NCBI RefSeq assembly: GCF_002259605.1
Contig: NZ_MWWR01000007.1
Location: forward strand, 62,001 to 126,000
Source: Pseudoscardovia radai
GTDB lineage: Bacteria; Actinomycetota; Actinomycetes; Actinomycetales; Bifidobacteriaceae
Direction: 5' to 3'
DNA: 64,000 bases
The notes below the pieces were generated by a model, which was not told the DNA's origin, ran no database searches, and was given only the letters and a program-made list of their open reading frames with translations. Within the stretch, counting starts at the first letter, position 1, and every line of letters starts with the position of its first letter. Both the position numbers and the translations under genes were made by a program. Shown in pieces: positions 1 through 64,000 of the stretch.

Positions 1-1
1 G

Positions 2-253
2 TACCGGCGCCAAACGCGGAAGGCCGACCTGCCCCTGAGATACGATTCCACGGGACTGGGGCTCGCCATCGCCGTCATTCTCATTCCGCCGATCGTGTGG
101 GTTTTCCTGCCGGCAGCATCGGATTTCCCGACGGCAACGCCGGCAGCGGCAACAACCGCAGCGTCTGCGACGGTAGCGTCAGCGGGCGCCGTGGCCGGCG
201 TCGTCGCCATCGCCCCGGCCTGCGCCGGCAACGATGATAGCGAGCAGCGATAG
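2..253 (+). CDS. C-terminal fragment of a putative membrane protein
   Basis: An open frame enters from the left edge and stops at TAG 251-253, giving 83 residues. It has a basic stretch, one hydrophobic segment (around residues 19-36) and then an Ala/Thr/Val-rich tail ending in a charged sequence. This looks like the end of a membrane protein whose start lies outside the window. No family is recognised. It overlaps the opposite-strand small ORF at 179-397, so at most one of the two may be real, or the genes are convergent and overlap. Confidence 0.35.
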   Translation, partial: YRRQTRKADLPLRYDSTGLGLAIAVILIPPIVWVFLPAASDFPTATPAAATTAASATVASAGAVAGVVAIAPACAGNDDSEQR

Positions 254-397
254 CCCGATAAGAACGCCGGGCATCATGCCCGATGTAAAGGATCCGAAGT
301 CACCGCCCACGGCGAGTCCCACGAATCCGATGGCGCCAAACACAATGCCGCACATGCCGAGCACGATAGCCCCGCGGCGACGGTTGGTCGGCAGCAT
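179..397 (-). CDS. Small hypothetical two-TM protein
   Basis: Seventy-two residues: a basic N-terminus, a Gly/Ala/Ile-rich hydrophobic segment at about 10-31, a short loop, a second hydrophobic segment at about 42-58 and a Gly/Asp-rich tail. This is a plausible small two-span membrane protein with positive-inside topology. No Shine-Dalgarno sequence is visible before the ATG, and the gene overlaps the frame entering from the left edge. Function is unknown. Confidence 0.35.
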   Translation of the reverse strand: MLPTNRRRGAIVLGMCGIVFGAIGFVGLAVGGDFGSFTSGMMPGVLIGLSLLAIIVAGAGRGDGDDAGHGAR

Positions 398-468
398 GGC
401 GATGCTGACAAGCGGTCACTGATCATCGGACAGCACGATTTTCGGACGGGCCAGGCATGCGGGAGCAG

Positions 469-1392
469 CTAGATGCCGCAGACCCATGTCGGGTCGGACG
501 GCTGGCACGGCATCGGCGGAGGAATCGTTGGCTCCTCCGGCTCCATTGGTTGATCCGGCTGTTCCCCCGCGCCCGCAGACCTGTCGATGTCGGCTCGAAT
601 CAGCTCCAGGACGTGGTGTGCCTCTAAATTGTTCGGCGTGAACTCCTCGCAGAGCCCGACCAAGCATTCCCATGTGGTGGCCGCGAATCCAATTTCGTCT
701 GCGGACAGCGTCCTGTCGAATCCCTGCTGCCACGCAGCGACGAACCGCGCGGGGTTGTCGCCGTCGTACAGCACGTTTCCCGAGCGTTCCAGCACCGTCA
801 GCCTGTCCATGAGCCCGCTGCCGGCGACCTGCGGCACCGTCCGGGGCAGGTTCCCCACGGTGGTCTCGTGCGCCATCGGGGGCGTCCACCTGGCGCTGCC
901 CTCGGTGCGCATGTCTTCGTAGAAGCGCGACAGGATGCCCAGGCGGCTGAGAGCGGGAGGAACCGCGAGCAACACCGCGCGTGTGCCGCGGCCCAGGCTC
1001 CGGGCTCGTCGCGCCTCGTCGAGCACGGTGGCGGCGTTGCGCCACGTGCCCTCGATCACGCATGAGATGCGGTTGCCGTCGGCGTATTCCACCGCCATGC
1101 CCGTCCAGGCGCCGGCGGCCCTGGCCGTCACGTCCGGCATGGACAGCGGGTCCGTTTCCATCAGCCAGTCGTAATCCGGATGGTACTGGCGAAAGTCGTC
1201 GCCGACGACGGGCATGAGGTATCCGGGGCACAGCCGTTGTATGAACATCTGCCCGCGGGTCTTGCCTGCTCCGGGCTGGGCGCCCAGGAAGTACGTAACC
1301 GGCTCCGGGCTCGGCTCCACCCCGGGATACATGCCGGGGAGAATGTCGGAGAGCCAGATCCGCTCCAGCTCCGCATCTGAAGGTTCAGTCAT
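469..1392 (-). CDS. Zeta-type toxin (P-loop kinase)
   Basis: This 307-residue protein matches the zeta/PezT toxin fold. Family members are P-loop kinases that phosphorylate UDP-activated amino sugars and so poison cell-wall synthesis. The Walker A motif GAQPGAGKT is at residues 37-45, followed by the VVGDDFRQYHPDY segment (62-74) where the family carries its catalytic Asp and substrate-binding residues. A further helix with the WRNAATVLDEAR element resembles the family's conserved Arg region. The C-terminal 30 residues are Pro/Glu-rich and probably disordered. Its start overlaps the end of the upstream antitoxin gene by 8 bp, as expected for a coupled toxin-antitoxin pair. The substrate is inferred from the family. 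Confidence 0.85.
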   Translation of the reverse strand: MTEPSDAELERIWLSDILPGMYPGVEPSPEPVTYFLGAQPGAGKTRGQMFIQRLCPGYLMPVVGDDFRQYHPDYDWLMETDPLSMPDVTARAAGAWTGMAVEYADGNRISCVIEGTWRNAATVLDEARRARSLGRGTRAVLLAVPPALSRLGILSRFYEDMRTEGSARWTPPMAHETTVGNLPRTVPQVAGSGLMDRLTVLERSGNVLYDGDNPARFVAAWQQGFDRTLSADEIGFAATTWECLVGLCEEFTPNNLEAHHVLELIRADIDRSAGAGEQPDQPMEPEEPTIPPPMPCQPSDPTWVCGI

Positions 1393-1657
1393 AGAGAAGC
1401 CCTTTCAGCTCCGCACGTCGGGCGTTCCAGCGTTTCACCGCCGCTATCTGCGCGGCCCGGTCGTTGGGATCGACCGCGGCGCGTTCACGGTTCAGTGCGA
1501 CGTGCTCTGCCCTCCATTTCGCAGATTCCGCCTCGTCGCCGCGTGCCTTCGCCTGCCGATCGAGCGCGACCAGCCGTCCGCCGAGCTTGGTGCCCGCTTC
1601 GTAGAACACGTCGTACATGGCGGCCCCGTCCAGCAAGCTGTAGTCATGTTCACTCAT
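1385..1657 (-). CDS. Putative antitoxin of the zeta-type toxin
   Basis: Ninety residues, highly charged and probably helical, rich in Arg, Glu and Ala. It lies immediately upstream of the zeta-type toxin and overlaps it by 8 bp, so translation is likely coupled. An AGAGGG sequence six bases before the ATG can serve as ribosome-binding site. It does not obviously resemble the classical epsilon or PezA antitoxins and has no HTH motif that I can see, so the antitoxin role rests on position and size. It would be expected to block the ATP or substrate pocket of the kinase. Confidence 0.6.
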   Translation of the reverse strand: MSEHDYSLLDGAAMYDVFYEAGTKLGGRLVALDRQAKARGDEAESAKWRAEHVALNRERAAVDPNDRAAQIAAVKRWNARRAELKGLLYD

Positions 1658-1837
1658 ATTGACCCTCTTCTGACCGCCGGCCCCACGCCAGCATTACGTC
1701 GATTATCGCACCGGAGTCCCGCCCACAGCGAGGGAAATCGTAAAGATTGCACATGGAATGGCGTCCAGCGGTTCGAAGGAGGCATTGTCCCGGCCCAACC
1801 GTCGTCCCGACACCGCAACCGGAACCGCAATCGGCAC

Positions 1838-2090
1838 CGAGGGCGCACCATCGTGCACCCTCGACCCGGATTACCCCGCCCCAACCGCCATTCCGATGCC
1901 ATAACCGCCATTGAAGGCGCGCCATCGTGCACCCTCGGCCGCAGATAGCCCAACACCAGGCCGCCCAACAAAGCCTAACCCGCATCGAGGGTGCAATATT
2001 CTGCACCCTCGACCCGGATTATCCCGCCCCAATCGCCATTTAGGCGCCACAACCCACGCCGAAGGAGCACCACCGTGCACCCTCAACCGC
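1838..2090. repeat. 74-bp tandem repeat, four units with hairpins
   Basis: Four units begin at 1838, 1912, 1986 and 2060, exactly 74 bp apart. Each unit opens with an inverted repeat of the form CGAGGGTGCA-loop-TGCACCCTCG (best in unit 3, 1985-1995 with 2002-2012). In units 1 and 3 this is followed by a shared GACCCGGATTAYCCCGCCCC segment. Unit 4 keeps only the hairpin. The array fills most of the roughly 580-bp gap between the toxin-antitoxin pair and the next gene, which otherwise holds nothing recognisable. Confidence 0.85.
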
Positions 2091-2234
2091 CTTACGACGC
2101 GGTTTGGGCACAGACACGAATGACATTCATTTGATGACGTTTGGGAATCCGCCGGTCCTCGCCTTGTATTCCGACCTGCGTGATGGGCGGCGCGTAATAG
2201 GCGGCGCGGCCTATCCGACTTCACTGCTAGCAGG

Positions 2235-2549
2235 TCAGGAAGGAAACGATATCCCCCGCGTAATCGTGCACGGCGTGAGGAACGGCCCCATGGAGGCATC
2301 GCCCCGTCGCCTGCGCAACGACCAGCGGTCTTCGAGAGTCGGCGTGTCGATGCACCCCATGCCGATGGCATACGACGGAAGCTCCACGACAGCGTTGACG
2401 GTGTCTTCGTCTCCACCGTCCGCATGCAGCGGCGTATCGCCGACGCAATAGACGTTGCGGTCACTCTCCACGATGGAGAATCCGACGCAACGCCCATTGC
2501 GCAACACCTCGAAAGCGCCGAACGGCGTAGCGAACCGTGTGACTATCAT
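2235..2549 (-). CDS. Hypothetical protein
   Basis: A 104-residue protein beginning MIVTRFATPFGAFEVLRNG and ending GISFPS. A GGGAAGGA ribosome-binding site lies about eight bases before the ATG at 2549. It has no signal peptide or membrane segment. The alternation of hydrophobic and charged residues suggests a small beta-rich cytosolic domain. Its reading frame stays open upstream through the LRR gene on the other strand, but that extension is only antisense to the repeats. No family is recognised. Confidence 0.55.
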   Translation of the reverse strand: MIVTRFATPFGAFEVLRNGRCVGFSIVESDRNVYCVGDTPLHADGGDEDTVNAVVELPSYAIGMGCIDTPTLEDRWSLRRRRGDASMGPFLTPCTITRGISFPS

Positions 2550-2620
2550 GCGGCACAGTCCTTCCCTGCCCTTATCACGAGATGGTCGCCATCCCAAAGA
2601 CGGTGCCATCACAACCAGCA

Positions 2621-2648
2621 CCGAGGGTGTACAAAACCACACCCTCGG
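2621..2648. repeat. Dispersed hairpin repeat copy
   Basis: The perfect 10-bp inverted repeat CCGAGGGTGT / ACACCCTCGG surrounds an 8-base loop. It matches the hairpin core of the 74-bp array at 1838-2090. A decayed copy (AAGGGTGTACAGAATCATAC) is at about 33952-33971. There is no T-run, so it is not a standard terminator. Confidence 0.7.
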
Positions 2649-2714
2649 CGAAGACCTAGGTGCCCGCACCGTCAAATGGATCCCGCCAGACGAGTCGCCG
2701 GATTCGACCGAATT

Positions 2715-2767
2715 TCGCGACACGCCGGGAAAATCGTGGGCATATGATGATTCCACTTGGCCCGCAA
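2715..2767 (+). repeat. 53-bp block upstream of LRR gene 1
   Basis: This block matches 6773-6825 at 52 of 53 positions. The only difference is a G/C in the centre of CATATNATGATTCC. Both copies lie 92-109 bp before an LRR gene and are followed by shorter shared stretches (GCATGGATAGGAA, AGAAGGGAACAGA). It is likely a shared promoter or regulatory leader. TATGAT at 2733-2738 is a possible -10 element, but no convincing -35 lies at the usual spacing. Confidence 0.75.
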
Positions 2768-2876
2768 AGCAGCGAGACGAGCTGTGCTGCGGGGGCTGAC
2801 AGGCTCCGCAGCATGGATAGGAAAACAAGTAGGCCCAAACAAGAAGACCCAAAAACAAGAAGAAGGGAACAGACAC

Positions 2877-3698
2877 ATGACAACCGCAACCAGCAAGACC
2901 ACCGAAGCCAGCAACACCACGCCTTGGCCCATCGCCGTCGACGAAACCACCTTCCCGGACGAGTTGTTCTGCGAGTACGTCTTGGAGAACATCTCCGGCA
3001 AGGATGGCGACCCCACCACCCTCACCCAAGAGGAAGCCGACGCCGTCACGAAGATCGACATCAGCAAATGCACCTGGGCGACATTCGACCCCGAAAACGG
3101 GAATGACCTCGCATTCGACGGCGTCACGGTATACGATGACATGGTTTACGAAGGGGGTTGCATCACCAGCCTGAAAGGCATCGAATACTTCGCGAACCTT
3201 ACCGAGCTGGACGCCAGCGACAACCAGCTCGAGGAGCTCGACATAAGCCACAACTCGCACCTCACCCATCTGAACGTCAACACCAACCAGCTGGAGAGTC
3301 TCGACGTGAGTCACAACACGCAGCTCACCGATTTGGACGCCGGCAGCAACTCCTTGGAGAAGCTCGATGTAAGCCACAACACACAGCTCTCCGAACTGTG
3401 CACCAGCAGCAATGTGTTGACGGAACTCGATGTAAGTCACAACACACAGCTCACCGAACTGGACGTCTATGGAAACACACTGACGACCCTCGACGTAACG
3501 CACAACACACATCTCACCGCACTGGACGCCGGCAGCAACTCCTTGGAGAAGCTCGATGTGAGCAACAACACACAGCTCACCTTCCTGAATGTCAGCGACA
3601 ACCAGCTGACGGAAATCGACCTGAGCAACAACGAAAAGCTCACCGACTTCAACTGCGATGCCGGCTGCAAGACCGTTGGTGGCGTCATGTCCAAGTGA
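2877..3698 (+). CDS. Leucine-rich-repeat protein 1
   Basis: 273 residues. After a Thr/Ser-rich start comes the DETTFPDELFCEYVLENI cap motif typical of bacterial LRR proteins, then an EF-hand-like acidic stretch. About eight 21-residue repeats follow of the form LTELDVSHNTQL, ending in a short Cys-containing cap. The start is chosen at ATG 2877 because AGAAGG sits just upstream. A longer frame from 2757 has no ribosome-binding site and would not add a signal peptide. Most relatives are exported or surface-anchored, yet no signal peptide, LPXTG or membrane segment is visible here, so this copy looks cytosolic. It is a paralog of the gene at 6918. The binding partner is unknown. Confidence 0.85.
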   Translation: MTTATSKTTEASNTTPWPIAVDETTFPDELFCEYVLENISGKDGDPTTLTQEEADAVTKIDISKCTWATFDPENGNDLAFDGVTVYDDMVYEGGCITSLKGIEYFANLTELDASDNQLEELDISHNSHLTHLNVNTNQLESLDVSHNTQLTDLDAGSNSLEKLDVSHNTQLSELCTSSNVLTELDVSHNTQLTELDVYGNTLTTLDVTHNTHLTALDAGSNSLEKLDVSNNTQLTFLNVSDNQLTEIDLSNNEKLTDFNCDAGCKTVGGVMSK

Positions 3699-3726
3699 CG
3701 CGTAAACGGGTTATGACGGTGAATAC

Positions 3727-3783
3727 GATGGGGCCGATGGTGGGAGCGTGACTCTTTGTTCCGCTCCCACCATCGGCTCCATC
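3727..3783. terminator. Bidirectional hairpin terminator
   Basis: A 22-bp inverted repeat (3727-3748 with 3762-3783; one G-T type mismatch near the base) around a 13-base T-rich loop lies between the convergent LRR gene and lipoprotein gene. The position suits a terminator for both strands, although no long T-run follows. Confidence 0.7.
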
Positions 3784-3813
3784 GTCACCATGCCGGCGCT
3801 TCGCCGTCGGGAA

Positions 3814-4548
3814 TCATCCGACGACCGTCACCGCACCGTCCTTGGGGCTATCCATGATGATTCCCGGATCGTCGGCGTCCACGCGAGTGACGAAGAATTG
3901 CGTATCGTAATAATCCTCACCCGGAGTGGATATCTCAGACGATTCAAGACCCTGGAAATACATGTCATAGATTTGCGCGGTGTGCGTCAGAGGCATCCCG
4001 CCAAGCGTCTCGGGATAGAGGAAATCACCGCCCTGCGGATAGCACTCGCCGTCATAAAGTACTGAATTGCCGCCACGGCACCTTTGATCATATGTCAATT
4101 GACTAGCGATGAATTCAGTTTGGGCATTGTTACCAGTCGGATCGGTCGTGACATAAGTGCGGGTCGTGCCACTCGCCTTCTCCCCGCTTTTTCCAAGGCT
4201 GGAGATGATTTCGTCGTCGGTCTTCCCATTGATGTCCTGGAAAGTGAGGGAAGTGGAATAAGTATCCCACTGGTACTGTCCGTTCGCACCGCCAGTACGC
4301 ACCCAAACAGAATCAATCTCTCCGTCCTTACTCAAGCCAGGAAAGCCGACAGAGTCATCATCCGCCGTCCCAGGCTCCACAAGGAACCAGAGCTTATGAT
4401 TCTCAATGGCCTGGGTGAAGGTGACCGCCGACGAGCCGGACTCCGAACCGCCCGACGCACCACTCGATGACCCTCCGCATGCAGCCATCGAAACCAAGGA
4501 CAGGAACGCAACAAGCATCGCCGAAACGGCACGCATCGTGTTTCTCAT
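3814..4548 (-). CDS. Secreted lipoprotein, function unknown
   Basis: 244 residues. The N-terminus has Arg residues, a hydrophobic core and the lipobox SMAAC, so cleavage and lipidation are expected at Cys24. A Gly/Ser linker follows and then a roughly 200-residue globular domain rich in aromatic residues, with several Cys that could form disulfides outside the cell (for example around residues 155-170). It should be anchored to the outer face of the membrane. No domain family is recognised. It faces the LRR gene and is followed by the shared hairpin terminator. Confidence 0.75.
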   Translation of the reverse strand: MRNTMRAVSAMLVAFLSLVSMAACGGSSSGASGGSESGSSAVTFTQAIENHKLWFLVEPGTADDDSVGFPGLSKDGEIDSVWVRTGGANGQYQWDTYSTSLTFQDINGKTDDEIISSLGKSGEKASGTTRTYVTTDPTGNNAQTEFIASQLTYDQRCRGGNSVLYDGECYPQGGDFLYPETLGGMPLTHTAQIYDMYFQGLESSEISTPGEDYYDTQFFVTRVDADDPGIIMDSPKDGAVTVVG

Positions 4549-4597
4549 ATCGATCCCTCTCTGAATTCACACTGCGACACACGCCGCACCCTTCCAA

Positions 4598-4708
4598 ACG
4601 ATGGCGCAAACCATCGTCTAGAAACTACCCCCCCCAGACAAAACGAGCCCGGGCGGGTTCTAGTGAATGTCGCAACACCACATATGGCTCAGGTAAATAT
4701 GGCTCAGG
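4598..4708. other. Intergenic region with short repeats
   Basis: The 340-bp gap between the divergent lipoprotein and acetyltransferase genes contains an inverted repeat ACGATGG-CGCAAA-CCATCGT (4598-4617), 50 bp upstream of the lipoprotein start. It also has a 12-bp direct repeat ATATGGCTCAGG at 4682-4693 and 4697-4708. Either could be a regulator site. No clear promoter hexamers were found. Confidence 0.5.
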
Positions 4709-4887
4709 CATCCCTCTCCCCAATCATCTCCACCGGCCATCGCGAGCCTTGAAACATTGACCGGATCCCGGCATCACATCCGCGCATTAGACTTGCCACA
4801 ACGAACATTTGGCGCACCAGTCACCTGATGCGACGGGCGCCGCGAACGCCATCACGGAAACCGGAACGCGGCCGGAACGGAAGCGAT

Positions 4888-5337
4888 ATGCGATTCTTCG
4901 AAAAGGCATTCGACGAGCTGACCACACACGAGCTGCATGAGATCATGAGAGCTAGGGCGGCGGTGTTCGTAGGCGAGCAGAAAATCGTCTACCCCGACGC
5001 GGACGGATTGGACTACCAGTGCATGCACGCATTCGCCACCGATGAAAACGGCCGCGTCGAGGCCTATCTGAGGATGTTCGGGGCGGACGAGCTGCCGGAC
5101 GCCGCGCAGTTCGGCAGGGTCCTGACCATGCATCACGGCCGAGGCACCGGCGCGCAGCTGATGCGCTTCGCGGAGAGGACCGCGGCGGAACGGCTCGGCG
5201 CCAGGGAGATCCGCTTGGACGCACAGAAGACGGCCGAGGGCTTCTACAGGAAGCTGGGATACGATGCCGTCTCCGACTATTTCATCGAAGCCGGTATCCC
5301 CCACGTGAAGATGAAAAAGGCCTTGCATTCGGAGTGA
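4888..5337 (+). CDS. ElaA-like GNAT N-acetyltransferase
   Basis: 149 residues with the layout of the ElaA branch of GNAT acetyltransferases. The N-terminal helix (FDELTTHELHEIMRARAAVF) is followed by the GEQKIVYPDADGLDYQ segment typical of ElaA. The acetyl-CoA-binding motif A is the GRVLTM...GRGTGAQLM region at about residues 72-90. The family transfers acetyl groups from acetyl-CoA to small amines, but the substrate here is unknown. ATG 4888 was chosen because GGAACGGAAG precedes it. An upstream ATG at 4828 would add 20 non-conserved basic residues. Confidence 0.8.
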   Translation: MRFFEKAFDELTTHELHEIMRARAAVFVGEQKIVYPDADGLDYQCMHAFATDENGRVEAYLRMFGADELPDAAQFGRVLTMHHGRGTGAQLMRFAERTAAERLGAREIRLDAQKTAEGFYRKLGYDAVSDYFIEAGIPHVKMKKALHSE

Positions 5338-5410
5338 TTCCGTCCTGATCGGGACGGGGTGGGCTCCGATCGGGCGGTGCCATAGCGCGCCCGGACTCGA
5401 TCAGTCACGT

Positions 5411-5881
5411 TCAGTCGCGTGGCTCCTTGACGGTGACGGTCACCGGGCGTTCCACGTCCTCCATGTGGCGCGCCTTCCGTTCCGCGATGGCCTTCTGCCG
5501 CTCCGCCTCGTGACGCTCGTCCTCTTCGCGCATGATGCGCGCGCTTTCGGGGAACACACGCTCCCACCCGGACATGTCTTCCTTGCCGTCGGGGTAGCGG
5601 ATGAGGTAGGCGTTCAGGCACAGGCCGATGGCGAACATGAGGTCGCTGTGTTCGTCGCGCTTCGGGTCGTCGTCATCGACCCACCACGAGTCGGCGCGGT
5701 ACCCGTCGGGAAGCGTCACGCTGTAATCCGCGTCCGGCGTGTGCGGGTAGCACGTCACGTCGAACTCCGGGTGGTCTTCGACGTGGTGGAGCTTGGCCGC
5801 GCCGTCGCTGAGACGGATGTGCATGACGGTGGGGTCGGCCAACTGCTCCGGGGTCAGGTTTCGGATGATTCGCTTCTTCAT
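5411..5881 (-). CDS. Hypothetical protein
   Basis: 156 residues, acidic overall, beginning MKKRIIRNLTPEQLADPTV. The middle contains a Trp-Trp-Val-Asp4 stretch (residues 66-72), and the last 60 residues form a strongly charged helix rich in Glu, Arg and Lys. The ribosome-binding site GAAAGGA precedes the ATG. No signal peptide or membrane span is present. It lies downstream of the broken DUF262 gene on the same strand. No family is recognised. Confidence 0.55.
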   Translation of the reverse strand: MKKRIIRNLTPEQLADPTVMHIRLSDGAAKLHHVEDHPEFDVTCYPHTPDADYSVTLPDGYRADSWWVDDDDPKRDEHSDLMFAIGLCLNAYLIRYPDGKEDMSGWERVFPESARIMREEDERHEAERQKAIAERKARHMEDVERPVTVTVKEPRD

Positions 5882-5996
5882 GATGGTTTCCTTTCACTGT
5901 TTCCGGCGGATTGGCCTTTCGAGCCATTCCGCCAATGCGTCGGGCGTGTTCGCCAACGCGGGGTCTGTGCGCGGGTCGCCGCTTCCGCGACAACAC

Positions 5997-6641
5997 CGGC
6001 CGTATCAGGCCGTTGATGCATCTGATTTTTTCTCTTTCCTCCGCAGCCGTGCTGTCATCGTCATCGCCGTCAAGCGTAATGCTGATGACCTGCAGCCTCC
6101 CCACTGCGGCGAACAAGTCATCCACCGACACATCGCCCTTGGTAATCTGCTTACAGAAGAACCGGTAGTTGATCGTCAGGTTCGAGGCCGGCTCGAACTC
6201 GTCCGGATCACCCGCCACAAGCCTTCGCAACGCGTCCCTGTCGCCCCTGACGGGACGCAGCTTGATCCTGTCGTCGCCGTCGTTCCACTCATCGACGATG
6301 TAGCGGTTCATGATCATGTCGGCGAGATTCTCACGCTCCGACTCCACACGTCCGGACCTGACCATGGCGCAGACCGCCAAAAGCAGCAGCGTGACCGTCG
6401 TCAGACGCTGCTGCCCGTCTATGACGCGGTATTCGGTCCTTGCGCCATCGCCCACGACCTAGGAGACGATGCTGCCGAAGAAATGATGTCCTCGCCCGTC
6501 ACGGACAACCCTCTTCAGATCCTCGTACAGCTGACGGCAGTTATCGACTCTCCAATCGTATTTCCTCTGGTACACGGGAATGACGAACCTCTTGTCCGTA
6601 CCTTCCATGAACGACACCAGATTCGTCGCCGACCCCTTCAT
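5997..6641 (-). pseudogene. DUF262 (GmrSD-type) gene, interrupted and truncated
   Basis: The N-terminal part (MKGSATNLVSFMEGTDKRF, then IPVYQRKYDWR) and the hallmark DGQQRLTT nucleotide-binding motif identify the DUF262 domain of GmrS/GmrSD-type modification-dependent restriction proteins. An in-frame TAG at 6459-6461 splits the domain between GSIVS and VVGDG. Similarity is lost after about 215 codons, near CINGLIRP, and the frame then runs on into sequence antisense to nothing recognisable. The rest of DUF262 and any DUF1524 nuclease domain are absent. This is a decayed fragment of a restriction gene. Confidence 0.75.
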
Positions 6642-6772
6642 TCCTCCGCGCCTCCCCATGCAACAGCCCCACCGGACAAACGGCAGGGCGAACACCAAGA
6701 CATTGATCCGATTCCAAGCGTATCGCACCTGTGAACATGGCCATCGCCAAGATGAAATCAACCAATCTCATG

Positions 6773-6825
6773 TCGCGACACGCCGGGAAAATCGTGGGCA
6801 TATCATGATTCCACTTGGCCCGCAA
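6773..6825 (+). repeat. 53-bp block upstream of LRR gene 2
   Basis: Second copy of the block at 2715-2767, with one substitution. It lies about 90 bp before the second LRR gene. The conservation covers only noncoding DNA and the translation-start region, suggesting the two LRR genes were duplicated with a common control region. Confidence 0.75.
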
Positions 6826-6917
6826 GGTAGCGAGTCGCAAGCCGCAGAGCCCGGCAGACTCAGCGGCATGGATAGGAATAGCAAAAAGAAAACAACACAA
6901 GAAGAAGGGAACAGAGA

Positions 6918-8435
6918 ATGACGAACGCAACCAGCAACACCAGCACCGGCAACAACAGCACCGCGGCCAGGAAGACCACCGCAGCGAGGAAGACCACGTC
7001 CTGGCCTGTCGCCGTCGACGAAACCACCTTCCCGGACGACCTGTTCCGCACGTACGTCATCGAGAACATCTCCGGCAAGGACGGTAACCCCGCCACCCTC
7101 ACCAAAGAGGAAGCCGACGCCGTCACGATGATCGACGTCAGCGGCTACACCGGGTCGCCGGCCGCCAGCGCGGAAGACGCAGAAGGCGCGGAAGACGCGA
7201 GCGAAACAGGCGAAGGCAAGGACGAAGAGGGCCTCATCGCCAGCCTGGAGGGCATCGAATACTTCGCCGACCTCACCGAGCTGAACGCCAGCCACAACCA
7301 GCTGACGGAACTCGACATGAGCCGCAACAAGCGCCTCACCAAGCTGAGCGCCGATCACAACAACCTGACGAAGCTCACCGTAATCCGCAACACACAGCTC
7401 GAGTGGCTGGACGTCAGCCATAACCAGCTGTCGAGGCTCACCGTGACCCACAACACGCAGCTCACCCATCTCGACGCCAGCTATAACCGGCTGAGGAATC
7501 TCAACACAAGCCGCAACCCGCAGCTTGACTGGCTGGAAGCCTGCACCAACCGGCTGCTGAAGCTCGACGTGAGCCATAACACGCAGCTCACCCATCTGGG
7601 CGTCAGCTCCAACAAACTGACGGAACTCAACGTGAGCAACAACCCGCAGCTCACCCATCTCGACGTCAGCTCCAACCAGCTGACGGAGCTCGACGTAAGC
7701 CATAACATAGAGATCAAATGGCTGACCGCTGGACAAAACAAGCTGGCGGAACTCGACGTGAGCCACAACACACAACTTGACATACTGGACGCCAGCTACA
7801 ACCAGCTGACAGAGCTCGACGTAAGCCACAACACACAACTTGACATACTGGACGCCAGATCCAACCAGCTGACGGACATCGACGTGACGCGTCGCACTCA
7901 GCTCGGCTGCCTTGACGTCTCCAATAACCGGCTGACGGAACTCGACGTGAGCCACAACACGGAGCTCTACTCTCTATATGTCTTCAAAAACCTGCTGACG
8001 GACATCGACGTGAGCCACAACCCGCAGCTCACCGATCTGGACGTCAGCGACAACAAACTGGGGGAAGTCGACGTGAGCCACAACCCGCAGCTCACCGATC
8101 TGAACGTCAGCAGCACCTGGCTGTCGGAGCTCGACGTGACCCACAATACGCAACTCGACAGGCTGCAGGCCTGTTACAACGATCTGGAGGAACTCGATCT
8201 GACCCACAACACGCAACTCACTTACCTAGATGTCTACTCCAACCAGCTCAAGGAGCTCGACGTCACCCACAACACGCAACTCACCTTCCTTGATGCCAGC
8301 CAAAACTTTCTGTGGGAGCTCAACACTACACACAACACGCAGCTCACCAGTCTCAGCTGGCATGCCGATGATGAGAGTGCTAGCCAAGAGGCTGCGAAAG
8401 TTTGGGATTGGATGATGACCCATGATCTCTCATAA
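6918..8435 (+). CDS. Leucine-rich-repeat protein 2
   Basis: 505 residues and a paralog of the LRR protein at 2877. The N-terminus is Thr/Ser/Lys-rich, followed by the DETTFPDDLFRTYVIENI cap motif. An Ala/Glu-rich linker (about residues 78-105) replaces the shorter spacer of the first copy. Around eighteen 21-residue repeats with consensus LTELDVSHNTQL follow. AGAAGGGA precedes ATG 6918. It also lacks a signal peptide, sorting signal and membrane span. The near-identical repeat DNA suggests expansion by slippage or recombination. Other protein-binding LRR families are secreted, so a cytosolic location, if real, is unusual. Confidence 0.85.
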   Translation: MTNATSNTSTGNNSTAARKTTAARKTTSWPVAVDETTFPDDLFRTYVIENISGKDGNPATLTKEEADAVTMIDVSGYTGSPAASAEDAEGAEDASETGEGKDEEGLIASLEGIEYFADLTELNASHNQLTELDMSRNKRLTKLSADHNNLTKLTVIRNTQLEWLDVSHNQLSRLTVTHNTQLTHLDASYNRLRNLNTSRNPQLDWLEACTNRLLKLDVSHNTQLTHLGVSSNKLTELNVSNNPQLTHLDVSSNQLTELDVSHNIEIKWLTAGQNKLAELDVSHNTQLDILDASYNQLTELDVSHNTQLDILDARSNQLTDIDVTRRTQLGCLDVSNNRLTELDVSHNTELYSLYVFKNLLTDIDVSHNPQLTDLDVSDNKLGEVDVSHNPQLTDLNVSSTWLSELDVTHNTQLDRLQACYNDLEELDLTHNTQLTYLDVYSNQLKELDVTHNTQLTFLDASQNFLWELNTTHNTQLTSLSWHADDESASQEAAKVWDWMMTHDLS

Positions 8436-8470
8436 TCTCTGAGAATGCGGAGGTTCTTGGGATACAAGAA

Positions 8471-8515
8471 ACGATGAACCGCGGACGCGCCTGCAGGCAG
8501 TCCGCGGTTCATCGT
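8471..8515 (-). terminator. Chromosomal terminator of tRNA-Arg (now displaced)
   Basis: A 16-bp perfect stem, ACGATGAACCGCGGAC / GTCCGCGGTTCATCGT, has TTTCTTGT on its minus-strand side. Its core (AACCGCGGAC, loop with GCCTGCAGGC) matches the hairpin just left of the tRNA gene at 48623-48655. It is best read as the original terminator of the tRNA, pushed 40 kb away when the element integrated. Confidence 0.6.
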
Positions 8516-8555
8516 GTTGCCGGCCGGCCCGACGAAGGGCCCGACACTGGCGAAG

Positions 8556-8571
8556 GGTGCCCCGGATGCGA
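8556..8571. other. attL, left attachment site of the element
   Basis: GGTGCCCCGGATGCGA is repeated exactly at 48692-48707 inside the 3' end of tRNA-Arg(CCT). The integrase gene starts 213 bp to the right. The repeat is the longest identity at this position, so the crossover lies within it. Confidence 0.85.
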
Positions 8572-8703
8572 GAACAACATTCAAACGGACTGAATGGTGT
8601 TCTTGCATTGCAAATGCTTGTCATGTGTGTTTATTTCAAAGATATGCTCTCATCCGTAAGGCACTGACCATCACAGGCTAAGGTATCAAATTAGGTATCA
8701 CAG

Positions 8704-8731
8704 AAGCTGCGCCGGAAAGCGCAGCTTTTTT
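8704..8731. terminator. Rho-independent terminator
   Basis: AAGCTGCGC / GCGCAGCTT with a six-base loop, followed by a T-run to 8731. It lies between attL and the integrase gene, where it would stop rightward transcription entering from the chromosome. Confidence 0.85.
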
Positions 8732-8783
8732 CATACCCACGACCCATCGGAAACATTGAGAACTCAACGGAGGCAGAAAGCGC

Positions 8784-9962
8784 ATGAGGATGCAATGGGG
8801 CACCGTGTTCCCCCGGAAGAACAGAGAAGGAAAGGTATCAAGTTGGGTGGCCCGGTACACGTCGCCGCTCGACCACAGCAAGAAGATCTCGAAGTCGTTC
8901 CCCATCGGACAGAAGGCGCTTGCCTACCAATGGCTCGAGGAGGAGCACGCCCTGGTCGACAGGGCCGAGATGGGACTGGCCCGGTGGACTCCGCCCAGCG
9001 AGAGGGTCGAGAGGGAGCATGGCCCCACATTCGAGGAATACGCAAACCAGTGGATCCGTGAATACAGGCTCGCCGACGGACGTCGGGCCGAGGGGGCAAC
9101 GCGGCGCAACCTCGAGGCGGACGTCTCGCACCTCATCCGCGCCTTCGGCGGCATGGAGATTGGCAAGATCAGGCGCAAGGAACTGCGCGACTGGTACGAC
9201 GCGGAGCACCCCGAAGGCCCTCACTCCTTCCACCGCCAGTGCGCGCGCATGAAGCGCATCCTCAAAGCCGCCGAGGACGGCAGCGTCGGCGAATGGGGCA
9301 AGCTCATCCAGAAATCCCCGTGGTCCTTCCGACTCCCGCCATTGCCGGAATCAGGCCGCGAAGACGTCGAGCCCGTCACACCGGCGGAACTGAAGAAGCT
9401 GTACCACGCCATGCCCTGCTACGACAGGCTCATCGTGTACATCGCGGCCGTCGTGGGCGGCCTGCGCATCGGAGAAGCATGCGCCTTGCGCAAAAGCGAC
9501 ATCGACCTCGACCGCCTCGAGATGCACGTCGCCCACTCGGTCAACAGAGGCAGCGACGACCTGGGTCCCAACGAACTGTGCCGCACCAAGACCAAGAAGA
9601 GCAACCGCGTCGTGCCCATCCCCGAGGTCATCGTCCCCTTCATCAGGGAGCACATCGGTCGCTGGTGCGACCCGGACGACCCCATGCTCTTCCAGGCGCG
9701 ACGAGCCGACATCCTCTCCCCCACAACCGTGCAGCAGCAGTTCCGCGCCGCCCGCAAAGCCGCGGGACGCACCGACATCACCTTCCACACCCTCAGGGCC
9801 ACCCACGCCACGATGCTCCTCATCTGCGGCGGAACCCTCCGCGAATGCATGGACGAGCTCGGTCACACGAGCGAGCGCATCGCCATCCAGCACTACCAGC
9901 GCATCGTCCCGGAACACCGCCGCCAGGCCGTGGAAAGAATGGCCGAGAGGATGATCGCGTAA
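8784..9962 (+). CDS. int: Tyrosine recombinase (integrase)
   Basis: 392 residues. Residues 1-60 resemble the arm-binding domain, residues 75-195 the SAM-like core-binding domain (FEEYANQWIREY...), and the rest the catalytic domain. Visible catalytic residues are Arg228 (in GGLRIGEACALR), Lys in KTKKSNR, the HTLRATH box near 335-341, His in ELGHTSE, and nucleophile Tyr371 in IQHYQRI. It should catalyse integration and excision of the roughly 40-kb element at the tRNA-Arg repeat next door. No separate small Xis gene is seen beside it. One of the small XRE proteins at the right end might serve that role. Confidence 0.95.
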   Translation: MRMQWGTVFPRKNREGKVSSWVARYTSPLDHSKKISKSFPIGQKALAYQWLEEEHALVDRAEMGLARWTPPSERVEREHGPTFEEYANQWIREYRLADGRRAEGATRRNLEADVSHLIRAFGGMEIGKIRRKELRDWYDAEHPEGPHSFHRQCARMKRILKAAEDGSVGEWGKLIQKSPWSFRLPPLPESGREDVEPVTPAELKKLYHAMPCYDRLIVYIAAVVGGLRIGEACALRKSDIDLDRLEMHVAHSVNRGSDDLGPNELCRTKTKKSNRVVPIPEVIVPFIREHIGRWCDPDDPMLFQARRADILSPTTVQQQFRAARKAAGRTDITFHTLRATHATMLLICGGTLRECMDELGHTSERIAIQHYQRIVPEHRRQAVERMAERMIA

Positions 9963-10131
9963 GGACGGGGCAGACGTCCAGCGAAGCTGAGCCTGGATTG
10001 CCTGATGGCGATATTTTCGCTCGCTGATACGGTAGTGGGGCGGAACTCCACGGTTCCGCCCCACACGTCGTCGGCAGTATGCAGCCTGTCGACCATCGCA
10101 ACGTTCTGCTCGCCTGCCACAGCCCTGAATC

Positions 10132-12045
10132 TCAATGGATGCTGCGCGACGTATAGTTCGTAAGATGTTTTCCTATCGAGCCAAGGACTATCTTCCGGCT
10201 CTCAGGGTCCCATGCATAGTAAATGCGTATTGAATCCGCATCCTCCTTATTGCCTTTCTTCAAATGAGGCTCTATGGAATACTGCTTCCCGTCAACGGAA
10301 AGCTCGCGAAGCTTCATCAATTGAGGATTTCTTCTCGTCTCACGCCCTTCGCTGAGGGCAACATCGAACCCCGCCAGGGTTTCTGGATTCTGGCGGAATA
10401 TCTCATTGATATTCCCTTCGCCCTCCGCATATGCCAGCCATAGCGGACGACAGACCATCATCATCGCCTTCCAGCACAATGAGGGACTGGTGATGCAGTC
10501 CTTCAAGCTCGACCATGCTCTATCGGATACGACGATTCTGTCATCGTAGAGCTTGGAAAGCATTTCCACGATCGCATGGTTCGACTCATAGGGATTCGCA
10601 CCACTAGCCGAGAAGACTTCAGGCAGTTCCGTCGTGAGCATCTTGCGCAACTGTTCACGCTGATTGCCCTCCACGGCATCGGATTCATTATTGAGACCAC
10701 GGTACTTCGCCTTCAAAGAATAATTCTCTTGAAGCAATTCCGAATAGTCGGCCCGTATCTGTTTCAGTTCGTTCTCTGTCTGCTCAGCGAGATTCAATGC
10801 TGCTTCTACATCTTGTTCACTCTGCAGTCTTCTGTTTTTCTCATCTTCCAGCTTGGCAGAAAGATCTTCAGTCTCCTCGCTTATCGCATCCTGACGCTCT
10901 TCCTGCTCATGCAGCGCTTTCTGACGCTCAGCAAAGCCCTGGCGAAGAGTGCTGATTCGCGATTGATACTCGGAAAGTCGCTCGTCGGCCATCTCCAAGT
11001 CATTTCTGATTTCAGCAACCTTTTTATGCTGAACCACGTCTTCAACAGTGACGAATTCCTCGGTCTCATAAAAATGCACGTCCTGCGACAGCGCTTGACG
11101 GAGGAGGAATATCAATGGGTCACCGGACGCGCCGTGCATCAATCTGGGTAAATCATCCATATTTCGTCTAGTGAAATATCGGTGCCTCTTCAACTCATTC
11201 CACTTGTTATCCCCGCCGAAATTGGGACGTGTCTGGTACACCCTGACCGAGTCTGTATAACAACGCAAATCGGGAATTGGGCACGCCCTCTGGACAGCAT
11301 CATCCTCGGCCACACTGGTCGGATAGCAAATCAACGCATTGGGGTACAGCTCCTCGTCAAGTTTTTCCGGGTCAATCGCAGGTTTTCCGGTCTCCTTGTC
11401 AAGAGCGATATAAACAATCGGGTATTCGCGATCGCTTCGCATCACCAGTTTCCAAAAAGTACTTGCACTGATCGCACCCGCCCCAGCTTGCGTCGCGACT
11501 TTCGTCAGCATTTCCGCGATGTCGAGATCGGATTTGCTGCAATACAAGTTCTCATCCGCCGTCAAGAATTTCACAAGACGCGGAACCGAGGCTTTCGGGG
11601 CGGGTGATGCCGGTCCCAGGAATCCAGGACGGTCCTGATAGGAAAGAATCAGGGAAAACACACCCGAATCTTGCTTGGAAACCGACCGATAGCTAATTTC
11701 GGTCGTCCACTTTCGAGGCGCGATATAAATGTCCGTCTGTTCATCGCGCTCTCTCCGCATCTCCTCATCAATTTGCGCCGCCCATTCGACAGTATCGCCA
11801 TCTTGGAACAACGCACTCTTGACGGTTATCCACTTCCCCCTTTGCCTTTCCGTGAAAGGAGTCCTACCAGTTCCTCGCTTCAACCTTGTCATATCGATGC
11901 GCTCATCAAGGAGGTGATAATGCTTCGATTTCACCCATCCCGTCAGTTCAAGCACGATTTCCCACAGCAGGTCTCTATTCTCGCTGTATTCCGTCAGGCT
12001 CAGATCAAACTGACATTTATAGAACAGCTGTGCACCCAAATCCAT
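10132..12045 (-). CDS. Large coiled-coil protein, possible defence factor
   Basis: 637 residues, not recognised. Residues 1-170 look like a beta-rich globular domain ending in a YQDRPGFLGPASPAP motif. Residues 175-335 form a mixed domain, about 338-460 are a long uninterrupted coiled coil, and the last 170 residues form a helical domain. There is no membrane segment or obvious catalytic motif. Start ATG 12045 is set by AAGGAGG five bases upstream. GC content is clearly lower than in the neighbouring mobility genes. It is divergent from the gene at 12367. Together they occupy the cargo slot next to the integrase, a common place for phage-defence genes, but function is not shown. Confidence 0.75.
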   Translation of the reverse strand: MDLGAQLFYKCQFDLSLTEYSENRDLLWEIVLELTGWVKSKHYHLLDERIDMTRLKRGTGRTPFTERQRGKWITVKSALFQDGDTVEWAAQIDEEMRRERDEQTDIYIAPRKWTTEISYRSVSKQDSGVFSLILSYQDRPGFLGPASPAPKASVPRLVKFLTADENLYCSKSDLDIAEMLTKVATQAGAGAISASTFWKLVMRSDREYPIVYIALDKETGKPAIDPEKLDEELYPNALICYPTSVAEDDAVQRACPIPDLRCYTDSVRVYQTRPNFGGDNKWNELKRHRYFTRRNMDDLPRLMHGASGDPLIFLLRQALSQDVHFYETEEFVTVEDVVQHKKVAEIRNDLEMADERLSEYQSRISTLRQGFAERQKALHEQEERQDAISEETEDLSAKLEDEKNRRLQSEQDVEAALNLAEQTENELKQIRADYSELLQENYSLKAKYRGLNNESDAVEGNQREQLRKMLTTELPEVFSASGANPYESNHAIVEMLSKLYDDRIVVSDRAWSSLKDCITSPSLCWKAMMMVCRPLWLAYAEGEGNINEIFRQNPETLAGFDVALSEGRETRRNPQLMKLRELSVDGKQYSIEPHLKKGNKEDADSIRIYYAWDPESRKIVLGSIGKHLTNYTSRSIH

Positions 12046-12070
12046 CGGCCCCTCCTTGACCTCTCCATGA

Positions 12071-12099
12071 ATTCCACAGGAAGTCACACAGGAAGTCAA
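12071..12099 (-). promoter_or_regulatory. Promoter of the coiled-coil gene
   Basis: On the minus strand TTGACT (12094-12099), a 17-bp spacer and TGGAAT (12071-12076) lie about 25 bp before the start codon. An ACAGGAAGTCA direct repeat overlaps it (12076-12098). The rest of the 320-bp divergent region to 12366 shows nothing I can name. Confidence 0.45.
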
Positions 12100-12366
12100 T
12101 AATAGACAATGTTCGCCAGCCGTTCACTTATCGGTCAATCTGCCTCAAACACACAACCGGCACCATCGCAGCCAATGCAGACCCCAAAATGATGCAGACG
12201 TTGAATTCTATGATGGCGATGGAGCGTCTCCGCACTTCGATCCGCACAACCGTTCAATGCGCCAAGCAGATACTCGCCCGATGAGATGCCGGCAGACTAG
12301 ATAACCAGAATTGAGCGAAGCTCTACCATATGTAATGGGCAACTTCACCAATGAGATGGAGCCAAG

Positions 12367-13500
12367 ATGACGAAGAAGAGCAACGAGTGCCAAACGCTCC
12401 TTGATGCAATTGATTGGTGCAATGCTCAGTCAACAGAGGGAAGGGAAAACGCCAACCTTCTATCTGGGCGTGTCCACACTGATATCGAGAGACCCGACCT
12501 TGCCATTGAGACAGCTGACGGACGGCTCATTGGGCTCGAACATTTTCGTGTCGATCACTTCATCAAAGGCAAAAACCACGCTTCAGCAGTTGCACAGCTA
12601 AGCAATGAAGCCAACAAGAAGCGGAAACAGCTCGTCCGACAATTCCACGGCAACCCACCTACTGACGACATAGCGGAACTACTCCTGAACACGTGCGACA
12701 ACGCACTGCGCCAGCAGCGAAACGCGTGCATCATGGACATCGTAAGTTCGCTAGAGCAGGGTGCGTTTGGAAACAATGGACACATCAAGAAAATTCCCGC
12801 ATACCTATGCAACCTACAACGGCGGTATCGCACTGACGCGACCGTTGAAATCGGATTCGTGATAGAGTTTCACACCAACCTTCAGAACCTGTTTCTCAAC
12901 ACCGCGGAAGGCACGACCCGGACATACAACGGAGAGCTGCCCATGTTCACGGAGCTGTACGAACAACTGAATCGGATTTCGAAGAACGTTGATTGGATCG
13001 TGCTCGCCTCATACCCCGCATTAACCTTCGACATTGCGCAAGCAGCGATCATCGACTGCCGCAACGGAGAGTTCTCAAAGAGTATGGAACGGCAAGGACT
13101 TGCCCCGGTAACCTATCTTGGCCTAGGGCGCACGTCGCCAGTCGCCCCCATCAGGAAATCGAAAGAGAACCAAGCAACAAGCTACACGAAGAAAGAAGAA
13201 AACAGCCACACATACCATTTGATGATCGCCAACAACTCTGATTATCCCAAACCCGAGAATCTTATGGAAAATGCGCTCAGCGAAGCGCCCAAGGCACTAC
13301 AGCTTGCAACAGCCGGCAAGCCTTTCTGCGCCACTCAATCGGTCCAGATGCTCTATGAAATTTGCACACGACTCGGCAATCCTGGCACTGCCGCAACAAA
13401 AGACGGCGTTTACAAGACTCTCCGTTCGAATCCACGACGCGTCAAGCTATTGTGCGAGGAGTTCGAAGAACGATGGCAACTCAAACCGACGGACGATTGA
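12367..13500 (+). CDS. Hypothetical protein, nuclease-like N-terminus
   Basis: 377 residues, cytosolic by sequence. Residues 35-62 contain a PDLAIETADGRLIGLEHFRV stretch that resembles the beta-hairpin of PD-(D/E)XK nucleases (PD...LEH), but the usual ExK lysine is absent, so a nuclease role is only a guess. A Lys/Arg-rich helix follows, and the centre has an IVLASYPALTFD segment. GC content is low relative to the mobility genes, like its divergent neighbour at 10132-12045. The two genes probably came as one cargo module. No family is recognised. Confidence 0.7.
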   Translation: MTKKSNECQTLLDAIDWCNAQSTEGRENANLLSGRVHTDIERPDLAIETADGRLIGLEHFRVDHFIKGKNHASAVAQLSNEANKKRKQLVRQFHGNPPTDDIAELLLNTCDNALRQQRNACIMDIVSSLEQGAFGNNGHIKKIPAYLCNLQRRYRTDATVEIGFVIEFHTNLQNLFLNTAEGTTRTYNGELPMFTELYEQLNRISKNVDWIVLASYPALTFDIAQAAIIDCRNGEFSKSMERQGLAPVTYLGLGRTSPVAPIRKSKENQATSYTKKEENSHTYHLMIANNSDYPKPENLMENALSEAPKALQLATAGKPFCATQSVQMLYEICTRLGNPGTAATKDGVYKTLRSNPRRVKLLCEEFEERWQLKPTDD

Positions 13501-13647
13501 CATCCCTGCACACAGATTCTAAGCGCATTGCACTAGTCATGCGGCTTGATGAGTTGGGAGCAATCCAAGGTAGTTCCTCACGCCGTCAACATACGTATCA
13601 TTTGGTAATATTGTCTTAACGACAGCTAATGCCCGAAGGGAGCGGAC

Positions 13648-15147
13648 ATGCAGACTGCAATCATCGATGGGGAGAAAGTGGTCGCCAGCCTCATTCCGCA
13701 GCAGCAGTGGGATGAGTTGCGGATGCGGCAGAAGTCAGTGACCCGCGACGACCCGATTGCCAGGGATCCATTCGGGTTCGGGCAGCCGATGTCGTGCAAG
13801 ACGCACGGAAGGACAGGACTCCACTTCTTCAGCTTCTATCCGCACGTCACGCTGCCGGCGGGCTTCGATGCCGACTGGCTGGGGAACGAGTCGCCGGAGC
13901 ACGCCATCACCAAGGCATTCATCGTGTCCATGGCCGAAACCTTCGGCTATCAGGCGGAATGCGAGAAGCCCGTGCCGCTGGCGGACGGGCGGCACCGGAT
14001 CGCCGATACCGTCGTCACCTTCCCGGATTCCGCCGGACGTCGGCCGCTGGCGATAGAAATCCAGATAACGAAGCAGGACGACCTCGACTTCGAGCAGCGC
14101 ACGCGGGATTACCACGATACGGGATATGACTGCGCGTGGCTCGACTTCAATCTGATGCCGCATTCATGCACGAACCCGCTCGACCCGGCCATGGAGCTTG
14201 AAAGGCATACAGAGTATTCGCTGCGGGACGGCACGTATGAGTGCTCGGAGGACATGCTGAAGAGCTTCCGATGGGATGGCGTAGAACCCATCAGGGGCGC
14301 CCTGCGGTTCCCGTTCCGCATCGACATGGACACGCGCACCTTCGCCGTGTGGTTCGACCATGACTGGAAAGACCTAGACGTCTGGCTTTACGACTTCCTG
14401 GAACGCCCGGATTCATTCCACCCCCGTCCAAGGCTCTCGTATGTCAGGCTGTTCTCGGCCAGGAGATGCGAGGAGTGCGACAGCGCACGACGGTTCTGGG
14501 CGAACGACGCGATGATCGGCGAGATACGGCGGGCACGGCCGGGCGACTGCGTGCTCAATGAGACGATGACGGATCGAGAGCGCCACGCGATCGAGGAATT
14601 CGCCGCGGCGATGGCGGGAAGGATGGAGACGTTCAACGATGGCGCCCTTCTCGCCAGAGGCGATGACGGGCACCTGCATTGCCCCAGATGCGGAAGAACG
14701 CTGGGCACGGCGGAGATGAAGGCGTCACTGCAATACACCAAGGCGGCGATACCGCTGGAGGAACCGGGGCGGGACGCGTCCGAGGAAGGGTGGACGTACA
14801 GCAACGCATGGGCTGACGACGGGTTCACCGCCGCGAAAGAGGAACGATTCGTCCGCACGGCGACGAGCCTGCAGGCCATGGAGGACACACTCGGTGACAT
14901 CCGGGAGTGGCGTCGCTCGCACTCCCCGCTCAACATCTTCCATCGCAAGAGGATGGGATGGCATCCGTCGGAGAACAACCCGAATGACCTAGATGCGTGG
15001 ATGGAGCCTCTGGACGAGCTGGCGGCGGAAAAAGCGTATCGAGCGGCGCGCATGCTGGCGGCGGGGAATGTCATCAGCGACAACAATCCCGTGTTCTCCT
15101 GTTCCGGTGACGATTGCCGCCTCGACCCGCTGCCATGGAACCGCTGA
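13648..15147 (+). CDS. CoiA-like nuclease domain protein 1
   Basis: 499 residues. The NESPEHAITK helix and the segment HRIADTVVTF...LAIEIQ, then QRTRDYHDTGYDCAWLD, match the nuclease core of competence protein CoiA (PD-(D/E)XK fold, D...ExQ). The acidic Asp and the Glu/Gln pair are all present. Two CxxC pairs (CEEC near 275, CPRC near 350) suggest zinc binding in the C-terminal half. AAGGGAG precedes the ATG. It has a full-length paralog on the same element at 41194. CoiA aids handling of incoming DNA in competent Gram-positives. On a mobile element the protein could act in defence or anti-restriction, but that is inference. Confidence 0.8.
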   Translation: MQTAIIDGEKVVASLIPQQQWDELRMRQKSVTRDDPIARDPFGFGQPMSCKTHGRTGLHFFSFYPHVTLPAGFDADWLGNESPEHAITKAFIVSMAETFGYQAECEKPVPLADGRHRIADTVVTFPDSAGRRPLAIEIQITKQDDLDFEQRTRDYHDTGYDCAWLDFNLMPHSCTNPLDPAMELERHTEYSLRDGTYECSEDMLKSFRWDGVEPIRGALRFPFRIDMDTRTFAVWFDHDWKDLDVWLYDFLERPDSFHPRPRLSYVRLFSARRCEECDSARRFWANDAMIGEIRRARPGDCVLNETMTDRERHAIEEFAAAMAGRMETFNDGALLARGDDGHLHCPRCGRTLGTAEMKASLQYTKAAIPLEEPGRDASEEGWTYSNAWADDGFTAAKEERFVRTATSLQAMEDTLGDIREWRRSHSPLNIFHRKRMGWHPSENNPNDLDAWMEPLDELAAEKAYRAARMLAAGNVISDNNPVFSCSGDDCRLDPLPWNR

Positions 15148-15302
15148 CCCTGGCATCCTCCCACCGAGGCAGGGGAGGAATCGTCCGAACACGGAACCCG
15201 CGCGCCGGCGTGAGCGTGCGTTCCGGTCAACGCCTGTAACATCTCATGTCGCCGCGCCGGACCCGCCGGTCTCACGGCCACGAGGGCCGATCGGCCGGAC
15301 AG

Positions 15303-15372
15303 CCAAGAGGGAAACCCTCTTGGAATCTCCCCGTCTGGGTTCCGCAGCAAGCAGCGGAACCCAGACGGGGAG
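15303..15372. repeat. Two adjacent perfect inverted repeats
   Basis: The 9-bp repeat CCAAGAGGG-AAA-CCCTCTTGG (15303-15323) is followed directly by a 19-bp perfect repeat, CTCCCCGTCTGGGTTCCGC (15327-15345) with its complement at 15354-15372 around an 8-base loop. A small GCGCCC-TTC-GGGCGC hairpin comes next (15372-15386). They lie downstream of the CoiA-like gene in a 610-bp noncoding stretch. Confidence 0.85.
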
Positions 15373-15435
15373 CGCCCTTCGGGCGCACAATCCATCTTTT
15401 TCTTTTTGCCCCGCCGCCGGAGTCGGCAGATTGTA

Positions 15436-15519
15436 CCGTCAGCGAAGAACCTGTCAAATCCCGCCGCACGCGACGCTACGCGTCGGAGCGTCGGTATTTG
15501 ACAGAACCTTCGCTGACGG
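15436..15519. repeat. Long nested inverted repeat
   Basis: The outer arms CCGTCAGCGAAG (15436-15447) and CTTCGCTGACGG (15508-15519) pair perfectly. Inner arms CTGTCAAAT (15451-15459) and ATTTGACAG (15496-15504) pair next. A third palindrome around CGACGC...GCGTCG fills the centre. The 84-bp structure lies upstream of the DUF4192 and ssb genes. It could be an origin, a recombination site or a strong transcription block. Confidence 0.8.
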
Positions 15520-15669
15520 CTTCGCCTACGGTTGAGGGCGGCGAGGCAAAAAGAAAAAATGGGAAACAAAGGATAACCATGCCCATTTCAAGACGCAAAG
15601 TAAACGGAAACCGCGACACGCCCGGGCGAAAATTTCCTCTATTTTCCTTGAAAAAACAGCCGTTTCGAG

Positions 15670-15698
15670 TTGACATCACGCCAAATCTGTTATACTAT
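15670..15698 (+). promoter_or_regulatory. Strong promoter before the DUF4192 gene
   Basis: TTGACA (15670-15675) is followed by TATACTATAT from 15691. Reading the -10 as TATACT gives a 15-bp spacer, and TACTAT gives 17 bp. It lies 60-90 bp before the DUF4192 start and is probably the main promoter for that gene and ssb. Confidence 0.7.
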
Positions 15699-15759
15699 AT
15701 AACTGTCATCAAGAGATGGCACAGAGAACGAATCCAAAGGATTCAGAAAGAGAGTCACC

Positions 15760-16386
15760 ATGACTATCAATTTCGACACCCCCGCCAACGGCAAGCTCTC
15801 CCGTGAGGACGTCGCCGCACTGAAGCAGCAGTTCCGCGACGCGCGCGCCAAGCATGGTTTCGTCACCACCGACACCGATTTCTTCGCACCCGCCGTGCAT
15901 GAGTGGATGGACGCCATCGAGAACGGCGGCATCCTCACCACCGACGCCGCCGCCCGCATCTTCGCCGGCACCCGCGTCACCCTCTCCATGCGCGACGCGA
16001 TGCTCGTCGCCGTCCTGTCAGACGCGGACGAGGCCGACACCATAGAAATCGCGGGCAACCCCCACGACTCGAAGAGCGTGGGCCGCGTGTTCGACGCCCT
16101 GAACAAGGTGTTCCGCGACCCGTCCGCCCTCCCCGACACCACGAAGTGCGGGAACGCCCTCGACGCCATCGCCGACCTGCTTGGCAACGCCACGGAGGCA
16201 TGCGACGCCGCCCACCTCCACGCGGTCACCGCCTACATCAAGTGGTGGCTCGGCGACATCGACGCCGCAGGCAAGGAGGCGGCGCGCGCCCTCGAAACCG
16301 ACAACGGCTGCAGCCTTGCGCAAATCATCATGACCGCCCACGAGTTCGACGTGACGCCCGCATGGCGCACCACGATGGGCGTCTAG
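15760..16386 (+). CDS. DUF4192-family protein
   Basis: 208 residues, Asp/Ala-rich and soluble. The C-terminal half (AHLHAVTAYIKWWLGDIDAAGKE, then ALETDNGCSLAQII) matches the end of actinobacterial DUF4192 proteins, which carry a tetratricopeptide-like helical repeat. The N-terminal half is shorter than in chromosomal members. The family has no established function and is common on actinobacterial plasmids and conjugative elements beside ssb, as here. AAGAGAG lies before the ATG, with a strong promoter upstream. Confidence 0.7.
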   Translation: MTINFDTPANGKLSREDVAALKQQFRDARAKHGFVTTDTDFFAPAVHEWMDAIENGGILTTDAAARIFAGTRVTLSMRDAMLVAVLSDADEADTIEIAGNPHDSKSVGRVFDALNKVFRDPSALPDTTKCGNALDAIADLLGNATEACDAAHLHAVTAYIKWWLGDIDAAGKEAARALETDNGCSLAQIIMTAHEFDVTPAWRTTMGV

Positions 16387-16394
16387 CCCGGCCC

Positions 16395-16421
16395 GGCGGC
16401 GGGGCCAGACGCCCCGCCGCC
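16395..16421 (+). terminator. GC-rich hairpin after the DUF4192 gene
   Basis: An 11-bp perfect stem GGCGGCGGGGC / GCCCCGCCGCC with a five-base loop lies nine bases after the stop codon, followed by CACCTTTCGC. It could attenuate rather than stop transcription into ssb. Confidence 0.55.
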
Positions 16422-16496
16422 ACCTTTCGCCCACGCGAAACCGCATGACGAAACCCGCCTGGCACGAGGCCAGCCCCGTGCCAGGCGGCGACCACG

Positions 16497-16540
16497 TGGG
16501 GCTGGCGGATTCCCCGCAAGCGGGAAATCCGCCAGCCCCA
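16497..16540. repeat. Inverted repeat upstream of ssb
   Basis: A roughly 19-bp imperfect inverted repeat (TGGGGCTGGCGGATT... with ...AATCCGCCAGCCCCA) follows a smaller CTGGCACG / CGTGCCAG hairpin at about 16460-16485. Both sit 100-180 bp before the ssb start. They may be part of a replication or regulatory region, but I see no iterons. Confidence 0.6.
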
Positions 16541-16640
16541 CCCACCACCCGACGCCCCAGCCCGTCCGAGTCTCACGCCGCCGCCGCACGACCACGGCAC
16601 ACTGATACCACACAGCAAACCACCCCCGGAAGGACCACCC

Positions 16641-17192
16641 ATGACCGAAACATCACCCCAGCCCAGCGCAGCCGGGCTTGCCGCATGCACATTCCGCGCG
16701 GGCAACCTCACCAAGGACCCCGTCATCAGGAGCTTCCCCGACGGCAACAGCGCCGCCTACCTACGCATCGCCTACACCGACGCCGACGGGCAGACACGAT
16801 ACGTGTCGGCTGAAGTCCGCCGCCGCAACCTCGAATGGCTCGAACGCCAGAACCTGCGCAAGGGCTCGTTCGTCATCGCCATCGGCCGCGAACACGAACG
16901 GTACAACGACTACCGAGGCGAAGACGAAACCATCCTCCGCGTCAGCCTTATGGCCTGCCACACATCATGGGACCGCACGCCCGAAGACGCACACACCGGA
17001 AGCGCCCCGCGCCCCCAGACGAAACACCCGGATGATAACGAGCCGGCGAAAACCGGCGCGTTCATCGACGGCGACTTCACCGGCAGTGACTACGACACCA
17101 CCGGACGTCTCAAGCCCGAAACGCCCACAACCGAGACCCCAGACCCCAACCCCTACGGCGACGAATGGTTCGACGCCGCCCCCGAATACTGA
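16641..17192 (+). CDS. ssb: Single-stranded DNA-binding protein
   Basis: 183 residues. Residues 12-112 form an OB-fold of the SSB type (CTFRAGNLTKDPVIRSF..., then YVSAEVRRRNLEWLERQNLRKGSFVIAIG), followed by a Pro/Thr-rich linker. The tail ends DEWFDAAPEY, acidic but without the canonical DDDIPF tip used to recruit host repair proteins. It should coat the transferred single strand during conjugation or rolling-circle replication of the element. GGAAGGA precedes the ATG. Confidence 0.85.
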   Translation: MTETSPQPSAAGLAACTFRAGNLTKDPVIRSFPDGNSAAYLRIAYTDADGQTRYVSAEVRRRNLEWLERQNLRKGSFVIAIGREHERYNDYRGEDETILRVSLMACHTSWDRTPEDAHTGSAPRPQTKHPDDNEPAKTGAFIDGDFTGSDYDTTGRLKPETPTTETPDPNPYGDEWFDAAPEY

Positions 17193-17236
17193 CGCCACGG
17201 CGACAAGCAAACAGCGCCGACCGGATGCCGCCGACC

Positions 17237-17289
17237 GGCAAGGGGCGCCCGCGCCCTCCCCGACAGGGAGGGGACGGGCGCCCCTTGCC
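17237..17289. terminator. Large hairpin between convergent genes
   Basis: A 15-bp perfect outer stem (GGCAAGGGGCGCCCG, 17237-17251, with its complement at 17275-17289) encloses an inner CCCTCCC / GGGAGGG stem. It lies between ssb and the convergent gene at 17307, so it probably ends both transcripts. Confidence 0.75.
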
Positions 17290-17306
17290 ATGTCACGCGG
17301 AACCGC

Positions 17307-17699
17307 TCACAATCCCCCGCCGCATTGCACGGCATACGGGGATTCCACGCATTCCGTAGCCCGCGGACCCGGCATCGCGCCACCCTGCGCAGCCCCGGAC
17401 GGCATCGCATCGTCACCGCCCATATCACCCGCGCTCGTATCGGACGGCGCAGCGAAGATCAGCGCCGCCTCCCCACCGGGAACGTCACCGACGCCCTCCA
17501 ACACGCCGAGTACGTCGCGCCGCGCTTTGCCCGATTCGGCGACGCGACGGCGCAACGCGTCAAGCGCCGCCCGGTAGTCGAGGAACGCCGAGACGATTCC
17601 TTCCGTGACCCTCATGTCGCGTTCGTATTCACGGCGCTTGGCCTCCATCGCTTTCTTCACGAGTGCAGCGCGGCGCCTCTGCATATCGGTCTTTGCCAT
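17307..17699 (-). CDS. Small coiled-coil protein of the mobilisation region
   Basis: 130 residues from ATG 17699, chosen for the AAGGAG just upstream. A longer frame to 17945 would cross the intergenic inverted repeat. Residues 1-75 form a highly basic/acidic helix (MAKTDMQRRRAALVKKAMEA) followed by a second helix, and the last 50 residues are Gly/Ala/Pro-rich and likely disordered. It is divergent from the mobC-relaxase operon across the proposed oriT. A relaxosome accessory or regulatory role is possible, but no family is recognised. Confidence 0.6.
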   Translation of the reverse strand: MAKTDMQRRRAALVKKAMEAKRREYERDMRVTEGIVSAFLDYRAALDALRRRVAESGKARRDVLGVLEGVGDVPGGEAALIFAAPSDTSAGDMGGDDAMPSGAAQGGAMPGPRATECVESPYAVQCGGGL

Positions 17700-17760
17700 A
17701 CGTTCTCCTTCCCATTGGTTGCGGATGGTTTCCAAGGCTATGGGCGCCACGCCGTTCCGC

Positions 17761-17814
17761 GGTGAGACATCGGCCGGCCGGATACCGGTGGAGGGAATTC
17801 GCTGATGTCTCACC
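17761..17814. other. oriT: Candidate origin of transfer (oriT)
   Basis: The perfect 11-bp inverted repeat GGTGAGACATC / GATGTCTCACC is separated by 32 bp containing CCGGCCGGATACCGGTGG. It sits in the 190-bp divergent gap immediately before the mobC-relaxase genes, where MobP/MobQ-type systems keep their oriT. The nick site cannot be read from sequence alone. Confidence 0.5.
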
Positions 17815-17891
17815 CGCCGCGCCACTCCGTCCCCCACAATGGCGGCAGCAGGAACCACGGTTCGCCCCCCTACCCGAAAGGAGGCCACGAC

Positions 17892-18089
17892 ATGGACACG
17901 GCCGGACGCCATAACGGAATGCCGGAAAACGCCGGAACGGCACACCTCGAAACAGGAAACGGAAAATTCGTAGCAAGCAACGCGAGTGAGGCCTCACTCG
18001 CTGCTTGCCCCGGCACATGCGTGCCGGGGACGGCGGGACACCCGGACCCGATACCCGCGCCCCGCCGGAAGACGGGAGGCGGGCGATGA
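17892..18089 (+). CDS. Small ORF leading the mobilisation operon
   Basis: Sixty-five residues, Gly/Pro/Thr-rich, without recognisable fold. The case for translation is an excellent AAAGGAGG ribosome-binding site eight bases before ATG 17892 and an ATGA overlap between its stop and the start of mobC. It may mainly serve to couple translation into mobC. An earlier ATG at 17805 has no ribosome-binding site. Confidence 0.5.
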   Translation: MDTAGRHNGMPENAGTAHLETGNGKFVASNASEASLAACPGTCVPGTAGHPDPIPAPRRKTGGGR

Positions 18090-18460
18090 GCTGGCGCGAC
18101 GGCCGCAGCCGGCCCGTGGTGCGCAAGGTCTACTTCACGGAGCAGGAATGGGGCAAGGCCTGCGCCCTGTGGCGCGCGGGCGGAGGGCACCGGACGTTCT
18201 CCGCACATGCGCGGGAGCTGCTCATGTGGGGCTCCGTGCGCCGCGTCGTCATCCCCGCCGACACCGACCGCCTCGCGCATGAGGTCGCCAGAATCGGCGT
18301 GAACGTCAACCAGGTGGCGCACCGCGTGAACGCGCGGGGTCATCGGGAGCCCGGCGACGTGCAGGAGATGGAGTCGCTGCTGCGCGAGGCCGTCGGAATC
18401 CTCTCACGCATCTGCAAGGACGCGCAGGACAGGATCGATGGCTCAGGATGGCAGTCGTGA
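18086..18460 (+). CDS. mobC: MobC-like relaxosome accessory protein
   Basis: 124 residues from ATG 18086. The RKVYFTEQEWGKACALWRAG segment and the IGVNVNQVAHRVNARG motif are characteristic of bacterial mobilisation proteins of the MobC type. These carry a ribbon-helix-helix-like DNA-binding part and help the relaxase melt oriT. A C-terminal helix follows. The start overlaps the preceding small ORF (ATGA) and the end overlaps the relaxase start by 13 bp. The start at 18005 seen in the longer frame lacks a ribosome-binding site and would run through the upstream gene. Confidence 0.85.
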   Translation: MSWRDGRSRPVVRKVYFTEQEWGKACALWRAGGGHRTFSAHARELLMWGSVRRVVIPADTDRLAHEVARIGVNVNQVAHRVNARGHREPGDVQEMESLLREAVGILSRICKDAQDRIDGSGWQS

Positions 18461-19884
18461 AGATGGGCAAGGTCAAGGCCACGCTGAACCTGTCCGTGCG
18501 CTACATCGTCAACGGAGCGAAGACACAGGGCGGCCAGCTCGTGACAGCGTCGTGGAACCCCGGCGAGGGCGACCCCGAGAAGCTCGCCCGGCAGATGCTC
18601 GACACGCTCGCGCATGGCAGGAACGCGCCACGCAAGGGCTCGGTGCTCGCCTACCACGTCATCCAGAGCTTCAGCCCCGACGACCCTGTGACGCCCGAAC
18701 GGGCGCACTCCCTGGGCGTGGAGCTCATGGAACGCATCGCGCCGGGACACCGGTTCGTCATCGCCACGCACACCGACCGCGAGCACATCCACAACCACGT
18801 CATCCTATGCCCGACCGACCCGGCGACCGGACGGCACATGCGCCTGACACGCCGTTCGATCCTTCAGTGGCGCGACGTGTCCGACGATCTGTGCCGCAGG
18901 GAGGGGCTGAGCGTCATAGAACGCTCCATCGAACGGCGCCATGGCTGCAGCTTCGCCGAAATCTACGCCAGCGCGAAAGGCGTCGGCGTCAAGTCGTCCA
19001 TGCGCCAAGCAATCGACATCGCCGCGCAGAACGCGCGCGACTTCCCCACCTTCGCCGCCCTGTTGGGCGCGGCGGGCATGCGCGTCACGGTGCGCGGCCA
19101 GCACATCGTGTACGAGGACGCGGCAAGCGGACTCAGGGTGCGCGACTCGCGCCTGGGGATGGCATACATGCAGGACACGGTGATGGCACGCATGGGCCGG
19201 TGCGCCGTGAGCCAGATCAGCTTCGACACGTCGATGATCAGGGAGCAGGGCGACGGGCATGCCGTCGTGTGGCTGCCGGGCACGCGGCGCCGCCAGTGCA
19301 TCAGCGTGCCCATGCGGTGCGTCATCAAGGACGGGCGCACATGGCGCGCGTTCCTGCCGACGAACGAACCGCAGACCGTGCTGTCGAAGGACGGCGCGTA
19401 CCTGTGCACCGTGGCGACGGAAGACCTGTATGCGCATTTCAAACGCCCCGAGGCGCTGCTCGAACGCATGGCGGCGGACTCATGGCGGACGATTCCCGCA
19501 GGCCGCACCGAGGCAGAGCGTGAGGCGTGGATGCGGCAGGCGAGGAAGCTCGACAGGCTGCGCGACGACGTGCGCGGACTCGACACCGCGATCCGCGCGA
19601 CTGACGGCAGCAGCCCTCTGGCTGACGCGATGGAGGGGCTCGAAGATGACATCCGCCGTGCGCGCGCCGGGCTGCAGGCGCAGCTCATAGCCAACGACGA
19701 GTGCATCGCCGAGGGGCGTCCGCCCGACGCGGACGGCCTCGCCGCGCTCGAATCGCGCGAACGCGAGATTGAGGCGATGCAACGGGATCTGGGCGACCTG
19801 AGGCGGGCGCACGCGCGCCATGCCGGGACGCCCCATAAGGAAACACAAGCCCGCCGGGCGGGAGGAAAGGACAGGACAAGATGA
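18448..19884 (+). CDS. Relaxase (MobA/VirD2-like nuclease)
   Basis: 478 residues. The N-terminal 230 residues form the relaxase/mobilisation nuclease domain, with the metal-binding HUH-type motif HTDREHIHNH near residue 108 and the candidate nucleophile Tyr19 in the LSVRYIVNGAK segment. The C-terminal half is helical and charged (coiled coil around 350-450). It should nick oriT, stay covalently bound to the 5' end and pilot the strand to the VirD4 coupling protein. It overlaps mobC upstream and the next gene by ATGA, so translation is coupled. Confidence 0.93.
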   Translation: MAVVKMGKVKATLNLSVRYIVNGAKTQGGQLVTASWNPGEGDPEKLARQMLDTLAHGRNAPRKGSVLAYHVIQSFSPDDPVTPERAHSLGVELMERIAPGHRFVIATHTDREHIHNHVILCPTDPATGRHMRLTRRSILQWRDVSDDLCRREGLSVIERSIERRHGCSFAEIYASAKGVGVKSSMRQAIDIAAQNARDFPTFAALLGAAGMRVTVRGQHIVYEDAASGLRVRDSRLGMAYMQDTVMARMGRCAVSQISFDTSMIREQGDGHAVVWLPGTRRRQCISVPMRCVIKDGRTWRAFLPTNEPQTVLSKDGAYLCTVATEDLYAHFKRPEALLERMAADSWRTIPAGRTEAEREAWMRQARKLDRLRDDVRGLDTAIRATDGSSPLADAMEGLEDDIRRARAGLQAQLIANDECIAEGRPPDADGLAALESREREIEAMQRDLGDLRRAHARHAGTPHKETQARRAGGKDRTR

Positions 19885-20972
19885 TCTCCGAAGAAGGAGT
19901 GGCCGACGGCTTCGCCACGCAGGCGATGGGCCAGGCCGCGAACGGACTGGGCGGTGTCGCCCTGGGGATGGCGCAGATCGTGACATGCGTGCTCTCCCTT
20001 GGCGCAAAAGGCATCGAAGCGCTGTGGCTGCGCCATGTGGACAAGCCCCTGAGCGGGCAAGTGGACCTGCGCCGCCTGTATGGCACCGGGCAGGACCTGC
20101 ACCCGCTCACCGGTCTGAGCGACAGGACGCTCGACGCGATCAAGACGACGCTCGACAGGAGCGGCGTCGCCTACGCCCTCCAGGACATCGGCGCGGGCGA
20201 GCACGGCATCGTGTTCCAGGGCAAGGACCTCGATTACGTCCGCACCACGGTAAAGGCACTCGAACGGCAGCTCGGGCAGAAGATCGACATGCCGTCGCTG
20301 GAGGCGCCCCTCGTGCAGGACCAAAAGAAGGCCGCGCCGCAGACGCCCACCGCATCCGCGCAGACGGCGGAGCAACCAGCGCCGGATGCGGAGCGGCCGA
20401 CACCTGAACCGGCGGCGGAGCAAGAGGCACCCACGCAGACGACCGCCACGAAGCCCGCAGCAGAAAAGACGGACACCGCCAACACGCCCGCCGGACAGAC
20501 GACAACCGAGCAGAACCACGCCGAACAGTCCCCCGCCGAACAGTCGCAAAAGGAGCGCGGGCGAGAACAGCCGGGAAAGCCGACGCAAGACGCGCCCGCG
20601 AACGCCGAAACGCAGTCGCGGCAGAGCCGCACGCAACGGCAGGAGCAACGCCGTCAGGCGCAGGAGTCCGGCGAAGGACGCGCCACGAGGGCACAGGCGG
20701 ACGCGCCGCCCACTCCCTCTCCCCTGGCACCTGCCGCAGCCGCAGCGGTGCCGGTCGTGGGCGCGGCGATCCATTCCGCCGCGGCGGAACGCTCCACGCC
20801 TGCGGTCGACAGCCTCGCGGACAGCATTGAGAACCCCGCGTCCAAGCCGAAAAGGAGCACCGCCGACATCCTCGACGCGGTGCGCCGAACCGTCAAGGAA
20901 CGCATGGCCGGGGATGCCGCCCGCAATGCAACGGAGCGCAGCAGGAAGCAGCCGAGGAAGGGAGCGCGATGA
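19881..20972 (+). CDS. Conjugation accessory protein (DUF3801/PcfB-like N-terminus)
   Basis: 363 residues. Residues 1-145 form a helical domain followed by a mixed fold (VDLRRLYGTGQDLHPLTGL..., YALQDIGAGEHGIVFQGKD) that resembles the DUF3801/PcfB accessory proteins found before VirD4 genes in Gram-positive conjugative elements. Residues 150-310 are a long Pro/Ala/Thr/Gln-rich linker, and the end is a basic helix. There is no signal peptide. Its ATGA overlaps with both neighbours place it in the mobilisation operon, probably linking relaxosome and coupling protein. The family assignment is tentative. Confidence 0.6.
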   Translation: MISEEGVADGFATQAMGQAANGLGGVALGMAQIVTCVLSLGAKGIEALWLRHVDKPLSGQVDLRRLYGTGQDLHPLTGLSDRTLDAIKTTLDRSGVAYALQDIGAGEHGIVFQGKDLDYVRTTVKALERQLGQKIDMPSLEAPLVQDQKKAAPQTPTASAQTAEQPAPDAERPTPEPAAEQEAPTQTTATKPAAEKTDTANTPAGQTTTEQNHAEQSPAEQSQKERGREQPGKPTQDAPANAETQSRQSRTQRQEQRRQAQESGEGRATRAQADAPPTPSPLAPAAAAAVPVVGAAIHSAAAERSTPAVDSLADSIENPASKPKRSTADILDAVRRTVKERMAGDAARNATERSRKQPRKGAR

Positions 20973-21361
20973 GCGGGCGGGACGGCGCCGTGGAGGAAGG
21001 CACGGCCGCCGCGCGGAACGGAAGCACGCCGGAAGCGCCGGCGATAGACGAGCGCCGGGACGGCGACACGATCTTCGTGTTCGGCCACGTCACCGGCGTC
21101 CCGCGCATCGTCACGCTACGCGACGGAAGCCGCCTGTGGGTCGCCGCAGTGACGCCCGAGGGCGCACAGGACTCCGTCGAGCTGCGGGCGTCCGGGCGAA
21201 CCGCCGAGTACCTCATCGACCGAGATCCCGGCGACGGTGGCCGCATCTTCGCCGTGGGACTCGCCAGGCACGACGCCCGCCAGCCCGAGGACGTCGGCTG
21301 GTACGTGGCGCTCCAGGCGGCCGCCACCGGCACGTCGGCGGATTGGCGCGGGCAAGGATGA
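20969..21361 (+). CDS. Hypothetical protein of the mobilisation operon
   Basis: 130 residues. After a disordered start (1-30) comes a compact beta-rich domain (DTIFVFGHVTGVPRIVTLRDG...GWYVALQAAA). No signal peptide or membrane span is visible. It overlaps its upstream and downstream neighbours by ATGA, so it is translated with the relaxase and coupling protein. Function is unknown. Confidence 0.65.
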   Translation: MSGRDGAVEEGTAAARNGSTPEAPAIDERRDGDTIFVFGHVTGVPRIVTLRDGSRLWVAAVTPEGAQDSVELRASGRTAEYLIDRDPGDGGRIFAVGLARHDARQPEDVGWYVALQAAATGTSADWRGQG

Positions 21362-21759
21362 CCCGCAGTCCCGACATGATCGTGACGGCCGACCCGGACG
21401 GCATCGACGCCGGGTCGGCCGGCGCGGTGCGCATCGTCGGCACCGGAACGGGACTGGGCCGCCTCGTCGCCGCCATGTGCGGAGGCGAGGCGGCCATCCG
21501 CTGGCACGACGCTCCCCTCGTGCGCATCCGCCCCGCCGCCACGCAGAGCACAACGCGACCCACGCAGCCGACTCAGCCCACGGCACCACCATCGGGAACC
21601 CGCCCCAGGACTGCGGCGCAGTTCCTCGACGCCATCCGGCACGTCGCCACCAAACGCCGCGCCTCCGCCGACGGCGGGAGCGCGGACGAATGCGCCAATG
21701 GAGGCATACGCCGTGCAAACGACACCCGCAACAGCCGCGAAGGGAAGACACGAGAATGA
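21358..21759 (+). CDS. Hypothetical protein of the mobilisation operon
   Basis: 133 residues starting at the ATG that overlaps the previous stop. Residues 1-60 look beta-rich (MIVTADPDGIDAGSAGAVRI), followed by a Pro/Thr/Gln linker and a basic C-terminal helix (TAAQFLDAIRHVATKRRA). The same C-terminal motif, ADILDAVRR, occurs at the end of the 19881 protein, suggesting a shared docking helix. It overlaps the VirD4 gene by ATGA. No family is recognised. Confidence 0.6.
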   Translation: MTRSPDMIVTADPDGIDAGSAGAVRIVGTGTGLGRLVAAMCGGEAAIRWHDAPLVRIRPAATQSTTRPTQPTQPTAPPSGTRPRTAAQFLDAIRHVATKRRASADGGSADECANGGIRRANDTRNSREGKTRE

Positions 21760-23579
21760 AGACCCGAGCCGAATCGACCAAGGGAGCCAACAAGACACCC
21801 GCCATCGTCATGACGGCGCTTGCCTGCCTCGCGGCATGGTGGGTGTTCGACCTCACCGCAGCCCAGATCCGAACCGACCATGAATCCGGCGCGGACATGG
21901 GCTACATCGTGGAGCACATGTTCGACCGTCTTGAGAACGCGCCGTTCAGCCCCAGCTTCGCCAAGGCGGACGCTGCGTGGGGCTTCGCCGGAATCGCGCT
22001 CGTCGCGCTGTTCCTGCTCTACCGGTGGGCAAGCCGCAAGAAGATGCGCGACGGCGAGGAGAACGGGTCGGCCGAATGGGGCTCCCGCAAAGACATCGCC
22101 ACGTTCGTCGACAAGACGTCCGCACGGAACCTGCTCATGACGCGCACCGAGCGTCTCTCGCTCGACACCCGCAAGACGCTCAGGAACCTCAACGCTCTCG
22201 TCATCGGCTCGTCCGGCTCGGGCAAAACCAGGTACTACATCATGCCCAACATGCGGCAGATGAGCATGAACTACGTCGTCACCGACCCCAAGGGCGAGCT
22301 GTGCGCCGAGATGCGCAGGCCGCTGGAGGACGCGGGGTACATGGTTCACGCGCTCGACCTGAAGTCCATGTCGCACTCCGGCCATTTCAACCCCCTGCGC
22401 TACATCGACGCGGAGCACCCCGAGAAATCCATCCGCGAGCTCACGGAGAACATCATCGTCAACACCACCGCGGAGAACGCTCGGGACGACAGCTTCTGGG
22501 GCGCGGCGGAGCGCACGCTGCTCACCGCGCTCATCGCCTGGGTGTACTTTACCCGCTGGCACGCGGACGGCTGGGACGACGAAACCGGCATCGGGGCACA
22601 CGAGCCGAGCCTCAACGACGTGACCGACCTCCTGGAGCTCATGGACGCCTACGAGAAGGACGACACGAGCAAGAGCCCCGTGGACATCCTCATGGAATCC
22701 GCGCAGGACGTGTATGACAAGGCCGCCGAATCGGAATGGGCCGGATGCGACGACGATGCCAGGCGCGTGCTGGAGGGCATACGGTTCGCCCTGCGCTGCT
22801 ACCGGCGCTACAGTCAGGGCGCAGGGGAAACGAAGAAAAGCATCATCATCTCCCTCGGCGTCCGGCTCAGCCCGCTGAGCATCCACGAGGTGCGCGAGAT
22901 CCTCGCCGATGACACCATCCACATTGACGAGCTTGACGCCGGCAAGAGCGCGGTGTTCCTCATATTGTCCGACACCGACGCCACGTTCAACTTCCTCGCC
23001 GCCGTGTTCTACCAGTGTCTCTTCCAGACCACCGTCAGGCAGGCCGACGCCAACCCCGAGCAACGTCTGAACCGCGAGATGCACTGCTTCCTTGACGAGT
23101 TCGCCAACATCGGCAAAATCCCAGCCTTCCCGACACTCATCGCCACCATTCGCTCACGCGGCATCTCGGCCAGCATCGTGGTGCAGAACCTCGCCCAGCT
23201 CAAGGCGCTGTACAAGGAGCAGTGGGAGACCATCGCCGGAAACTGCGATTCCACGCTGTTCCTCGGTGGCAACGAGGAGACCACCACGAAGTGGATCAGC
23301 GACCGCCTGGGCAAACAGACCATCGACACCCGCACCACCAGCCAGTCCAAAGGACAGACCGGCGGATTCACCATCAATTACCAGCGCACGGGGCGAGAGC
23401 TCATGACCCCGGACGAACTCGGCGTCATCCCCAGCGACGAATGCGTGTACCTGCTACGCGGCGTGGCGCCGTTCTTGTCGAGGAAGATCGGCGGGGACGA
23501 AGGGTGTGGAAGGTCGATAGAGCGCAGTAGGGCGATTCGCAGCGATGCGCCAACGACGCGTTTCACCCAGCAGGAATAG
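21756..23579 (+). CDS. VirD4/TraG-type coupling protein
   Basis: 607 residues from ATG 21756. Two N-terminal membrane spans (about 15-35 and 70-90) precede the ATPase. Walker A GSSGSGKT lies near residue 151 and the Walker B/Q-loop stretch FLDEFANIGKIP near 445. The protein should pump the relaxosome into the mating channel. Homology to the family appears to stop at LLRGVAPFLSRK. The last 30 residues (from IGGDEGCGRSIE) look foreign, and AT-richer cargo starts immediately after. The original tail may have been replaced at this junction. Confidence 0.92.
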   Translation: MKTRAESTKGANKTPAIVMTALACLAAWWVFDLTAAQIRTDHESGADMGYIVEHMFDRLENAPFSPSFAKADAAWGFAGIALVALFLLYRWASRKKMRDGEENGSAEWGSRKDIATFVDKTSARNLLMTRTERLSLDTRKTLRNLNALVIGSSGSGKTRYYIMPNMRQMSMNYVVTDPKGELCAEMRRPLEDAGYMVHALDLKSMSHSGHFNPLRYIDAEHPEKSIRELTENIIVNTTAENARDDSFWGAAERTLLTALIAWVYFTRWHADGWDDETGIGAHEPSLNDVTDLLELMDAYEKDDTSKSPVDILMESAQDVYDKAAESEWAGCDDDARRVLEGIRFALRCYRRYSQGAGETKKSIIISLGVRLSPLSIHEVREILADDTIHIDELDAGKSAVFLILSDTDATFNFLAAVFYQCLFQTTVRQADANPEQRLNREMHCFLDEFANIGKIPAFPTLIATIRSRGISASIVVQNLAQLKALYKEQWETIAGNCDSTLFLGGNEETTTKWISDRLGKQTIDTRTTSQSKGQTGGFTINYQRTGRELMTPDELGVIPSDECVYLLRGVAPFLSRKIGGDEGCGRSIERSRAIRSDAPTTRFTQQE

Positions 23580-23767
23580 AGCACTCCAGTATTTTCTTGT
23601 CCAAGCGAACGGCTGGAAGCGCCCCTTACGACATGTCTATACACATCAAAACGGCCACACCAGCGTTGTACTTCAGACACTGGAAACATGACTATTCCGC
23701 GACGGAGAGCGGACGGGAGGTTGGCGTGGAGAGCGACAGTGCAACACCCGCCACACCAACCTTCTCG

Positions 23768-24535
23768 CTATTTCTTACGAGACGCAAGTACTTCCCTGCT
23801 TGCCTCTTCCCGAATAGTGTCGACAGCGTTTCTCAGCTCGTCCGGTGGCAGAACATCCAGTCGGCGCGTGGACATTGCGAGCAGAAGATCGCGACCGACG
23901 GCTTTCGCCAGCGCCGACTGGGGTGTGCTTCTGTCTTTCTGCATCGAGTCAAGGACCGCCCAGAGCACTTCGCTATTCTGTCCGACAGAACGATCAAAGA
24001 GCTGGAGCCACCGATCTTCCACTTCGAAGATCCAGCGCGTATACGCATAAGGATCCTGCTTTTCACGGCTCAATACATGTTCGCACGAATCATCTATCGT
24101 GAGCTCCGCCGCCCACCACAGTCGAGCTATTCCATGCCTAACAAGGTTTCCTCGGTTCGGCTCGATTGGCAACAACCAACGATCCTTGACTCGCTGTCTC
24201 CAGTTCCCTGATTTTCCGGGATTCCAACGTTCCAGCATATATTGACGACACGTGTTGAATGCCAGGTAGGTCCAAAGCCCAGGAATTGTTGCGTTTACTC
24301 TATCGATGGCTCCCACCGCAGTGAACAGTGCGATAGCGTTATTGCCATCGGCGTCGCTCGCAGAAAGAGGTGAATCAAGTTCTATCGCATCCCTGTCAAG
24401 CAGATAATGGTCATCATTCGACAGCTCATCGACGGAAGCAAGATAGTCCTCGAACGTATCGCATTCCTTAAGTTTGAGACGGAGCAATGTGACGGCGTCC
24501 TTATTGAATTGTTTCTTGCATGTAGTGTCATTCAT
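23768..24535 (-). CDS. DUF6339-like protein of the GHKL cluster
   Basis: 255 residues, helical, with the motif NLVRHGIARLWWAAE near residues 140-155 and WIFEVEDRWLQLFDRSV further on. I associate this RLWW motif with DUF6339, a family often found near MORC-like ATPase restriction clusters. No nuclease motif is visible. It is the last gene of a four-gene operon reading left from 27585, 17 bp after its neighbour. It may sense or bind DNA ends for the ATPase, but that is a guess. Confidence 0.65.
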   Translation of the reverse strand: MNDTTCKKQFNKDAVTLLRLKLKECDTFEDYLASVDELSNDDHYLLDRDAIELDSPLSASDADGNNAIALFTAVGAIDRVNATIPGLWTYLAFNTCRQYMLERWNPGKSGNWRQRVKDRWLLPIEPNRGNLVRHGIARLWWAAELTIDDSCEHVLSREKQDPYAYTRWIFEVEDRWLQLFDRSVGQNSEVLWAVLDSMQKDRSTPQSALAKAVGRDLLLAMSTRRLDVLPPDELRNAVDTIREEASREVLASRKK

Positions 24536-24552
24536 GATTCCTCCTCGTTACC

Positions 24553-25416
24553 CTACTGGCCCTTTATCTGGTTCGTATACTCGTCCAGGAACCCATCTAT
24601 CGGTTGCCTGAGCAACTTCTGAGCCAATTCCAAAGGACGTTTATCGGTTTTCAAGCCTGCCGACTGAATCAGCTCGCGCAAAGTGCTGCACCACTTCATC
24701 GAAAGGTCGCCGTTTTCGCCAAGTGCCTCGTTCTCTTGCATATAACCGATTGCGTCAATCAACGCCGGGAAAACGACCGACATCAATTGGAGTCTCGCAG
24801 AGGTCCAAAGTTGCAGGTTATCAAACAAGTCTTTCCCGCATTGGACTTCAATCTGATCTTGTCCCAGTTCTGTCCTGATACCTTCTTTACGACTGTTGTC
24901 GCGCACGATATTGAAGATTGAATTCAAAGGCGGGCGCTGCGGATCATAAAGTTTCTCCGGTATGAACGAGAATTGCTGCGGGACCGCAAGGAGATCCCCT
25001 GCACTCACATCGAAAGCAGCGTCACCGTAATCAGGATGCTGTCGCTCCCAGTGAAAACCCGGGATATTCCTGCATGCCACCACAAATATGCTGACAGTTA
25101 CCCAGTTACATATCATTCGTTGATCGATACTTGACTCATAGGTCGCCCCATCCGCATGCGGTTGAATCTTCGAAAGATCGAGATATCCGGATGAGAAGGT
25201 CGAAGGGCAGTCCCAACGCGCCTTGATTGCCACGTCCCCAGCATCAAGGAGCTTCTTCAAATCAGGATCGTCACAACATACACGCATGCGAATCGGGACA
25301 TCCTCCGTCATGGTCTCGACAGTGATATCCTTGACTTCCCAGCGCGAGGCAACGTCGGAGTTTCCAGGAACTCCACCGCCAAGGACAGGAATCGGATACG
25401 ATGTTGTATTAGTCAT
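24553..25416 (-). CDS. Hypothetical protein of the GHKL cluster
   Basis: 287 residues. The first 160 residues look beta-rich (for example ITVETMTEDVPIRMRVCC) and the remainder helical, ending in LAQKLLRQPIDGFLDEYTNQI. There are no membrane spans or known catalytic motifs. Its start codon overlaps the stop of the ATPase gene (TAATG), which indicates coupled synthesis and probably a shared complex. No family is recognised. Confidence 0.7.
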   Translation of the reverse strand: MTNTTSYPIPVLGGGVPGNSDVASRWEVKDITVETMTEDVPIRMRVCCDDPDLKKLLDAGDVAIKARWDCPSTFSSGYLDLSKIQPHADGATYESSIDQRMICNWVTVSIFVVACRNIPGFHWERQHPDYGDAAFDVSAGDLLAVPQQFSFIPEKLYDPQRPPLNSIFNIVRDNSRKEGIRTELGQDQIEVQCGKDLFDNLQLWTSARLQLMSVVFPALIDAIGYMQENEALGENGDLSMKWCSTLRELIQSAGLKTDKRPLELAQKLLRQPIDGFLDEYTNQIKGQ

Positions 25417-27371
25417 TAGTCAGCCACTCCCAATTGCAGACGAATTCGGTTATCTACGTGCACGCGTAGGCGTGTCGGTTTTTGGGGACTCACGGTTACA
25501 TCTCGGATGCCGTTGTTAATCACGGTCAACGCTTTTCTTGTGCCCGCATCGTCGGTGATATCTTCTGCACTCGTTACATTCACATCAACGGAGTTCCTAT
25601 CGAACTGCCCGTCGAGCGAAGCAACGAGACGCAGCATACCGCTCTCCGCAACTCCCGTTACTGAACGCAGTACCAAGACATAGCTATTTGTTGCTGGCTC
25701 ATACCAATAACGCATGCTGAGACTGTTGCTCTTCAAGGACGATTTACCTTCATTGTCCGGATGACCTTTGGCCGGGAATCCCGGCTGCGGACCGGGGTGT
25801 GGAGGTCGATGATTGATTCCATGTTGGCGTTTGCCCGTTGTCACTTGGTCGTTACCACTTCCAGCCGTTGCGGGCTTGATCACGCTAATGGGAACCGCTT
25901 TCCCCGCTGAAACAGGGGTGCTCTTTCCCTCTGTCTCTTTGCCTTGAAGAGTTGCGGCCTCTCTGGCGTCTCCGTCACCGGTAGCAGGATTGGTGCCCTT
26001 GACTTTTGTCTTGTCCGCATGCTGCAAATCTTCAGGTAGAAGCAGATTGAGCCCTTTGATTTTGAGGACATCTCCCATTTCATGCTTCGTTCTTGCGTTT
26101 ATCTCTTCTCGAGCAAATTTCCTGATGTCATCGAGAATCCGCTTAGATTCCTTCTGTTGTTCCGGTGTTCCGCGAGTTGCGACCCATTGGTCATGTCGAG
26201 CAGATTCCATCTGCCTGAGCCTTTTGTTACCTTCGTCGGAGGAACATTCGAACACGGCAGCGAAAGCAGCAGAAAGCGAATTCAAACGAAAATGATGCAC
26301 CTTCATAAGCGGCTTGCGCACACAGAGCACGTCAAGCCTCTTTCGAATGCAATCATCGATATTGATATAGAGTTTCACCTCACCCAGCCTCGGAATTGCC
26401 TTGACAACTGGTTCTTCTTGGATTGCACGATAGTAAGCGAGCATCGCTCCACGAGTCGCTTCATCCGTCATTGATCCGATCTGCTTTTCGAGATTCGACG
26501 CATCAAGGCGCCACGACAGACCGTCACCATGTCCTTTAACCACAAGGCGTCCGCGACTGATGGCAACCATGAAATTCTCTATCATGGCATCTCGCACATC
26601 GAGGAATCCCTCCCCGTCCGCGCCACGCTTATATCCGAGGATATAGGTATCTGTGCCGGATTGGGTTCTTTCCGGGAACCCACCAAACGGACGCGGGTTC
26701 CGCAAATATTGAAAATCGTTGGGAAGATCTTGAGATGTATATACTCCCATCGCACCGAGGAGATCGCAAGGATCGTTCGAACCGGGTTTTTGATGAGTAG
26801 TGAACTGGCAAGCTCCCGCAAAAACAGTTTCAGGTGAGTCGTAAGGCTTCGTCACCCACAATTCGGTCCTAGCACGAGAAGCAAGAATTCCTGCCGCCTT
26901 ACCGATGCCGAAAGAACCTCCCGCATCGGTTTTCCCGACGCTCAATCCTGATCCTCGTGTCAAAGCTGTAAGAACAGAATCGCGCCCCTCGATAAGGCTC
27001 TCACTGCCAGTCAACCCTTTGGTCCCGTAGTCGCCGATTCGAAGGACATCGATAGTCTCGCTATTCAGACAATCAACAGCATCCTGAAGTTCCGGAGCGT
27101 CAGGATATTGCCGAGCGCAAGAGTTAGCGTGTCGTCGCAGATTTTCCACATCAGGAATCTCGGTAGTCGGGACAGTCCTGAGCTCGAAGACCATGGTCAC
27201 GGGAGAGTCATCATCCTTCAACTTTGCATCGAGGGAATTCTGCCCCAACTCACGCGCGAGAGCTGTTACAACCGAATCATTTCCGAAGACCTCTGCACCT
27301 GGGATTTTTGCACCCTGCACAGAATTTCCATTGGGTTTGAAAACAAAACCATAATGCTCCATCTTGGTCAT
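25416..27371 (-). CDS. MORC-like GHKL ATPase
   Basis: 651 residues from ATG 27371 (GGAG upstream). The N-terminal ATPase domain shows the N-box ELGQNSLDA (Glu41, Asn45), G1 box IGDYGTKG (Asp114) and G2 lid GGSFGIGK (151-158), all expected in active GHKL enzymes. A transducer-like domain follows to about 430, then a 130-residue Lys/Pro/Gly-rich linker and a C-terminal beta domain. Such ATPases (MutL/MORC relatives) occur in bacterial restriction clusters, where they are proposed to act as ATP-gated clamps on DNA. It lies between a small partner gene and two unknown genes. Confidence 0.85.
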   Translation of the reverse strand: MTKMEHYGFVFKPNGNSVQGAKIPGAEVFGNDSVVTALARELGQNSLDAKLKDDDSPVTMVFELRTVPTTEIPDVENLRRHANSCARQYPDAPELQDAVDCLNSETIDVLRIGDYGTKGLTGSESLIEGRDSVLTALTRGSGLSVGKTDAGGSFGIGKAAGILASRARTELWVTKPYDSPETVFAGACQFTTHQKPGSNDPCDLLGAMGVYTSQDLPNDFQYLRNPRPFGGFPERTQSGTDTYILGYKRGADGEGFLDVRDAMIENFMVAISRGRLVVKGHGDGLSWRLDASNLEKQIGSMTDEATRGAMLAYYRAIQEEPVVKAIPRLGEVKLYINIDDCIRKRLDVLCVRKPLMKVHHFRLNSLSAAFAAVFECSSDEGNKRLRQMESARHDQWVATRGTPEQQKESKRILDDIRKFAREEINARTKHEMGDVLKIKGLNLLLPEDLQHADKTKVKGTNPATGDGDAREAATLQGKETEGKSTPVSAGKAVPISVIKPATAGSGNDQVTTGKRQHGINHRPPHPGPQPGFPAKGHPDNEGKSSLKSNSLSMRYWYEPATNSYVLVLRSVTGVAESGMLRLVASLDGQFDRNSVDVNVTSAEDITDDAGTRKALTVINNGIRDVTVSPQKPTRLRVHVDNRIRLQLGVAD

Positions 27372-27372
27372 T

Positions 27373-27585
27373 TCATTTCTCCATATCTTTCTCCGAATCT
27401 GCAAACAAGCCACGAACCCGCTTGAGCTCATCCTCTATTGGGTCAAACAAAGCATCAACCTCCGCGGAGGTATATGCGTAGTTCTTCCTGTTCGACAGGT
27501 TTCCCAATATTTGGATTTCCCTAATCAGACGAGTTCCGCGACTTTTCGCAAGTCTTCGGAATCTATCATTTTTTGTTTCCTCCAT
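27373..27585 (-). CDS. Small partner protein of the GHKL ATPase
   Basis: Seventy residues, highly charged, with the motif ILGNLSNRKNYAYTSAEVDALF in the middle and a helix at the end. AGGAG lies before the ATG. It ends only one base before the ATPase start codon region, so the two are co-translated. The conserved-looking NYAYT...VDALFDPIEDEL core suggests a small regulatory or adaptor protein, but I cannot name the family. Confidence 0.7.
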   Translation of the reverse strand: MEETKNDRFRRLAKSRGTRLIREIQILGNLSNRKNYAYTSAEVDALFDPIEDELKRVRGLFADSEKDMEK

Positions 27586-27714
27586 GTCTCCTATTCTACA
27601 TATCGGTTATTTATCCGTCAAGTATCCGACAATTATCTTCTTCTTCACCCAACCGCACTGTGCCCCCAATGCCCAACCATCAATATGGCGAATCCTAGTG
27701 AACGCCGCAACACC

Positions 27715-28518
27715 ATGGGTTTTGGAAGGAGCCGGGACATGGTGTACGAGTTCGACGGAACCGAATACGACAAGCTACGCGACATGCAGGAGGCGAGGCG
27801 CGCGAAATACCTCGAGCTGGTGCACGGGGGCATGAACTTCACCCAGGCCGCCCGCGCCGTCGGGGTTTCCAAACGCACCGGGAAGGTCTCGCGCAACGGC
27901 AGGACGCGCTCCACCGGCCGCAACGAACGGCCGCTCGCGGACTGGTGCCGTGGCGACATGGACAAGCCCAAGACCACCTGCGCCAGGCACCTGGGCCTGG
28001 ACGAGCGCATCACCATCGCCGGCATGCACCGCGCCGGCAGCGGCGTGCGCGCCATCGCCCGGACCCTCGGCAGGGCGCCCAGCACCGTCAGCCGCGAACT
28101 GCACCGCAACGCCGACGACATCGGCGGCGGGTACGGCCCGAACCGCGCCCAGCAGAAGGCCACCCACCGCCTCAAACGCCCCAAGGACCGCAAGATCGCG
28201 CCCGGCACACGACTGTGGGACGAGGTCCGGGCGGACCTGGACACGCACTGGATCCCCGAGCAGATCGCCGGCAGGCTCCGGCTCGAGCATCCCGGCGACG
28301 GCAGCATGAACGCGTGCCACGAGACCATCTACCAGGCCATCTACGTGCAGGGAAGGGGCGAGCTGCGCATCCAGCTCAAGCAGGCCATGCGCCGCGGCCG
28401 CACCGCCCGCAGGCCTCGGGGCGACGGCCAGTCCAGACGCCCCAGGTTCCCCGAGCCCATGGTCATGACCGGCGACAGGCCCGCCGACGTCGCCGACCGA
28501 TACCATGAACACCAATAG
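27715..28518 (+). pseudogene. IS30-family transposase, 3'-truncated
   Basis: The frame starting at ATG 27715 gives the MGFGRSRDMVYEFDGTEYDK leader of Bifidobacterium IS30 transposases, then two HTH regions (FTQAARAVGVSKRTGKV and VRAIARTLGRAPSTVSREL), and breaks off after GDRPADVADR. At this point intact enzymes begin the DDE catalytic core, so the protein cannot transpose. The piece sits inside the restriction cargo between the GHKL operon and the MvaI/BcnI-type gene. It may have split one defence locus or mark a fusion of two. The 197 bp after it hold no clear gene. Confidence 0.85.
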
Positions 28519-28715
28519 ACAACAAAGATGTTGCGACCACCACTAGAATCCGCCACCTTAGCAACAACGACGAGCCGAAAAGAATCGCCAAGAGGATGAT
28601 CCCATTACGCAGACATGGAATCCAATCGGCTTTGCAAGCATGCTGAGAAGCCCTGTCCGTAGAATCAGTATCTCGGGAATTGCACTTACTCTCATGACAA
28701 TACTGGCGGAAGGAA

Positions 28716-30146
28716 TCACCGTTGACCATCATCAGCATCATCATCCCTGATGTCGATGAAGCGCGTCTCTTGATATATCGCTCCGATATCAAACAAGTTG
28801 ATACGGAACTGGCTTCTGCTGTGCGGGACCCACTTGCCATCCCTGAGCACCGCTTTGTCCCCGGGGTCAAACACCACCTTGCCTTCAGAAAAGGCTTGAA
28901 GGAACAAACCGAAACTCGTAGAGATTCCAAGCGTAATCAAAGGGCCAAATTCAAAAAGCGTTGATTCGCCGTCACCTTCCTTGGCATACGGGATATAGGC
29001 GGCGCGATTGTGCTTTCTCTGCCAGTGATCAAGCAACTTCATGAACGACCAGCCCGCAGCCACCTCGCCCGTCTCCTTATCAACGAGTTCGATCATTCCC
29101 GAGGGATCGAAGTCCTTCGAATTTCGGAATCCCTCAATTTGCATCCTAAGCCGCGCACTCGGCTTATCCGTTCCGATTCCCTCAAAATCGCCAGATGTGA
29201 AATAGTACGAGACCGGCTTACCCTGTTCATTAGTCTTATACACATGCCCATACCTGAGTACGAAATCCGTCTGGGGGTGTTCGGTAATCCAGCCACGATC
29301 AGGCTGTGGCGTGAATAGCGTGACCTTATGATTATGTCGTTTCAACAGATTTACCTGCTTGATAGCCTTCAGCTCCCAAACATCAAAATCAGGGCCCGGT
29401 ACCGAATTCTCACCAACCCCCATCTCGGCCTCGAGGGTGAAGCCCGCTGCGTTTTGCGCAATATATGGACGGATGACGGTTCCGTCTCCCAGAAGTCTGC
29501 AGGGAACAACTTTCTCTCCCACGAAGCCCTTGAGTGCGTTTTCGAGAACAGAAATCTCGTCTAACACCTGCATGCCGGGGAAAACAACCGGTTTCGGCCT
29601 TCCTGCGGCATCAGCACCCAACGCATACATATAGGCAGCGGCAGGCGAAGGAGCCCCTACAACCATGGCGACCACCGTGGGATGTTCCCCATCGATGTCT
29701 ACCGTGGCGAAGAACAGCACCCTCCCTTCTTCGAATCCGCGTTTTGAGGGGCCCATCAGCTCGTTCGGCGCCATAGAACATCCCCGTAGGAAACCCGAGA
29801 AACGCACCTCTGGATACTGAGGGTAGTAACACAACTTCGCATCAGGCGCGAGGAACCTTCCCACGCCAGGGACAACCCAATTCCATGAGACAGGAATCCT
29901 GACAACCAAGGGCCCCGCCTTCTTCTTCCTCGACGTGCCCTCGTTATACGACGGCACGCCAAGGGGCAAGAAGGACAAATCGGAAGGATCGCCCGCCAAC
30001 CAGACTTGCTGTTTGGAATTGTTGTTCCGTCCCATGAGCTTCGCCCAGACCACCTTCGCGCCTACGGCGGTGAATTCATCCCTGACCTGCTCGATGGTTA
30101 TGGTGTCATACCATTGCACATCATTGTCGCTGCCATCATGTTCCAT
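28716..30146 (-). CDS. MvaI/BcnI-family type II restriction endonuclease
   Basis: 476 residues. The central block GFTLEAEMGVGENSVPGPDF, then DVWELKAIKQ and VTLFTPQPD, matches the conserved core of MvaI/BcnI endonucleases, with Glu in TLE, Asp in PDF and the Glu-Lys of WELK as the D...ExK catalytic set (near residues 240-260). An N-terminal extension of about 180 residues is longer than in MvaI itself. Family members cut CCWGG or CCSGG as monomers. The adjacent methyltransferase is Dcm-like, so CCWGG is the likely target. The gene ends 28 bp downstream of the methylase gene and is co-oriented. Confidence 0.85.
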   Translation of the reverse strand: MEHDGSDNDVQWYDTITIEQVRDEFTAVGAKVVWAKLMGRNNNSKQQVWLAGDPSDLSFLPLGVPSYNEGTSRKKKAGPLVVRIPVSWNWVVPGVGRFLAPDAKLCYYPQYPEVRFSGFLRGCSMAPNELMGPSKRGFEEGRVLFFATVDIDGEHPTVVAMVVGAPSPAAAYMYALGADAAGRPKPVVFPGMQVLDEISVLENALKGFVGEKVVPCRLLGDGTVIRPYIAQNAAGFTLEAEMGVGENSVPGPDFDVWELKAIKQVNLLKRHNHKVTLFTPQPDRGWITEHPQTDFVLRYGHVYKTNEQGKPVSYYFTSGDFEGIGTDKPSARLRMQIEGFRNSKDFDPSGMIELVDKETGEVAAGWSFMKLLDHWQRKHNRAAYIPYAKEGDGESTLFEFGPLITLGISTSFGLFLQAFSEGKVVFDPGDKAVLRDGKWVPHSRSQFRINLFDIGAIYQETRFIDIRDDDADDGQR

Positions 30147-30173
30147 GACTCAACGATACAACCGCTCTGCAGA

Positions 30174-31505
30174 TCAGTCGCGGCTCGCGCCGTCCACTGC
30201 TCGTTCCCTCGCCCTGCGGATTGCGTCCTTCACCTCAATTTCATCCTCTTCAACAACAGGATAAGCGTTCTCACCCATAATCTTGAGAAGATGCGGTTTC
30301 ATAATCCGCGCGACCTCAGCGACGGCAGGCACCACGACGGAATTGCCGAACTGCCTGTATGCCTGGGTGTCGGACACTGGGATACGAAAGTCATCGGGAT
30401 ATCCCATCAAACGAGCGCACTCCCTCGGCGTAAGCCTACGAGGTCGATCGCCCGGTTGCGCCACAAGTATTTCGGAACCGTCTTTGTGATATCTTGCGGA
30501 GAGAGTCCTCGACACCATGTCCGGAGTGACAAGACCGTAGCCGAACCCATGACCTAGAGCCTCGTGTTTCTTCTTGTAATCTTGGAGGTATTGCCAAAGC
30601 CTTGGCGTGAGCGTGTATTTCTCCTGAACCCTCTGATGCTCGAAATCGAAGAATCTGTCACCATCCCATTCGAGATACGGTTCGGTCCCATCGGTCTTGT
30701 GCAGAATGTCCGCGAGAACGGGTTTACGCTCAGGAAAGCTCAAATCATCCCACGTGAAATCCGTCGGGGATCTGAAACCGACAATGTAGATGCGCTCACG
30801 GTGCTGGGGGACGAAATGCTGTCCATCGATTACCTTCCAATGCACCTCGTAACCGAGCTCATCACGAAGCGTCTCAAGAATGACTTTGAAGGTGCGACCA
30901 TGATCATGCGAAGTAAGGTTTTTCACGTTTTCCAGCATGAAAGCCGCCGGGCGTTTCGTCGCTATGATGCGCGCCACATCAAAGAACAGCGTTCCCTGCG
31001 TCTTGTCTCGGAATCCCGTTTCCCGCCCAAGACTACGCTTCTTGGAAACTCCGGCGACACTAAAAGGTTGGCATGGAAAACCGGCCAAGACCACATCGCA
31101 ATCAGGAATGCACGTAGCGTCTACCTTGGTAATGTCACCAGCGACATCTTCTGCGAACCCATAGTTCGTACGGTACGTCCGCATCGAGAATTCGTTCCAT
31201 TCCGAGGCGAACACGGCATGTCCACCGTTCTGCGCAAAACCGCGGCGGATGCCTCCGATGCCGGCAAACAGATCTATTGTTGTAAAATCCATGCCCGTTT
31301 CATGCGTCGTTCCGTAATATAGGTCGCGGAGAGCCGGCACATAGGCAAGCTTGCACTGTACCTTCCCCGTCTCCCAACGCTCCACGGTCGAGGACGACAC
31401 ATGCAGCGCTTCGGCAAGCTGACGCCGGGTCATAGACTCCCTGAGCCGAGCAATGAGCTCATCAGGGTCATCCTTCGAATCGAGCAATTCTCCATTGGTA
31501 TTCAT
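30174..31505 (-). CDS. Dcm-type C5-cytosine methyltransferase with HTH
   Basis: 443 residues. An N-terminal HTH (MTRRQLAEALHVSSSTVERW, about 25-44) precedes the methylase. Motif I is DLFAGIGGIRRGF (near 78), IV GFPCQPFS with catalytic Cys, VI ENVKNL, VIII QHRERIYIVGF, IX RLTPRECARLMGYP and X QFGNSVVVP. The segments around motif IV and TLSARYHKDG are very close to E. coli Dcm, which modifies the inner C of CCWGG. The same specificity is therefore inferred. It protects DNA from the downstream endonuclease. The HTH and the palindrome just upstream suggest autoregulation. Confidence 0.93.
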   Translation of the reverse strand: MNTNGELLDSKDDPDELIARLRESMTRRQLAEALHVSSSTVERWETGKVQCKLAYVPALRDLYYGTTHETGMDFTTIDLFAGIGGIRRGFAQNGGHAVFASEWNEFSMRTYRTNYGFAEDVAGDITKVDATCIPDCDVVLAGFPCQPFSVAGVSKKRSLGRETGFRDKTQGTLFFDVARIIATKRPAAFMLENVKNLTSHDHGRTFKVILETLRDELGYEVHWKVIDGQHFVPQHRERIYIVGFRSPTDFTWDDLSFPERKPVLADILHKTDGTEPYLEWDGDRFFDFEHQRVQEKYTLTPRLWQYLQDYKKKHEALGHGFGYGLVTPDMVSRTLSARYHKDGSEILVAQPGDRPRRLTPRECARLMGYPDDFRIPVSDTQAYRQFGNSVVVPAVAEVARIMKPHLLKIMGENAYPVVEEDEIEVKDAIRRARERAVDGASRD

Positions 31506-31517
31506 AGGGATGATAAT

Positions 31518-31535
31518 ATGTCATTATGCTGACAT
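31518..31535 (-). promoter_or_regulatory. Operator candidate upstream of the methylase gene
   Basis: ATGTCA-N6-TGACAT lies 12-30 bp upstream of the methylase start and overlaps AT-rich hexamers (CATAAT, TATTAT) that could be the -10. It is a natural binding site for the methylase's own HTH. Confidence 0.6.
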
Positions 31536-31776
31536 TTTAACCCAGCGACATCAAACACTAAGCACAGCGAACACCGATCAATGAATCACGAGAATGCTGC
31601 AGTAACAGATGATTCGTGCGATTGACGGTGATTGCAAAGATGCCCCGTCCTTCACCAGAACAGAAAGCAATCGCATACCCGCGACAGACACCATGCCGAC
31701 ACGCTGACAATCACACAGATATAGGTTAGCAATAGCAATAAATAGTAAAGCTCGTACCAGGACGCCGAGGTGGGAC

Positions 31777-32406
31777 ATGGAGCAAGCGAAGTTCCCGACA
31801 ATAATCGACACATCCATCAGTGGAAGGATGAACGATGCTCTCCTGGCATTCCATGGAGGAGCGTACATCTCTGCCGTAACTCTTGCGCTAACGATACCCG
31901 ACATTTGCGGTGGCCGACTCTGGCCTGACACAGGGGTCGGAGAGCGATACGCCAAATGGTTTGATACATATGTCAAGCCTTTCTCGTTCCGCGGGCCCCG
32001 CCCGGGAACTTCTTCATGGCACAAGGCAGCTGCGCAAAAGACAACAGACGACACCGTTGACGATTATTTCAATGGATCTGATTGCTATCAACTTCGCTGT
32101 GTTTATCTGCACGAGGGCACCAATACTCCCCAGAAAGAAGAGAAAATACCCTATAAGGCAATCCAATTCACCGTACATACCGCAGACGCAGTTGGCGGGA
32201 ACGGAATATCGGAATTGACAACAAATGAGAACGACCAACAATGCATCTATCGTGTCAATCTGGATCTTTATCAATTCCTCAAGACCATGAAGGCAGGGAC
32301 AACAAAATTTCTGTACGAGCACCCTGACTTGGATGCCGTTAAAAACACGGTGAGCTCCCTGTACCCACCCATTATTGATTTCACGAAGGTCGAAACAGCC
32401 GGCTAA
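31777..32406 (+). CDS. HEPN-like protein
   Basis: 209 residues, helical. The segment YQLRCVYLHEGTN carries Arg-x4-His, the signature of HEPN domains, after a long helix containing GRMNDALLAFHGGAYISAVT. Many HEPN proteins are metal-independent RNases in toxin-antitoxin or abortive-infection systems, while others are non-catalytic. No separate antitoxin gene is adjacent. The gene is alone on the plus strand between the methylase and the zinc-finger nuclease gene, in AT-richer cargo. The assignment rests on this one motif. Confidence 0.6.
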   Translation: MEQAKFPTIIDTSISGRMNDALLAFHGGAYISAVTLALTIPDICGGRLWPDTGVGERYAKWFDTYVKPFSFRGPRPGTSSWHKAAAQKTTDDTVDDYFNGSDCYQLRCVYLHEGTNTPQKEEKIPYKAIQFTVHTADAVGGNGISELTTNENDQQCIYRVNLDLYQFLKTMKAGTTKFLYEHPDLDAVKNTVSSLYPPIIDFTKVETAG

Positions 32407-32511
32407 TCAGCTTTCCCGCAAAGAACCGTACCAATTCAGATAAATCACAAAAAGGAATGTGGCGCGGTTCTCCTCACAAGTAACCGCACCACACTCCGGT
32501 ACAGGGCTCCG

Positions 32512-33915
32512 CTAGTACTTCGGTTTCCTCTTCCCACCCCAGCAACTAGGGCAAGCGGAGCGATGCTTCCCCACAAGAGAGCCGGCTACGGGAGACCACT
32601 CGTAACCGCACAGCCTACACCTGGCACCGATTCGCTCCGCCGCTTTCCGATAACGCCCCGTCAACTCGACCGTGGGATTCTCCTCCGCCACTTCCCTTAC
32701 GAATTCCTCTGGCGATTTCAGATGTTTCTTTGCTGAGCTTCGCTGCCCGCATTTCCGGCACGCGCTGTTCCCTTCAAGAAGCGTGTCCGCGCGCGACGAC
32801 CATTCGAATCCACAGACCTTGCATCGAACCTGAATGCGCTGCGAAGAACCCTTGTATTCCCCTATCACAGCGATGTTGGGACTACGCTTCGCCAGTTTTG
32901 CAACGAAGTCCTCCGTACCTCCACACACGGAATGCGCATAGGCATAATCCTCAACCGCTTGCCAGTCCACCGAACCGCAGAAATCAACGCCTGCCGCGGC
33001 AGACGTCACCGAGATGAGCAAATCCTGCAGTCCCCTGCGATCCCTGTTGACCTTGAAATCATAGGGGACGCAGTACACGTTCTCCGCCTGCGGAGTCTCG
33101 TCCAACGGCACCTCATCGTAGATGGTCACCAGGCGGACGCCTTTGGCGGCACACAACGACCTCTTCCTGGCATCCGTTGCAAGCTTGTTCCGGTGCCATA
33201 CCCAAGAACCCGGCTCGAATGCGAGGCGAAGACTGGGAACGTACACGTCCAGCTCCATGCCGATGACGTCCCTGTCTCGTTCCAGAATCTTGCCAATGCC
33301 ATCGAGCTGTTTGAGGAAACCAATGATGTATTGTTCGGTGAACGAAGTGGATGAGTGGACGCACCGAGGGCACCTAGACCGGGAGTCAAGCAGGTTGTGT
33401 GGAGTCTGGCTCCACTCGTGATGGCATCTGTCGCATCTGACGAGGATTTTCGTCCTGTTGTTCCGGTACTCCCCAAGAACGGTAATGCCAGGATTCACCT
33501 GCGCGAGCTGGCGAACGAATATATCCCGGGTTTTCTTCAAAGTCCCAGCGCACGACGGACAACCGATGCCGACGCGCAGCGTACTCGGGTTCGCCAACCA
33601 TTCGAAGCGGCAAGTACGGCATCGAACCAGCATCTTCGTAGACGTGTTCCTGTAACTGTCAATCAGTTCAATCCCAGGGTTGACCGCCGCAATCTCGGAT
33701 TCAAAACGCTCCGGAGTCTTCCTCTCCTTCCCCGCGCACCTCGGACACCCGTGACCACGAATCAAGTCAAAAGGATTGGCCTGCCACTTGTAACCACACA
33801 CGACGCACGAAACCGCGACCTTCGTCCTCGAATTCACATATGCGCCCTCGACACGGACATTCGGAAGAACCTTCGCAACCTCACTGACGAACTCGCTCTG
33901 AGTCTTCCTCCTCAT
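32512..33915 (-). CDS. Zinc-finger protein with embedded Vsr-like nuclease domain
   Basis: 467 residues. Five treble-clef or zinc-ribbon units of the form CxxC-x2-(W/EW)-x~14-CPxCxG are visible: three before and two after a central domain. That domain (about 190-290) contains a TEQYIIGFL helix, ELDVYVPSLRLAFEPGSWVWH and GVRLVTIYDEV, matching the Asp, Glu and His pattern of Vsr/very-short-patch and homing-type endonucleases. Similar modular proteins occur in mobile elements and defence islands. The zinc units probably bind DNA or RNA and the core cuts it. Substrate is unknown. Confidence 0.8.
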   Translation of the reverse strand: MRRKTQSEFVSEVAKVLPNVRVEGAYVNSRTKVAVSCVVCGYKWQANPFDLIRGHGCPRCAGKERKTPERFESEIAAVNPGIELIDSYRNTSTKMLVRCRTCRFEWLANPSTLRVGIGCPSCAGTLKKTRDIFVRQLAQVNPGITVLGEYRNNRTKILVRCDRCHHEWSQTPHNLLDSRSRCPRCVHSSTSFTEQYIIGFLKQLDGIGKILERDRDVIGMELDVYVPSLRLAFEPGSWVWHRNKLATDARKRSLCAAKGVRLVTIYDEVPLDETPQAENVYCVPYDFKVNRDRRGLQDLLISVTSAAAGVDFCGSVDWQAVEDYAYAHSVCGGTEDFVAKLAKRSPNIAVIGEYKGSSQRIQVRCKVCGFEWSSRADTLLEGNSACRKCGQRSSAKKHLKSPEEFVREVAEENPTVELTGRYRKAAERIGARCRLCGYEWSPVAGSLVGKHRSACPSCWGGKRKPKY

Positions 33916-34021
33916 GCCGCATCAGCCTCCCTCAATACGATTTCAACAGCCAAGGGTGTACAGAATCATACGCTGTAGCCCCTCCCGTCTAGGCAATCTG
34001 ATGACTCGCAACACTCACCTC

Positions 34022-35569
34022 TCACCCCGCCTGACTCTTCTCCCGCTCCTTCATACTCGCGTTCACGTCATCCATCGCCCCCTGCAAGTCTGACTCCATC
34101 GTTTCAAGACGGCTGAGATCATAAGAACCAGAGTCCACCAACGCCCGCGCCTCATTGATGCGGTCGGTCAGCGTCTGGCGCACCTCGTTGTCCTGGGTTT
34201 TGCCGTCGGAATCCGAGAGCAGCTGCCGGGCTGTGGTGAGCTTGTCGCTGACTCGTTTCCTTGCGTCGTTGCCCAGCTTCTTCTGCCGGGACTCGCGCAC
34301 AGCCGCGGCATCCGCGTCGATGAGCTGCGCCTGGCTCAGGTACTTGCCCGAGGCCGCGCTCCATTCCGCGGCCAGACTCTTGCTGTCTTCCGGCTCGTCA
34401 TGCTCGTTGCACGCGGCCGGATCCGTCAGCGGCCAGTTGTAATCATCCTTGAGCTTCTTCAACACGTCGGCGTCCTCGACATCGGAATCCCTGTAACCGA
34501 TTACGTCCGCCGCGTTATCCTTCGCCGTCTGCCATGCCTCGCGGTTGGGCGCGGCGCCGTCCTGCGCCGCCTGGCACATGCAGTACGAGTCCCAGCGGTC
34601 CTGTTCCCTGCCGCCGATGAACGACGGCAGCCATGAGATGATGCTCATGATGAGCCCCACCACCACACCCACGATGGCGACGATGCCCATCATGGGCGCA
34701 GCAGCCGCAATCATCGACGCCACGGCCGCTGCGACCTTCGCGGCGATGGCCCGCACCATCTGGGCGGCTTTCGCGGCCGCCCTCATTGTCGCCCGCGCAG
34801 CCTTGGGCGCATTCTTCATGGTTTGCGCGACCTTCCGCGCGTTCTTGGCTCCATGGAAAGCAGTGCGTCCCAGTCTCACGGCACCGTCAGGTGCTTTCAG
34901 CAGCATATCGGTCGCCTGTGCCGCGGCCTGGGCGGTGGAATCGTCTCCCGCCATGCGCGACATGACGCCCCCGGCACCGCCCGCGGCTCCCTTATACGCT
35001 CCAGGGATGCCTTTCGTAGCGCTGAACCTGAAACCTTTGACCGCGCCCTTCCTCGCAAATTTCGCACCATTCTTGGCAATAGCCTTCGGCGCCTTCCTGA
35101 TTCCGACCTTGCCCTTCCTCGCAAGAGAGCGAATCTTTCCCCGCCCGGCGTTCTTGACGGTCGACCCGAGCTTGCCTTGCTTCTTGAGAGCCTTCGCTCG
35201 TTTGGCAGCATCGGAGGCCTTCTTGGCTCCGGCTTTGGCCGCCTTGGCGCCCTTGACCGTCGCTTTCGAAGCAGACACCGCTGCTTTCGACACACGAACA
35301 CCACCCTTGACCGCAGCGGCACTGGACTTGGTCGCGCCACGCGCACCGGAGGCAAACGTCGATAGATGCTTCGACGCCTGGTCTTCCTCATCCCCGCCCG
35401 AGACGCGGCCCATGCGTGAATACACGCTTGATACCGCGCCAACCGGCGAGGAACCTTCGCTGCGACGCTTCTTCACGCCCTTCGCATTCATGCTTTTGCC
35501 TGTCTGCGCAGACGCGGATGACGCCAGACCTTTCGAGGAAGCAGAACGGTGGCTGGTGCTCTTCGTCAT
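34022..35569 (-). CDS. Conjugation membrane/coiled-coil protein, possibly truncated
   Basis: 515 residues. The N-terminal 270 residues are Lys/Ala/Gly-rich and basic. One strong membrane segment (MMGIVAIVGVVVGLIMSIIS, about 285-315) is followed by a roughly 170-residue helical/coiled-coil domain. Position after VirB4 and the basic N-terminus resemble CD1108-type proteins of Gram-positive conjugative elements, which normally end in lysozyme and NlpC/P60 cell-wall hydrolases. No such domain is present here, and AT-richer cargo starts just downstream. Start ATG 35569 is five bases after GGAG and overlaps the VirB4 stop. Confidence 0.65.
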   Translation of the reverse strand: MTKSTSHRSASSKGLASSASAQTGKSMNAKGVKKRRSEGSSPVGAVSSVYSRMGRVSGGDEEDQASKHLSTFASGARGATKSSAAAVKGGVRVSKAAVSASKATVKGAKAAKAGAKKASDAAKRAKALKKQGKLGSTVKNAGRGKIRSLARKGKVGIRKAPKAIAKNGAKFARKGAVKGFRFSATKGIPGAYKGAAGGAGGVMSRMAGDDSTAQAAAQATDMLLKAPDGAVRLGRTAFHGAKNARKVAQTMKNAPKAARATMRAAAKAAQMVRAIAAKVAAAVASMIAAAAPMMGIVAIVGVVVGLIMSIISWLPSFIGGREQDRWDSYCMCQAAQDGAAPNREAWQTAKDNAADVIGYRDSDVEDADVLKKLKDDYNWPLTDPAACNEHDEPEDSKSLAAEWSAASGKYLSQAQLIDADAAAVRESRQKKLGNDARKRVSDKLTTARQLLSDSDGKTQDNEVRQTLTDRINEARALVDSGSYDLSRLETMESDLQGAMDDVNASMKEREKSQAG

Positions 35570-38187
35570 CATTCTCCGAATTTCGTGCTGTACAGCTTGT
35601 AGAGCGGGTTGTCTGTACGGATGCGCCCATCGAGCGGAATGTACGCCGCCCCGGACTTGAGCAGGCCCTGACCGGACTGGACGCCGGTGAAGAACGCGCG
35701 CTGTTCTGCGGAGAGTCGCAGCAGGTCGCACAGGCTGTCGGCGTCCGTGGAGTTCTGGTTCATGAGCAGCAGGAAGTCCGCGTTGGCGAGCATGAGGCGC
35801 GCGTCATCGTTGATGAGCAGCTCCTCGATGTTCTGCGTGATACCGGTCACTCCCAAGCCCCACTTTCGCGCCCTCTTGAAGATGTCGAGGAAGGTCTTCG
35901 AGGCGTACGGGTTGCTGAAGAACCGGTGGAACTCGTCGGCGTACAGCCACGTGCGGCGCCTCTGCCTGCGGTTGCGGATCACTCGGTTCCACACCTGGTC
36001 GAGCACCACCATCATGCCGAACGTCTTCATCTCGCCGTCCAGACCGTTGACGTCGAACACCACGAACCGGTTGTCGAGGCTCACGTTCGTGCGCCCGGCG
36101 AAACCAGCCGACGATCCCTCCGTGTACTGGCCCAGGGCGAGGGCGAGCCTGTGCCCCTCCGGCTCACCGGTGGCCTCCAGCGCGGCGGCGAGGTCCACCA
36201 GCGTGGGTGTCGTGAACTCCGGCGCATTGACGCGCGCCCGGTACAGGTCAAGCGCCACGCGATCCATGAGGCTCTTCTCGATGGGGTCCAGGCCGTCCGA
36301 ACCGCCCAGAAGCGCGGAGAGCATGGCGATGAGCGCGCTGGTCTTCTGGCGCAGCGGGTCGCCCTCGTCACTGCCCAGCTCCACGTCCATGGGGTTGATG
36401 TGCTGGTCGGAGTCCGCGGCGATGCGTATCGCCTGCCCGCCGAAGCGCTCACACAGCGCGCCGTACTCGTGCTCCGGGTCGATGATCACGATGTCGTCGT
36501 CGGAGCCCAGGAAGATGTTCGTCATCTCCGACTTGGCCGACGCCGACTTGCCGGAACCGGTGGTTCCGAGGATGAACCCGTTCTGGTTCATGCGCAGACG
36601 CCGGTCCACCACGAGCGGGTTGCCGGACTGCGCGTTCGTGCCGTAGAACACGCCCGACGGCTCGAACACCTCCTGCGTGGTGAACGGGATCAGGATCGCG
36701 GCGGAGTTCGTGGTCAGCGTGCGGCTCATGGGCAGCGGCTGCACGCCCAGCGGCAGCTCGGCCTGCAGTCCCTCAATCTGCATGTAGTCCAGCGACTCCG
36801 GCACGCACGACAGGCGCCGGCACGCGGCCGTCACGTCCTTCACGTGCTGGTCGAGCAGCGCCTTGTCATCGTCCGATACGCCGATCACCACGATGGAATC
36901 CAGCAGGCGCTCGTTGGAACGTTGCAGGGAGTCGAGCAATTCGTCCGCCTGCTCCTTGGCATCGGCCAGGTCGTGGGGCATCTGGTCCTCGGGCATGTTC
37001 TGCTTGATGTTCTTCCGTCGCTGGCTCATGACCTGCATGTCGAGCTCGGCCACGGTGCGCTTGACGAGTTCGAGGCCGTCGCCACGGTCGTAGGGTTTGA
37101 GATGGATGGCAACGTTGATGTTCGCCTTGATGCCGCTGAGCTCGGAAACAAGCTGGTCGGTGAGCTCGGGCGGGTATTCGCGGATCCACAGCGTGCGGTG
37201 GTAGGTCTCGCGTTGCCCCGAGACAAGCGTGAGCATGCGCTTGTCCTTGGTATCGATGGCCCACGGGCAGCAGTAATCCTTGGTCGCGAGTTTCGATGCG
37301 GCGAAGCTCCGCTCATCGAATCCGGATTCCTCGCCGGGGCGCAGGTACTTGGCGAGCAGGTCGAGACGCTGCACACGGTCCATACGTCGCGCCACGCATC
37401 CGTCAAGGCCGTGGAGCTGGCTCGTCGCATCGAGGGCGATGCGGTTGAGCGTGAGCATGGCACGCTCGGGATCCGGCTCGGTGATGGCGATTGTCACGAA
37501 TTTGTCGGTGCGCGTGTTGCTTGCCAGACCGGAGAGCTTGTCATGCTGGATCTGGTTCTCGGCCTGGCGCAGGTCGTCGTACCCATCGTCTCTGGTACGC
37601 ATGGCGATTTGCTCGGTGATGGCGGACGAATCCAGGATGCGCGTCATGATTCCGATCTGCACTGTGGATCCCTCGCCGAAGTTGTTGAGCCACTTGGCCC
37701 AGCCGTCGAGGATCTGCATCTGGTGTTCCTCGGGGCTGATCTGGTAGTTGACGTCGCTGATGGACATCGTGATGCTCCACCGGTCGTCGCCCAGATAGCA
37801 AGCGCCAGATTCCGCCATGGATTCGTAGGGAATCATCTGCTTGGCGGTTTTGAAAGACGATGAGCTTTTCTTGCGCTTTGTGTCCGCTTTCTTAGCCTTT
37901 TCGGCTTTCTTGGCGGCCTTTCGATGTCCTCTGCTCGCCTTCTTCTCCCCTCTCGGCTCCGGCTGCGTTTCCGCTGCAGGAGCTGCGACAGGAACCGCCG
38001 CTAGGCCTGCCGTCTGCAGCGGAATCCGCATGGGCGTGGGCGTTGCCGCCGACATGGGCATCTTCATCGGCATTGCGTCCTGCATCTGCGCCTGCATTGC
38101 TTCCTGGGTTTGCACGGGCATCTGGCCGGATGCGTATCCGGGTGCCTGCCCGGGAGTCTGGGTGGGCATGATGGGTGCCGTGGTCAC
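35569..38187 (-). CDS. VirB4/TraE-type conjugation ATPase
   Basis: 872 residues from GTG 38187, which overlaps the PrgI stop (GTGA). The N-terminal 110 residues are a Met/Pro/Gln/Ala-rich extension, followed by a Lys-rich stretch. The TraC/VirB4 domain carries Walker A LGTTGSGKSASAKSEM near residue 540 and Walker B WLYADEFHRF near 745. It should power assembly of the transfer channel and work with VirD4. The longer open frame to 38490 lies inside prgI and is not used. Confidence 0.93.
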   Translation of the reverse strand: MTTAPIMPTQTPGQAPGYASGQMPVQTQEAMQAQMQDAMPMKMPMSAATPTPMRIPLQTAGLAAVPVAAPAAETQPEPRGEKKASRGHRKAAKKAEKAKKADTKRKKSSSSFKTAKQMIPYESMAESGACYLGDDRWSITMSISDVNYQISPEEHQMQILDGWAKWLNNFGEGSTVQIGIMTRILDSSAITEQIAMRTRDDGYDDLRQAENQIQHDKLSGLASNTRTDKFVTIAITEPDPERAMLTLNRIALDATSQLHGLDGCVARRMDRVQRLDLLAKYLRPGEESGFDERSFAASKLATKDYCCPWAIDTKDKRMLTLVSGQRETYHRTLWIREYPPELTDQLVSELSGIKANINVAIHLKPYDRGDGLELVKRTVAELDMQVMSQRRKNIKQNMPEDQMPHDLADAKEQADELLDSLQRSNERLLDSIVVIGVSDDDKALLDQHVKDVTAACRRLSCVPESLDYMQIEGLQAELPLGVQPLPMSRTLTTNSAAILIPFTTQEVFEPSGVFYGTNAQSGNPLVVDRRLRMNQNGFILGTTGSGKSASAKSEMTNIFLGSDDDIVIIDPEHEYGALCERFGGQAIRIAADSDQHINPMDVELGSDEGDPLRQKTSALIAMLSALLGGSDGLDPIEKSLMDRVALDLYRARVNAPEFTTPTLVDLAAALEATGEPEGHRLALALGQYTEGSSAGFAGRTNVSLDNRFVVFDVNGLDGEMKTFGMMVVLDQVWNRVIRNRRQRRRTWLYADEFHRFFSNPYASKTFLDIFKRARKWGLGVTGITQNIEELLINDDARLMLANADFLLLMNQNSTDADSLCDLLRLSAEQRAFFTGVQSGQGLLKSGAAYIPLDGRIRTDNPLYKLYSTKFGE

Positions 38188-38543
38188 AGTGCGTTCTTTC
38201 CTTTCTCCTTGTATGCCATCTTCTTGTTCGCTGTCTGGCGTGGCTTCTTGCCATCGAGTAGGTACACGGATTGCCCGGCGACATGGCGCAGAACATAGCG
38301 TGCGTAGACCTCCGGTTTGAGCCCCTGCGGACGCCACCATCCGTAGGCGGCTATCGGCGTGCATACGGCGAAGACCGCATACATGCCCACGTCCGGCTGT
38401 TTGAGGAGGAAGTAGAAAACGGCCCACAGTCCGCCTCCGGACAGTACGATGATGGCTGCGGCGAGCATCTGCCGCCATGTCAGGCCCCACATGACCTTTG
38501 GCTCAAGCGTGTTGATTTCCTTGTAGACGTGCATCTGGAGCAC
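38184..38543 (-). CDS. PrgI-family protein
   Basis: 119 residues if started at GTG 38543 (AAAGGG upstream) or 116 from ATG 38534. The opening VYKEINTLEPKVMWGLTWRQ is diagnostic for PrgI/TcpE-like VirB3 counterparts. Two membrane spans follow (about 25-45 and 50-70), then a cytosolic tail ending with basic residues. It is the inner-membrane partner of VirB4 and is translationally coupled to it. An upstream ATG at 38627 would overlap the VirB6 gene and is unlikely. Confidence 0.85.
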   Translation of the reverse strand: MLQMHVYKEINTLEPKVMWGLTWRQMLAAAIIVLSGGGLWAVFYFLLKQPDVGMYAVFAVCTPIAAYGWWRPQGLKPEVYARYVLRHVAGQSVYLLDGKKPRQTANKKMAYKEKGKNAL

Positions 38544-38595
38544 GATGAATTCCCTTTCTGTAGTCTCGCCCCATGCGCGGGCATGCGGAGCGTCG

Positions 38596-39429
38596 TCACT
38601 CCCCGACGAGTGCCTTCGCGGCGCCATTGGATAGGCCGATCATGCCCAGGAGGAGCACGCTGGCCATCAGGAAGTCGCCGAGGTTGCCAATGCACCATCC
38701 GGCGATGCTGGAGCCGTCGTAGGAGGCGATGGAGAACGTCGACATGAACGAGCGGTAGATCCACACGCCGATGAACAGCGTCACCGCCTTCACGCATGTG
38801 GAGGCGTACTTCTTGAAGTACCCGATGGCCATGGGCTTCGTCTCGTCCGTGCCGAGGAAGGCGATGGGAAGCGAGTTGAAGGCCGTAAGCAGATACAGTT
38901 CGAAGAAACGCAGCAGCACGATGACGTGGAACGCCAATTGGGCGCATTTCGCGGCAAGGAACGGGAAGACGAGAATCAGCATGGCGCCCGCCTGCCCCAT
39001 GTAGTCATGGCTGTCAATCTGGTCGCGTATACCATCGCCAAGGTTCGTCGCCGCAGACGTGCCTGCGGGCATGGCGTCGGTGATGCCAGTGAAAATCGTG
39101 GTAGTGATTTCGTTGATGGCGTCAAGGAACAGCTTCGCGTTCTGCGCCGCGACCAAAAGCAGCGCGATTTTGAACATGGCGGCGGCGACGATCTTCACAC
39201 CGAGCTGGCGATCCCCGTCGATGCGGGTGGAGACCTTCGCCAGCTCCAGCGTGAAGATGATGGAGAGTATGACCGCCGCGACTGGCTTGACCGCGACGTC
39301 ATTGACGTTGAGGGCGAACTGATAGACGGTTTCGTTGTACTCCGCCGGTGTGTTCCCGAGGAGGTTGACCGTGCCGTCGTCGACGCCGCCGCCCAACGCG
39401 TTGAGCATCGCGACTATCCAGTCGATCAA
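38596..39429 (-). CDS. VirB6/TrbL-like membrane channel protein
   Basis: 277 residues with five or six membrane spans (about 45-65, 82-105, 145-170, 175-200, 215-235, 248-268) and a Gly/Asp-rich extracellular loop around 115-140. Size, topology and position between a VirB2-like gene and prgI identify it as the polytopic channel component. The start is TTG 39429, seven bases after GGGAGG. The nearby ATG is out of frame. Confidence 0.85.
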   Translation of the reverse strand: MIDWIVAMLNALGGGVDDGTVNLLGNTPAEYNETVYQFALNVNDVAVKPVAAVILSIIFTLELAKVSTRIDGDRQLGVKIVAAAMFKIALLLVAAQNAKLFLDAINEITTTIFTGITDAMPAGTSAATNLGDGIRDQIDSHDYMGQAGAMLILVFPFLAAKCAQLAFHVIVLLRFFELYLLTAFNSLPIAFLGTDETKPMAIGYFKKYASTCVKAVTLFIGVWIYRSFMSTFSIASYDGSSIAGWCIGNLGDFLMASVLLLGMIGLSNGAAKALVGE

Positions 39430-39444
39430 GGCATGGCCTCCCGT

Positions 39445-39705
39445 TTACACGGAGATGGTGCCGAAGAGCACGGCCGCGCCGATAATCATGCCGCCGCCGA
39501 GGCACTGCCAGATGCCGCTCTGCAACTGGGGGCCGTTCTGGTCCTTGAGACCGCCCGCGAGGGTGATGGCGCCCCACACGAGCCACAGGGCGCCGCCGAT
39601 GGTGGCGAACTTGGTGAACAGCTCCAGGACCGTGGTCAGCATGGAGCTGCTGCCATCCGCAAGCACGATGGCGTCGGAGGCGAAGCTGGTGAGCGCAAGT
39701 GACAT
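39445..39705 (-). CDS. VirB2-like small two-TM protein
   Basis: 86 residues from ATG 39705, preceded by AAAAGGAGAA. Two hydrophobic segments (about 30-52 and 66-84) are joined by a short polar loop (GGLKDQNGPQ). This is the size and topology of the Maff2/TrbC/VirB2-like subunits found before VirB6 in Gram-positive conjugation operons. It lies 15 bp before the VirB6 gene. Confidence 0.75.
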   Translation of the reverse strand: MSLALTSFASDAIVLADGSSSMLTTVLELFTKFATIGGALWLVWGAITLAGGLKDQNGPQLQSGIWQCLGGGMIIGAAVLFGTISV

Positions 39706-39786
39706 GTTTTCTCCTTTTCGTCTGGTGGTGTGTCCTGCGCCGCCATTGTCTGCCCTTAAGCCATCTGCCGGTGGAGACATCACGAA

Positions 39787-40296
39787 TCAATCCGCGGCCG
39801 TATCTTCCTCCCTTGCCGTATCTTCAGAAGGCATGGCCCCTGCCGTCTGCAGCGGTGCGAAGCGTTCGGAATACACCTGTGCGACGGATCCCGCGAACCA
39901 CGCCATCACGGCGCACACGAACGCGGCGACCACGAGCGGCCGGTTCGTGTCGGGTGCCGACCAGTGGAACGCCTCCCACACGCCCCAGCCGACCAGTGCG
40001 AATCCGCCGAGGGTCAGGAGGAACTGCGCAAGCTGCAGCAAGGCGCATAGCGGGCTGCGCACCAGGGTGGAGAGCCATCGACCCGCCGCACCCAGCAGCG
40101 ACGCCACGGCGGACAACGCCGTGGCGATGAGTGGCACGAACGGCCTGAGGATGGCCATGATGACCGTCAGCACAAGCGATACGCAGATTACGATGTACAC
40201 GATGGCGCCAGGCGATACCGACTGCCCCGCCGCTTCCGCAGCGTCTGCCGCGTGCGCCACGATCACAGCGTGCACCGCGAGAATTGTTTTTGTCAT
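39787..40296 (-). CDS. Membrane protein of the conjugation operon
   Basis: 169 residues. A possible signal or first span is at 1-25, followed by spans near 30-55, 85-105 and 120-140 and an acidic, Ala/Glu-rich tail. AAAGGG lies before the ATG. It is the first structural gene after the XRE regulator and is co-oriented with the channel genes, so a role in the mating apparatus or in surface exclusion is plausible. No family is recognised. Confidence 0.65.
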   Translation of the reverse strand: MTKTILAVHAVIVAHAADAAEAAGQSVSPGAIVYIVICVSLVLTVIMAILRPFVPLIATALSAVASLLGAAGRWLSTLVRSPLCALLQLAQFLLTLGGFALVGWGVWEAFHWSAPDTNRPLVVAAFVCAVMAWFAGSVAQVYSERFAPLQTAGAMPSEDTAREEDTAAD

Positions 40297-40460
40297 GATG
40301 TCCCTTTCCGGACGGCAGCCCTGCCGTCGTGTCTTGGCTTGGTGCGTGCCGCCGCCCTATTGGTTGCGACCCGTTTTAGCACGGTTGCGTCCGTCGCAAT
40401 CCGTGCTCTCGCTGCTGTCCCCGTCGTTTCCCCAACAACCGTGTCCATGAGAGGTTCTCG

Positions 40461-40814
40461 TCACCACATGAAGTCGCCGCCCATACCCTGGACAATGCGC
40501 CAGAACTCCTGGTACGTGCCCCTGTCTGGATCCACATCCACGCGCGTCGGGTCGAGCCGTTCCGAGATCTCCCGGCATAAGCTGCACACATCGGTGCGTA
40601 GGACCGCGCACAGAAGCACCATCCCGCCCAAGGGGCAGTCCTTCCCGGATTCCCAACTACGCACATCAGACACCGGAATGTTGCACGTATCGGCGAGTTC
40701 CTCCTCGCTCATCCCTTGCGCGAGACGTTTCTCCCTCAGGATTTCGCCGAATGCGTTCAACGCATCAATCACATATGGTTTCTCTGAATCCCCTTCCTGA
40801 GCTCCATGATTCAC
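40461..40814 (-). CDS. XRE-type regulator of the conjugation operon
   Basis: 117 residues. The HTH (EILREKRLAQGMSEEELADTCNIPVSDVRSWE) lies near residues 24-55, followed by a hydrophobic region with two Cys. GTG 40814 is preferred because AGGAG is six bases before it, whereas the in-frame ATG 40820 directly abuts AGGAG. It heads the leftward transfer operon and probably represses it from the inverted repeat at 40877-40913. Confidence 0.8.
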   Translation of the reverse strand: MNHGAQEGDSEKPYVIDALNAFGEILREKRLAQGMSEEELADTCNIPVSDVRSWESGKDCPLGGMVLLCAVLRTDVCSLCREISERLDPTRVDVDPDRGTYQEFWRIVQGMGGDFMW

Positions 40815-40876
40815 TGCCATCTCCTTTCATTGTTTTCGGCATGGGGCCGGACCGATTGATAGGAAAATAGCAGACT

Positions 40877-40913
40877 ACGGAATTGCCGCACAAGGGGTTG
40901 TGCACAATTCCGT
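40877..40913. promoter_or_regulatory. Inverted repeat between XRE and CoiA-like genes
   Basis: ACGGAATTG...GCACAA and TTGTGC...CAATTCCGT form an imperfect 16-bp stem with a one-base bulge. It lies 60 bp upstream of the XRE gene and 280 bp before the divergent CoiA-like gene. It may be an operator for the XRE protein. The remaining gap to 41193 holds no clear gene. Confidence 0.5.
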
Positions 40914-41193
40914 CCCACGAAGGGACTTTTCGTTCAGCCACACCGACCGAAACGGCTTCATTGCAACGCTTTGCACTTGCCCAACAGTGGAATATTCCAC
41001 CCGAAATGTGGACAGGCGCAGCATGGCTCTGCGAAGCGCCCGCCAAACGCGAGCTTCCATTCCCTCTGCACGCGTTCCGAGGCTTTCCGGAGAACCGGAT
41101 TGATCGCACCGAGCGCATCGGCACATTCGATCTGGACTTCGGACTTCAGAGTAAAATGTTCGGAAATCATTGGAATTCTGTTGGGGGCAACAT

Positions 41194-42726
41194 ATGCAGG
41201 AAGCATTGGTTGATGGCGAAAGAGTCGCTGCAAGTCTAATGGCGCGCCCAGCATGGCTGGACCTTCAACGACGCCAGAAGAACGCGCCGAAAGAGGAACC
41301 AGTCATCACCACCACCTTCGATCGCACGATACCGATGTACTGCAAAACGTCAAAGGACGGTTTTCAGTTCTTCTCGCTGTATCCAGGACAGTCCTTGCCA
41401 CCGGAGTACAGATTCCTTGAGAACGAATCGCCGGAACACGCAATCACAAAAACGTGGATTGTAAGCATCGCACGGTCCCTTGGATATCGCGCGGAATCCG
41501 AAGTCCCTATCGAGGTCTCAGAGAGCAAGAGGCGAATAGCGGACACCGTGATATGGTTCGATGAATCCAACCTCCGGAACCCTCTGGTCGTCGAAGTCCA
41601 GCTTTCGAAGCAGGACGCATCGGATTTCTCGCAGAGAACGACCGATTACCATGAAGCCGGATACGATTGCGTGTGGCTTGACTCCAGGATTGAGCCTTTG
41701 CAATGCACTCATCCCCTCGACCCGGTTTCCGAATCCGAACTGGAGGACTATTCCGATCGATACTCCATCAAGGGGGCGTATCAGCGATCCGTTGCCATTC
41801 TCGAATCGACGCGGTGGGACGGAGTGGAGGAAACGGATGGCGCACTGCGCTTCCCATTCCGGTGCGACCTGGAATCATTCTCCCTCGCCGTCTGGTATGA
41901 CCACGGATGGAGGGATCTCGCGCTATGGGTCAAGGACATGCTGCGGAAATCTGCATCGTTGCAGCGCCGCCCTTCGCTCACGTATCTGCTGTTGTGTGCT
42001 GCCACGCAGTGCCATCGATGCGGTTCCACGCGCCGCATCTGGCTCTCCCGACAAATGCGAGAAGAACTTGAACGGAGCGAATCCAAGTTCTGTGCGCTTG
42101 CCATGTCGCTCAGCCAATCAGAAGAGTCGGCGATCACTGATTTCATGGCGCACCTTGACGCGAAAACACGTGGAGGAATCTATCGTTCCCTGCTCATTTC
42201 CGATTCGCATGGCAAGTTGTGCTGTCCGAAGTGCCGTTCTTGGCTTTATTCGAAAGATCTGCTGGGCGATTTCTGCGACATCAATCGGGTGAAGGCCGCG
42301 ATCCCGATGCCGGACAATACCGATGGAGGCAAGACCGAACTTGGTTGGACGGCACACCGTCCATGGATGAACAATCGGCCAAACTTCATGCGGAAAGACG
42401 ATGGTTTCAAGCGCAAGGAAGTAAGCATCTCCATGATGGAGGACGCCATCGAAGACATCAGAACAGCCGGCTCCTCGCGTTCGGCCATCAATCTGTTTCT
42501 GCGCAGACGGATCGGTTGGACCCCGATCGGGGATGAGGAGAACCAACTGGATGTCTGGCTGGAACCGATAGACCGAGAAACAGCGCGCAAGGCAGTCGAG
42601 ATGGCAAAGCGAAAAATGAAAGCCCCGACAAGAATCAGCCGCTATGACCGCATATTCTTCTGGCATCGTTATGGGGACAGGTACAAGCTAGAGACGCTCT
42701 CCACCGAGGAATCAGACTGCTGCTAG
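41194..42726 (+). CDS. CoiA-like nuclease domain protein 2
   Basis: 510 residues, a full-length paralog of the protein at 13648. The shared start (MQEALVDGERVAASLM) fixes ATG 41194 over the upstream ATG at 41170. NESPEHAITK, RRIADTVIWF, VVEVQLSK and QRTTDYHEAGYDCVWLD reproduce the CoiA nuclease core with D...ExQ intact. Cys pairs (CHRC, CPKC) are at the same places. GC content is lower than in copy 1, and the proteins are clearly diverged, so this is probably an independent acquisition rather than a recent duplication. Confidence 0.8.
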   Translation: MQEALVDGERVAASLMARPAWLDLQRRQKNAPKEEPVITTTFDRTIPMYCKTSKDGFQFFSLYPGQSLPPEYRFLENESPEHAITKTWIVSIARSLGYRAESEVPIEVSESKRRIADTVIWFDESNLRNPLVVEVQLSKQDASDFSQRTTDYHEAGYDCVWLDSRIEPLQCTHPLDPVSESELEDYSDRYSIKGAYQRSVAILESTRWDGVEETDGALRFPFRCDLESFSLAVWYDHGWRDLALWVKDMLRKSASLQRRPSLTYLLLCAATQCHRCGSTRRIWLSRQMREELERSESKFCALAMSLSQSEESAITDFMAHLDAKTRGGIYRSLLISDSHGKLCCPKCRSWLYSKDLLGDFCDINRVKAAIPMPDNTDGGKTELGWTAHRPWMNNRPNFMRKDDGFKRKEVSISMMEDAIEDIRTAGSSRSAINLFLRRRIGWTPIGDEENQLDVWLEPIDRETARKAVEMAKRKMKAPTRISRYDRIFFWHRYGDRYKLETLSTEESDCC

Positions 42727-42773
42727 CCGCATCGCCCAGCATGGCTCTGGAGGCCAAACGCCGACGATGACAC

Positions 42774-43598
42774 TCACAGCCGCTCGTCAGGGTAACGGAA
42801 CTCGACCATGTACCCGGCGTCCTCAAGGAGGTCGCCGACCATGCTGGCCATGGCGTTGTACACTCCGTAGCCGCCTGAGAAGCCGTCCGCCTCGTACTGG
42901 TTCTGGTTGCGGTAATAGTGCAGAGTCACGGGGATCGTGCGGTCGGGTTGCTGCTCCACGATGGCTTTCGCGGTTTCTCTGGCCGTCGCACGCTGGTCCG
43001 TGAGGGTGTCCTCCAGCATCAGCCACACCGGTTCCGGCGCCCAGCGCCGGTTCTTCGGGTCTTCCCAGTGCCGCACGTCCTTCACCGAAGCGGGGTTGTT
43101 GATGTCGAGCCCCGCCGCGATGGCGAGCGATGCCTGACTGGTCTCGGTGGCGTCTCGCAGGCGGCGGAGGTTGGCCTTGGTGCGAGGCATCGGCCTGCTC
43201 GTCGCGACGTCGGAATGGGTGTCTGCATCCGCCGCACCGTCAGCTGACGCATCCGAGGACGCCGGGCCATCGTGGGGCGTCAGGGCGTCAAACACCTTGT
43301 CCAGACTTTCCCTGGTGGGATTCCGCCGCCCGGATTCCCATTCCCATAGCGTCCCTTGCGTCAGTCCGACCCGTTTCGCCAGGTCTTCCTGCGTCAGCCC
43401 CGCTGCGATACGCGCGATGCGTATGCGTGCACCGGCATCGATCAGCCCAGACGCGTCACCGTTGTAGGGTTCGCGCAGCCCGTCGTCGGTCTCGCGCATC
43501 ACTTTGCCTACGCCATTGATGACGAGCCACCCGCCCTCTGGCAGCTCCCCAGAGCACCGGCGCCATTCCTTGCGCTGCCGCAACGTCTCCTTGGTCAT
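42774..43598 (-). CDS. Double-HTH (XRE) regulator A
   Basis: 274 residues. Residues 1-45 form a WRRCSGELPEGGWLVINGVG motif domain. A first XRE HTH (RIRIARIAAGLTQEDLAKRVGLTQGTLWEWE) follows at about 58-90, a second, weaker HTH at about 145-180, and a C-terminal alpha/beta domain with an HYYRNQNQYEADGFSGGYGVYNA core. It overlaps the paralogous upstream gene by ATGA. It is probably a DNA-binding regulator of the element. The C-terminal domain may be a ligand or oligomer domain of unknown type. Confidence 0.8.
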   Translation of the reverse strand: MTKETLRQRKEWRRCSGELPEGGWLVINGVGKVMRETDDGLREPYNGDASGLIDAGARIRIARIAAGLTQEDLAKRVGLTQGTLWEWESGRRNPTRESLDKVFDALTPHDGPASSDASADGAADADTHSDVATSRPMPRTKANLRRLRDATETSQASLAIAAGLDINNPASVKDVRHWEDPKNRRWAPEPVWLMLEDTLTDQRATARETAKAIVEQQPDRTIPVTLHYYRNQNQYEADGFSGGYGVYNAMASMVGDLLEDAGYMVEFRYPDERL

Positions 43599-44440
43599 CG
43601 TCCCATCCTTTCCATCGCCTCTTCCATCGTCTCGGTCGCTTCGGGAATGTCTTTCTCGGGATACACGTACCGCACGGCATAGCCGCGCTTCTCAAGTCCG
43701 TCGCCCACCAGACGAATCATGGCGTCGTACACGCCGCAGTCCCCGGAGCGCTTTGAATACTTCTCGTACTGCGGCTGCGTGCGGTAGTATGTCAGCTCGA
43801 TGGGCGCGGAGACATCGTGATGCATCTGGACGAGCGCCTCGACGTACTTCGCGGCGTCGTCACGCTGCCGCTTGCGCATTGCGAAGAGGAACTCCCAGAC
43901 CTTCTCGGGAATTTCCCTTGGACTGCCGGGGTTCTCCCACTCCTTGACGATGGCATCGATGGTGCCGTGCTGCATCCCGCTCTTGATGCCGACCGCAGCG
44001 GCGAGAGCGACCTGCGTGAAGCCGACCTGGATTCTCAGACGGCGGAACCCCGCCTTGGTGCGCAGCATCCGTCCCTGTGGTCGAAGCGCCGCTCCCCCGT
44101 CGAAGGCCGCGACACCCGCGTCCCGGTTCCCCAATCCAGAGTCCAGCGCCCGTCTGATGCGGCCGAGCGTTTCGTCGGTCGGATGGCTGTCCGACGATTC
44201 CCAATGCCGCACCATGCTCTGTGAGACACCGAGTCTGTCTCCCAGCTCGGTCTGGGACAGGCCGCTGCGCACGCGTGCGCGTCGGATCCTCGCACCGACG
44301 TCGATGAGCGATTCAACGTCGCCGCTGTACTGCACATGCGCACCCTCGGGAGTCTCTTGCATGATCTTCCCGGCACTGTTAATGACGAGCCAGCCGCCTT
44401 CCGGCAGCTCGTCGGAGCATCTGCGCCACACCGACCTCAT
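43595..44440 (-). CDS. Double-HTH (XRE) regulator B
   Basis: 281 residues, paralogous to regulator A with the same order: WRRCSDELPEGGWLVINSAG start, XRE HTH (RIRRARVRSGLSQTELGDRLGV), second HTH-like region around 130-160, and a C-terminal YYRTQPQYEKYSKRSGDCGV core. The pair is translated together (ATGA overlap). Two co-expressed, diverged copies could act as a heterodimer or as opposing regulators. Confidence 0.8.
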   Translation of the reverse strand: MRSVWRRCSDELPEGGWLVINSAGKIMQETPEGAHVQYSGDVESLIDVGARIRRARVRSGLSQTELGDRLGVSQSMVRHWESSDSHPTDETLGRIRRALDSGLGNRDAGVAAFDGGAALRPQGRMLRTKAGFRRLRIQVGFTQVALAAAVGIKSGMQHGTIDAIVKEWENPGSPREIPEKVWEFLFAMRKRQRDDAAKYVEALVQMHHDVSAPIELTYYRTQPQYEKYSKRSGDCGVYDAMIRLVGDGLEKRGYAVRYVYPEKDIPEATETMEEAMERMGR

Positions 44441-44487
44441 GGATGCCTCCTTCCCGGGACATGGTCCCCGTCCATTTCGCGCGCCCC

Positions 44488-44880
44488 TCAGACGAAGAGC
44501 GCCGCTTCCTCGATCAGCCCGCAGGCCTCGTGCAGAGCCCTCGCCTGCATCATCACCAGGTCGATGTGGGGATGGCTTCCCTCACGCCAGGATTCGAAGC
44601 GGCGGGAAGTCAGGTACCGGCGGGCGATGTCTTCCTCGTCCGCCAGCGCCCTGCCCGACGCCGAGTACTCGTGCCAGTCCCGCGAACCGTCGAGGAGAGT
44701 CCGTCGGATGTCGCCGACCAGAACGCGTTCGTCGGGGAACCGTTCGAGCAATTCGAGCGCGGCACGGAGCACGCCCCTGCGCCAAATGCCGCGCGGGCGT
44801 TCGCGCGTCGCGATGAGTCCGGCCACGTCGCCCAGGTTCGCCAGAGAGCCCCGGCGTCCGGGGAATTCGAGAACCGTCAT
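44488..44880 (-). CDS. Hypothetical helical protein
   Basis: 130 residues from ATG 44880, four bases after GGAGG. The protein is Arg/Leu-rich and helical, with the motif ERPRGIWRRGVLRAALELLE. Its hydrophobic-face spacing suggests a DNA-associated or oligomeric helical protein. It is placed directly upstream of the double-HTH pair and is probably transcribed with it. A short AT-rich gap (44881-44943) with AGTATATATT-like sequence may hold their promoter. No family is recognised. Confidence 0.65.
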   Translation of the reverse strand: MTVLEFPGRRGSLANLGDVAGLIATRERPRGIWRRGVLRAALELLERFPDERVLVGDIRRTLLDGSRDWHEYSASGRALADEEDIARRYLTSRRFESWREGSHPHIDLVMMQARALHEACGLIEEAALFV

Positions 44881-44943
44881 CGAACCTCCAGTGTGCAACC
44901 GGTCATATTGACAGTTTTATAGTATATATTCACGGTCTGCTTT

Positions 44944-45567
44944 TCAAGTCCTTTCGCGCCATTCTTCGATATCCCGCTGGTGGTCCCGCATCGCCCGATA
45001 GCATTCAAGCGTCGCCAGCGCGTCCTCGTACGCGTCATGCTTGGGCATGTATTCACCACGTCCGAAATACTCTGCGCACTGTCTCAGCGATGGGAAACCC
45101 TTGCGGGATTCATACCCGCACAGAGGGAGCATCCGCGCCGCCTCCACCATCACGTCCGTGACCGACGCCCGCCATGTCACTCCGCGCCTGAACAACGCAG
45201 CAAGCTGGAAATACGCGTTGTACCCCACGATGTGGTTGCAACACCTAAGCGTCATGGCGATGTCGGGAACGCAACGGAACATGTGCTCGCAGCCCGCGAC
45301 TGCGGCGGGGCCGATACCCGTCAGGGCCTCCGCCTCAGGCCATTCCTTGGCCTCGACGGGACGGAAGAGCATGTCCAGCATCGGCGTGCCGTTGCGGTCG
45401 AGGGACACAAGCCGCAGCACCTCGGCGCGGATGGGGTCAGGGCCGGTCAGAGTCATGCCGATGACCTGATAATCCCCACCGTCATCTGTGTCGGGCGGAA
45501 GGATGTACTCCGCTTCATGCGGCAGCAATAGCGGCCGAGCCCAATCCTCGTACGTGAATCTCGTCAT
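44944..45567 (-). CDS. DnaQ-fold protein lacking catalytic acids
   Basis: 207 residues from ATG 45567, six bases after AAGGAGG. The fold order is that of DEDDh 3'-5' exonucleases: the strand that normally ends DxETTG reads VIGMTLTG (Asp to Gly, Glu to Thr), Exo II reads VGYNAYFQL (Asp to Gln), and Exo III keeps HDAYEDA. Three of the metal-binding acids are therefore missing, and the enzyme is probably inactive, acting as a nucleic-acid-binding or regulatory scaffold. It overlaps the WhiB gene by ATGA. Confidence 0.75.
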   Translation of the reverse strand: MTRFTYEDWARPLLLPHEAEYILPPDTDDGGDYQVIGMTLTGPDPIRAEVLRLVSLDRNGTPMLDMLFRPVEAKEWPEAEALTGIGPAAVAGCEHMFRCVPDIAMTLRCCNHIVGYNAYFQLAALFRRGVTWRASVTDVMVEAARMLPLCGYESRKGFPSLRQCAEYFGRGEYMPKHDAYEDALATLECYRAMRDHQRDIEEWRERT

Positions 45568-46061
45568 GACGTCCTCCTTGTCTCCGTTGTGCCGTCGCCT
45601 CCCGGTTCCGTCACCGTCAGATTCTCGGCATCGGATGACTCGGCGGGTGTTGCCGCGTCGCACACCTCCTGTTCCTTGCGGCGGCGGCGCGATTTCCTTT
45701 TCTCTTCGCTGTCCTTGGCTTTCGCCCTGTCGATGGCGTCGGGATTGGTGCGGATCCATCCAGCGAGGGCGGCGACACGCGTTGCGTGCAGTCCTTCACC
45801 AGACACCTTGTACAATTTCGCGTCCCGTGCCAGATGCAGGCGGATGCGACGGTTGACGCCTCCCCAGATTCCCGCCGTCTCCTCGTAGACGATGGCGGTG
45901 GCGAGGCATTCGGGCCGCACAGGGCAGCCTTCGCAGATCTTCCTGCCCTTGGTACATTCCACCGACGCTCCCGCGTTGCGGTTGAGGTTCCACATCTTGT
46001 CCTTCTGCTCGGCCGGGTACTCGGAGCACCGGGCGTGCTGCGTCCAGTCCCAGGAGTTCAT
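45564..46061 (-). CDS. WhiB-family transcription factor
   Basis: 165 residues. Cys12, Cys43, Cys46 and Cys52 (in CEGCPVRPEC) provide the [4Fe-4S] ligands, with an additional Cys36. GIWGG is the usual WhiB turn, followed by basic residues for DNA binding. The spacing Cys12-Cys43 is longer than typical, and the Lys/Arg-rich tail is extended. WhiB proteins are actinobacterial, redox- or NO-sensitive regulators. Several mobile elements carry their own copy. It is coupled to the DnaQ-like gene and overlaps the upstream gene by 4 bp. Confidence 0.88.
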   Translation of the reverse strand: MNSWDWTQHARCSEYPAEQKDKMWNLNRNAGASVECTKGRKICEGCPVRPECLATAIVYEETAGIWGGVNRRIRLHLARDAKLYKVSGEGLHATRVAALAGWIRTNPDAIDRAKAKDSEEKRKSRRRRKEQEVCDAATPAESSDAENLTVTEPGGDGTTETRRTS

Positions 46062-47503
46062 GCCGTTCCTTCCTTCCGTGCATCCCTGATTCGCGCCATG
46101 TCACCGTGATGGTCACGGTTGTGCGCGTCCGACGCGCACACCGGGCATTCGCCCGGGTCCACCTCGTCGTAACAGTGCTGGTAGAGCTTGCCGAGGTTCG
46201 ATGGTTCAAGCCACTGCTCACCCCAGTACACGGCATGCCCCTCGGAATATGCGCGGGTTAGCTGGCGGTGCGGCGCGTACGACGCGGCGACCACCGGGGA
46301 GACGCCCGGCGCCGATTCGCGCGTCACGCCAGGCGATATCCGCCCGAACCGGATGGTGCCCTGCCCCTGCCGCGATCTCGGCGAGGTGATGTCCTGTCTC
46401 AGCGCAGCCCAGTCGGACGCCAGCGAACGAAGGGTCAGCACGCGGGCACGGTGGAAATCGTGAGACAGGGCCCACACGACCGCCGAGAGGATGTCGTCGA
46501 CGGCCTGGTCGGGGTCACGCCCGGCCTCGGTGAGCGTCGAGATCAGCCACGAGGCGTTGCCGACCTCTCGCCTCGGCCAGGTGCGCGGCGCCAGGCCGCG
46601 TTCCCCGATGAGGCGATGGTGCTCGGCCACCAGACGGCGAGAGGCGCGGAGGACGCGCTCCCCCGGCGCGGCATCGGTTGCACCGGCCGGGACTCCGGCA
46701 ACGGCGTACGATGTTCCGCCGGCGGCAGCCGGCGCATGGGCGGCAGCAGGTGCGACGATGGGTTCAGCCGCGCCGTCGGAACCGGGAGCCCCGATGCCAC
46801 CGGAGGGTTCCTCGGGCACGAATTCGCCGTAGGGGTCAGAGCGCAGCCCGTCGTCGAAGGCGTCGAGGAGACAGAGTGAATCGGCAACGGGGGAAGCAGT
46901 CGAGGCTTCGCCGCGACCGTCTCCGTCGCGGCTCCCCCCGGCGCGGTTCTTCCCATCGTGATTTCCTTCGACGGGGGGCAATCCCCCTTTAGGGGGATTA
47001 TGGGGGGAATTGAGAGAGTTATTTAGTTCATATTGTGCGACATCCGTGTCGTAGCTGCTACGACATCCTGTCGCGGCGGAATCGGTGCTACGACAATTTG
47101 TCGTATCTGTTTTTTGGCTTGTTCCCTTGCCTCTCGCCATCGCGGTCTTTTGGGGCTTCGTAGCGGCCGGCATTGCCTTGGCACCCGCGCCGACGGCATC
47201 TGGCCCGGGTTCGGGGCCGTCGACGTCCAGGTCCCACACGATGGGGCGGGTCTGGGCCGGATACCGCGAGACATAGCTCTGGTCGCCGCGTCGGATGATG
47301 CCCGCCGATTCCATCCACGCGAGTTCGCGCTGGACTGTGCGCAGGCTCAGGTCCATCCGTTCGGCGATGGAACGGGCACTGGGGAACGCATGCAGGCCGT
47401 GGTCGTCCGGGGTCGCGTCGGCCAAGGCCATGAGCACGCAGCGGCATGTGCACGACCTGACGCGGTGGGTCCCCATCGCCCACCACAGGACACGTATGCT
47501 CAT
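46058..47503 (-). CDS. Winged-helix replication- or partition-type protein
   Basis: 481 residues from ATG 47503 (GGGAGG five bases before). Residues 20-85 form a winged helix (SIAERMDLSLRTVQRELAWMESAGIIRR). A long Gly/Ala/Pro/Ser linker follows (about 95-280), then a helical domain (LVAEHHRLIGERGLAPRTWPRREVGN, and later DQAVDDILSAVVWALSHDFH). The layout is common for proteins of actinobacterial plasmids and conjugative elements annotated as HTH or replication initiator-like. A catalytic Rep motif is not visible, so a role in replication is unproven. Confidence 0.65.
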   Translation of the reverse strand: MSIRVLWWAMGTHRVRSCTCRCVLMALADATPDDHGLHAFPSARSIAERMDLSLRTVQRELAWMESAGIIRRGDQSYVSRYPAQTRPIVWDLDVDGPEPGPDAVGAGAKAMPAATKPQKTAMARGKGTSQKTDTTNCRSTDSAATGCRSSYDTDVAQYELNNSLNSPHNPPKGGLPPVEGNHDGKNRAGGSRDGDGRGEASTASPVADSLCLLDAFDDGLRSDPYGEFVPEEPSGGIGAPGSDGAAEPIVAPAAAHAPAAAGGTSYAVAGVPAGATDAAPGERVLRASRRLVAEHHRLIGERGLAPRTWPRREVGNASWLISTLTEAGRDPDQAVDDILSAVVWALSHDFHRARVLTLRSLASDWAALRQDITSPRSRQGQGTIRFGRISPGVTRESAPGVSPVVAASYAPHRQLTRAYSEGHAVYWGEQWLEPSNLGKLYQHCYDEVDPGECPVCASDAHNRDHHGDMARIRDARKEGTA

Positions 47504-47789
47504 CGCGACCTCCCCCGGGCGCTCCCAGCCGGATGGCGGAGCATGGACAGACGCAACATGAGTCCCTCGGGCAGGGGGCATGCGGGCGTCTCCCCCGCCT
47601 CGGGGGAACGTTCGGTAGAATGAGACTGTCTGCAAAGACTGCCGACCGGTCTAGTCATCTCCTGGTCGTGCATTGGATTGCTTTCCATAGGTTCTCCTAT
47701 CACCATCGAATCTGTGGAGTGATCCAAGGGGTCCTTGGAATGGAAATGAGGAAATGAGTGCCAAGGACCCCTCTTCAGTTTTCACGCCG

Positions 47790-48008
47790 TCAGTCGCCGG
47801 CGTTCACGGAATCCGAAGGCGGGGACTCGATGCCGAGGACGAAATCCGCCGACAATCCGTATCTTTCGTGCAGAAAGCGCAAATCCCGCGGCTGCCAGGC
47901 GATCTGCCCGTTGACTTTCCCCGAGATGTTGGCCTTGGACTGTCCGGAGCCCTCGGCGAGCTCCCGATAGCTCACGCCATGCGCCGCAAGCCATTCCTTC
48001 AAATTCAA
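47790..48008 (-). CDS. Small XRE-type repressor
   Basis: Seventy-two residues, almost all HTH (WLAAHGVSYRELAEGSGQSKANISGKVNG). The proposed start is TTG 48008, with GGAG eight bases before. It is divergent from the larger XRE gene at 48207, and two direct repeats lie between them. The pair forms a Cro/CI-like arrangement at the element's right end. Confidence 0.75.
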   Translation of the reverse strand: MNLKEWLAAHGVSYRELAEGSGQSKANISGKVNGQIAWQPRDLRFLHERYGLSADFVLGIESPPSDSVNAGD

Positions 48009-48026
48009 AGTTCAGACTCCTTTCAC

Positions 48027-48078
48027 ATCGTTCATTCTGACTGATTTGTACATATACAATATCGTTCAATTTGACAGA
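48027..48078. promoter_or_regulatory. Divergent operator region with direct repeats
   Basis: ATCGTTCATTCTGACTGA (48027-48044) and ATCGTTCAATTTGACAGA (48061-48078) are 34 bp apart, about three helical turns, in the gap between the two divergent XRE genes. They are probably the binding sites for one or both regulators. Confidence 0.7.
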
Positions 48079-48100
48079 ACACAAATTCGTTCGTTAGAAT
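48071..48100 (+). promoter_or_regulatory. Promoter of the terminal XRE gene
   Basis: TTGACA (48071-48076), 18-bp spacer, TAGAAT (48095-48100). The -35 lies within the second direct-repeat operator, so bound repressor would block it. Confidence 0.65.
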
Positions 48101-48206
48101 TCCCTATATCAGCAATGAATTCTGCGCCACGGATTCCGATGACACGGACACCCAGCGCCCAGGATTCCCGCGACACGAATCTCGACAACATGGATCGGAG
48201 GTAGAT

Positions 48207-48755
48207 GTGACCGGCGTCATCCCCACCGACGAGGTGGAAGAGAGCACGGTGCGCTACGAACGCGTCGTCGCCTTCAACATCCGCCAGCGCCTCACGGCAC
48301 AGCACCGCTCCCAGCGCGAGCTGGCCGACTTCATGGGACTGCAGACATCCGCCGTCTCCATGAAGATGACTGGCAAGACCACATGGTCCCTGGCCGACAT
48401 GGTCAAGGCAGCCGCCTTCCTCGGCGTGTCCCTCGACGACCTGACCGACGACACCATCATGGTCTCCATGGGGGCCGCCCCCACCAAGGAGGAGCTCGAG
48501 AAGGCCATCGAGACGGACGCCCGCGAGAAGGCCCGGCGCGCCGAAAGGCGGGCCGCTGCCGCCACCGCGGGCGGCGACGCCGCCGCGCCCGCGATCGTCA
48601 CGGCACGCGCCGCGGAAAAGAAAACCGCGGACGCGCCTGCAGGCGGTCCGCGGTTCATCGTGATGCCGGACGGCATGCCCGGCACCGGAACGGTGCCCCG
48701 GATGCGATTCGAACGCACGACACCCGCTTTAGGAGAGCGGTGCTCTATCCCCTGA
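48207..48755 (+). CDS. Terminal XRE regulator, 3' end formed by the tRNA gene
   Basis: 182 residues from GTG 48207 (GGAGG five bases upstream). Residues 14-70 hold an XRE HTH (FNIRQRLTAQHRSQRELADFMGLQ). An Ala/Arg-rich helix and linker follow. The reading frame passes through attR. Codon 167 is the last shared one, and the final 15 residues (FERTTPALGERCSIP) are antisense tRNA-Arg sequence. After excision the frame would instead continue past attL for 31 codons to a stop at 8665-8667, adding a tail that contains the hydrophobic run GVLALQMLVMCVYF. It is probably the main regulator of integration or transfer. Confidence 0.8.
   Translation: MTGVIPTDEVEESTVRYERVVAFNIRQRLTAQHRSQRELADFMGLQTSAVSMKMTGKTTWSLADMVKAAAFLGVSLDDLTDDTIMVSMGAAPTKEELEKAIETDAREKARRAERRAAAATAGGDAAAPAIVTARAAEKKTADAPAGGPRFIVMPDGMPGTGTVPRMRFERTTPALGERCSIP
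48615..48655 (-). terminator. tRNA-Arg terminator carried by the element
   Basis: AACCGCGGAC / GTCCGCGGTT stem followed on the minus strand by TTTTCTTTT. It lies 39 bp beyond the tRNA 3' end and replaces the displaced chromosomal terminator at 8471-8515. It also lies inside the coding sequence of the XRE gene on the other strand. Confidence 0.75.
48692..48707. other. attR, right attachment site of the element
   Basis: GGTGCCCCGGATGCGA, identical to attL at 8556-8571, covers the acceptor-stem 3' strand and part of the T-arm of tRNA-Arg. Because the repeat reconstructs the tRNA end, integration leaves the tRNA intact. Confidence 0.85.
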
Positions 48756-48766
48756 GCTACCGGGGC
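48694..48766 (-). tRNA. tRNA-Arg (anticodon CCT)
   Basis: A 73-nt cloverleaf: acceptor GCCCCGG / CCGGGGC with discriminator A, D-arm with TAGCTCAGGGGATAGAGCA, anticodon loop CTCCTAA (anticodon CCT, reading AGG), T-arm GTGCG-TTCGAAT-CGCAT. No CCA is encoded (ACCG follows). Its 3' end is the integration target. Confidence 0.95.
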
Positions 48767-48923
48767 AACGTTCCTATGGTACACCCATTCGGGATGTGCT
48801 TGGCGCCGTGCGCCGTCACTTACCCTATCGTTGATAATCTCCCTCTCCCTATCGTTAGCAATCTCCCTCTTCCCCTTCTCTATCCACCCACTTTTGCGGC
48901 TCCCCACCAACCACCCATCACCC

Positions 48924-49171
48924 TATCCGCTTACTTTTGCGGCCAAACGACCACAAAAGTAAGCGGATACAGCAGGCCCACCAACCAATCCCTCCCTATC
49001 CACCCACTTTTGCGGCCCAAAGGTCGCAAAAGTGGGTAAATAGGAAAGTGGATGGGGAACCAACCGGCTGCGGAAACCGACCAACCGGCGACGAAACCAA
49101 CCGGCTGCGATAACCGACCGACCGCAACCGAGCAACCGCGGAAACCGACCAACCGCGATAACCAACCGGCG
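48924..49171. repeat. Two hairpins and a degenerate tandem repeat
   Basis: Stem TATCCGCTTACTTTTG / CAAAAGTAAGCGGATA (48924-48969, 16 bp) and stem ACCCACTTTTGCG / CGCAAAAGTGGGT (49002-49037, 13 bp) share the core CTTTTGCGG with an unpaired copy at about 48892-48900. From 49056 a degenerate ACCGACCAACCGCG-like unit repeats to the end of the NERD gene. This fills the 400 bp between the tRNA and the NERD gene, with no ORF of note. Confidence 0.75.
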
Positions 49172-49172
49172 A

Positions 49173-51050
49173 TCAGTGGGATTTGCGGGTCTTGCGATTG
49201 TTCTTTCGATTGCGCTTCTGGAACATGCGGCGCTTCTGGCGGGACAGCGCGGGATGCGGCGCACTTCCCGGTTTCTCACCCGGTTTCTCGCCCGACTTCT
49301 CGCCCGGCTTCTCGCCCGGCTTCGCGCCGCGCCCGTCAACGCCTTGATCCATAGCGCCGGACTCAGCCATAACCTCATGCTCGGCCTGGGCACGCAGCTG
49401 ATTCGCGCGCTCCTTCTCAGCCTTCTCGACGGCCTCGGCGGTCCGCGCCAGCGCCGTCTGGTCCTCGGCCCCGGCGCCATCGTCCGACGGCGCACCGTCC
49501 TTCTCGCCGCCCTGTTCGGAATCGTTCCGCGACGCATCGGAGACATCGTTGTTCTTCGCAACGATTTTGCCAACCTTCGCAGCGCCCTTCGCAGCGCCCT
49601 TCTCGGAACCTTTCGCAACACCCTTCGCAGCACCCTTCGGCGCACCGTCCTGCGCGGGTGCGGAGGCGCCGTCGGCGGCGAGCGCCATGCCGCTTTCGAG
49701 TACGCTCATCGGCTCGTCGAAATCGGCGAAGATCTGCGCGGCGGCGCTGTGTTCTCCGCGCGAATTGCCGACGACACGCTTGCCACGCCGCCCACCGGCC
49801 CCATGCCGCACGCCATTTCCGCGCGAGCCGGCCTTGCCGTCGCCCTTATGCGAACCGTCGCCCTTTCGCGCCCCGCCCTTGCGCGAGCCGCCTTTACCGC
49901 CGTCACCGCCGCGCGAGCCGCCGTTCCCACTGCCTTCGCCGTTCTCGCGACGCCGACGCGCCTCCTCCTCGCGCTCCATGCCGAGGCTCCACGTCTTCTT
50001 GGTCTTACCGCGCGGGCTGAAAGCCCACTCGATGGCGCGGCTCATGCCCATGTTCGGCTCGCTGGCGTCGGAAAAGCCATTGAGCAGCTTGGGAAGGTCC
50101 TCGCCATTGATCGGAATGGTGGACTCTTTCTCGAAACCGCGCAACACCACCTTGCCGGTGCGCGAGCTGCACCAGATGACGGTGTAGCAATGCACGTCGG
50201 AAAGGAACGGCATGCCCAGCAGCGTGTTCTCGAGCTGCTTGACGGCCAGATCCATGGATCCGGTCTGGAGGAAAAGCTCCCAGGTGTCGGATTTGTCGAG
50301 CTTGCGGCGGCCGCGTTCGTAGATGCCGGGCGCGTAATTCTTCGAATCGAGCAGGATGACGTGCTGCACGCCCTCGGATTCGAAGGCGATGATGTGGTCG
50401 ACGTCGGAATCCTTGATCTGCTGGTTGACGAAGTACCCGTGGCGCACGATGGCATGGTGGCGCTTGGCCCATTCGTCCACGATACGGCGGGTCTTCTCCT
50501 CGCCGGCCTCGCCCACCTTGCCGCTGGCGAAGCGGTCAGAGACGCGGCGCTTGTCGCGCAGGGCGATGCGGATGTCGGGATTGGAAACGGGTTCGCGCAG
50601 CTCCTCGCGCGTCACGCTCGGCGCGATGCCGTTTTGCGTCTTGTACGCGATGTCGCGCGGCACGGAGCCATAGTGGTTCGGGCCGTTCGAGCGCTCGGCG
50701 CGGGTCTGCATGCGCAGCCGCTGCTTACGGGCGCCCGCGAAGTTCTTCTCGGAATCGAAGGTGATGACGGGTTCGGGCTTGACGGTGGCGTCGGCGTCGG
50801 GCTTGACGCTCCAATCGTTCTCGGCGGCCCAGTCCTGCTCGGCCTGGCGAAGGTCGTCGTCATCGCTATCGGCGTGTGGGGTGCTCCACTCGTAGTCGGC
50901 GTCCCAGCGATCGTCGCCGAGCGCGTTGCTTCGGTCGCCCGACTTACGGGCGTGCGCGATGCGCGCCTTGTGCGCGAGCCATAGTGTCACGATGACCAAA
51001 ACGGCAACGACGACGGCAAGGCCCACAAGCCCGATCATTCCTTCGCCCAT
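49173..51050 (-). CDS. Membrane-anchored NERD-domain protein
   Basis: 625 residues. A single N-terminal membrane span (about 5-26) is followed by an acidic linker and a NERD domain at about 170-300: GKVGEAGEEKT, SDVDHIIAFESEGVQHVILLDSKNY, typical of this nuclease-related fold (Asp and the DSK pair in the ExK place). The C-terminal 270 residues are low complexity, with Gly/Lys/Arg-rich, Ala/Lys and KPGE repeats, ending in a strongly basic stretch. The function of NERD proteins is not established; DNA processing is suggested. It lies beside the tRNA on the chromosomal side. Confidence 0.8.
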   Translation of the reverse strand: MGEGMIGLVGLAVVVAVLVIVTLWLAHKARIAHARKSGDRSNALGDDRWDADYEWSTPHADSDDDDLRQAEQDWAAENDWSVKPDADATVKPEPVITFDSEKNFAGARKQRLRMQTRAERSNGPNHYGSVPRDIAYKTQNGIAPSVTREELREPVSNPDIRIALRDKRRVSDRFASGKVGEAGEEKTRRIVDEWAKRHHAIVRHGYFVNQQIKDSDVDHIIAFESEGVQHVILLDSKNYAPGIYERGRRKLDKSDTWELFLQTGSMDLAVKQLENTLLGMPFLSDVHCYTVIWCSSRTGKVVLRGFEKESTIPINGEDLPKLLNGFSDASEPNMGMSRAIEWAFSPRGKTKKTWSLGMEREEEARRRRENGEGSGNGGSRGGDGGKGGSRKGGARKGDGSHKGDGKAGSRGNGVRHGAGGRRGKRVVGNSRGEHSAAAQIFADFDEPMSVLESGMALAADGASAPAQDGAPKGAAKGVAKGSEKGAAKGAAKVGKIVAKNNDVSDASRNDSEQGGEKDGAPSDDGAGAEDQTALARTAEAVEKAEKERANQLRAQAEHEVMAESGAMDQGVDGRGAKPGEKPGEKSGEKPGEKPGSAPHPALSRQKRRMFQKRNRKNNRKTRKSH

Positions 51051-51267
51051 AATCGCCTTCCGGTCATGCGCCGGCCCGGTACCCTTGGCCGCCGCGGCAC
51101 GCCCGGATGCTCCCCGCGCATATCTATCCTTCGCGCGGACACCGGACGGCCCATGTGATTCCTACGGCAATTCTAACCCACCGTCTGCCGTCCCCCGCCA
51201 CAGGCATCCGCTATTCGTTCGATTCGCACGATGCGGCGGATGCGTACGGGTGATTAGACGCCGCCGA

Positions 51268-51924
51268 TCACGCACCGGCGACCGCGGCGTCGGACGGCCA
51301 CCGTTCGAACCATTCGAGAAGGCTGTCGACGGCCGCGTCGCTCCAGTCGAGCATGCGCGGTCCAGGAACGGCGCGGTTGTACGGCTGGTCGAAGACGACG
51401 ACGTGCTGCCCCGCCGCGCGCAGCACGGCGACGTTGCCCGGCGAATCGTCGATATGCACGGTGGCGCCGATGGAGTCCTTGAGCCCTGTGAAGCATAGCG
51501 ACATATACGGAATCCCGTTGGCGTCGAGCCAGGCCGCAGTGTCGGACACGACGGCACGATGCTGCCCGCTGACGAACAGCCGGTGCGTGACGATGCGGAT
51601 GTACACATGCTCGGCGGCCAGGCGGCGCAGGGCTTCCGGGGCTCCGGGGATGGGACGCATGGTGGCGTACAGATGCTCCGCCTCGGCGGCTCTGTGCACG
51701 GCGAGATACTCCGCGTTGTTCCGGATGGGCCAGCCGGGGGCCGTGTAGAAGTTGTAGGAGTCGTTCGTGCCGAAGGTGCGCGGGTCAAGGCCGCGCGTGC
51801 GCGCCAGGTAGTCGGCGATGGCACCGCGGTAGTCCGCGCACACGCCATCCAGGTCAAGGTCAAGCACGCGGTATCCCATGATCCCGACCCGCTGGTTCTC
51901 GTATTGGGCTGGTATGCGTCCCAT
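51268..51924 (-). CDS. HAD-family 5'(3')-deoxyribonucleotidase-like phosphatase
   Basis: 218 residues. HAD motif I is LDLDLDGVCADY (nucleophile Asp), motif II Thr in IVTHR, and motif IV HIDDSPGNV. FDQPYNR near the end is typical of the NT5C deoxyribonucleotidase branch. The cap region carries the aromatic DSYNFYTAPGWPI segment. It should dephosphorylate nucleotides, though substrate preference is unknown. GGAAGGA lies before the ATG. The gap to the NERD gene (51051-51267) shows nothing recognisable. Confidence 0.8.
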   Translation of the reverse strand: MGRIPAQYENQRVGIMGYRVLDLDLDGVCADYRGAIADYLARTRGLDPRTFGTNDSYNFYTAPGWPIRNNAEYLAVHRAAEAEHLYATMRPIPGAPEALRRLAAEHVYIRIVTHRLFVSGQHRAVVSDTAAWLDANGIPYMSLCFTGLKDSIGATVHIDDSPGNVAVLRAAGQHVVVFDQPYNRAVPGPRMLDWSDAAVDSLLEWFERWPSDAAVAGA

Positions 51925-52017
51925 TCGCTGTCCTTCCTCGCTCGTTCTTCCTTGCGGTTCTTCCTCGTTTGTCCTTCCTTGCGGCCCTCCCCTCGTTGCT
52001 CAGGCGAGCCGGCTTGC

Positions 52018-55000
52018 TCAGACGAGCTGGAAATCGATCCGGCTGGGCCCGTCTCCTTCCTTGCCGCCGGCGGATTCGCCGCGCGTCACCTTGATCTGGG
52101 TGCCGATGCTCTCCTGCAGCTGGCTGACATGCGAGATGATGCCGATGGACCGGCCCTGCTCCGCGAGTTTCTGAAGCTCGAGGATCACATCCCGGCGGCA
52201 GGTGTCGTCCAGGGTTCCGAAGCCCTCGTCGATAAAGAACACGCCCATCTCGATGCCGGACGTGCGCGTCTGCACGACGCGCGCCAGCCCCAGGGACAGC
52301 GCCAGCGAGATGAAGAAGGTTTCGCCGCCCGACAGCGTCTTGACGTCGCTGTTCCTGTTCGTGCGCGCATCATAGACGGAGATCGGAAGACCCTGCTTGG
52401 CGTTGCCCTTCGCCCCGCTTCCCAAGCTCAGGCGGAAGATGCCGCCGTGGATGCCCCTGAGGATGACATTGGTTTCATCCAGCACGGCGGTGAAGATCTG
52501 CTGCACCGCGTATGCCGAGATCGTAAGCTTATCGGCGTTGTCGCCCTTGCTGTTGTTGCCACGCAGCAGCTGGCTCATGCGCTGGTACGGCCAGGCCTCG
52601 GTGCGCGTTGCCTCCCAGTCGTCGGCGGCTTCGTCGATGGCCTGGCGCTTGTCTGCGAAATCGTCGTATGACGATTTCGCAGACTCATAGGCGCTGTTCG
52701 CATCGTCATACGCCTGGGACGCCTCGCCGAGGCGGGCGCGCAGCTCCTCCCCGTCGATGGCGGCGATGGCGGAGCCCAGATGCGTGCGCCGGACGGCGAC
52801 AGCCTGCTCCGCGTCCGCATCGGAATCCGACTCCCCCGCCGTCCACAGGGCGAGGTTCTTGGGTAGCTCATCGAGCGACAGCAGCCGCAGGGCGCGTCCG
52901 CCGTCCTCCGCCAGATGGCCGCGCAGGTCCTTGGTCGCCGCATCGAGCTGATCATTCGTGGACGTGACCTTCTGCTCGTAGGAACGCACCTGACCGTCGA
53001 GAGCGCTGAGCTCCTGCGGATCGATCACGGCCGCGAGCGCGGCATCCAGGGAGGCGAAGCCATGCTCCGAGATGGACTTGTCGAGCTTGGCGCGGGCGGA
53101 TTCGAGATCCTTCCGCTTCTGCTCGAGCACGTCGGTGCAGGATCGGCAGTCGGCCTCAGCCTTGGTGCGCTCATCGAGCGCCTTCGCGATGGCATCGAGA
53201 CTGGCGGCGATCTCGCGGTCCGCTTCGATCTGCTTGTCGAGAGCGGCGATGCGGTCGGTCAGCTCACTCCGGTTTTTCCCAGCGCAGGCCTCGCGGCGTT
53301 TGGCCACGTCCTCCTGCTTGGTGGTGGCCTTGCCCTGCTGCACGGAGACCTCGTTCTGCGCCTTGTCACGGGCCTTCTGGGCGGCGTCCAGGGCTTGTGA
53401 CGCCTCCTTGAGGCCGGGCAGCGCCTTCTTGGTCTGCTCGATGGTATCGAGAGCCGTGCGGGCGGCATCCCGATCGGACTGTGCGGCATCCCGCGTGGTG
53501 TCCTTGAGACCGTTTTCCAGAGCCGCGACCTTGCCCCGGCACTGGTTGAGTTCGCTCTTGGCACTCTCCCATGCCGCCTGGGCGTCTTTCAGCTGTGCGG
53601 CGGCTTCTTCCGCTGCCGCGGTGGCATCGGCATCGGATGCGGTCCGGGTACGGGGATGCTCGGTGGAGCCGCAGACCGGGCACGGTTGCCCGTCCTCGAG
53701 GGCGCCGAGTTCGGCGATGCGGCGCTCGAGCTCGGCTTCCTCGTACTTCTTCTGAGCGGCGTCATGCGCGGCGTGGGCGGCCTTCTCGGCCTTGCCAAGC
53801 TTCGCTTCCTCCGCGTGCAGCCTGTCAAGCTCGTCGAAATCGGCGAGGGCCTTGGTCGCCGTGTCGAATGCGGTCTGCCGAGCGGGTTCCGACGTCACGA
53901 TATTCTGGGCGTTGTCATAATCGGAGACGATTTTCTCAGGGTCCCCGCACTCCGCGAGCTTCGCCTCGGCTTCCTCGAGGGTTTTCTGCGCGGATGCCAC
54001 GTCCTCCTGCAGGCCGGCCAGTTCCTTCTCGGCCTGGTCGAGCTGATCGAGCTGGTTGAGATCACTCTGGCATGTCTGGCGCTCGGCCTCGCCTGCCGCA
54101 ACAGCTGTCTGCGCTTTCTGCGCTTCGGTCTGACGCTTGGTCAGAGCTTCCTTCGACTCCATGGCCTCGAGCCTGTCGGTGGCTTCCTTCAGGTCCTTCT
54201 GCTTCTGCGACACGGCGGTTTCGGCTTCCGACACGGCATCATGGGCATCGGAAACGGGCTGGGCGTTGCGCGCGGCCTCAACGCGCCGGCTGATTTCATC
54301 GATCTGTGCCTTGCCCGCGGCGAGACTCGTCTGGTTCTCGACAAGTTCCTTCTGCTTGTGAAGATCCTCCTCGAGCTTTCCGGCGACGGTGCAATCCGCC
54401 TGGGCCTCGTCACGCTTCTGCAGGGCCTTCCTGCGGATGGCATCGCCCTGCGTCGTCAGCGCGTCCAGCTTCGCGTCGATTCGGTCGAGAATGCCGTCGA
54501 GCTCCTGGCGCTTCGTCGGGACATTGTCGACGGGCAGCTCCACCAGCTGGTCGTTCTTCGACCCGTCGGCGACGCCGTTCCACTCTTCCAAAAGATCGCG
54601 CAGCCCGGTCGGTGCGGCTTCGACCTCGGAATCGTCGGCGTCGGAATCGTCGGTATTGGAATCGTCGTGGTTGTCGGACGCATCGTCATCGGACGGAAGA
54701 TTGGACAGCGCACCTTTCAGCTCCGACACCTTGCCGTGCAGCACGGAGCTGGAACTCGCGATGCCCGCGTTCTTCTCCCTTTCCATGTCCTGCAATGCGT
54801 CTTCGATATCCTTATAGAGGCCGAGACGGAAGATGTCGATCAGCATCTTGCTGCGATCCTCCGGCTTGGCCTTGAGGAAGGATTCGAACTGCCCCTGCGG
54901 CAGGCAGATGACGGTGCGGAACTGGTCGGCGTTCAGTCCCACGATTTTGGGGATGACGCCATCGGTCTGCTTGGCACCCTTTGAGCCGTCAGCCTGCCTG

Positions 55001-55515
55001 GCGCCATTGGCCACCACTGTTGCATCGGCATCATTGCGCGCGAAGTCGATCAGCGCCTCGCCCGCCTTGCGGATGTCCGTCATGTCCTCGGCGGATTCCT
55101 GTGCGGAATAGAAACCTTGCTGGTTGAGCTGCTTGACCGTCACGGCCTCGGATTCATGCTTCCATTCGGATTCCGGGGCGTCGAGATGCCCCCTCTTGGG
55201 ACGGTTGTACCCCGGTATGCGCCTGATGTAGTACGTGGTGCCGTTCTCGCTGAAGATAAGCTCCACGCGGCTCGCATCCGCGCCGGCCTGTTTGTCGAGG
55301 AAGCGCGAGCGCATGCGTTCCTTGCCCGCTTCGCCGTCGTTCCTCGTCATCGTGCCGAACAGCGCAAAGCAGATGGCATCGATGATTGTGCTCTTGCCGG
55401 CGCCCGTATCGCCGTCGATGAGGAACAGGCCGTTCCTCGACAGCTTGCCGAAGTCGATGAAGAACTCGTCCTTATACGGACCGATGCCCTTGATGGCCAA
55501 TGCCCGGATCTTCAT
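52018..55515 (-). CDS. sbcC: SbcC nuclease subunit (SMC-like ATPase)
   Basis: 1165 residues, normal for the family. It has Walker A DGDTGAGKST near 36-45, two long coiled-coil arms, the zinc hook CPVC near residue 610, the ABC signature KTLSGGETFF and Walker B MGVFFIDEGFGTLDD near the C-terminus. With SbcD it forms the Mre11-Rad50-like complex that opens DNA hairpins and trims blocked double-strand ends. It is encoded 28 bp downstream of sbcD in one operon. A perfect 15-bp palindrome lies inside the gene at 52651-52684. Confidence 0.95.
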   Translation of the reverse strand: MKIRALAIKGIGPYKDEFFIDFGKLSRNGLFLIDGDTGAGKSTIIDAICFALFGTMTRNDGEAGKERMRSRFLDKQAGADASRVELIFSENGTTYYIRRIPGYNRPKRGHLDAPESEWKHESEAVTVKQLNQQGFYSAQESAEDMTDIRKAGEALIDFARNDADATVVANGARQADGSKGAKQTDGVIPKIVGLNADQFRTVICLPQGQFESFLKAKPEDRSKMLIDIFRLGLYKDIEDALQDMEREKNAGIASSSSVLHGKVSELKGALSNLPSDDDASDNHDDSNTDDSDADDSEVEAAPTGLRDLLEEWNGVADGSKNDQLVELPVDNVPTKRQELDGILDRIDAKLDALTTQGDAIRRKALQKRDEAQADCTVAGKLEEDLHKQKELVENQTSLAAGKAQIDEISRRVEAARNAQPVSDAHDAVSEAETAVSQKQKDLKEATDRLEAMESKEALTKRQTEAQKAQTAVAAGEAERQTCQSDLNQLDQLDQAEKELAGLQEDVASAQKTLEEAEAKLAECGDPEKIVSDYDNAQNIVTSEPARQTAFDTATKALADFDELDRLHAEEAKLGKAEKAAHAAHDAAQKKYEEAELERRIAELGALEDGQPCPVCGSTEHPRTRTASDADATAAAEEAAAQLKDAQAAWESAKSELNQCRGKVAALENGLKDTTRDAAQSDRDAARTALDTIEQTKKALPGLKEASQALDAAQKARDKAQNEVSVQQGKATTKQEDVAKRREACAGKNRSELTDRIAALDKQIEADREIAASLDAIAKALDERTKAEADCRSCTDVLEQKRKDLESARAKLDKSISEHGFASLDAALAAVIDPQELSALDGQVRSYEQKVTSTNDQLDAATKDLRGHLAEDGGRALRLLSLDELPKNLALWTAGESDSDADAEQAVAVRRTHLGSAIAAIDGEELRARLGEASQAYDDANSAYESAKSSYDDFADKRQAIDEAADDWEATRTEAWPYQRMSQLLRGNNSKGDNADKLTISAYAVQQIFTAVLDETNVILRGIHGGIFRLSLGSGAKGNAKQGLPISVYDARTNRNSDVKTLSGGETFFISLALSLGLARVVQTRTSGIEMGVFFIDEGFGTLDDTCRRDVILELQKLAEQGRSIGIISHVSQLQESIGTQIKVTRGESAGGKEGDGPSRIDFQLV
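52651..52684. repeat. Perfect palindrome inside sbcC
   Basis: GTCTGCGAAATCGTC and its complement, separated by GTAT, form a 15-bp perfect inverted repeat within the coiled-coil coding region (protein AKSSYDDFAD). Confidence 0.85.
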
Positions 55516-55543
55516 GTCGTTGTCCTCTCCCTAACCGATTTTC

Positions 55544-56980
55544 CTAGTCGTTCCCGTTGCCATTGGATTCCGATGCCACTGACTCCGTGGCATCCGCGGT
55601 AACGCGCGAACGCCGCCCGCGCCTGCCGCTCGCAGCGCCCGCCTTGGCACCCGACGCGTCCGCCTGCGGAACGTTCTGGGCACGCTTCAGCGCCTCGCCC
55701 AGAACCTTCTTCTCCTGGGCGGTCGCCTCCAGCCCGGTGACATCGCGCACGAAGGAGAGCATGACGTCCAATGGATCGTCCACATTGCGCTGGATGGCGC
55801 GGCCATCTGCCGTCGTGCGATCCTTCTCGCCGTATGCCGTCGGCTTGTAGCCCAGCACCGTGCTGAACGCTGTATGGATCTCGCCCCACGGGTCCTTGTG
55901 CTTCTCGGGGTCGAAGCCGAAGGTGAGGTTGACGAAATCATCCCGGTACTGTGCGCACTCCGGGCCGAGGATCTCGTCGATGTCTCCCTTGAGGTTCACG
56001 ATGCGGCGCTGGCCGGATTCGATGAAGCGTTCGGAGATATCGGTCACCTTGCCGCCGTCGATGGTGACGATGTCCACCACGCGGTAGTTGCCCTCCCTCG
56101 GCTTGGACTGCTTGACGTCGTCGGCGTCATACGCGAGCAGAGAGCCGCAATAACGTGCCTGGGGAAGCTGGCCGTCCCCGACGATGGTGACGGTCTGCGG
56201 CTTGTGGATATGCCCCAGGGCCAGATAGTCGAAGCCCGATCCGGCGAAGTATTCGCTGGGGATGGCTTCGGCGGTTCCGACGATCAGCGGCGACTCCGAG
56301 GCGGCGTGTTCCGTGTCGCCGCCGGAGAAATCGTCGCGCTTCTCCCCGATCTTTCCCCGAAGGCGGCTCGCCACATTCGCATGCATCATGAGGATGGATG
56401 CGAGGCGGGGATCGCTCTCGCGACGCTTGGCAAGGTCGCGCGATGCCAGCCGGATGGCGGCGCCCGTCACCGCCTGCGTCGTCTCCTCGAGCACCTCGTC
56501 TTCGGGAAGGTCCGGATCGGCCTGGTGCAGGAGCCTGTTGAGCGGGAAACGCGCCACGCTCGGGTACAGGTACGGGAAGGCGTACACGGCGAGTCTCTCG
56601 TCGCCGCGCTCCACCATCACCGGAGTGGCCACGCCATCCACCTGAGAGCAGATATGGAGGTTGCTCGGCATGAGCGGGGAGAGAAAGCCCAGTTTGACGG
56701 CGGAGTCATGATTGCCGGGGATGAGGATGACGTCCACGGCCGGCTTGCCGTCCCTTTCGATATGGACGAGATCCGTCAGAACCTCACTGAGCATGCCCAC
56801 CTGCTGATCGCCTGGCAGCTTGGTGTCATAGACATCTCCGGAGACGAGCACGACGTCGATATGCTCGTCCCTTACGGTGTCCACGATCCACTGCAGCGCG
56901 CGCCGCTGGACCTCGGACTGGTCGTAGCCGTCGAGTTTGCGGCCCAAATGCCAGTCGGATGTGTGCAGAACCTTGATCAT
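55544..56980 (-). CDS. sbcD: SbcD nuclease subunit
   Basis: 478 residues. It carries the metallophosphatase motifs HTSDWHLGR, VSGDVYD, IPGNHDS and the later GHIHKPQ, as in Mre11/SbcD nucleases. The C-terminal 100 residues form the SbcC-binding region and a disordered tail. It cuts hairpins and protein-blocked ends with SbcC. It lies directly upstream of sbcC. Confidence 0.95.
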   Translation of the reverse strand: MIKVLHTSDWHLGRKLDGYDQSEVQRRALQWIVDTVRDEHIDVVLVSGDVYDTKLPGDQQVGMLSEVLTDLVHIERDGKPAVDVILIPGNHDSAVKLGFLSPLMPSNLHICSQVDGVATPVMVERGDERLAVYAFPYLYPSVARFPLNRLLHQADPDLPEDEVLEETTQAVTGAAIRLASRDLAKRRESDPRLASILMMHANVASRLRGKIGEKRDDFSGGDTEHAASESPLIVGTAEAIPSEYFAGSGFDYLALGHIHKPQTVTIVGDGQLPQARYCGSLLAYDADDVKQSKPREGNYRVVDIVTIDGGKVTDISERFIESGQRRIVNLKGDIDEILGPECAQYRDDFVNLTFGFDPEKHKDPWGEIHTAFSTVLGYKPTAYGEKDRTTADGRAIQRNVDDPLDVMLSFVRDVTGLEATAQEKKVLGEALKRAQNVPQADASGAKAGAASGRRGRRSRVTADATESVASESNGNGND

Positions 56981-57229
56981 GATGTCCCTTTCCGTCGTAT
57001 CCTTCCGTCATATCCGGTTCCCCGGATCCCGGTGCCCCCGGGCTGTGATCGGTTGGTGCCGAATGCCTCCGGCTTGCGTTCTTGCCTGTGTCCCTTACCT
57101 GTGGTTTCTTACCTGTGTTCGGTTTCCACCGGTGTCTGTTTCCACCCGTGCGCGTTCCACTCGTGCGCGTTCCCGCCAGTTTCCCCAACGCAGACGCCCC
57201 CAACGCAGACGCACCGTGGCGGCGGCGCA

Positions 57230-58426
57230 TCACAACAGCAAATGGTTGGTCTCCAGCTCCGCCAGGACCGTGCGCAGCATGAGGTCGGAATCGGCCAGCC
57301 CCAGGTGCTTCTCCTTGCTGCCGTCGTCCAGCGTCCCCCTGCGGCGAGCCCAGTTCTCGAGGGAGGCCGGGCGCGAGTCCAGGGGAAGCGAATCGATGTC
57401 GCGGTCGAGCTTCCTGCAGATCTCGCGGGTGTCGATCGGGAGAATCGTGCCGTTCTTGAACCCCTCGGCGTACCCGTCAAGGAAGTACAGGAACCAGGTG
57501 TGCTCGAACGCCGCATTATGCGCCATATACGGACCGGCGTTGAGCTGATCGAGAACAAGTGCCTGCAGGTCGGTGTCCTCGCGGAATTCGGGACGCGCCC
57601 TGACATCGTCCCACGTGATGTGGTGCACGTCGGCGAACGGAATCGGATGGCTTTCGTACCAATCCGGCAGACCGGAATAGTACGATGCGCCGTCTGTCGG
57701 AACCGCACCCTTCCTGAGTTCGACGTTCAGCCACCCCGTGTTGATGATGTAACCGCGCAGCGGGTCTCCGCCCGTCGTCTCGAGGTCGATGCCGGTGACG
57801 GTTCCGCGGTATGGCGCCCTGCGGTACTCGGCCTTGACACGAGTGCGGTATTCGCTCTGGGGCTTGCGGTTGACGTGGCGCTCCACATCTTCGAGATCGC
57901 GCCCCTGCAGGGCGGCGATGCCGCGCAGAACCGTGCGGTACGGAAGATGGCGCGGCAGACGGTCGACCGGCTCGAGCGTCACTCCCCTGGCCTCGAGCAG
58001 GCGCACCATGGCGCGGTTGCGGTCGGCCAGACGGCGCACGATGCTGAAGTCGAAAGGCGGCTCGTTGGCGCGCATCCACACGGCGGTCAGCGACTCGATG
58101 GCGGATTCGCTTTCCAGAACCGCCGCCTCGTCCAGCGTCTCCGGATCGATGTCGGCCACCCCTTGGGTTCCGGCATCCACGAGTTCCTCGTCGTCGATAT
58201 GCGTCACGCCTTCGGAACCGTACGCCTGGTCGGCGCGGGGCGCCCCGGCATGCGCCGTCGCATACTCCCATGCCTGCTCATAGGGCATGAGGGGACGCTC
58301 ATGCGCCTTCCTTGACGCCGTATGCGCCTCGTTCTTCGGGGCGTCGCTTGCCCCGCCGTTGTTCGCTCCGCGGTTATTCGTCACGCCGTCGTTCATCCCC
58401 TGGTTGTCCAGATCCTTGCCTTCCAT
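57230..58426 (-). CDS. DnaQ-like (DEDDh) 3'-5' exonuclease
   Basis: 398 residues from ATG 58426 (GGAGG upstream). The first 180 residues are a disordered acidic start plus a helical domain. The exonuclease domain begins at TGIDLETTG (motif I intact). Motif II is PYMAHNAAFEHTWF, with Glu in place of the usual Asp. Motif III is HLGLADSDLM. Unlike the DnaQ-fold protein at 44944, this one keeps its core acids and is probably active. It starts one base after the stop of the upstream gene, so the two are likely one functional unit. Confidence 0.8.
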   Translation of the reverse strand: MEGKDLDNQGMNDGVTNNRGANNGGASDAPKNEAHTASRKAHERPLMPYEQAWEYATAHAGAPRADQAYGSEGVTHIDDEELVDAGTQGVADIDPETLDEAAVLESESAIESLTAVWMRANEPPFDFSIVRRLADRNRAMVRLLEARGVTLEPVDRLPRHLPYRTVLRGIAALQGRDLEDVERHVNRKPQSEYRTRVKAEYRRAPYRGTVTGIDLETTGGDPLRGYIINTGWLNVELRKGAVPTDGASYYSGLPDWYESHPIPFADVHHITWDDVRARPEFREDTDLQALVLDQLNAGPYMAHNAAFEHTWFLYFLDGYAEGFKNGTILPIDTREICRKLDRDIDSLPLDSRPASLENWARRRGTLDDGSKEKHLGLADSDLMLRTVLAELETNHLLL

Positions 58427-58427
58427 A

Positions 58428-59663
58428 TCAGGCCTCCTCCCCTTCGGTAGCGTATCCGTCGCCCCGCCCGATGTCATGTCGGTCCGTGTCCTGTTCGCCG
58501 CGTATATCGCTGGTGCCGTGGAACAGGTACTCACGGCGGAAAGCCCGCCATTCCTTTTCCACATTCTCAGGCCCCATCCGGTCCGCGCGGATCTCGAGGA
58601 ACGAGGCATACTTCTTGGTCGCCGCATGCATCCGGCCCCTGTCGTCACGCCATGTGTTGCCCGATTCGTCGGGGGTATCGAATCTCTTCTGGTAGTTGTC
58701 GGTCTGTTTCAACGCCCGTTCGATGGCGGACATCAGACGCGGATTCGAGATGATGAACAGGTTGTCGGGCAGCAGTGACGTCAGACCCGTGAACGGATCC
58801 GACAGAAGCCGGCGGGTGTCGGCGTAACGGTACATGGAGCTGTCGAAATTCTCCAGGCATGATGAGTAGAGCTTCGTCTGCGTCTGGGACAGATGGACAT
58901 CCTCCAACAGCCAGCGTTCGAACAACCTCTTCATGTCCGTGGCCGACGGCAACCTGATGCCCGCAGCCTCCTCGATGGGGTTTTCCGACGGCAGCCCAGC
59001 GCCGGATGTACGGGACGCCCTTTTCGTGGTGACCGCGAGACGCGAGGGATCGCCGAACGCCTCGGTGCCGCCGTCCTCCATCATGCTCACGATCCTGGGA
59101 AAAGCCTGCCGGAACTCCTCGGCCTCCCGCCTGACGTCATTCTCCGAAAGGCGCGACGGGCGCTCCTTCAGGAAGTTCTCGTATTTGTTGAACGCCGAGA
59201 ACAGACGGCTGTGGTCGTCGGCGAACCCATCCGAACGCCCGCGCGGCCGCTTGGTCTCATAGGAACGCGAGTTGTCAAGCGCCTTGATGGCATAGGCGAA
59301 AACCCTGGCATTCCCGATGGCAAAAAGATTAGAAGGGAGCACGGAGAGAATGCCGGCCTCTTTGCTGGCGAAGGAGATATGCGTGCCCACGAAACGGTAG
59401 CACCCCGGGTCATAGTTCCTCAGATAGGAGCAGTATGCCGAGACCGTGTTCTTGCGCACGGACCTTCCCCCCAGCCACTCCCGGAAATCACACTCCATGC
59501 TCTTGGCATACGCCGCGCCGGACGCAATCTTGCGTCGCGCGGACTGCGGCTGATACAGCACCGGCGCCGTCTGCGTCGACGGCTCCGATGATGCCGCCCG
59601 CCCCTTCTGCACTTCCGATGCCGCGTTCACGGTTTCCGAGAGCCTGTTGGTTGCTGCTGTCAT
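58428..59663 (-). CDS. Protein with duplicated core-binding-like domain
   Basis: 411 residues from ATG 59663 (AAAGGAGG upstream). Residues 55-188 and 244-380 are diverged copies of one unit: FREWL/FERWL, LRNYD/LENFD, LPSNLF/LPDNLF, IGNAR/ISNPR, then FNKYENFLKER/TKKYASFLEIR and a final WRAF-type helix. The helical pattern with TVSAYCSYLRNYD recalls the SAM-like core-binding domain of tyrosine recombinases, but no catalytic domain follows. It is co-transcribed with the exonuclease gene. A DNA-binding partner role is inferred. I do not recognise the family. Confidence 0.7.
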   Translation of the reverse strand: MTAATNRLSETVNAASEVQKGRAASSEPSTQTAPVLYQPQSARRKIASGAAYAKSMECDFREWLGGRSVRKNTVSAYCSYLRNYDPGCYRFVGTHISFASKEAGILSVLPSNLFAIGNARVFAYAIKALDNSRSYETKRPRGRSDGFADDHSRLFSAFNKYENFLKERPSRLSENDVRREAEEFRQAFPRIVSMMEDGGTEAFGDPSRLAVTTKRASRTSGAGLPSENPIEEAAGIRLPSATDMKRLFERWLLEDVHLSQTQTKLYSSCLENFDSSMYRYADTRRLLSDPFTGLTSLLPDNLFIISNPRLMSAIERALKQTDNYQKRFDTPDESGNTWRDDRGRMHAATKKYASFLEIRADRMGPENVEKEWRAFRREYLFHGTSDIRGEQDTDRHDIGRGDGYATEGEEA

Positions 59664-60267
59664 CGTAGACTCGCCTCCTTTCCATTTCTCTCCGTGAATC
59701 CCCGTGGATCCACCCCGGGCCCCGGCCTTCGGAGCCCTTTCCAATTTCCGTCGATCTGACGTCGACAGACACGATGCCGCGCGATCCCGTCGCACCGCAT
59801 CGACGCATCCGCCACAGGCCGATGACATTCCGGACCTCCCTGTTCCAGAACAGACGATCGGTTTGCCGACCCGGCCCGATGCCGGGCGATAACCTCACCC
59901 ATCAGACGCCTGTTGCTTTTGCGTAATTGCAACTATACACTAGCTTCTCCGCAATGGTATTTTGCATCTAAATTCGGAAAAAATACAGCTAATATCGCTG
60001 CATTCCCGCCATTTTTTGGCGTGTCGCAAAATTGTGGAAATGCCAAAAGTTTTGCGTAAATGCACATCAACCGCAATTTGCATGCGTTTCGCCGCAATTT
60101 CCGCAATTCTGTTCACCGACAATTTACCGTCGTGTCGCAACCGTGTGCGGCCATCGCCATCCCGATATAGAATCGGGAATATGCACGGTGCAAGGGGCAC
60201 CATGCAGGCGGACGGCCATGCTGGTCGCCCGAAGGGAAGATTCCACACACGGGAAGAAGGAATCACG
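59664..60267. other. AT-rich control region
   Basis: The roughly 600-bp divergent gap turns sharply AT-rich between about 59930 and 60140. It contains repeated GCAATT-type words (TTGCGTAATTGC, CCGCAATTTGC, CCGCAATTTCCGCAATTC, GCAAAATTGTGG). The pattern suggests binding sites for a nucleoid protein or regulator upstream of the secreted-protein gene. A specific promoter is not clear. Confidence 0.5.
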
Positions 60268-61605
60268 ATGGGAACATCAATAACAACACAGAGTAACGAG
60301 GCGACATGCCGCACTCAGACGGCCCGGCGCCCGCACCAGAGAATCCTCGCCGCCCTGCTGGCCGCCGGCCTCTCGCTGACGGGAGCGCTTGGCGCCACGT
60401 CGGCACGGGCTTTCGCCGACGGCACGGGAACCGCAGCCGACGCAGACACCACGACGATGTACCGCATGTACAACCCGCATTCGTCGGAGCATTTCTACAC
60501 CGCCTCCACCACGGAGCGCGACTCGCTGTCCGACAACGGCTGGACATACGAGGGAATCGGCTGGGTGGCGCCGACCACGTCGAGTACACCGGTCTACCGC
60601 CTGTACAATCCCAACGCCGGCATCCACCACTACACCACGGACGCGCACGAGAAAGACGTGCTGACGGGCAAGGGCTGGAACGACGAAGGCATCGGGTGGT
60701 ATTCGGCGAACGAGAACGCCACCCCGGTCTACCGTCAATACAACCCGAATTCCCCCAACGGCCAGCACAACTACACGTGGAACGAGAACGAGAAGAACGC
60801 CCTTCTCTCCGCCGGCTGGCAGAACGAGAACATCGCATGGTACGCGGCTTCGACGGGCAGCGACATCTCCGTCGACATCGACGATTACCTGTCCCGCAAC
60901 GCCTACGGCACCTTGTCGGGCGACGTCACGCTGGTGGGCAGCGGCACCGGCTTCCACGCCAAGCTCGTGATGCATTGCAACCAGCCGAACACCGACACGA
61001 TTTCCTTCGGCGTGCAGTATGACACGCGCATGGACCCGACCAAGCCGCAGGTGAATCACACGACCTTCCTCATCGAACAGGCCACGCCGAGGTCGGCACA
61101 GTACTACTACTTCGACGGTTCCTCCATCGGCATCACGCCCGAAGTCGGCAAAACCTACCATCTGCAGATGACCTGGAGCCAGGACGGCCAGTTGCGGTGC
61201 TACGTCAACAACAGGTTCCTGACAAGCATCGGCGTCAGTCTCTCCCCGACGCTGATCTTCCAGGTGGAGGGCAGCGCCCGCCTCAACGGCGACCACGTGG
61301 ACGCGCAGTTCGACAACCTGGTGGCTGGCAACGGCATCCAGGGCCAGACGCCGGATTCCAAACTCGGCACCTACTCCAACTGGAGCGACCACTTCTCCAA
61401 CTTCGAAGGCCTGACAATCTCGATGTCGAAGCAGGGAACCGCCGTGGGCGCCGGCCGCTACCGCACGAACGGCGCCACCTCGTACAAGGCCAGCCTGCAT
61501 GTGGGCGGCACGTCCACATCGCCGGCCGGCGTCGACTGGGATAACTGCGGCGCCATCCAAGGCCACCCGCTGTCCGCACTCGCCATGCTCCCGGCGAACG
61601 GCTGA
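60268..61605 (+). CDS. Secreted DUF5648-repeat protein
   Basis: 445 residues from ATG 60268 (AAGAAGGA upstream). A signal peptide (Arg-rich start, ILAALLAAGLSLTGALGATS, cleavage near ARA-FA) is followed by three DUF5648-type repeats (MYRMYNPHSSEHFYT..., VYRLYNPNAGIHHYTT..., VYRQYNPNSPNGQHNYT...). The remaining 240 residues form a beta-rich domain resembling a jelly-roll or LamG-like carbohydrate-binding fold. There is no LPXTG or transmembrane anchor, so it is probably secreted. DUF5648 repeats are common on Bifidobacterium surface proteins. The ligand is unknown. Confidence 0.85.
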   Translation: MGTSITTQSNEATCRTQTARRPHQRILAALLAAGLSLTGALGATSARAFADGTGTAADADTTTMYRMYNPHSSEHFYTASTTERDSLSDNGWTYEGIGWVAPTTSSTPVYRLYNPNAGIHHYTTDAHEKDVLTGKGWNDEGIGWYSANENATPVYRQYNPNSPNGQHNYTWNENEKNALLSAGWQNENIAWYAASTGSDISVDIDDYLSRNAYGTLSGDVTLVGSGTGFHAKLVMHCNQPNTDTISFGVQYDTRMDPTKPQVNHTTFLIEQATPRSAQYYYFDGSSIGITPEVGKTYHLQMTWSQDGQLRCYVNNRFLTSIGVSLSPTLIFQVEGSARLNGDHVDAQFDNLVAGNGIQGQTPDSKLGTYSNWSDHFSNFEGLTISMSKQGTAVGAGRYRTNGATSYKASLHVGGTSTSPAGVDWDNCGAIQGHPLSALAMLPANG

Positions 61606-61714
61606 TGCCACAAGGGCATACGATGTGACGTCACGATTCGGCATTCACGATTCACCATACGATGTGGCGTCGCACCGATCCGCCGCCCGATGAGGTCGGC
61701 GGGACCCTGACGAA

Positions 61715-61744
61715 CGGGGCCGGAGACATACGTCTCCGGCCCCG
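61715..61744. terminator. Hairpin terminator
   Basis: Perfect 13-bp stem CGGGGCCGGAGAC / GTCTCCGGCCCCG with loop ATAC, 110 bp after the secreted-protein gene and 107 bp after the end of the convergent HAD gene. It could end both transcripts. Confidence 0.7.
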
Positions 61745-61850
61745 CATCATTGTCGGCGAGGCGGTTCCGACAGCAGTCATGCATCCGCCCCGCAGGTCAA
61801 ATCTTCCTCAATCCAGCCGCAGGCGCCTACCGCAGCCTACTGCAAAACTC

Positions 61851-62537
61851 CTACCGCAGCGCCGCGAGGAACCCTTCCCCGTCCGCACCGGTGAAATCGT
61901 GCCCACGTCCCACGCGGATGCCGGCCGCATCGTCGATCGGCGTCTCGCCCACCTGCCAGAAACGGCAGCCCACGGCCTGCGCGAGGGCGTAGTCGCGCGG
62001 CGTATCTCCGGCGATCAGCACATCGGCGGGGTCGAAGGCGGCGAGGACGGCGGGCACCCCGTCCAGACGATTGCCCGAATAGCCCTGGCAGAACGCGGCG
62101 CCATGCGCGAAACCGTTGAAATACTCGTCGGGCGCGATGCCGGCGGTCGTAAGCTTGACGCTCGCACGCTCCGGCGTGTTGCCGGTGTACAGGCCGTTGA
62201 TGACCCCGGCGTCCAGCGTGGCCCGCAGCGTGGCGGGCACGCCGGGCACGCAACTGAGCGGATTGCGCGTGTAGTACTCCACGGAAATGCGGTTGAGCGC
62301 GCGCATATAGCCGTCGAAATCGTCGCTGTTCTCGAGGGCGAGGTATTCGCGGGCGATCTGTCCGTCCACCTTGCCGCCCTTGGAAATCGTGGCATCGTCG
62401 GGCCTGGGGTGACCGAACAGCTCCTCGAAGGCGTTGTCGAAGAGATTGACGCGCTTGTCCGAAAGCAGCAGCGTTTTGTCGATGTCCCAGAGAATGACGC
62501 GGACGGGATGGGTGGTCGGGCTGGCGGAGACGGTCAT
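61851..62537 (-). CDS. HAD-family phosphatase
   Basis: 228 residues. HAD motif I ILWDIDKTLLLSD, motif II Thr in LYTGNTPE and motif IV LIAGDTPRD are intact, with the helical cap between residues 30 and 100. The order and length fit phosphoglycolate phosphatase- or beta-phosphoglucomutase-like enzymes, and the substrate is not predictable. GGAAG lies before the ATG. Confidence 0.8.
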   Translation of the reverse strand: MTVSASPTTHPVRVILWDIDKTLLLSDKRVNLFDNAFEELFGHPRPDDATISKGGKVDGQIAREYLALENSDDFDGYMRALNRISVEYYTRNPLSCVPGVPATLRATLDAGVINGLYTGNTPERASVKLTTAGIAPDEYFNGFAHGAAFCQGYSGNRLDGVPAVLAAFDPADVLIAGDTPRDYALAQAVGCRFWQVGETPIDDAAGIRVGRGHDFTGADGEGFLAALR

Positions 62538-62788
62538 GGCGCTTCCTTCGGTGTGTTTTCGGTGCGGCGGTGTCGGTCGGCAGGGGTCAGCCGGCAGAGG
62601 TTTCGGTTGGCCGGGCTTTGTTTCGCGACACTATGCGCCGGCCGCGACACACGACGATGACGCCCCACAACAACGCTTCGCGATTGTGCCGCTGCGCTCG
62701 CCTCCAACCCAGCGGGAAACCGTCGACGCCCCTTATGGTCATGTGGACTTTTGCAAAATCCGCAAGAAAAAGCCAACGCCACACCACC

Positions 62789-62809
62789 TTATAGTCATAA
62801 TGACCATAA
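62789..62809 (+). promoter_or_regulatory. NrtR operator upstream of nrtR
   Basis: TTATAGTCAT-A-ATGACCATAA is a 21-bp near-perfect palindrome (9 of 10 pairs) 42 bp before the nrtR start. NrtR repressors bind palindromes of this type, so it is the probable autoregulatory site controlling nrtR and the following nadA. Confidence 0.75.
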
Positions 62810-62850
62810 CAACTACGGTAGGGCGCAACGCACGAACGGAAGGAGGCACG

Positions 62851-63648
62851 ATGCTTGGATCGGCGAATGTCAGCGAACGCGCCACGGAGCCGCCGGACAT
62901 CGGCGTATCCGTCGTGATCCTCGCCCTCGGTCGCTCCGGCGCCCAGGGCCCGGACTCCACGAACGCGCCCTCCGCACAGTCCCCCTCCGCACAGGCCGCC
63001 TCCGCGCAGCGTCCATCAGCCCTGTCCCCATCAGCCCAGGGCGACCGGTACGCGCGCCCCGCGCTGTGGATTCCGCTCGTCAGGCGCATCCGCCAGCCCT
63101 TCCTCGGCCGATGGGCGCTTCCCGGTGGCCATCCGCAGGCGAATATCTCGCTCGAGGACGCCGCCCGCTCCGCACTGGAATCAACCACGCAGCTCACGCC
63201 GCGCTACCTGGAGCAGCTCTACACCTTCGGCGACCCGAGCCGTTCGCAGGGCGGGCTGCCCATGGTGTCGATCGTGTACTGGGCGCTGATCGGAGCCACG
63301 GAAACCACGGAATTCAAGGAGGGCGACAACGTGCGGTGGTTCCCCACCACAGACCTGCCGCCGCTCGCCTTCGACCACCGTGAGATCATCGACTACGCGC
63401 TGACCCGCGTGCGCAACAAGGTGGCCTACACCGACCTCGCCACGCGCATCGTGGGCGACGAATTCACGATGTCGCAGCTGCGCGAGGTGCATGAGGCCAT
63501 CACGGGCACAAGCCTCGACCCGGCGAATTTCCGCCGCAAGATGCTCGCCTCCGGCCTGCTCGAGCCAACCGGCCGCATGCAGACGACGGGACGCCACCGA
63601 CCCGCGCGGCTCTACCGGTACGTGGCGCACGAGTCGCCGCACCGCTAG
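62851..63648 (+). CDS. nrtR: NrtR-type Nudix transcriptional regulator
   Basis: 265 residues from ATG 62851 (AAGGAGG upstream). A Nudix-fold domain (about 18-185, with FLGRWALPGGHPQANISLEDAA in the Nudix-box region, and lacking the catalytic REXXEE) is followed by a winged helix (MSQLREVHEAITGTSLDPANFRRKMLASG). This domain order and the adjacent nadA identify NrtR, a repressor of NAD synthesis that responds to ADP-ribose or NAD derivatives. A Ser/Ala/Pro-rich loop (about 30-63) is an unusual insertion in the Nudix domain. Confidence 0.88.
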   Translation: MLGSANVSERATEPPDIGVSVVILALGRSGAQGPDSTNAPSAQSPSAQAASAQRPSALSPSAQGDRYARPALWIPLVRRIRQPFLGRWALPGGHPQANISLEDAARSALESTTQLTPRYLEQLYTFGDPSRSQGGLPMVSIVYWALIGATETTEFKEGDNVRWFPTTDLPPLAFDHREIIDYALTRVRNKVAYTDLATRIVGDEFTMSQLREVHEAITGTSLDPANFRRKMLASGLLEPTGRMQTTGRHRPARLYRYVAHESPHR

Positions 63649-63709
63649 GAACTTCCCACCACCCACCTACAAATCGTCAACCCGACACAAACACACCGAA
63701 AGGACCACC

Positions 63710-64000
63710 ATGACATCCGTCGACGCCATCATCGAACGCCTCGGAGCGCACAGCACCTGCGACGCGGGCCTCACCCAGGACCCGTGGAGCATCACGAAGC
63801 CCGGCTACGGCCCGGGCGCCTCGGCGCTCGACATGTTCCCGCGCAACGCGCCACGCCAGCAGCCGCTGCCGAAGGAATACACCGACGCCTCGGACGCCGA
63901 GCTGCAGGAGCGCATCATCGAGGCCAAGCGCACGCTCGGCAGCAAGCTGCTCATTCTCGGCCACTTCTACCAGCGCGACGAGATCATCGTGCACGCCGAC
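63710..64000 (+). CDS. nadA: Quinolinate synthase NadA (partial, cut by window end)
   Basis: The first 97 residues are present. LGHFYQRDEIIVHAD, at the end, is the conserved first motif of NadA. The enzyme condenses iminoaspartate with dihydroxyacetone phosphate to quinolinate using a [4Fe-4S] cluster, in the de novo NAD pathway with NadB and NadC. It starts 62 bp after nrtR with GAAAGGA before the ATG and is probably co-regulated. Confidence 0.93.
   Translation, partial: MTSVDAIIERLGAHSTCDAGLTQDPWSITKPGYGPGASALDMFPRNAPRQQPLPKEYTDASDAELQERIIEAKRTLGSKLLILGHFYQRDEIIVHAD

Follow-up and report, generated by a model that had tools for sequence, protein, structure and literature searches.

Integration-dependent immunity has been described for mycobacteriophage BPs and for clusters G, I, N and P (Broussard 2013, per PMC4557955 and PMC9635641). 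BPs-type systems have a short integrase and no arm-type sites (PMC9635641, PMC6109161). The same layout is also found in M. abscessus prophages (PMC8092301), and the B. breve prophages Bb423phi2 and 689b-1 carry a predicted C-terminal switch (Mavrich 2018, PMC6109161).

How integrative conjugative elements (ICEs) hold their transfer genes silent until excision is a long-standing question. Transcription that depends on circularisation is known from ICEs such as ICEclc and Tn916. In the literature searched, in which coverage of subscription papers was limited, we found no ICE described whose attP lies within a gene for a repressor, which does not prove absence. Here we analyse a stretch of 64,000 nucleotides from Pseudoscardovia radai (contig NZ_MWWR01000007.1, positions 62,001 to 126,000; hereafter the window), in which an XRE regulator gene reads across the attachment site of an integrated element.

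The element and its gene content

Judged by its genes, the element in the window is a 40-kb ICE and not a phage, because genes for a relaxase, a type IV coupling protein (T4CP), VirB4 and VirB6 are present (Table 1). A phage reading was rejected on account of these conjugation genes. Integrase, relaxase, coupling protein and T4SS ATPase all lie between direct repeats at a tRNA gene. Similarity to the small divergent HTH_26 gene was seen in four of the genomes considered below (G044, G061, G065 and G066). Positions 28716-31505 hold cargo, namely a MvaI/BcnI-type restriction endonuclease gene beside one for a C5 cytosine methylase that carries an HTH domain.

Near relatives of the element sit at the same tRNA in G172 and at a non-tRNA site in G115, which argues for past mobility. 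In G115 (L056, L057) the ends of this window-type element are on separate contigs, the left near acyltransferase and glycerol-3-phosphate dehydrogenase-like genes and the right by one of HAD-hydrolase type. G171, from the same genus, and G115, from another, both have close XRE relatives; with the XRE 5′ end deleted these are remnants and were rejected for a full-gene test. Both (L053, L056) contain a near-identical junction that joins window position 34526 to 48266 at a TCGCC microhomology, with ~13.7 kb including the VirB4 and VirB6 genes missing.

Table 1. Features of the window, and circular-form tails read in related elements (coordinates are window positions)
Feature	Coordinates	Strand	Details
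attL core	8556..8571	+	16-bp repeat
Circular-form XRE tail	8572..8667	+	31 codons + TGA; hydrophobic run GVLALQMLVMCVYF
Direct repeat AGGTATCA	8681..8700	+	copies 8681-8688 and 8693-8700; possible integrase arm sites
Terminator-like hairpin + T run	8702..8731	+	directly 3′ of circular-form stop; -22.8 kcal/mol, z -6.8
Tyrosine integrase (int)	8784..9962	+	392 aa, first gene after XRE in circle; Phage_integrase 7.3e-23, SAM-like N-terminal domain 1.1e-4
MobA/VirD2-like relaxase	18448..19884	+	3.1e-29
Type IV coupling protein (T4CP)	21237..23579	+	8.6e-59
VirB4-like conjugation ATPase	35569..38490	-	CD1110 family, 5.9e-261
TrbL/VirB6-like protein	38596..39429	-	
Replication-initiator-like gene	46058..47635	-	leftward module; phrog_1032 8.1e-15
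Small divergent HTH_26 gene	47790..48008	-	Cro-like position
XRE regulator gene, integrated form	48207..48755	+	182 aa; HTH residues 25-79; start GTG 48207, stop 48755
Hairpin + T run 3′ of tRNA	48612..48672	-	within XRE coding sequence; -29.7 kcal/mol, z -3.4
attR core	48692..48707	+	tRNA-Arg 3′ end; also final shared XRE codons
tRNA-Arg(CCT)	48692..48766	-	integration target, left whole by insertion
Tail, G065			tRNA-Leu; ...PAYLLLLYVMTITACMRISHKA; junction read by hand, frame confirmed in shuffle test
Tail, G041			tRNA-Leu; QILMILILLWLHLQFQKSGNHVETLEG
Tail, G061			tRNA-Leu; ...YIQVIIIIFIYFLHIQPKVIQSRHS
Tail, G066 and relatives			tRNA-Glu; ...AVLLLIVIFMRLMVETTCDE
Tail, G074/G054/G028			ppi (cyclophilin) class; ...MRMMLLLWDATL...
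Tail, G185			tRNA-Lys; RLILRFDVLLVLLIPSAHPLAPWTMIVAAIRGLSPPGFS
Tail, G044/G055			tRNA-Leu; ...VMVAAIAGILLCASSASEDAQISASFQN

Two predicted C-termini of the XRE regulator

In a profile search the XRE product matched HTH_3 (3.2e-7) and BetR (6.7e-8). Its GTG start is preceded by GGAGG (48197-48201) and by a promoter-like TTGACA-18-TAGAAT (48071-48100). The 16-bp core GGTGCCCCGGATGCGA occurs in exactly two copies in the window, those of attL and attR, with no extra flanking identity. The element boundary at attR is supported by G173, which is of the same genus and lacks the element, because its similarity to the tRNA stretch begins at window position 48693; ahead of this stretch G173 has different sequence, itself an XRE-like remnant.

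The preliminary description had the XRE gene reading through attR into antisense tRNA sequence, with codon 167 the last shared, and this was confirmed base for base. Residues 1-167 are common to both forms and residues 168-182, FERTTPALGERCSIP, come from antisense tRNA. Its second claim, that a circle would keep the frame open and add a hydrophobic tail, was reproduced by virtual joining of 48707 to 8572: the frame adds EQHSNGLNGVLALQMLVMCVYFKDMLSSVRH, 31 codons in all, before the TGA at 8665-8667, giving a predicted product of 198 aa vs 182 aa in the integrated form. The circular-form gene looks complete because a terminator-like hairpin follows its stop codon. As this hairpin, which was absent from the list of a simple terminator scan of the window, stands between the circular XRE stop and int, the latter probably needs its own expression signal. 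The left end of the element also contains inverted repeats, and a 33-base imperfect hairpin (8571-8603) lies inside the tail DNA.

The structure model of the window XRE protein comprises a helical HTH domain, a long helix and then ~45 low-confidence residues. The segment before the att site is modelled as disordered, which fits an exposed tail.

The DNA around the core may serve the tRNA as well. The hairpin at the 3′ side of tRNA-Arg is probably a replacement terminator, and opposite-strand hairpins with a T run after the tRNA 3′ end are also found in G061, G044 and G066; the element appears to restore a tRNA terminator besides the tRNA 3′ end. In the left flank (8471-8571), which includes a perfect 16-bp inverted repeat, one frame reads ADAPAGSPRFIVLPAG and resembles the XRE C-terminus. 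This weakened the candidate reading of the hairpin at 8471-8515 as a plain host tRNA terminator. The flank may be what is left of a related ICE that sat at tRNA-Arg earlier, and XRE remnants are present at att sites of G173 and G041 too.

Recurrence in related elements

Integrase relatives were listed across 189 Bifidobacteriaceae genomes and then paired with XRE matches; in every pair that could be tested we located the att repeat and read the circular junction in silico. Among 396 genomes sampled from the order, close integrase relatives were confined to Bifidobacteriaceae. Hydrophobicity played no part in the choice of the seven non-window classes, which rested on similarity of integrase and XRE, and integrases of the tested classes are 42-53% identical to that of the window. 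Integrase relatives without T4SS genes, mostly with the tRNA on the int side, were left out as not comparable (G067, G130, G142, G147, G099, G141 and G096), as were cases with no usable att repeat (G087, G080, G018, G033b, G051 and G054b). G151, where the XRE end is a remnant only, was not counted among the classes.

The resulting eight classes, the window's included, have the XRE gene at the end opposite int and crossing the attachment site, with tRNA-Arg, -Leu, -Glu, -Lys or a cyclophilin gene as target. Conjugation genes are present in 7/8, in the window's order in seven relatives (G065, G061, G044, G066, G185, G028 and G074); the similarity of G041 to the window element is limited to int and rep. 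A comparison with related elements had been proposed in the preliminary description, and the XRE frame proved to be open across the in-silico junction in every testable class (G065; G041; G061; G066/G086/G081; G074/G054/G028; G185; G044/G055; G030; G068). In the eight classes it continues into mutually dissimilar tails, strongly hydrophobic in seven. Because the classes share a related integrase, what recurs is the trait, not each event. Read from the element ends, two alternative XRE C-termini are specified, of which the circular one is recurrently hydrophobic.

In the ppi class the integrated XRE product is longer than the circular form, as a fusion with cyclophilin. The ICEs in G074, G054, G028 and G033 (L099, L101, L103 and L105) target a cyclophilin-type peptidyl-prolyl isomerase gene, inserting at its 5′ end, and when integrated encode an in-frame XRE-isomerase fusion of 356-364 aa.

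Several further loci are related. At L196 and L198 (G117, G109) and L197 (G139), too, XRE genes run into antisense tRNA sequence, of tRNA-Asn and tRNA-Arg; the left ends were not found there. G151 (L181-L183) has an ~8 kb element at tRNA-Arg with a mere remnant of the XRE C-terminus at its right end and, at its left end, again a long and very hydrophobic frame (ISILMVSFSFPSASNGLLRCYFIIRILFVVEVF...). At L117, L119 and L121 (G033, G051 and G054) the XRE gene lies ~15-16 kb from an integrase gene with no tRNA close by, and its long, fixed tail includes hydrophobic stretches; the frame is interrupted in the G033 copy, and these genes are possibly a domesticated relic. A search of viral contigs and plasmids gave no useful XRE relatives, and a PDB sequence search with XRE gave no match.

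Hydrophobicity of the tails and competing explanations

In the window alone, an open frame of at least 31 codons after the junction has P about 0.27 in dinucleotide shuffles, and therefore the open frame carries no weight by itself. The hydrophobic run is less common than the open frame (P 0.002 to 0.02 in shuffles, by the size of window used), and such runs occur at random positions of the window at a background rate of 3.9%. The tail frame is open in 3/3 window-type alleles (window, G115 and G172). As all five tail substitutions among these are nonsynonymous, the three alleles speak neither for nor against a coding role.

For all eight classes we compared the best hydrophobic stretch of 11 residues with dinucleotide shuffles of the left ends. 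Seven classes gave P 0.0007-0.0083 and the ppi class 0.07 (Fisher 1.4e-12 combined), and in 8/8 the cognate frame exceeded the other two in hydrophobicity. Open tail length by itself was not significant over the eight classes (Fisher 0.07). This ordinary length, together with the exclusively nonsynonymous changes in the window's alleles, is what would be expected of an overrun without function, in which the N-terminal part of XRE suffices, the frame merely crosses attP and the hydrophobicity is a by-product of T-rich recombinase-binding DNA beside the core; the inverted repeats of the left end are indeed likely binding places for recombination proteins. Such a by-product, however, does not account for hydrophobicity that is restricted to the cognate frame and exceeds composition-preserving shuffles. 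Moreover, G041 offers a natural wrong-frame control, because a remnant XRE gene of the G065 type abuts the same left end in another frame, and the resulting tail, DSHDSHPALAASAVPEERESR, is not hydrophobic. Two features of the proteins also argue against a dispensable C-terminus: a PR[FY][FIL]VxP-like motif recurs ahead of the core in several XRE proteins (window, G074, G066, G044 and G139), and between G074 and G054 the HTH domains are swapped with the C-terminal part constant. We consider an overrun without function unlikely.

Within the tRNA-Glu class the tail is retained in 16/16 genomes examined (11 alleles), with indels only 3′ of its stop codon. In G017 and G089 an unrelated 26-codon block of equal length has been swapped in and the hydrophobic end retained; outside the swapped block constraint on the tail is weak.

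A hydrophobic tail might sequester the circular-form XRE rather than lead to its degradation, by anchoring it in the membrane or aggregating it away from its operators. Nonpolar runs of ~14-16 residues near the C-terminus in several classes would suit this, yet for a membrane span most of them are on the short side, and no common pattern is seen in the charges that follow, which are basic in the window, G061 and G065 and acidic in G066; we regard sequestration as quite unlikely. That circularisation acts on transcription, by joining the XRE promoter to int with the protein tail secondary, is very unlikely, for although both genes are on one strand in all classes and 77-220 nt separate the tail stop from the int start in most, a strong terminator-like hairpin intervenes in the window and a ParA-like reading frame in G185, and the frame-matched hydrophobic tails would be left unexplained; such an effect can coexist with an integration-sensing regulator.

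Proposed mechanism

On balance we favour, as somewhat probable, the reading of XRE as an integration-state-sensing regulator, that is, BPs-type regulation in ICEs with a hydrophobic tail replacing the ssrA-like tag. This reading holds up because of the comparison across classes, the window frame alone being unremarkable by chance. The integrated XRE would be stable and would actively repress the divergent module of HTH26, replication and transfer genes. With the hydrophobic tail the circular form would be unstable, FtsH or Clp being candidate proteases, or would be inactive for some other reason. The replication and transfer genes would then be switched on by excision or on entry into a recipient, and off again once the element re-integrates. 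FtsH degrades proteins with nonpolar C-terminal tails, and an FtsH gene is present in the host genome. For Lon, partial Lon_C matches alone were found in this genome, which is incomplete, and a canonical Lon may be lacking or have escaped detection. C-terminal hydrophobic residues are reported to raise protein degradation in a bacterium (PMC7246954).

A wider proposal, to which we would give even chances, is that a family of Bifidobacteriaceae ICEs writes its integration state into the C-terminus of a master repressor through frame-matched hydrophobic degrons of unrelated sequence, licensing replication and transfer only when excised, and that in several classes the same ~100 bp acts as attP and tRNA replacement terminator. 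If true, the question of how ICEs are kept silent would have a direct answer in a repressor that recombination itself rewrites, and a switch known from phages would extend to conjugative elements of gut bifidobacteria. The putative hydrophobic-tail signal is testable with a few short constructs.

Comparison with known systems

The likeness to mycobacteriophage immunity drawn in the preliminary description stands in part. Its core, an attachment site in a repressor-like gene with a C-terminus predicted to switch to a hydrophobic tail on excision, gains strong support from the eight classes, whose tails are frame-matched (seven strongly hydrophobic); the phage carrier and the ssrA-like tail do not carry over, and the short integrase probably does not either. 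As in the BPs type, attP lies within the repressor frame (here in the virtual circle), repressor, attP and integrase follow in this order on one strand, a Cro-like gene is divergent, and the target is a tRNA. In the window the unintegrated form is again the longer at its C-terminus, which is not so in the ppi class. In contrast, the carrier is an ICE here and a temperate phage there, and the tail is hydrophobic rather than ssrA-like. The tails of the eight classes end in SVRH, SHKA, TLEG, SRHS, TCDE, PGFS, SFQN and FPEK, none of them ssrA-like, and that of the window lacks an LAA/AA end.

In phages, XRE relatives carry the annotation of immunity repressor and adjoin integrases. The repressors of phages IdentityCrisis and Bunker are weakly similar to XRE in the HTH domain, and both phages share the order of divergent HTH gene, repressor and integrase. 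Their repressors end in ELEAA and RPAAA, respectively, whereas the ICE tails are hydrophobic instead. The window integrase, with its SAM-like N-terminal domain, has 392 aa vs 290 aa in IdentityCrisis, and the AGGTATCA repeats near int are candidate arm sites.

The B. breve prophages Bb423phi2 and 689b-1 resemble the window element in their bifidobacterial host family, an integrase gene by attL, a repressor gene by attR and a tRNA target, but they are 18-kb prophages in tRNA-Met with predicted 18-residue ssrA-like tags, and not ICEs. In ICEclc and Tn916, as proposed here, ICE gene expression is tied to circularisation; there, however, promoters and transcripts are altered and not the C-terminus of a regulator.

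Taken together, the ICE of the window works, as read here, like a BPs system, yet we do not class it as one, since it has neither an ssrA-like tag nor a phage context. BPs-type switches are already known, whilst the ICE family and its hydrophobic tails look new.
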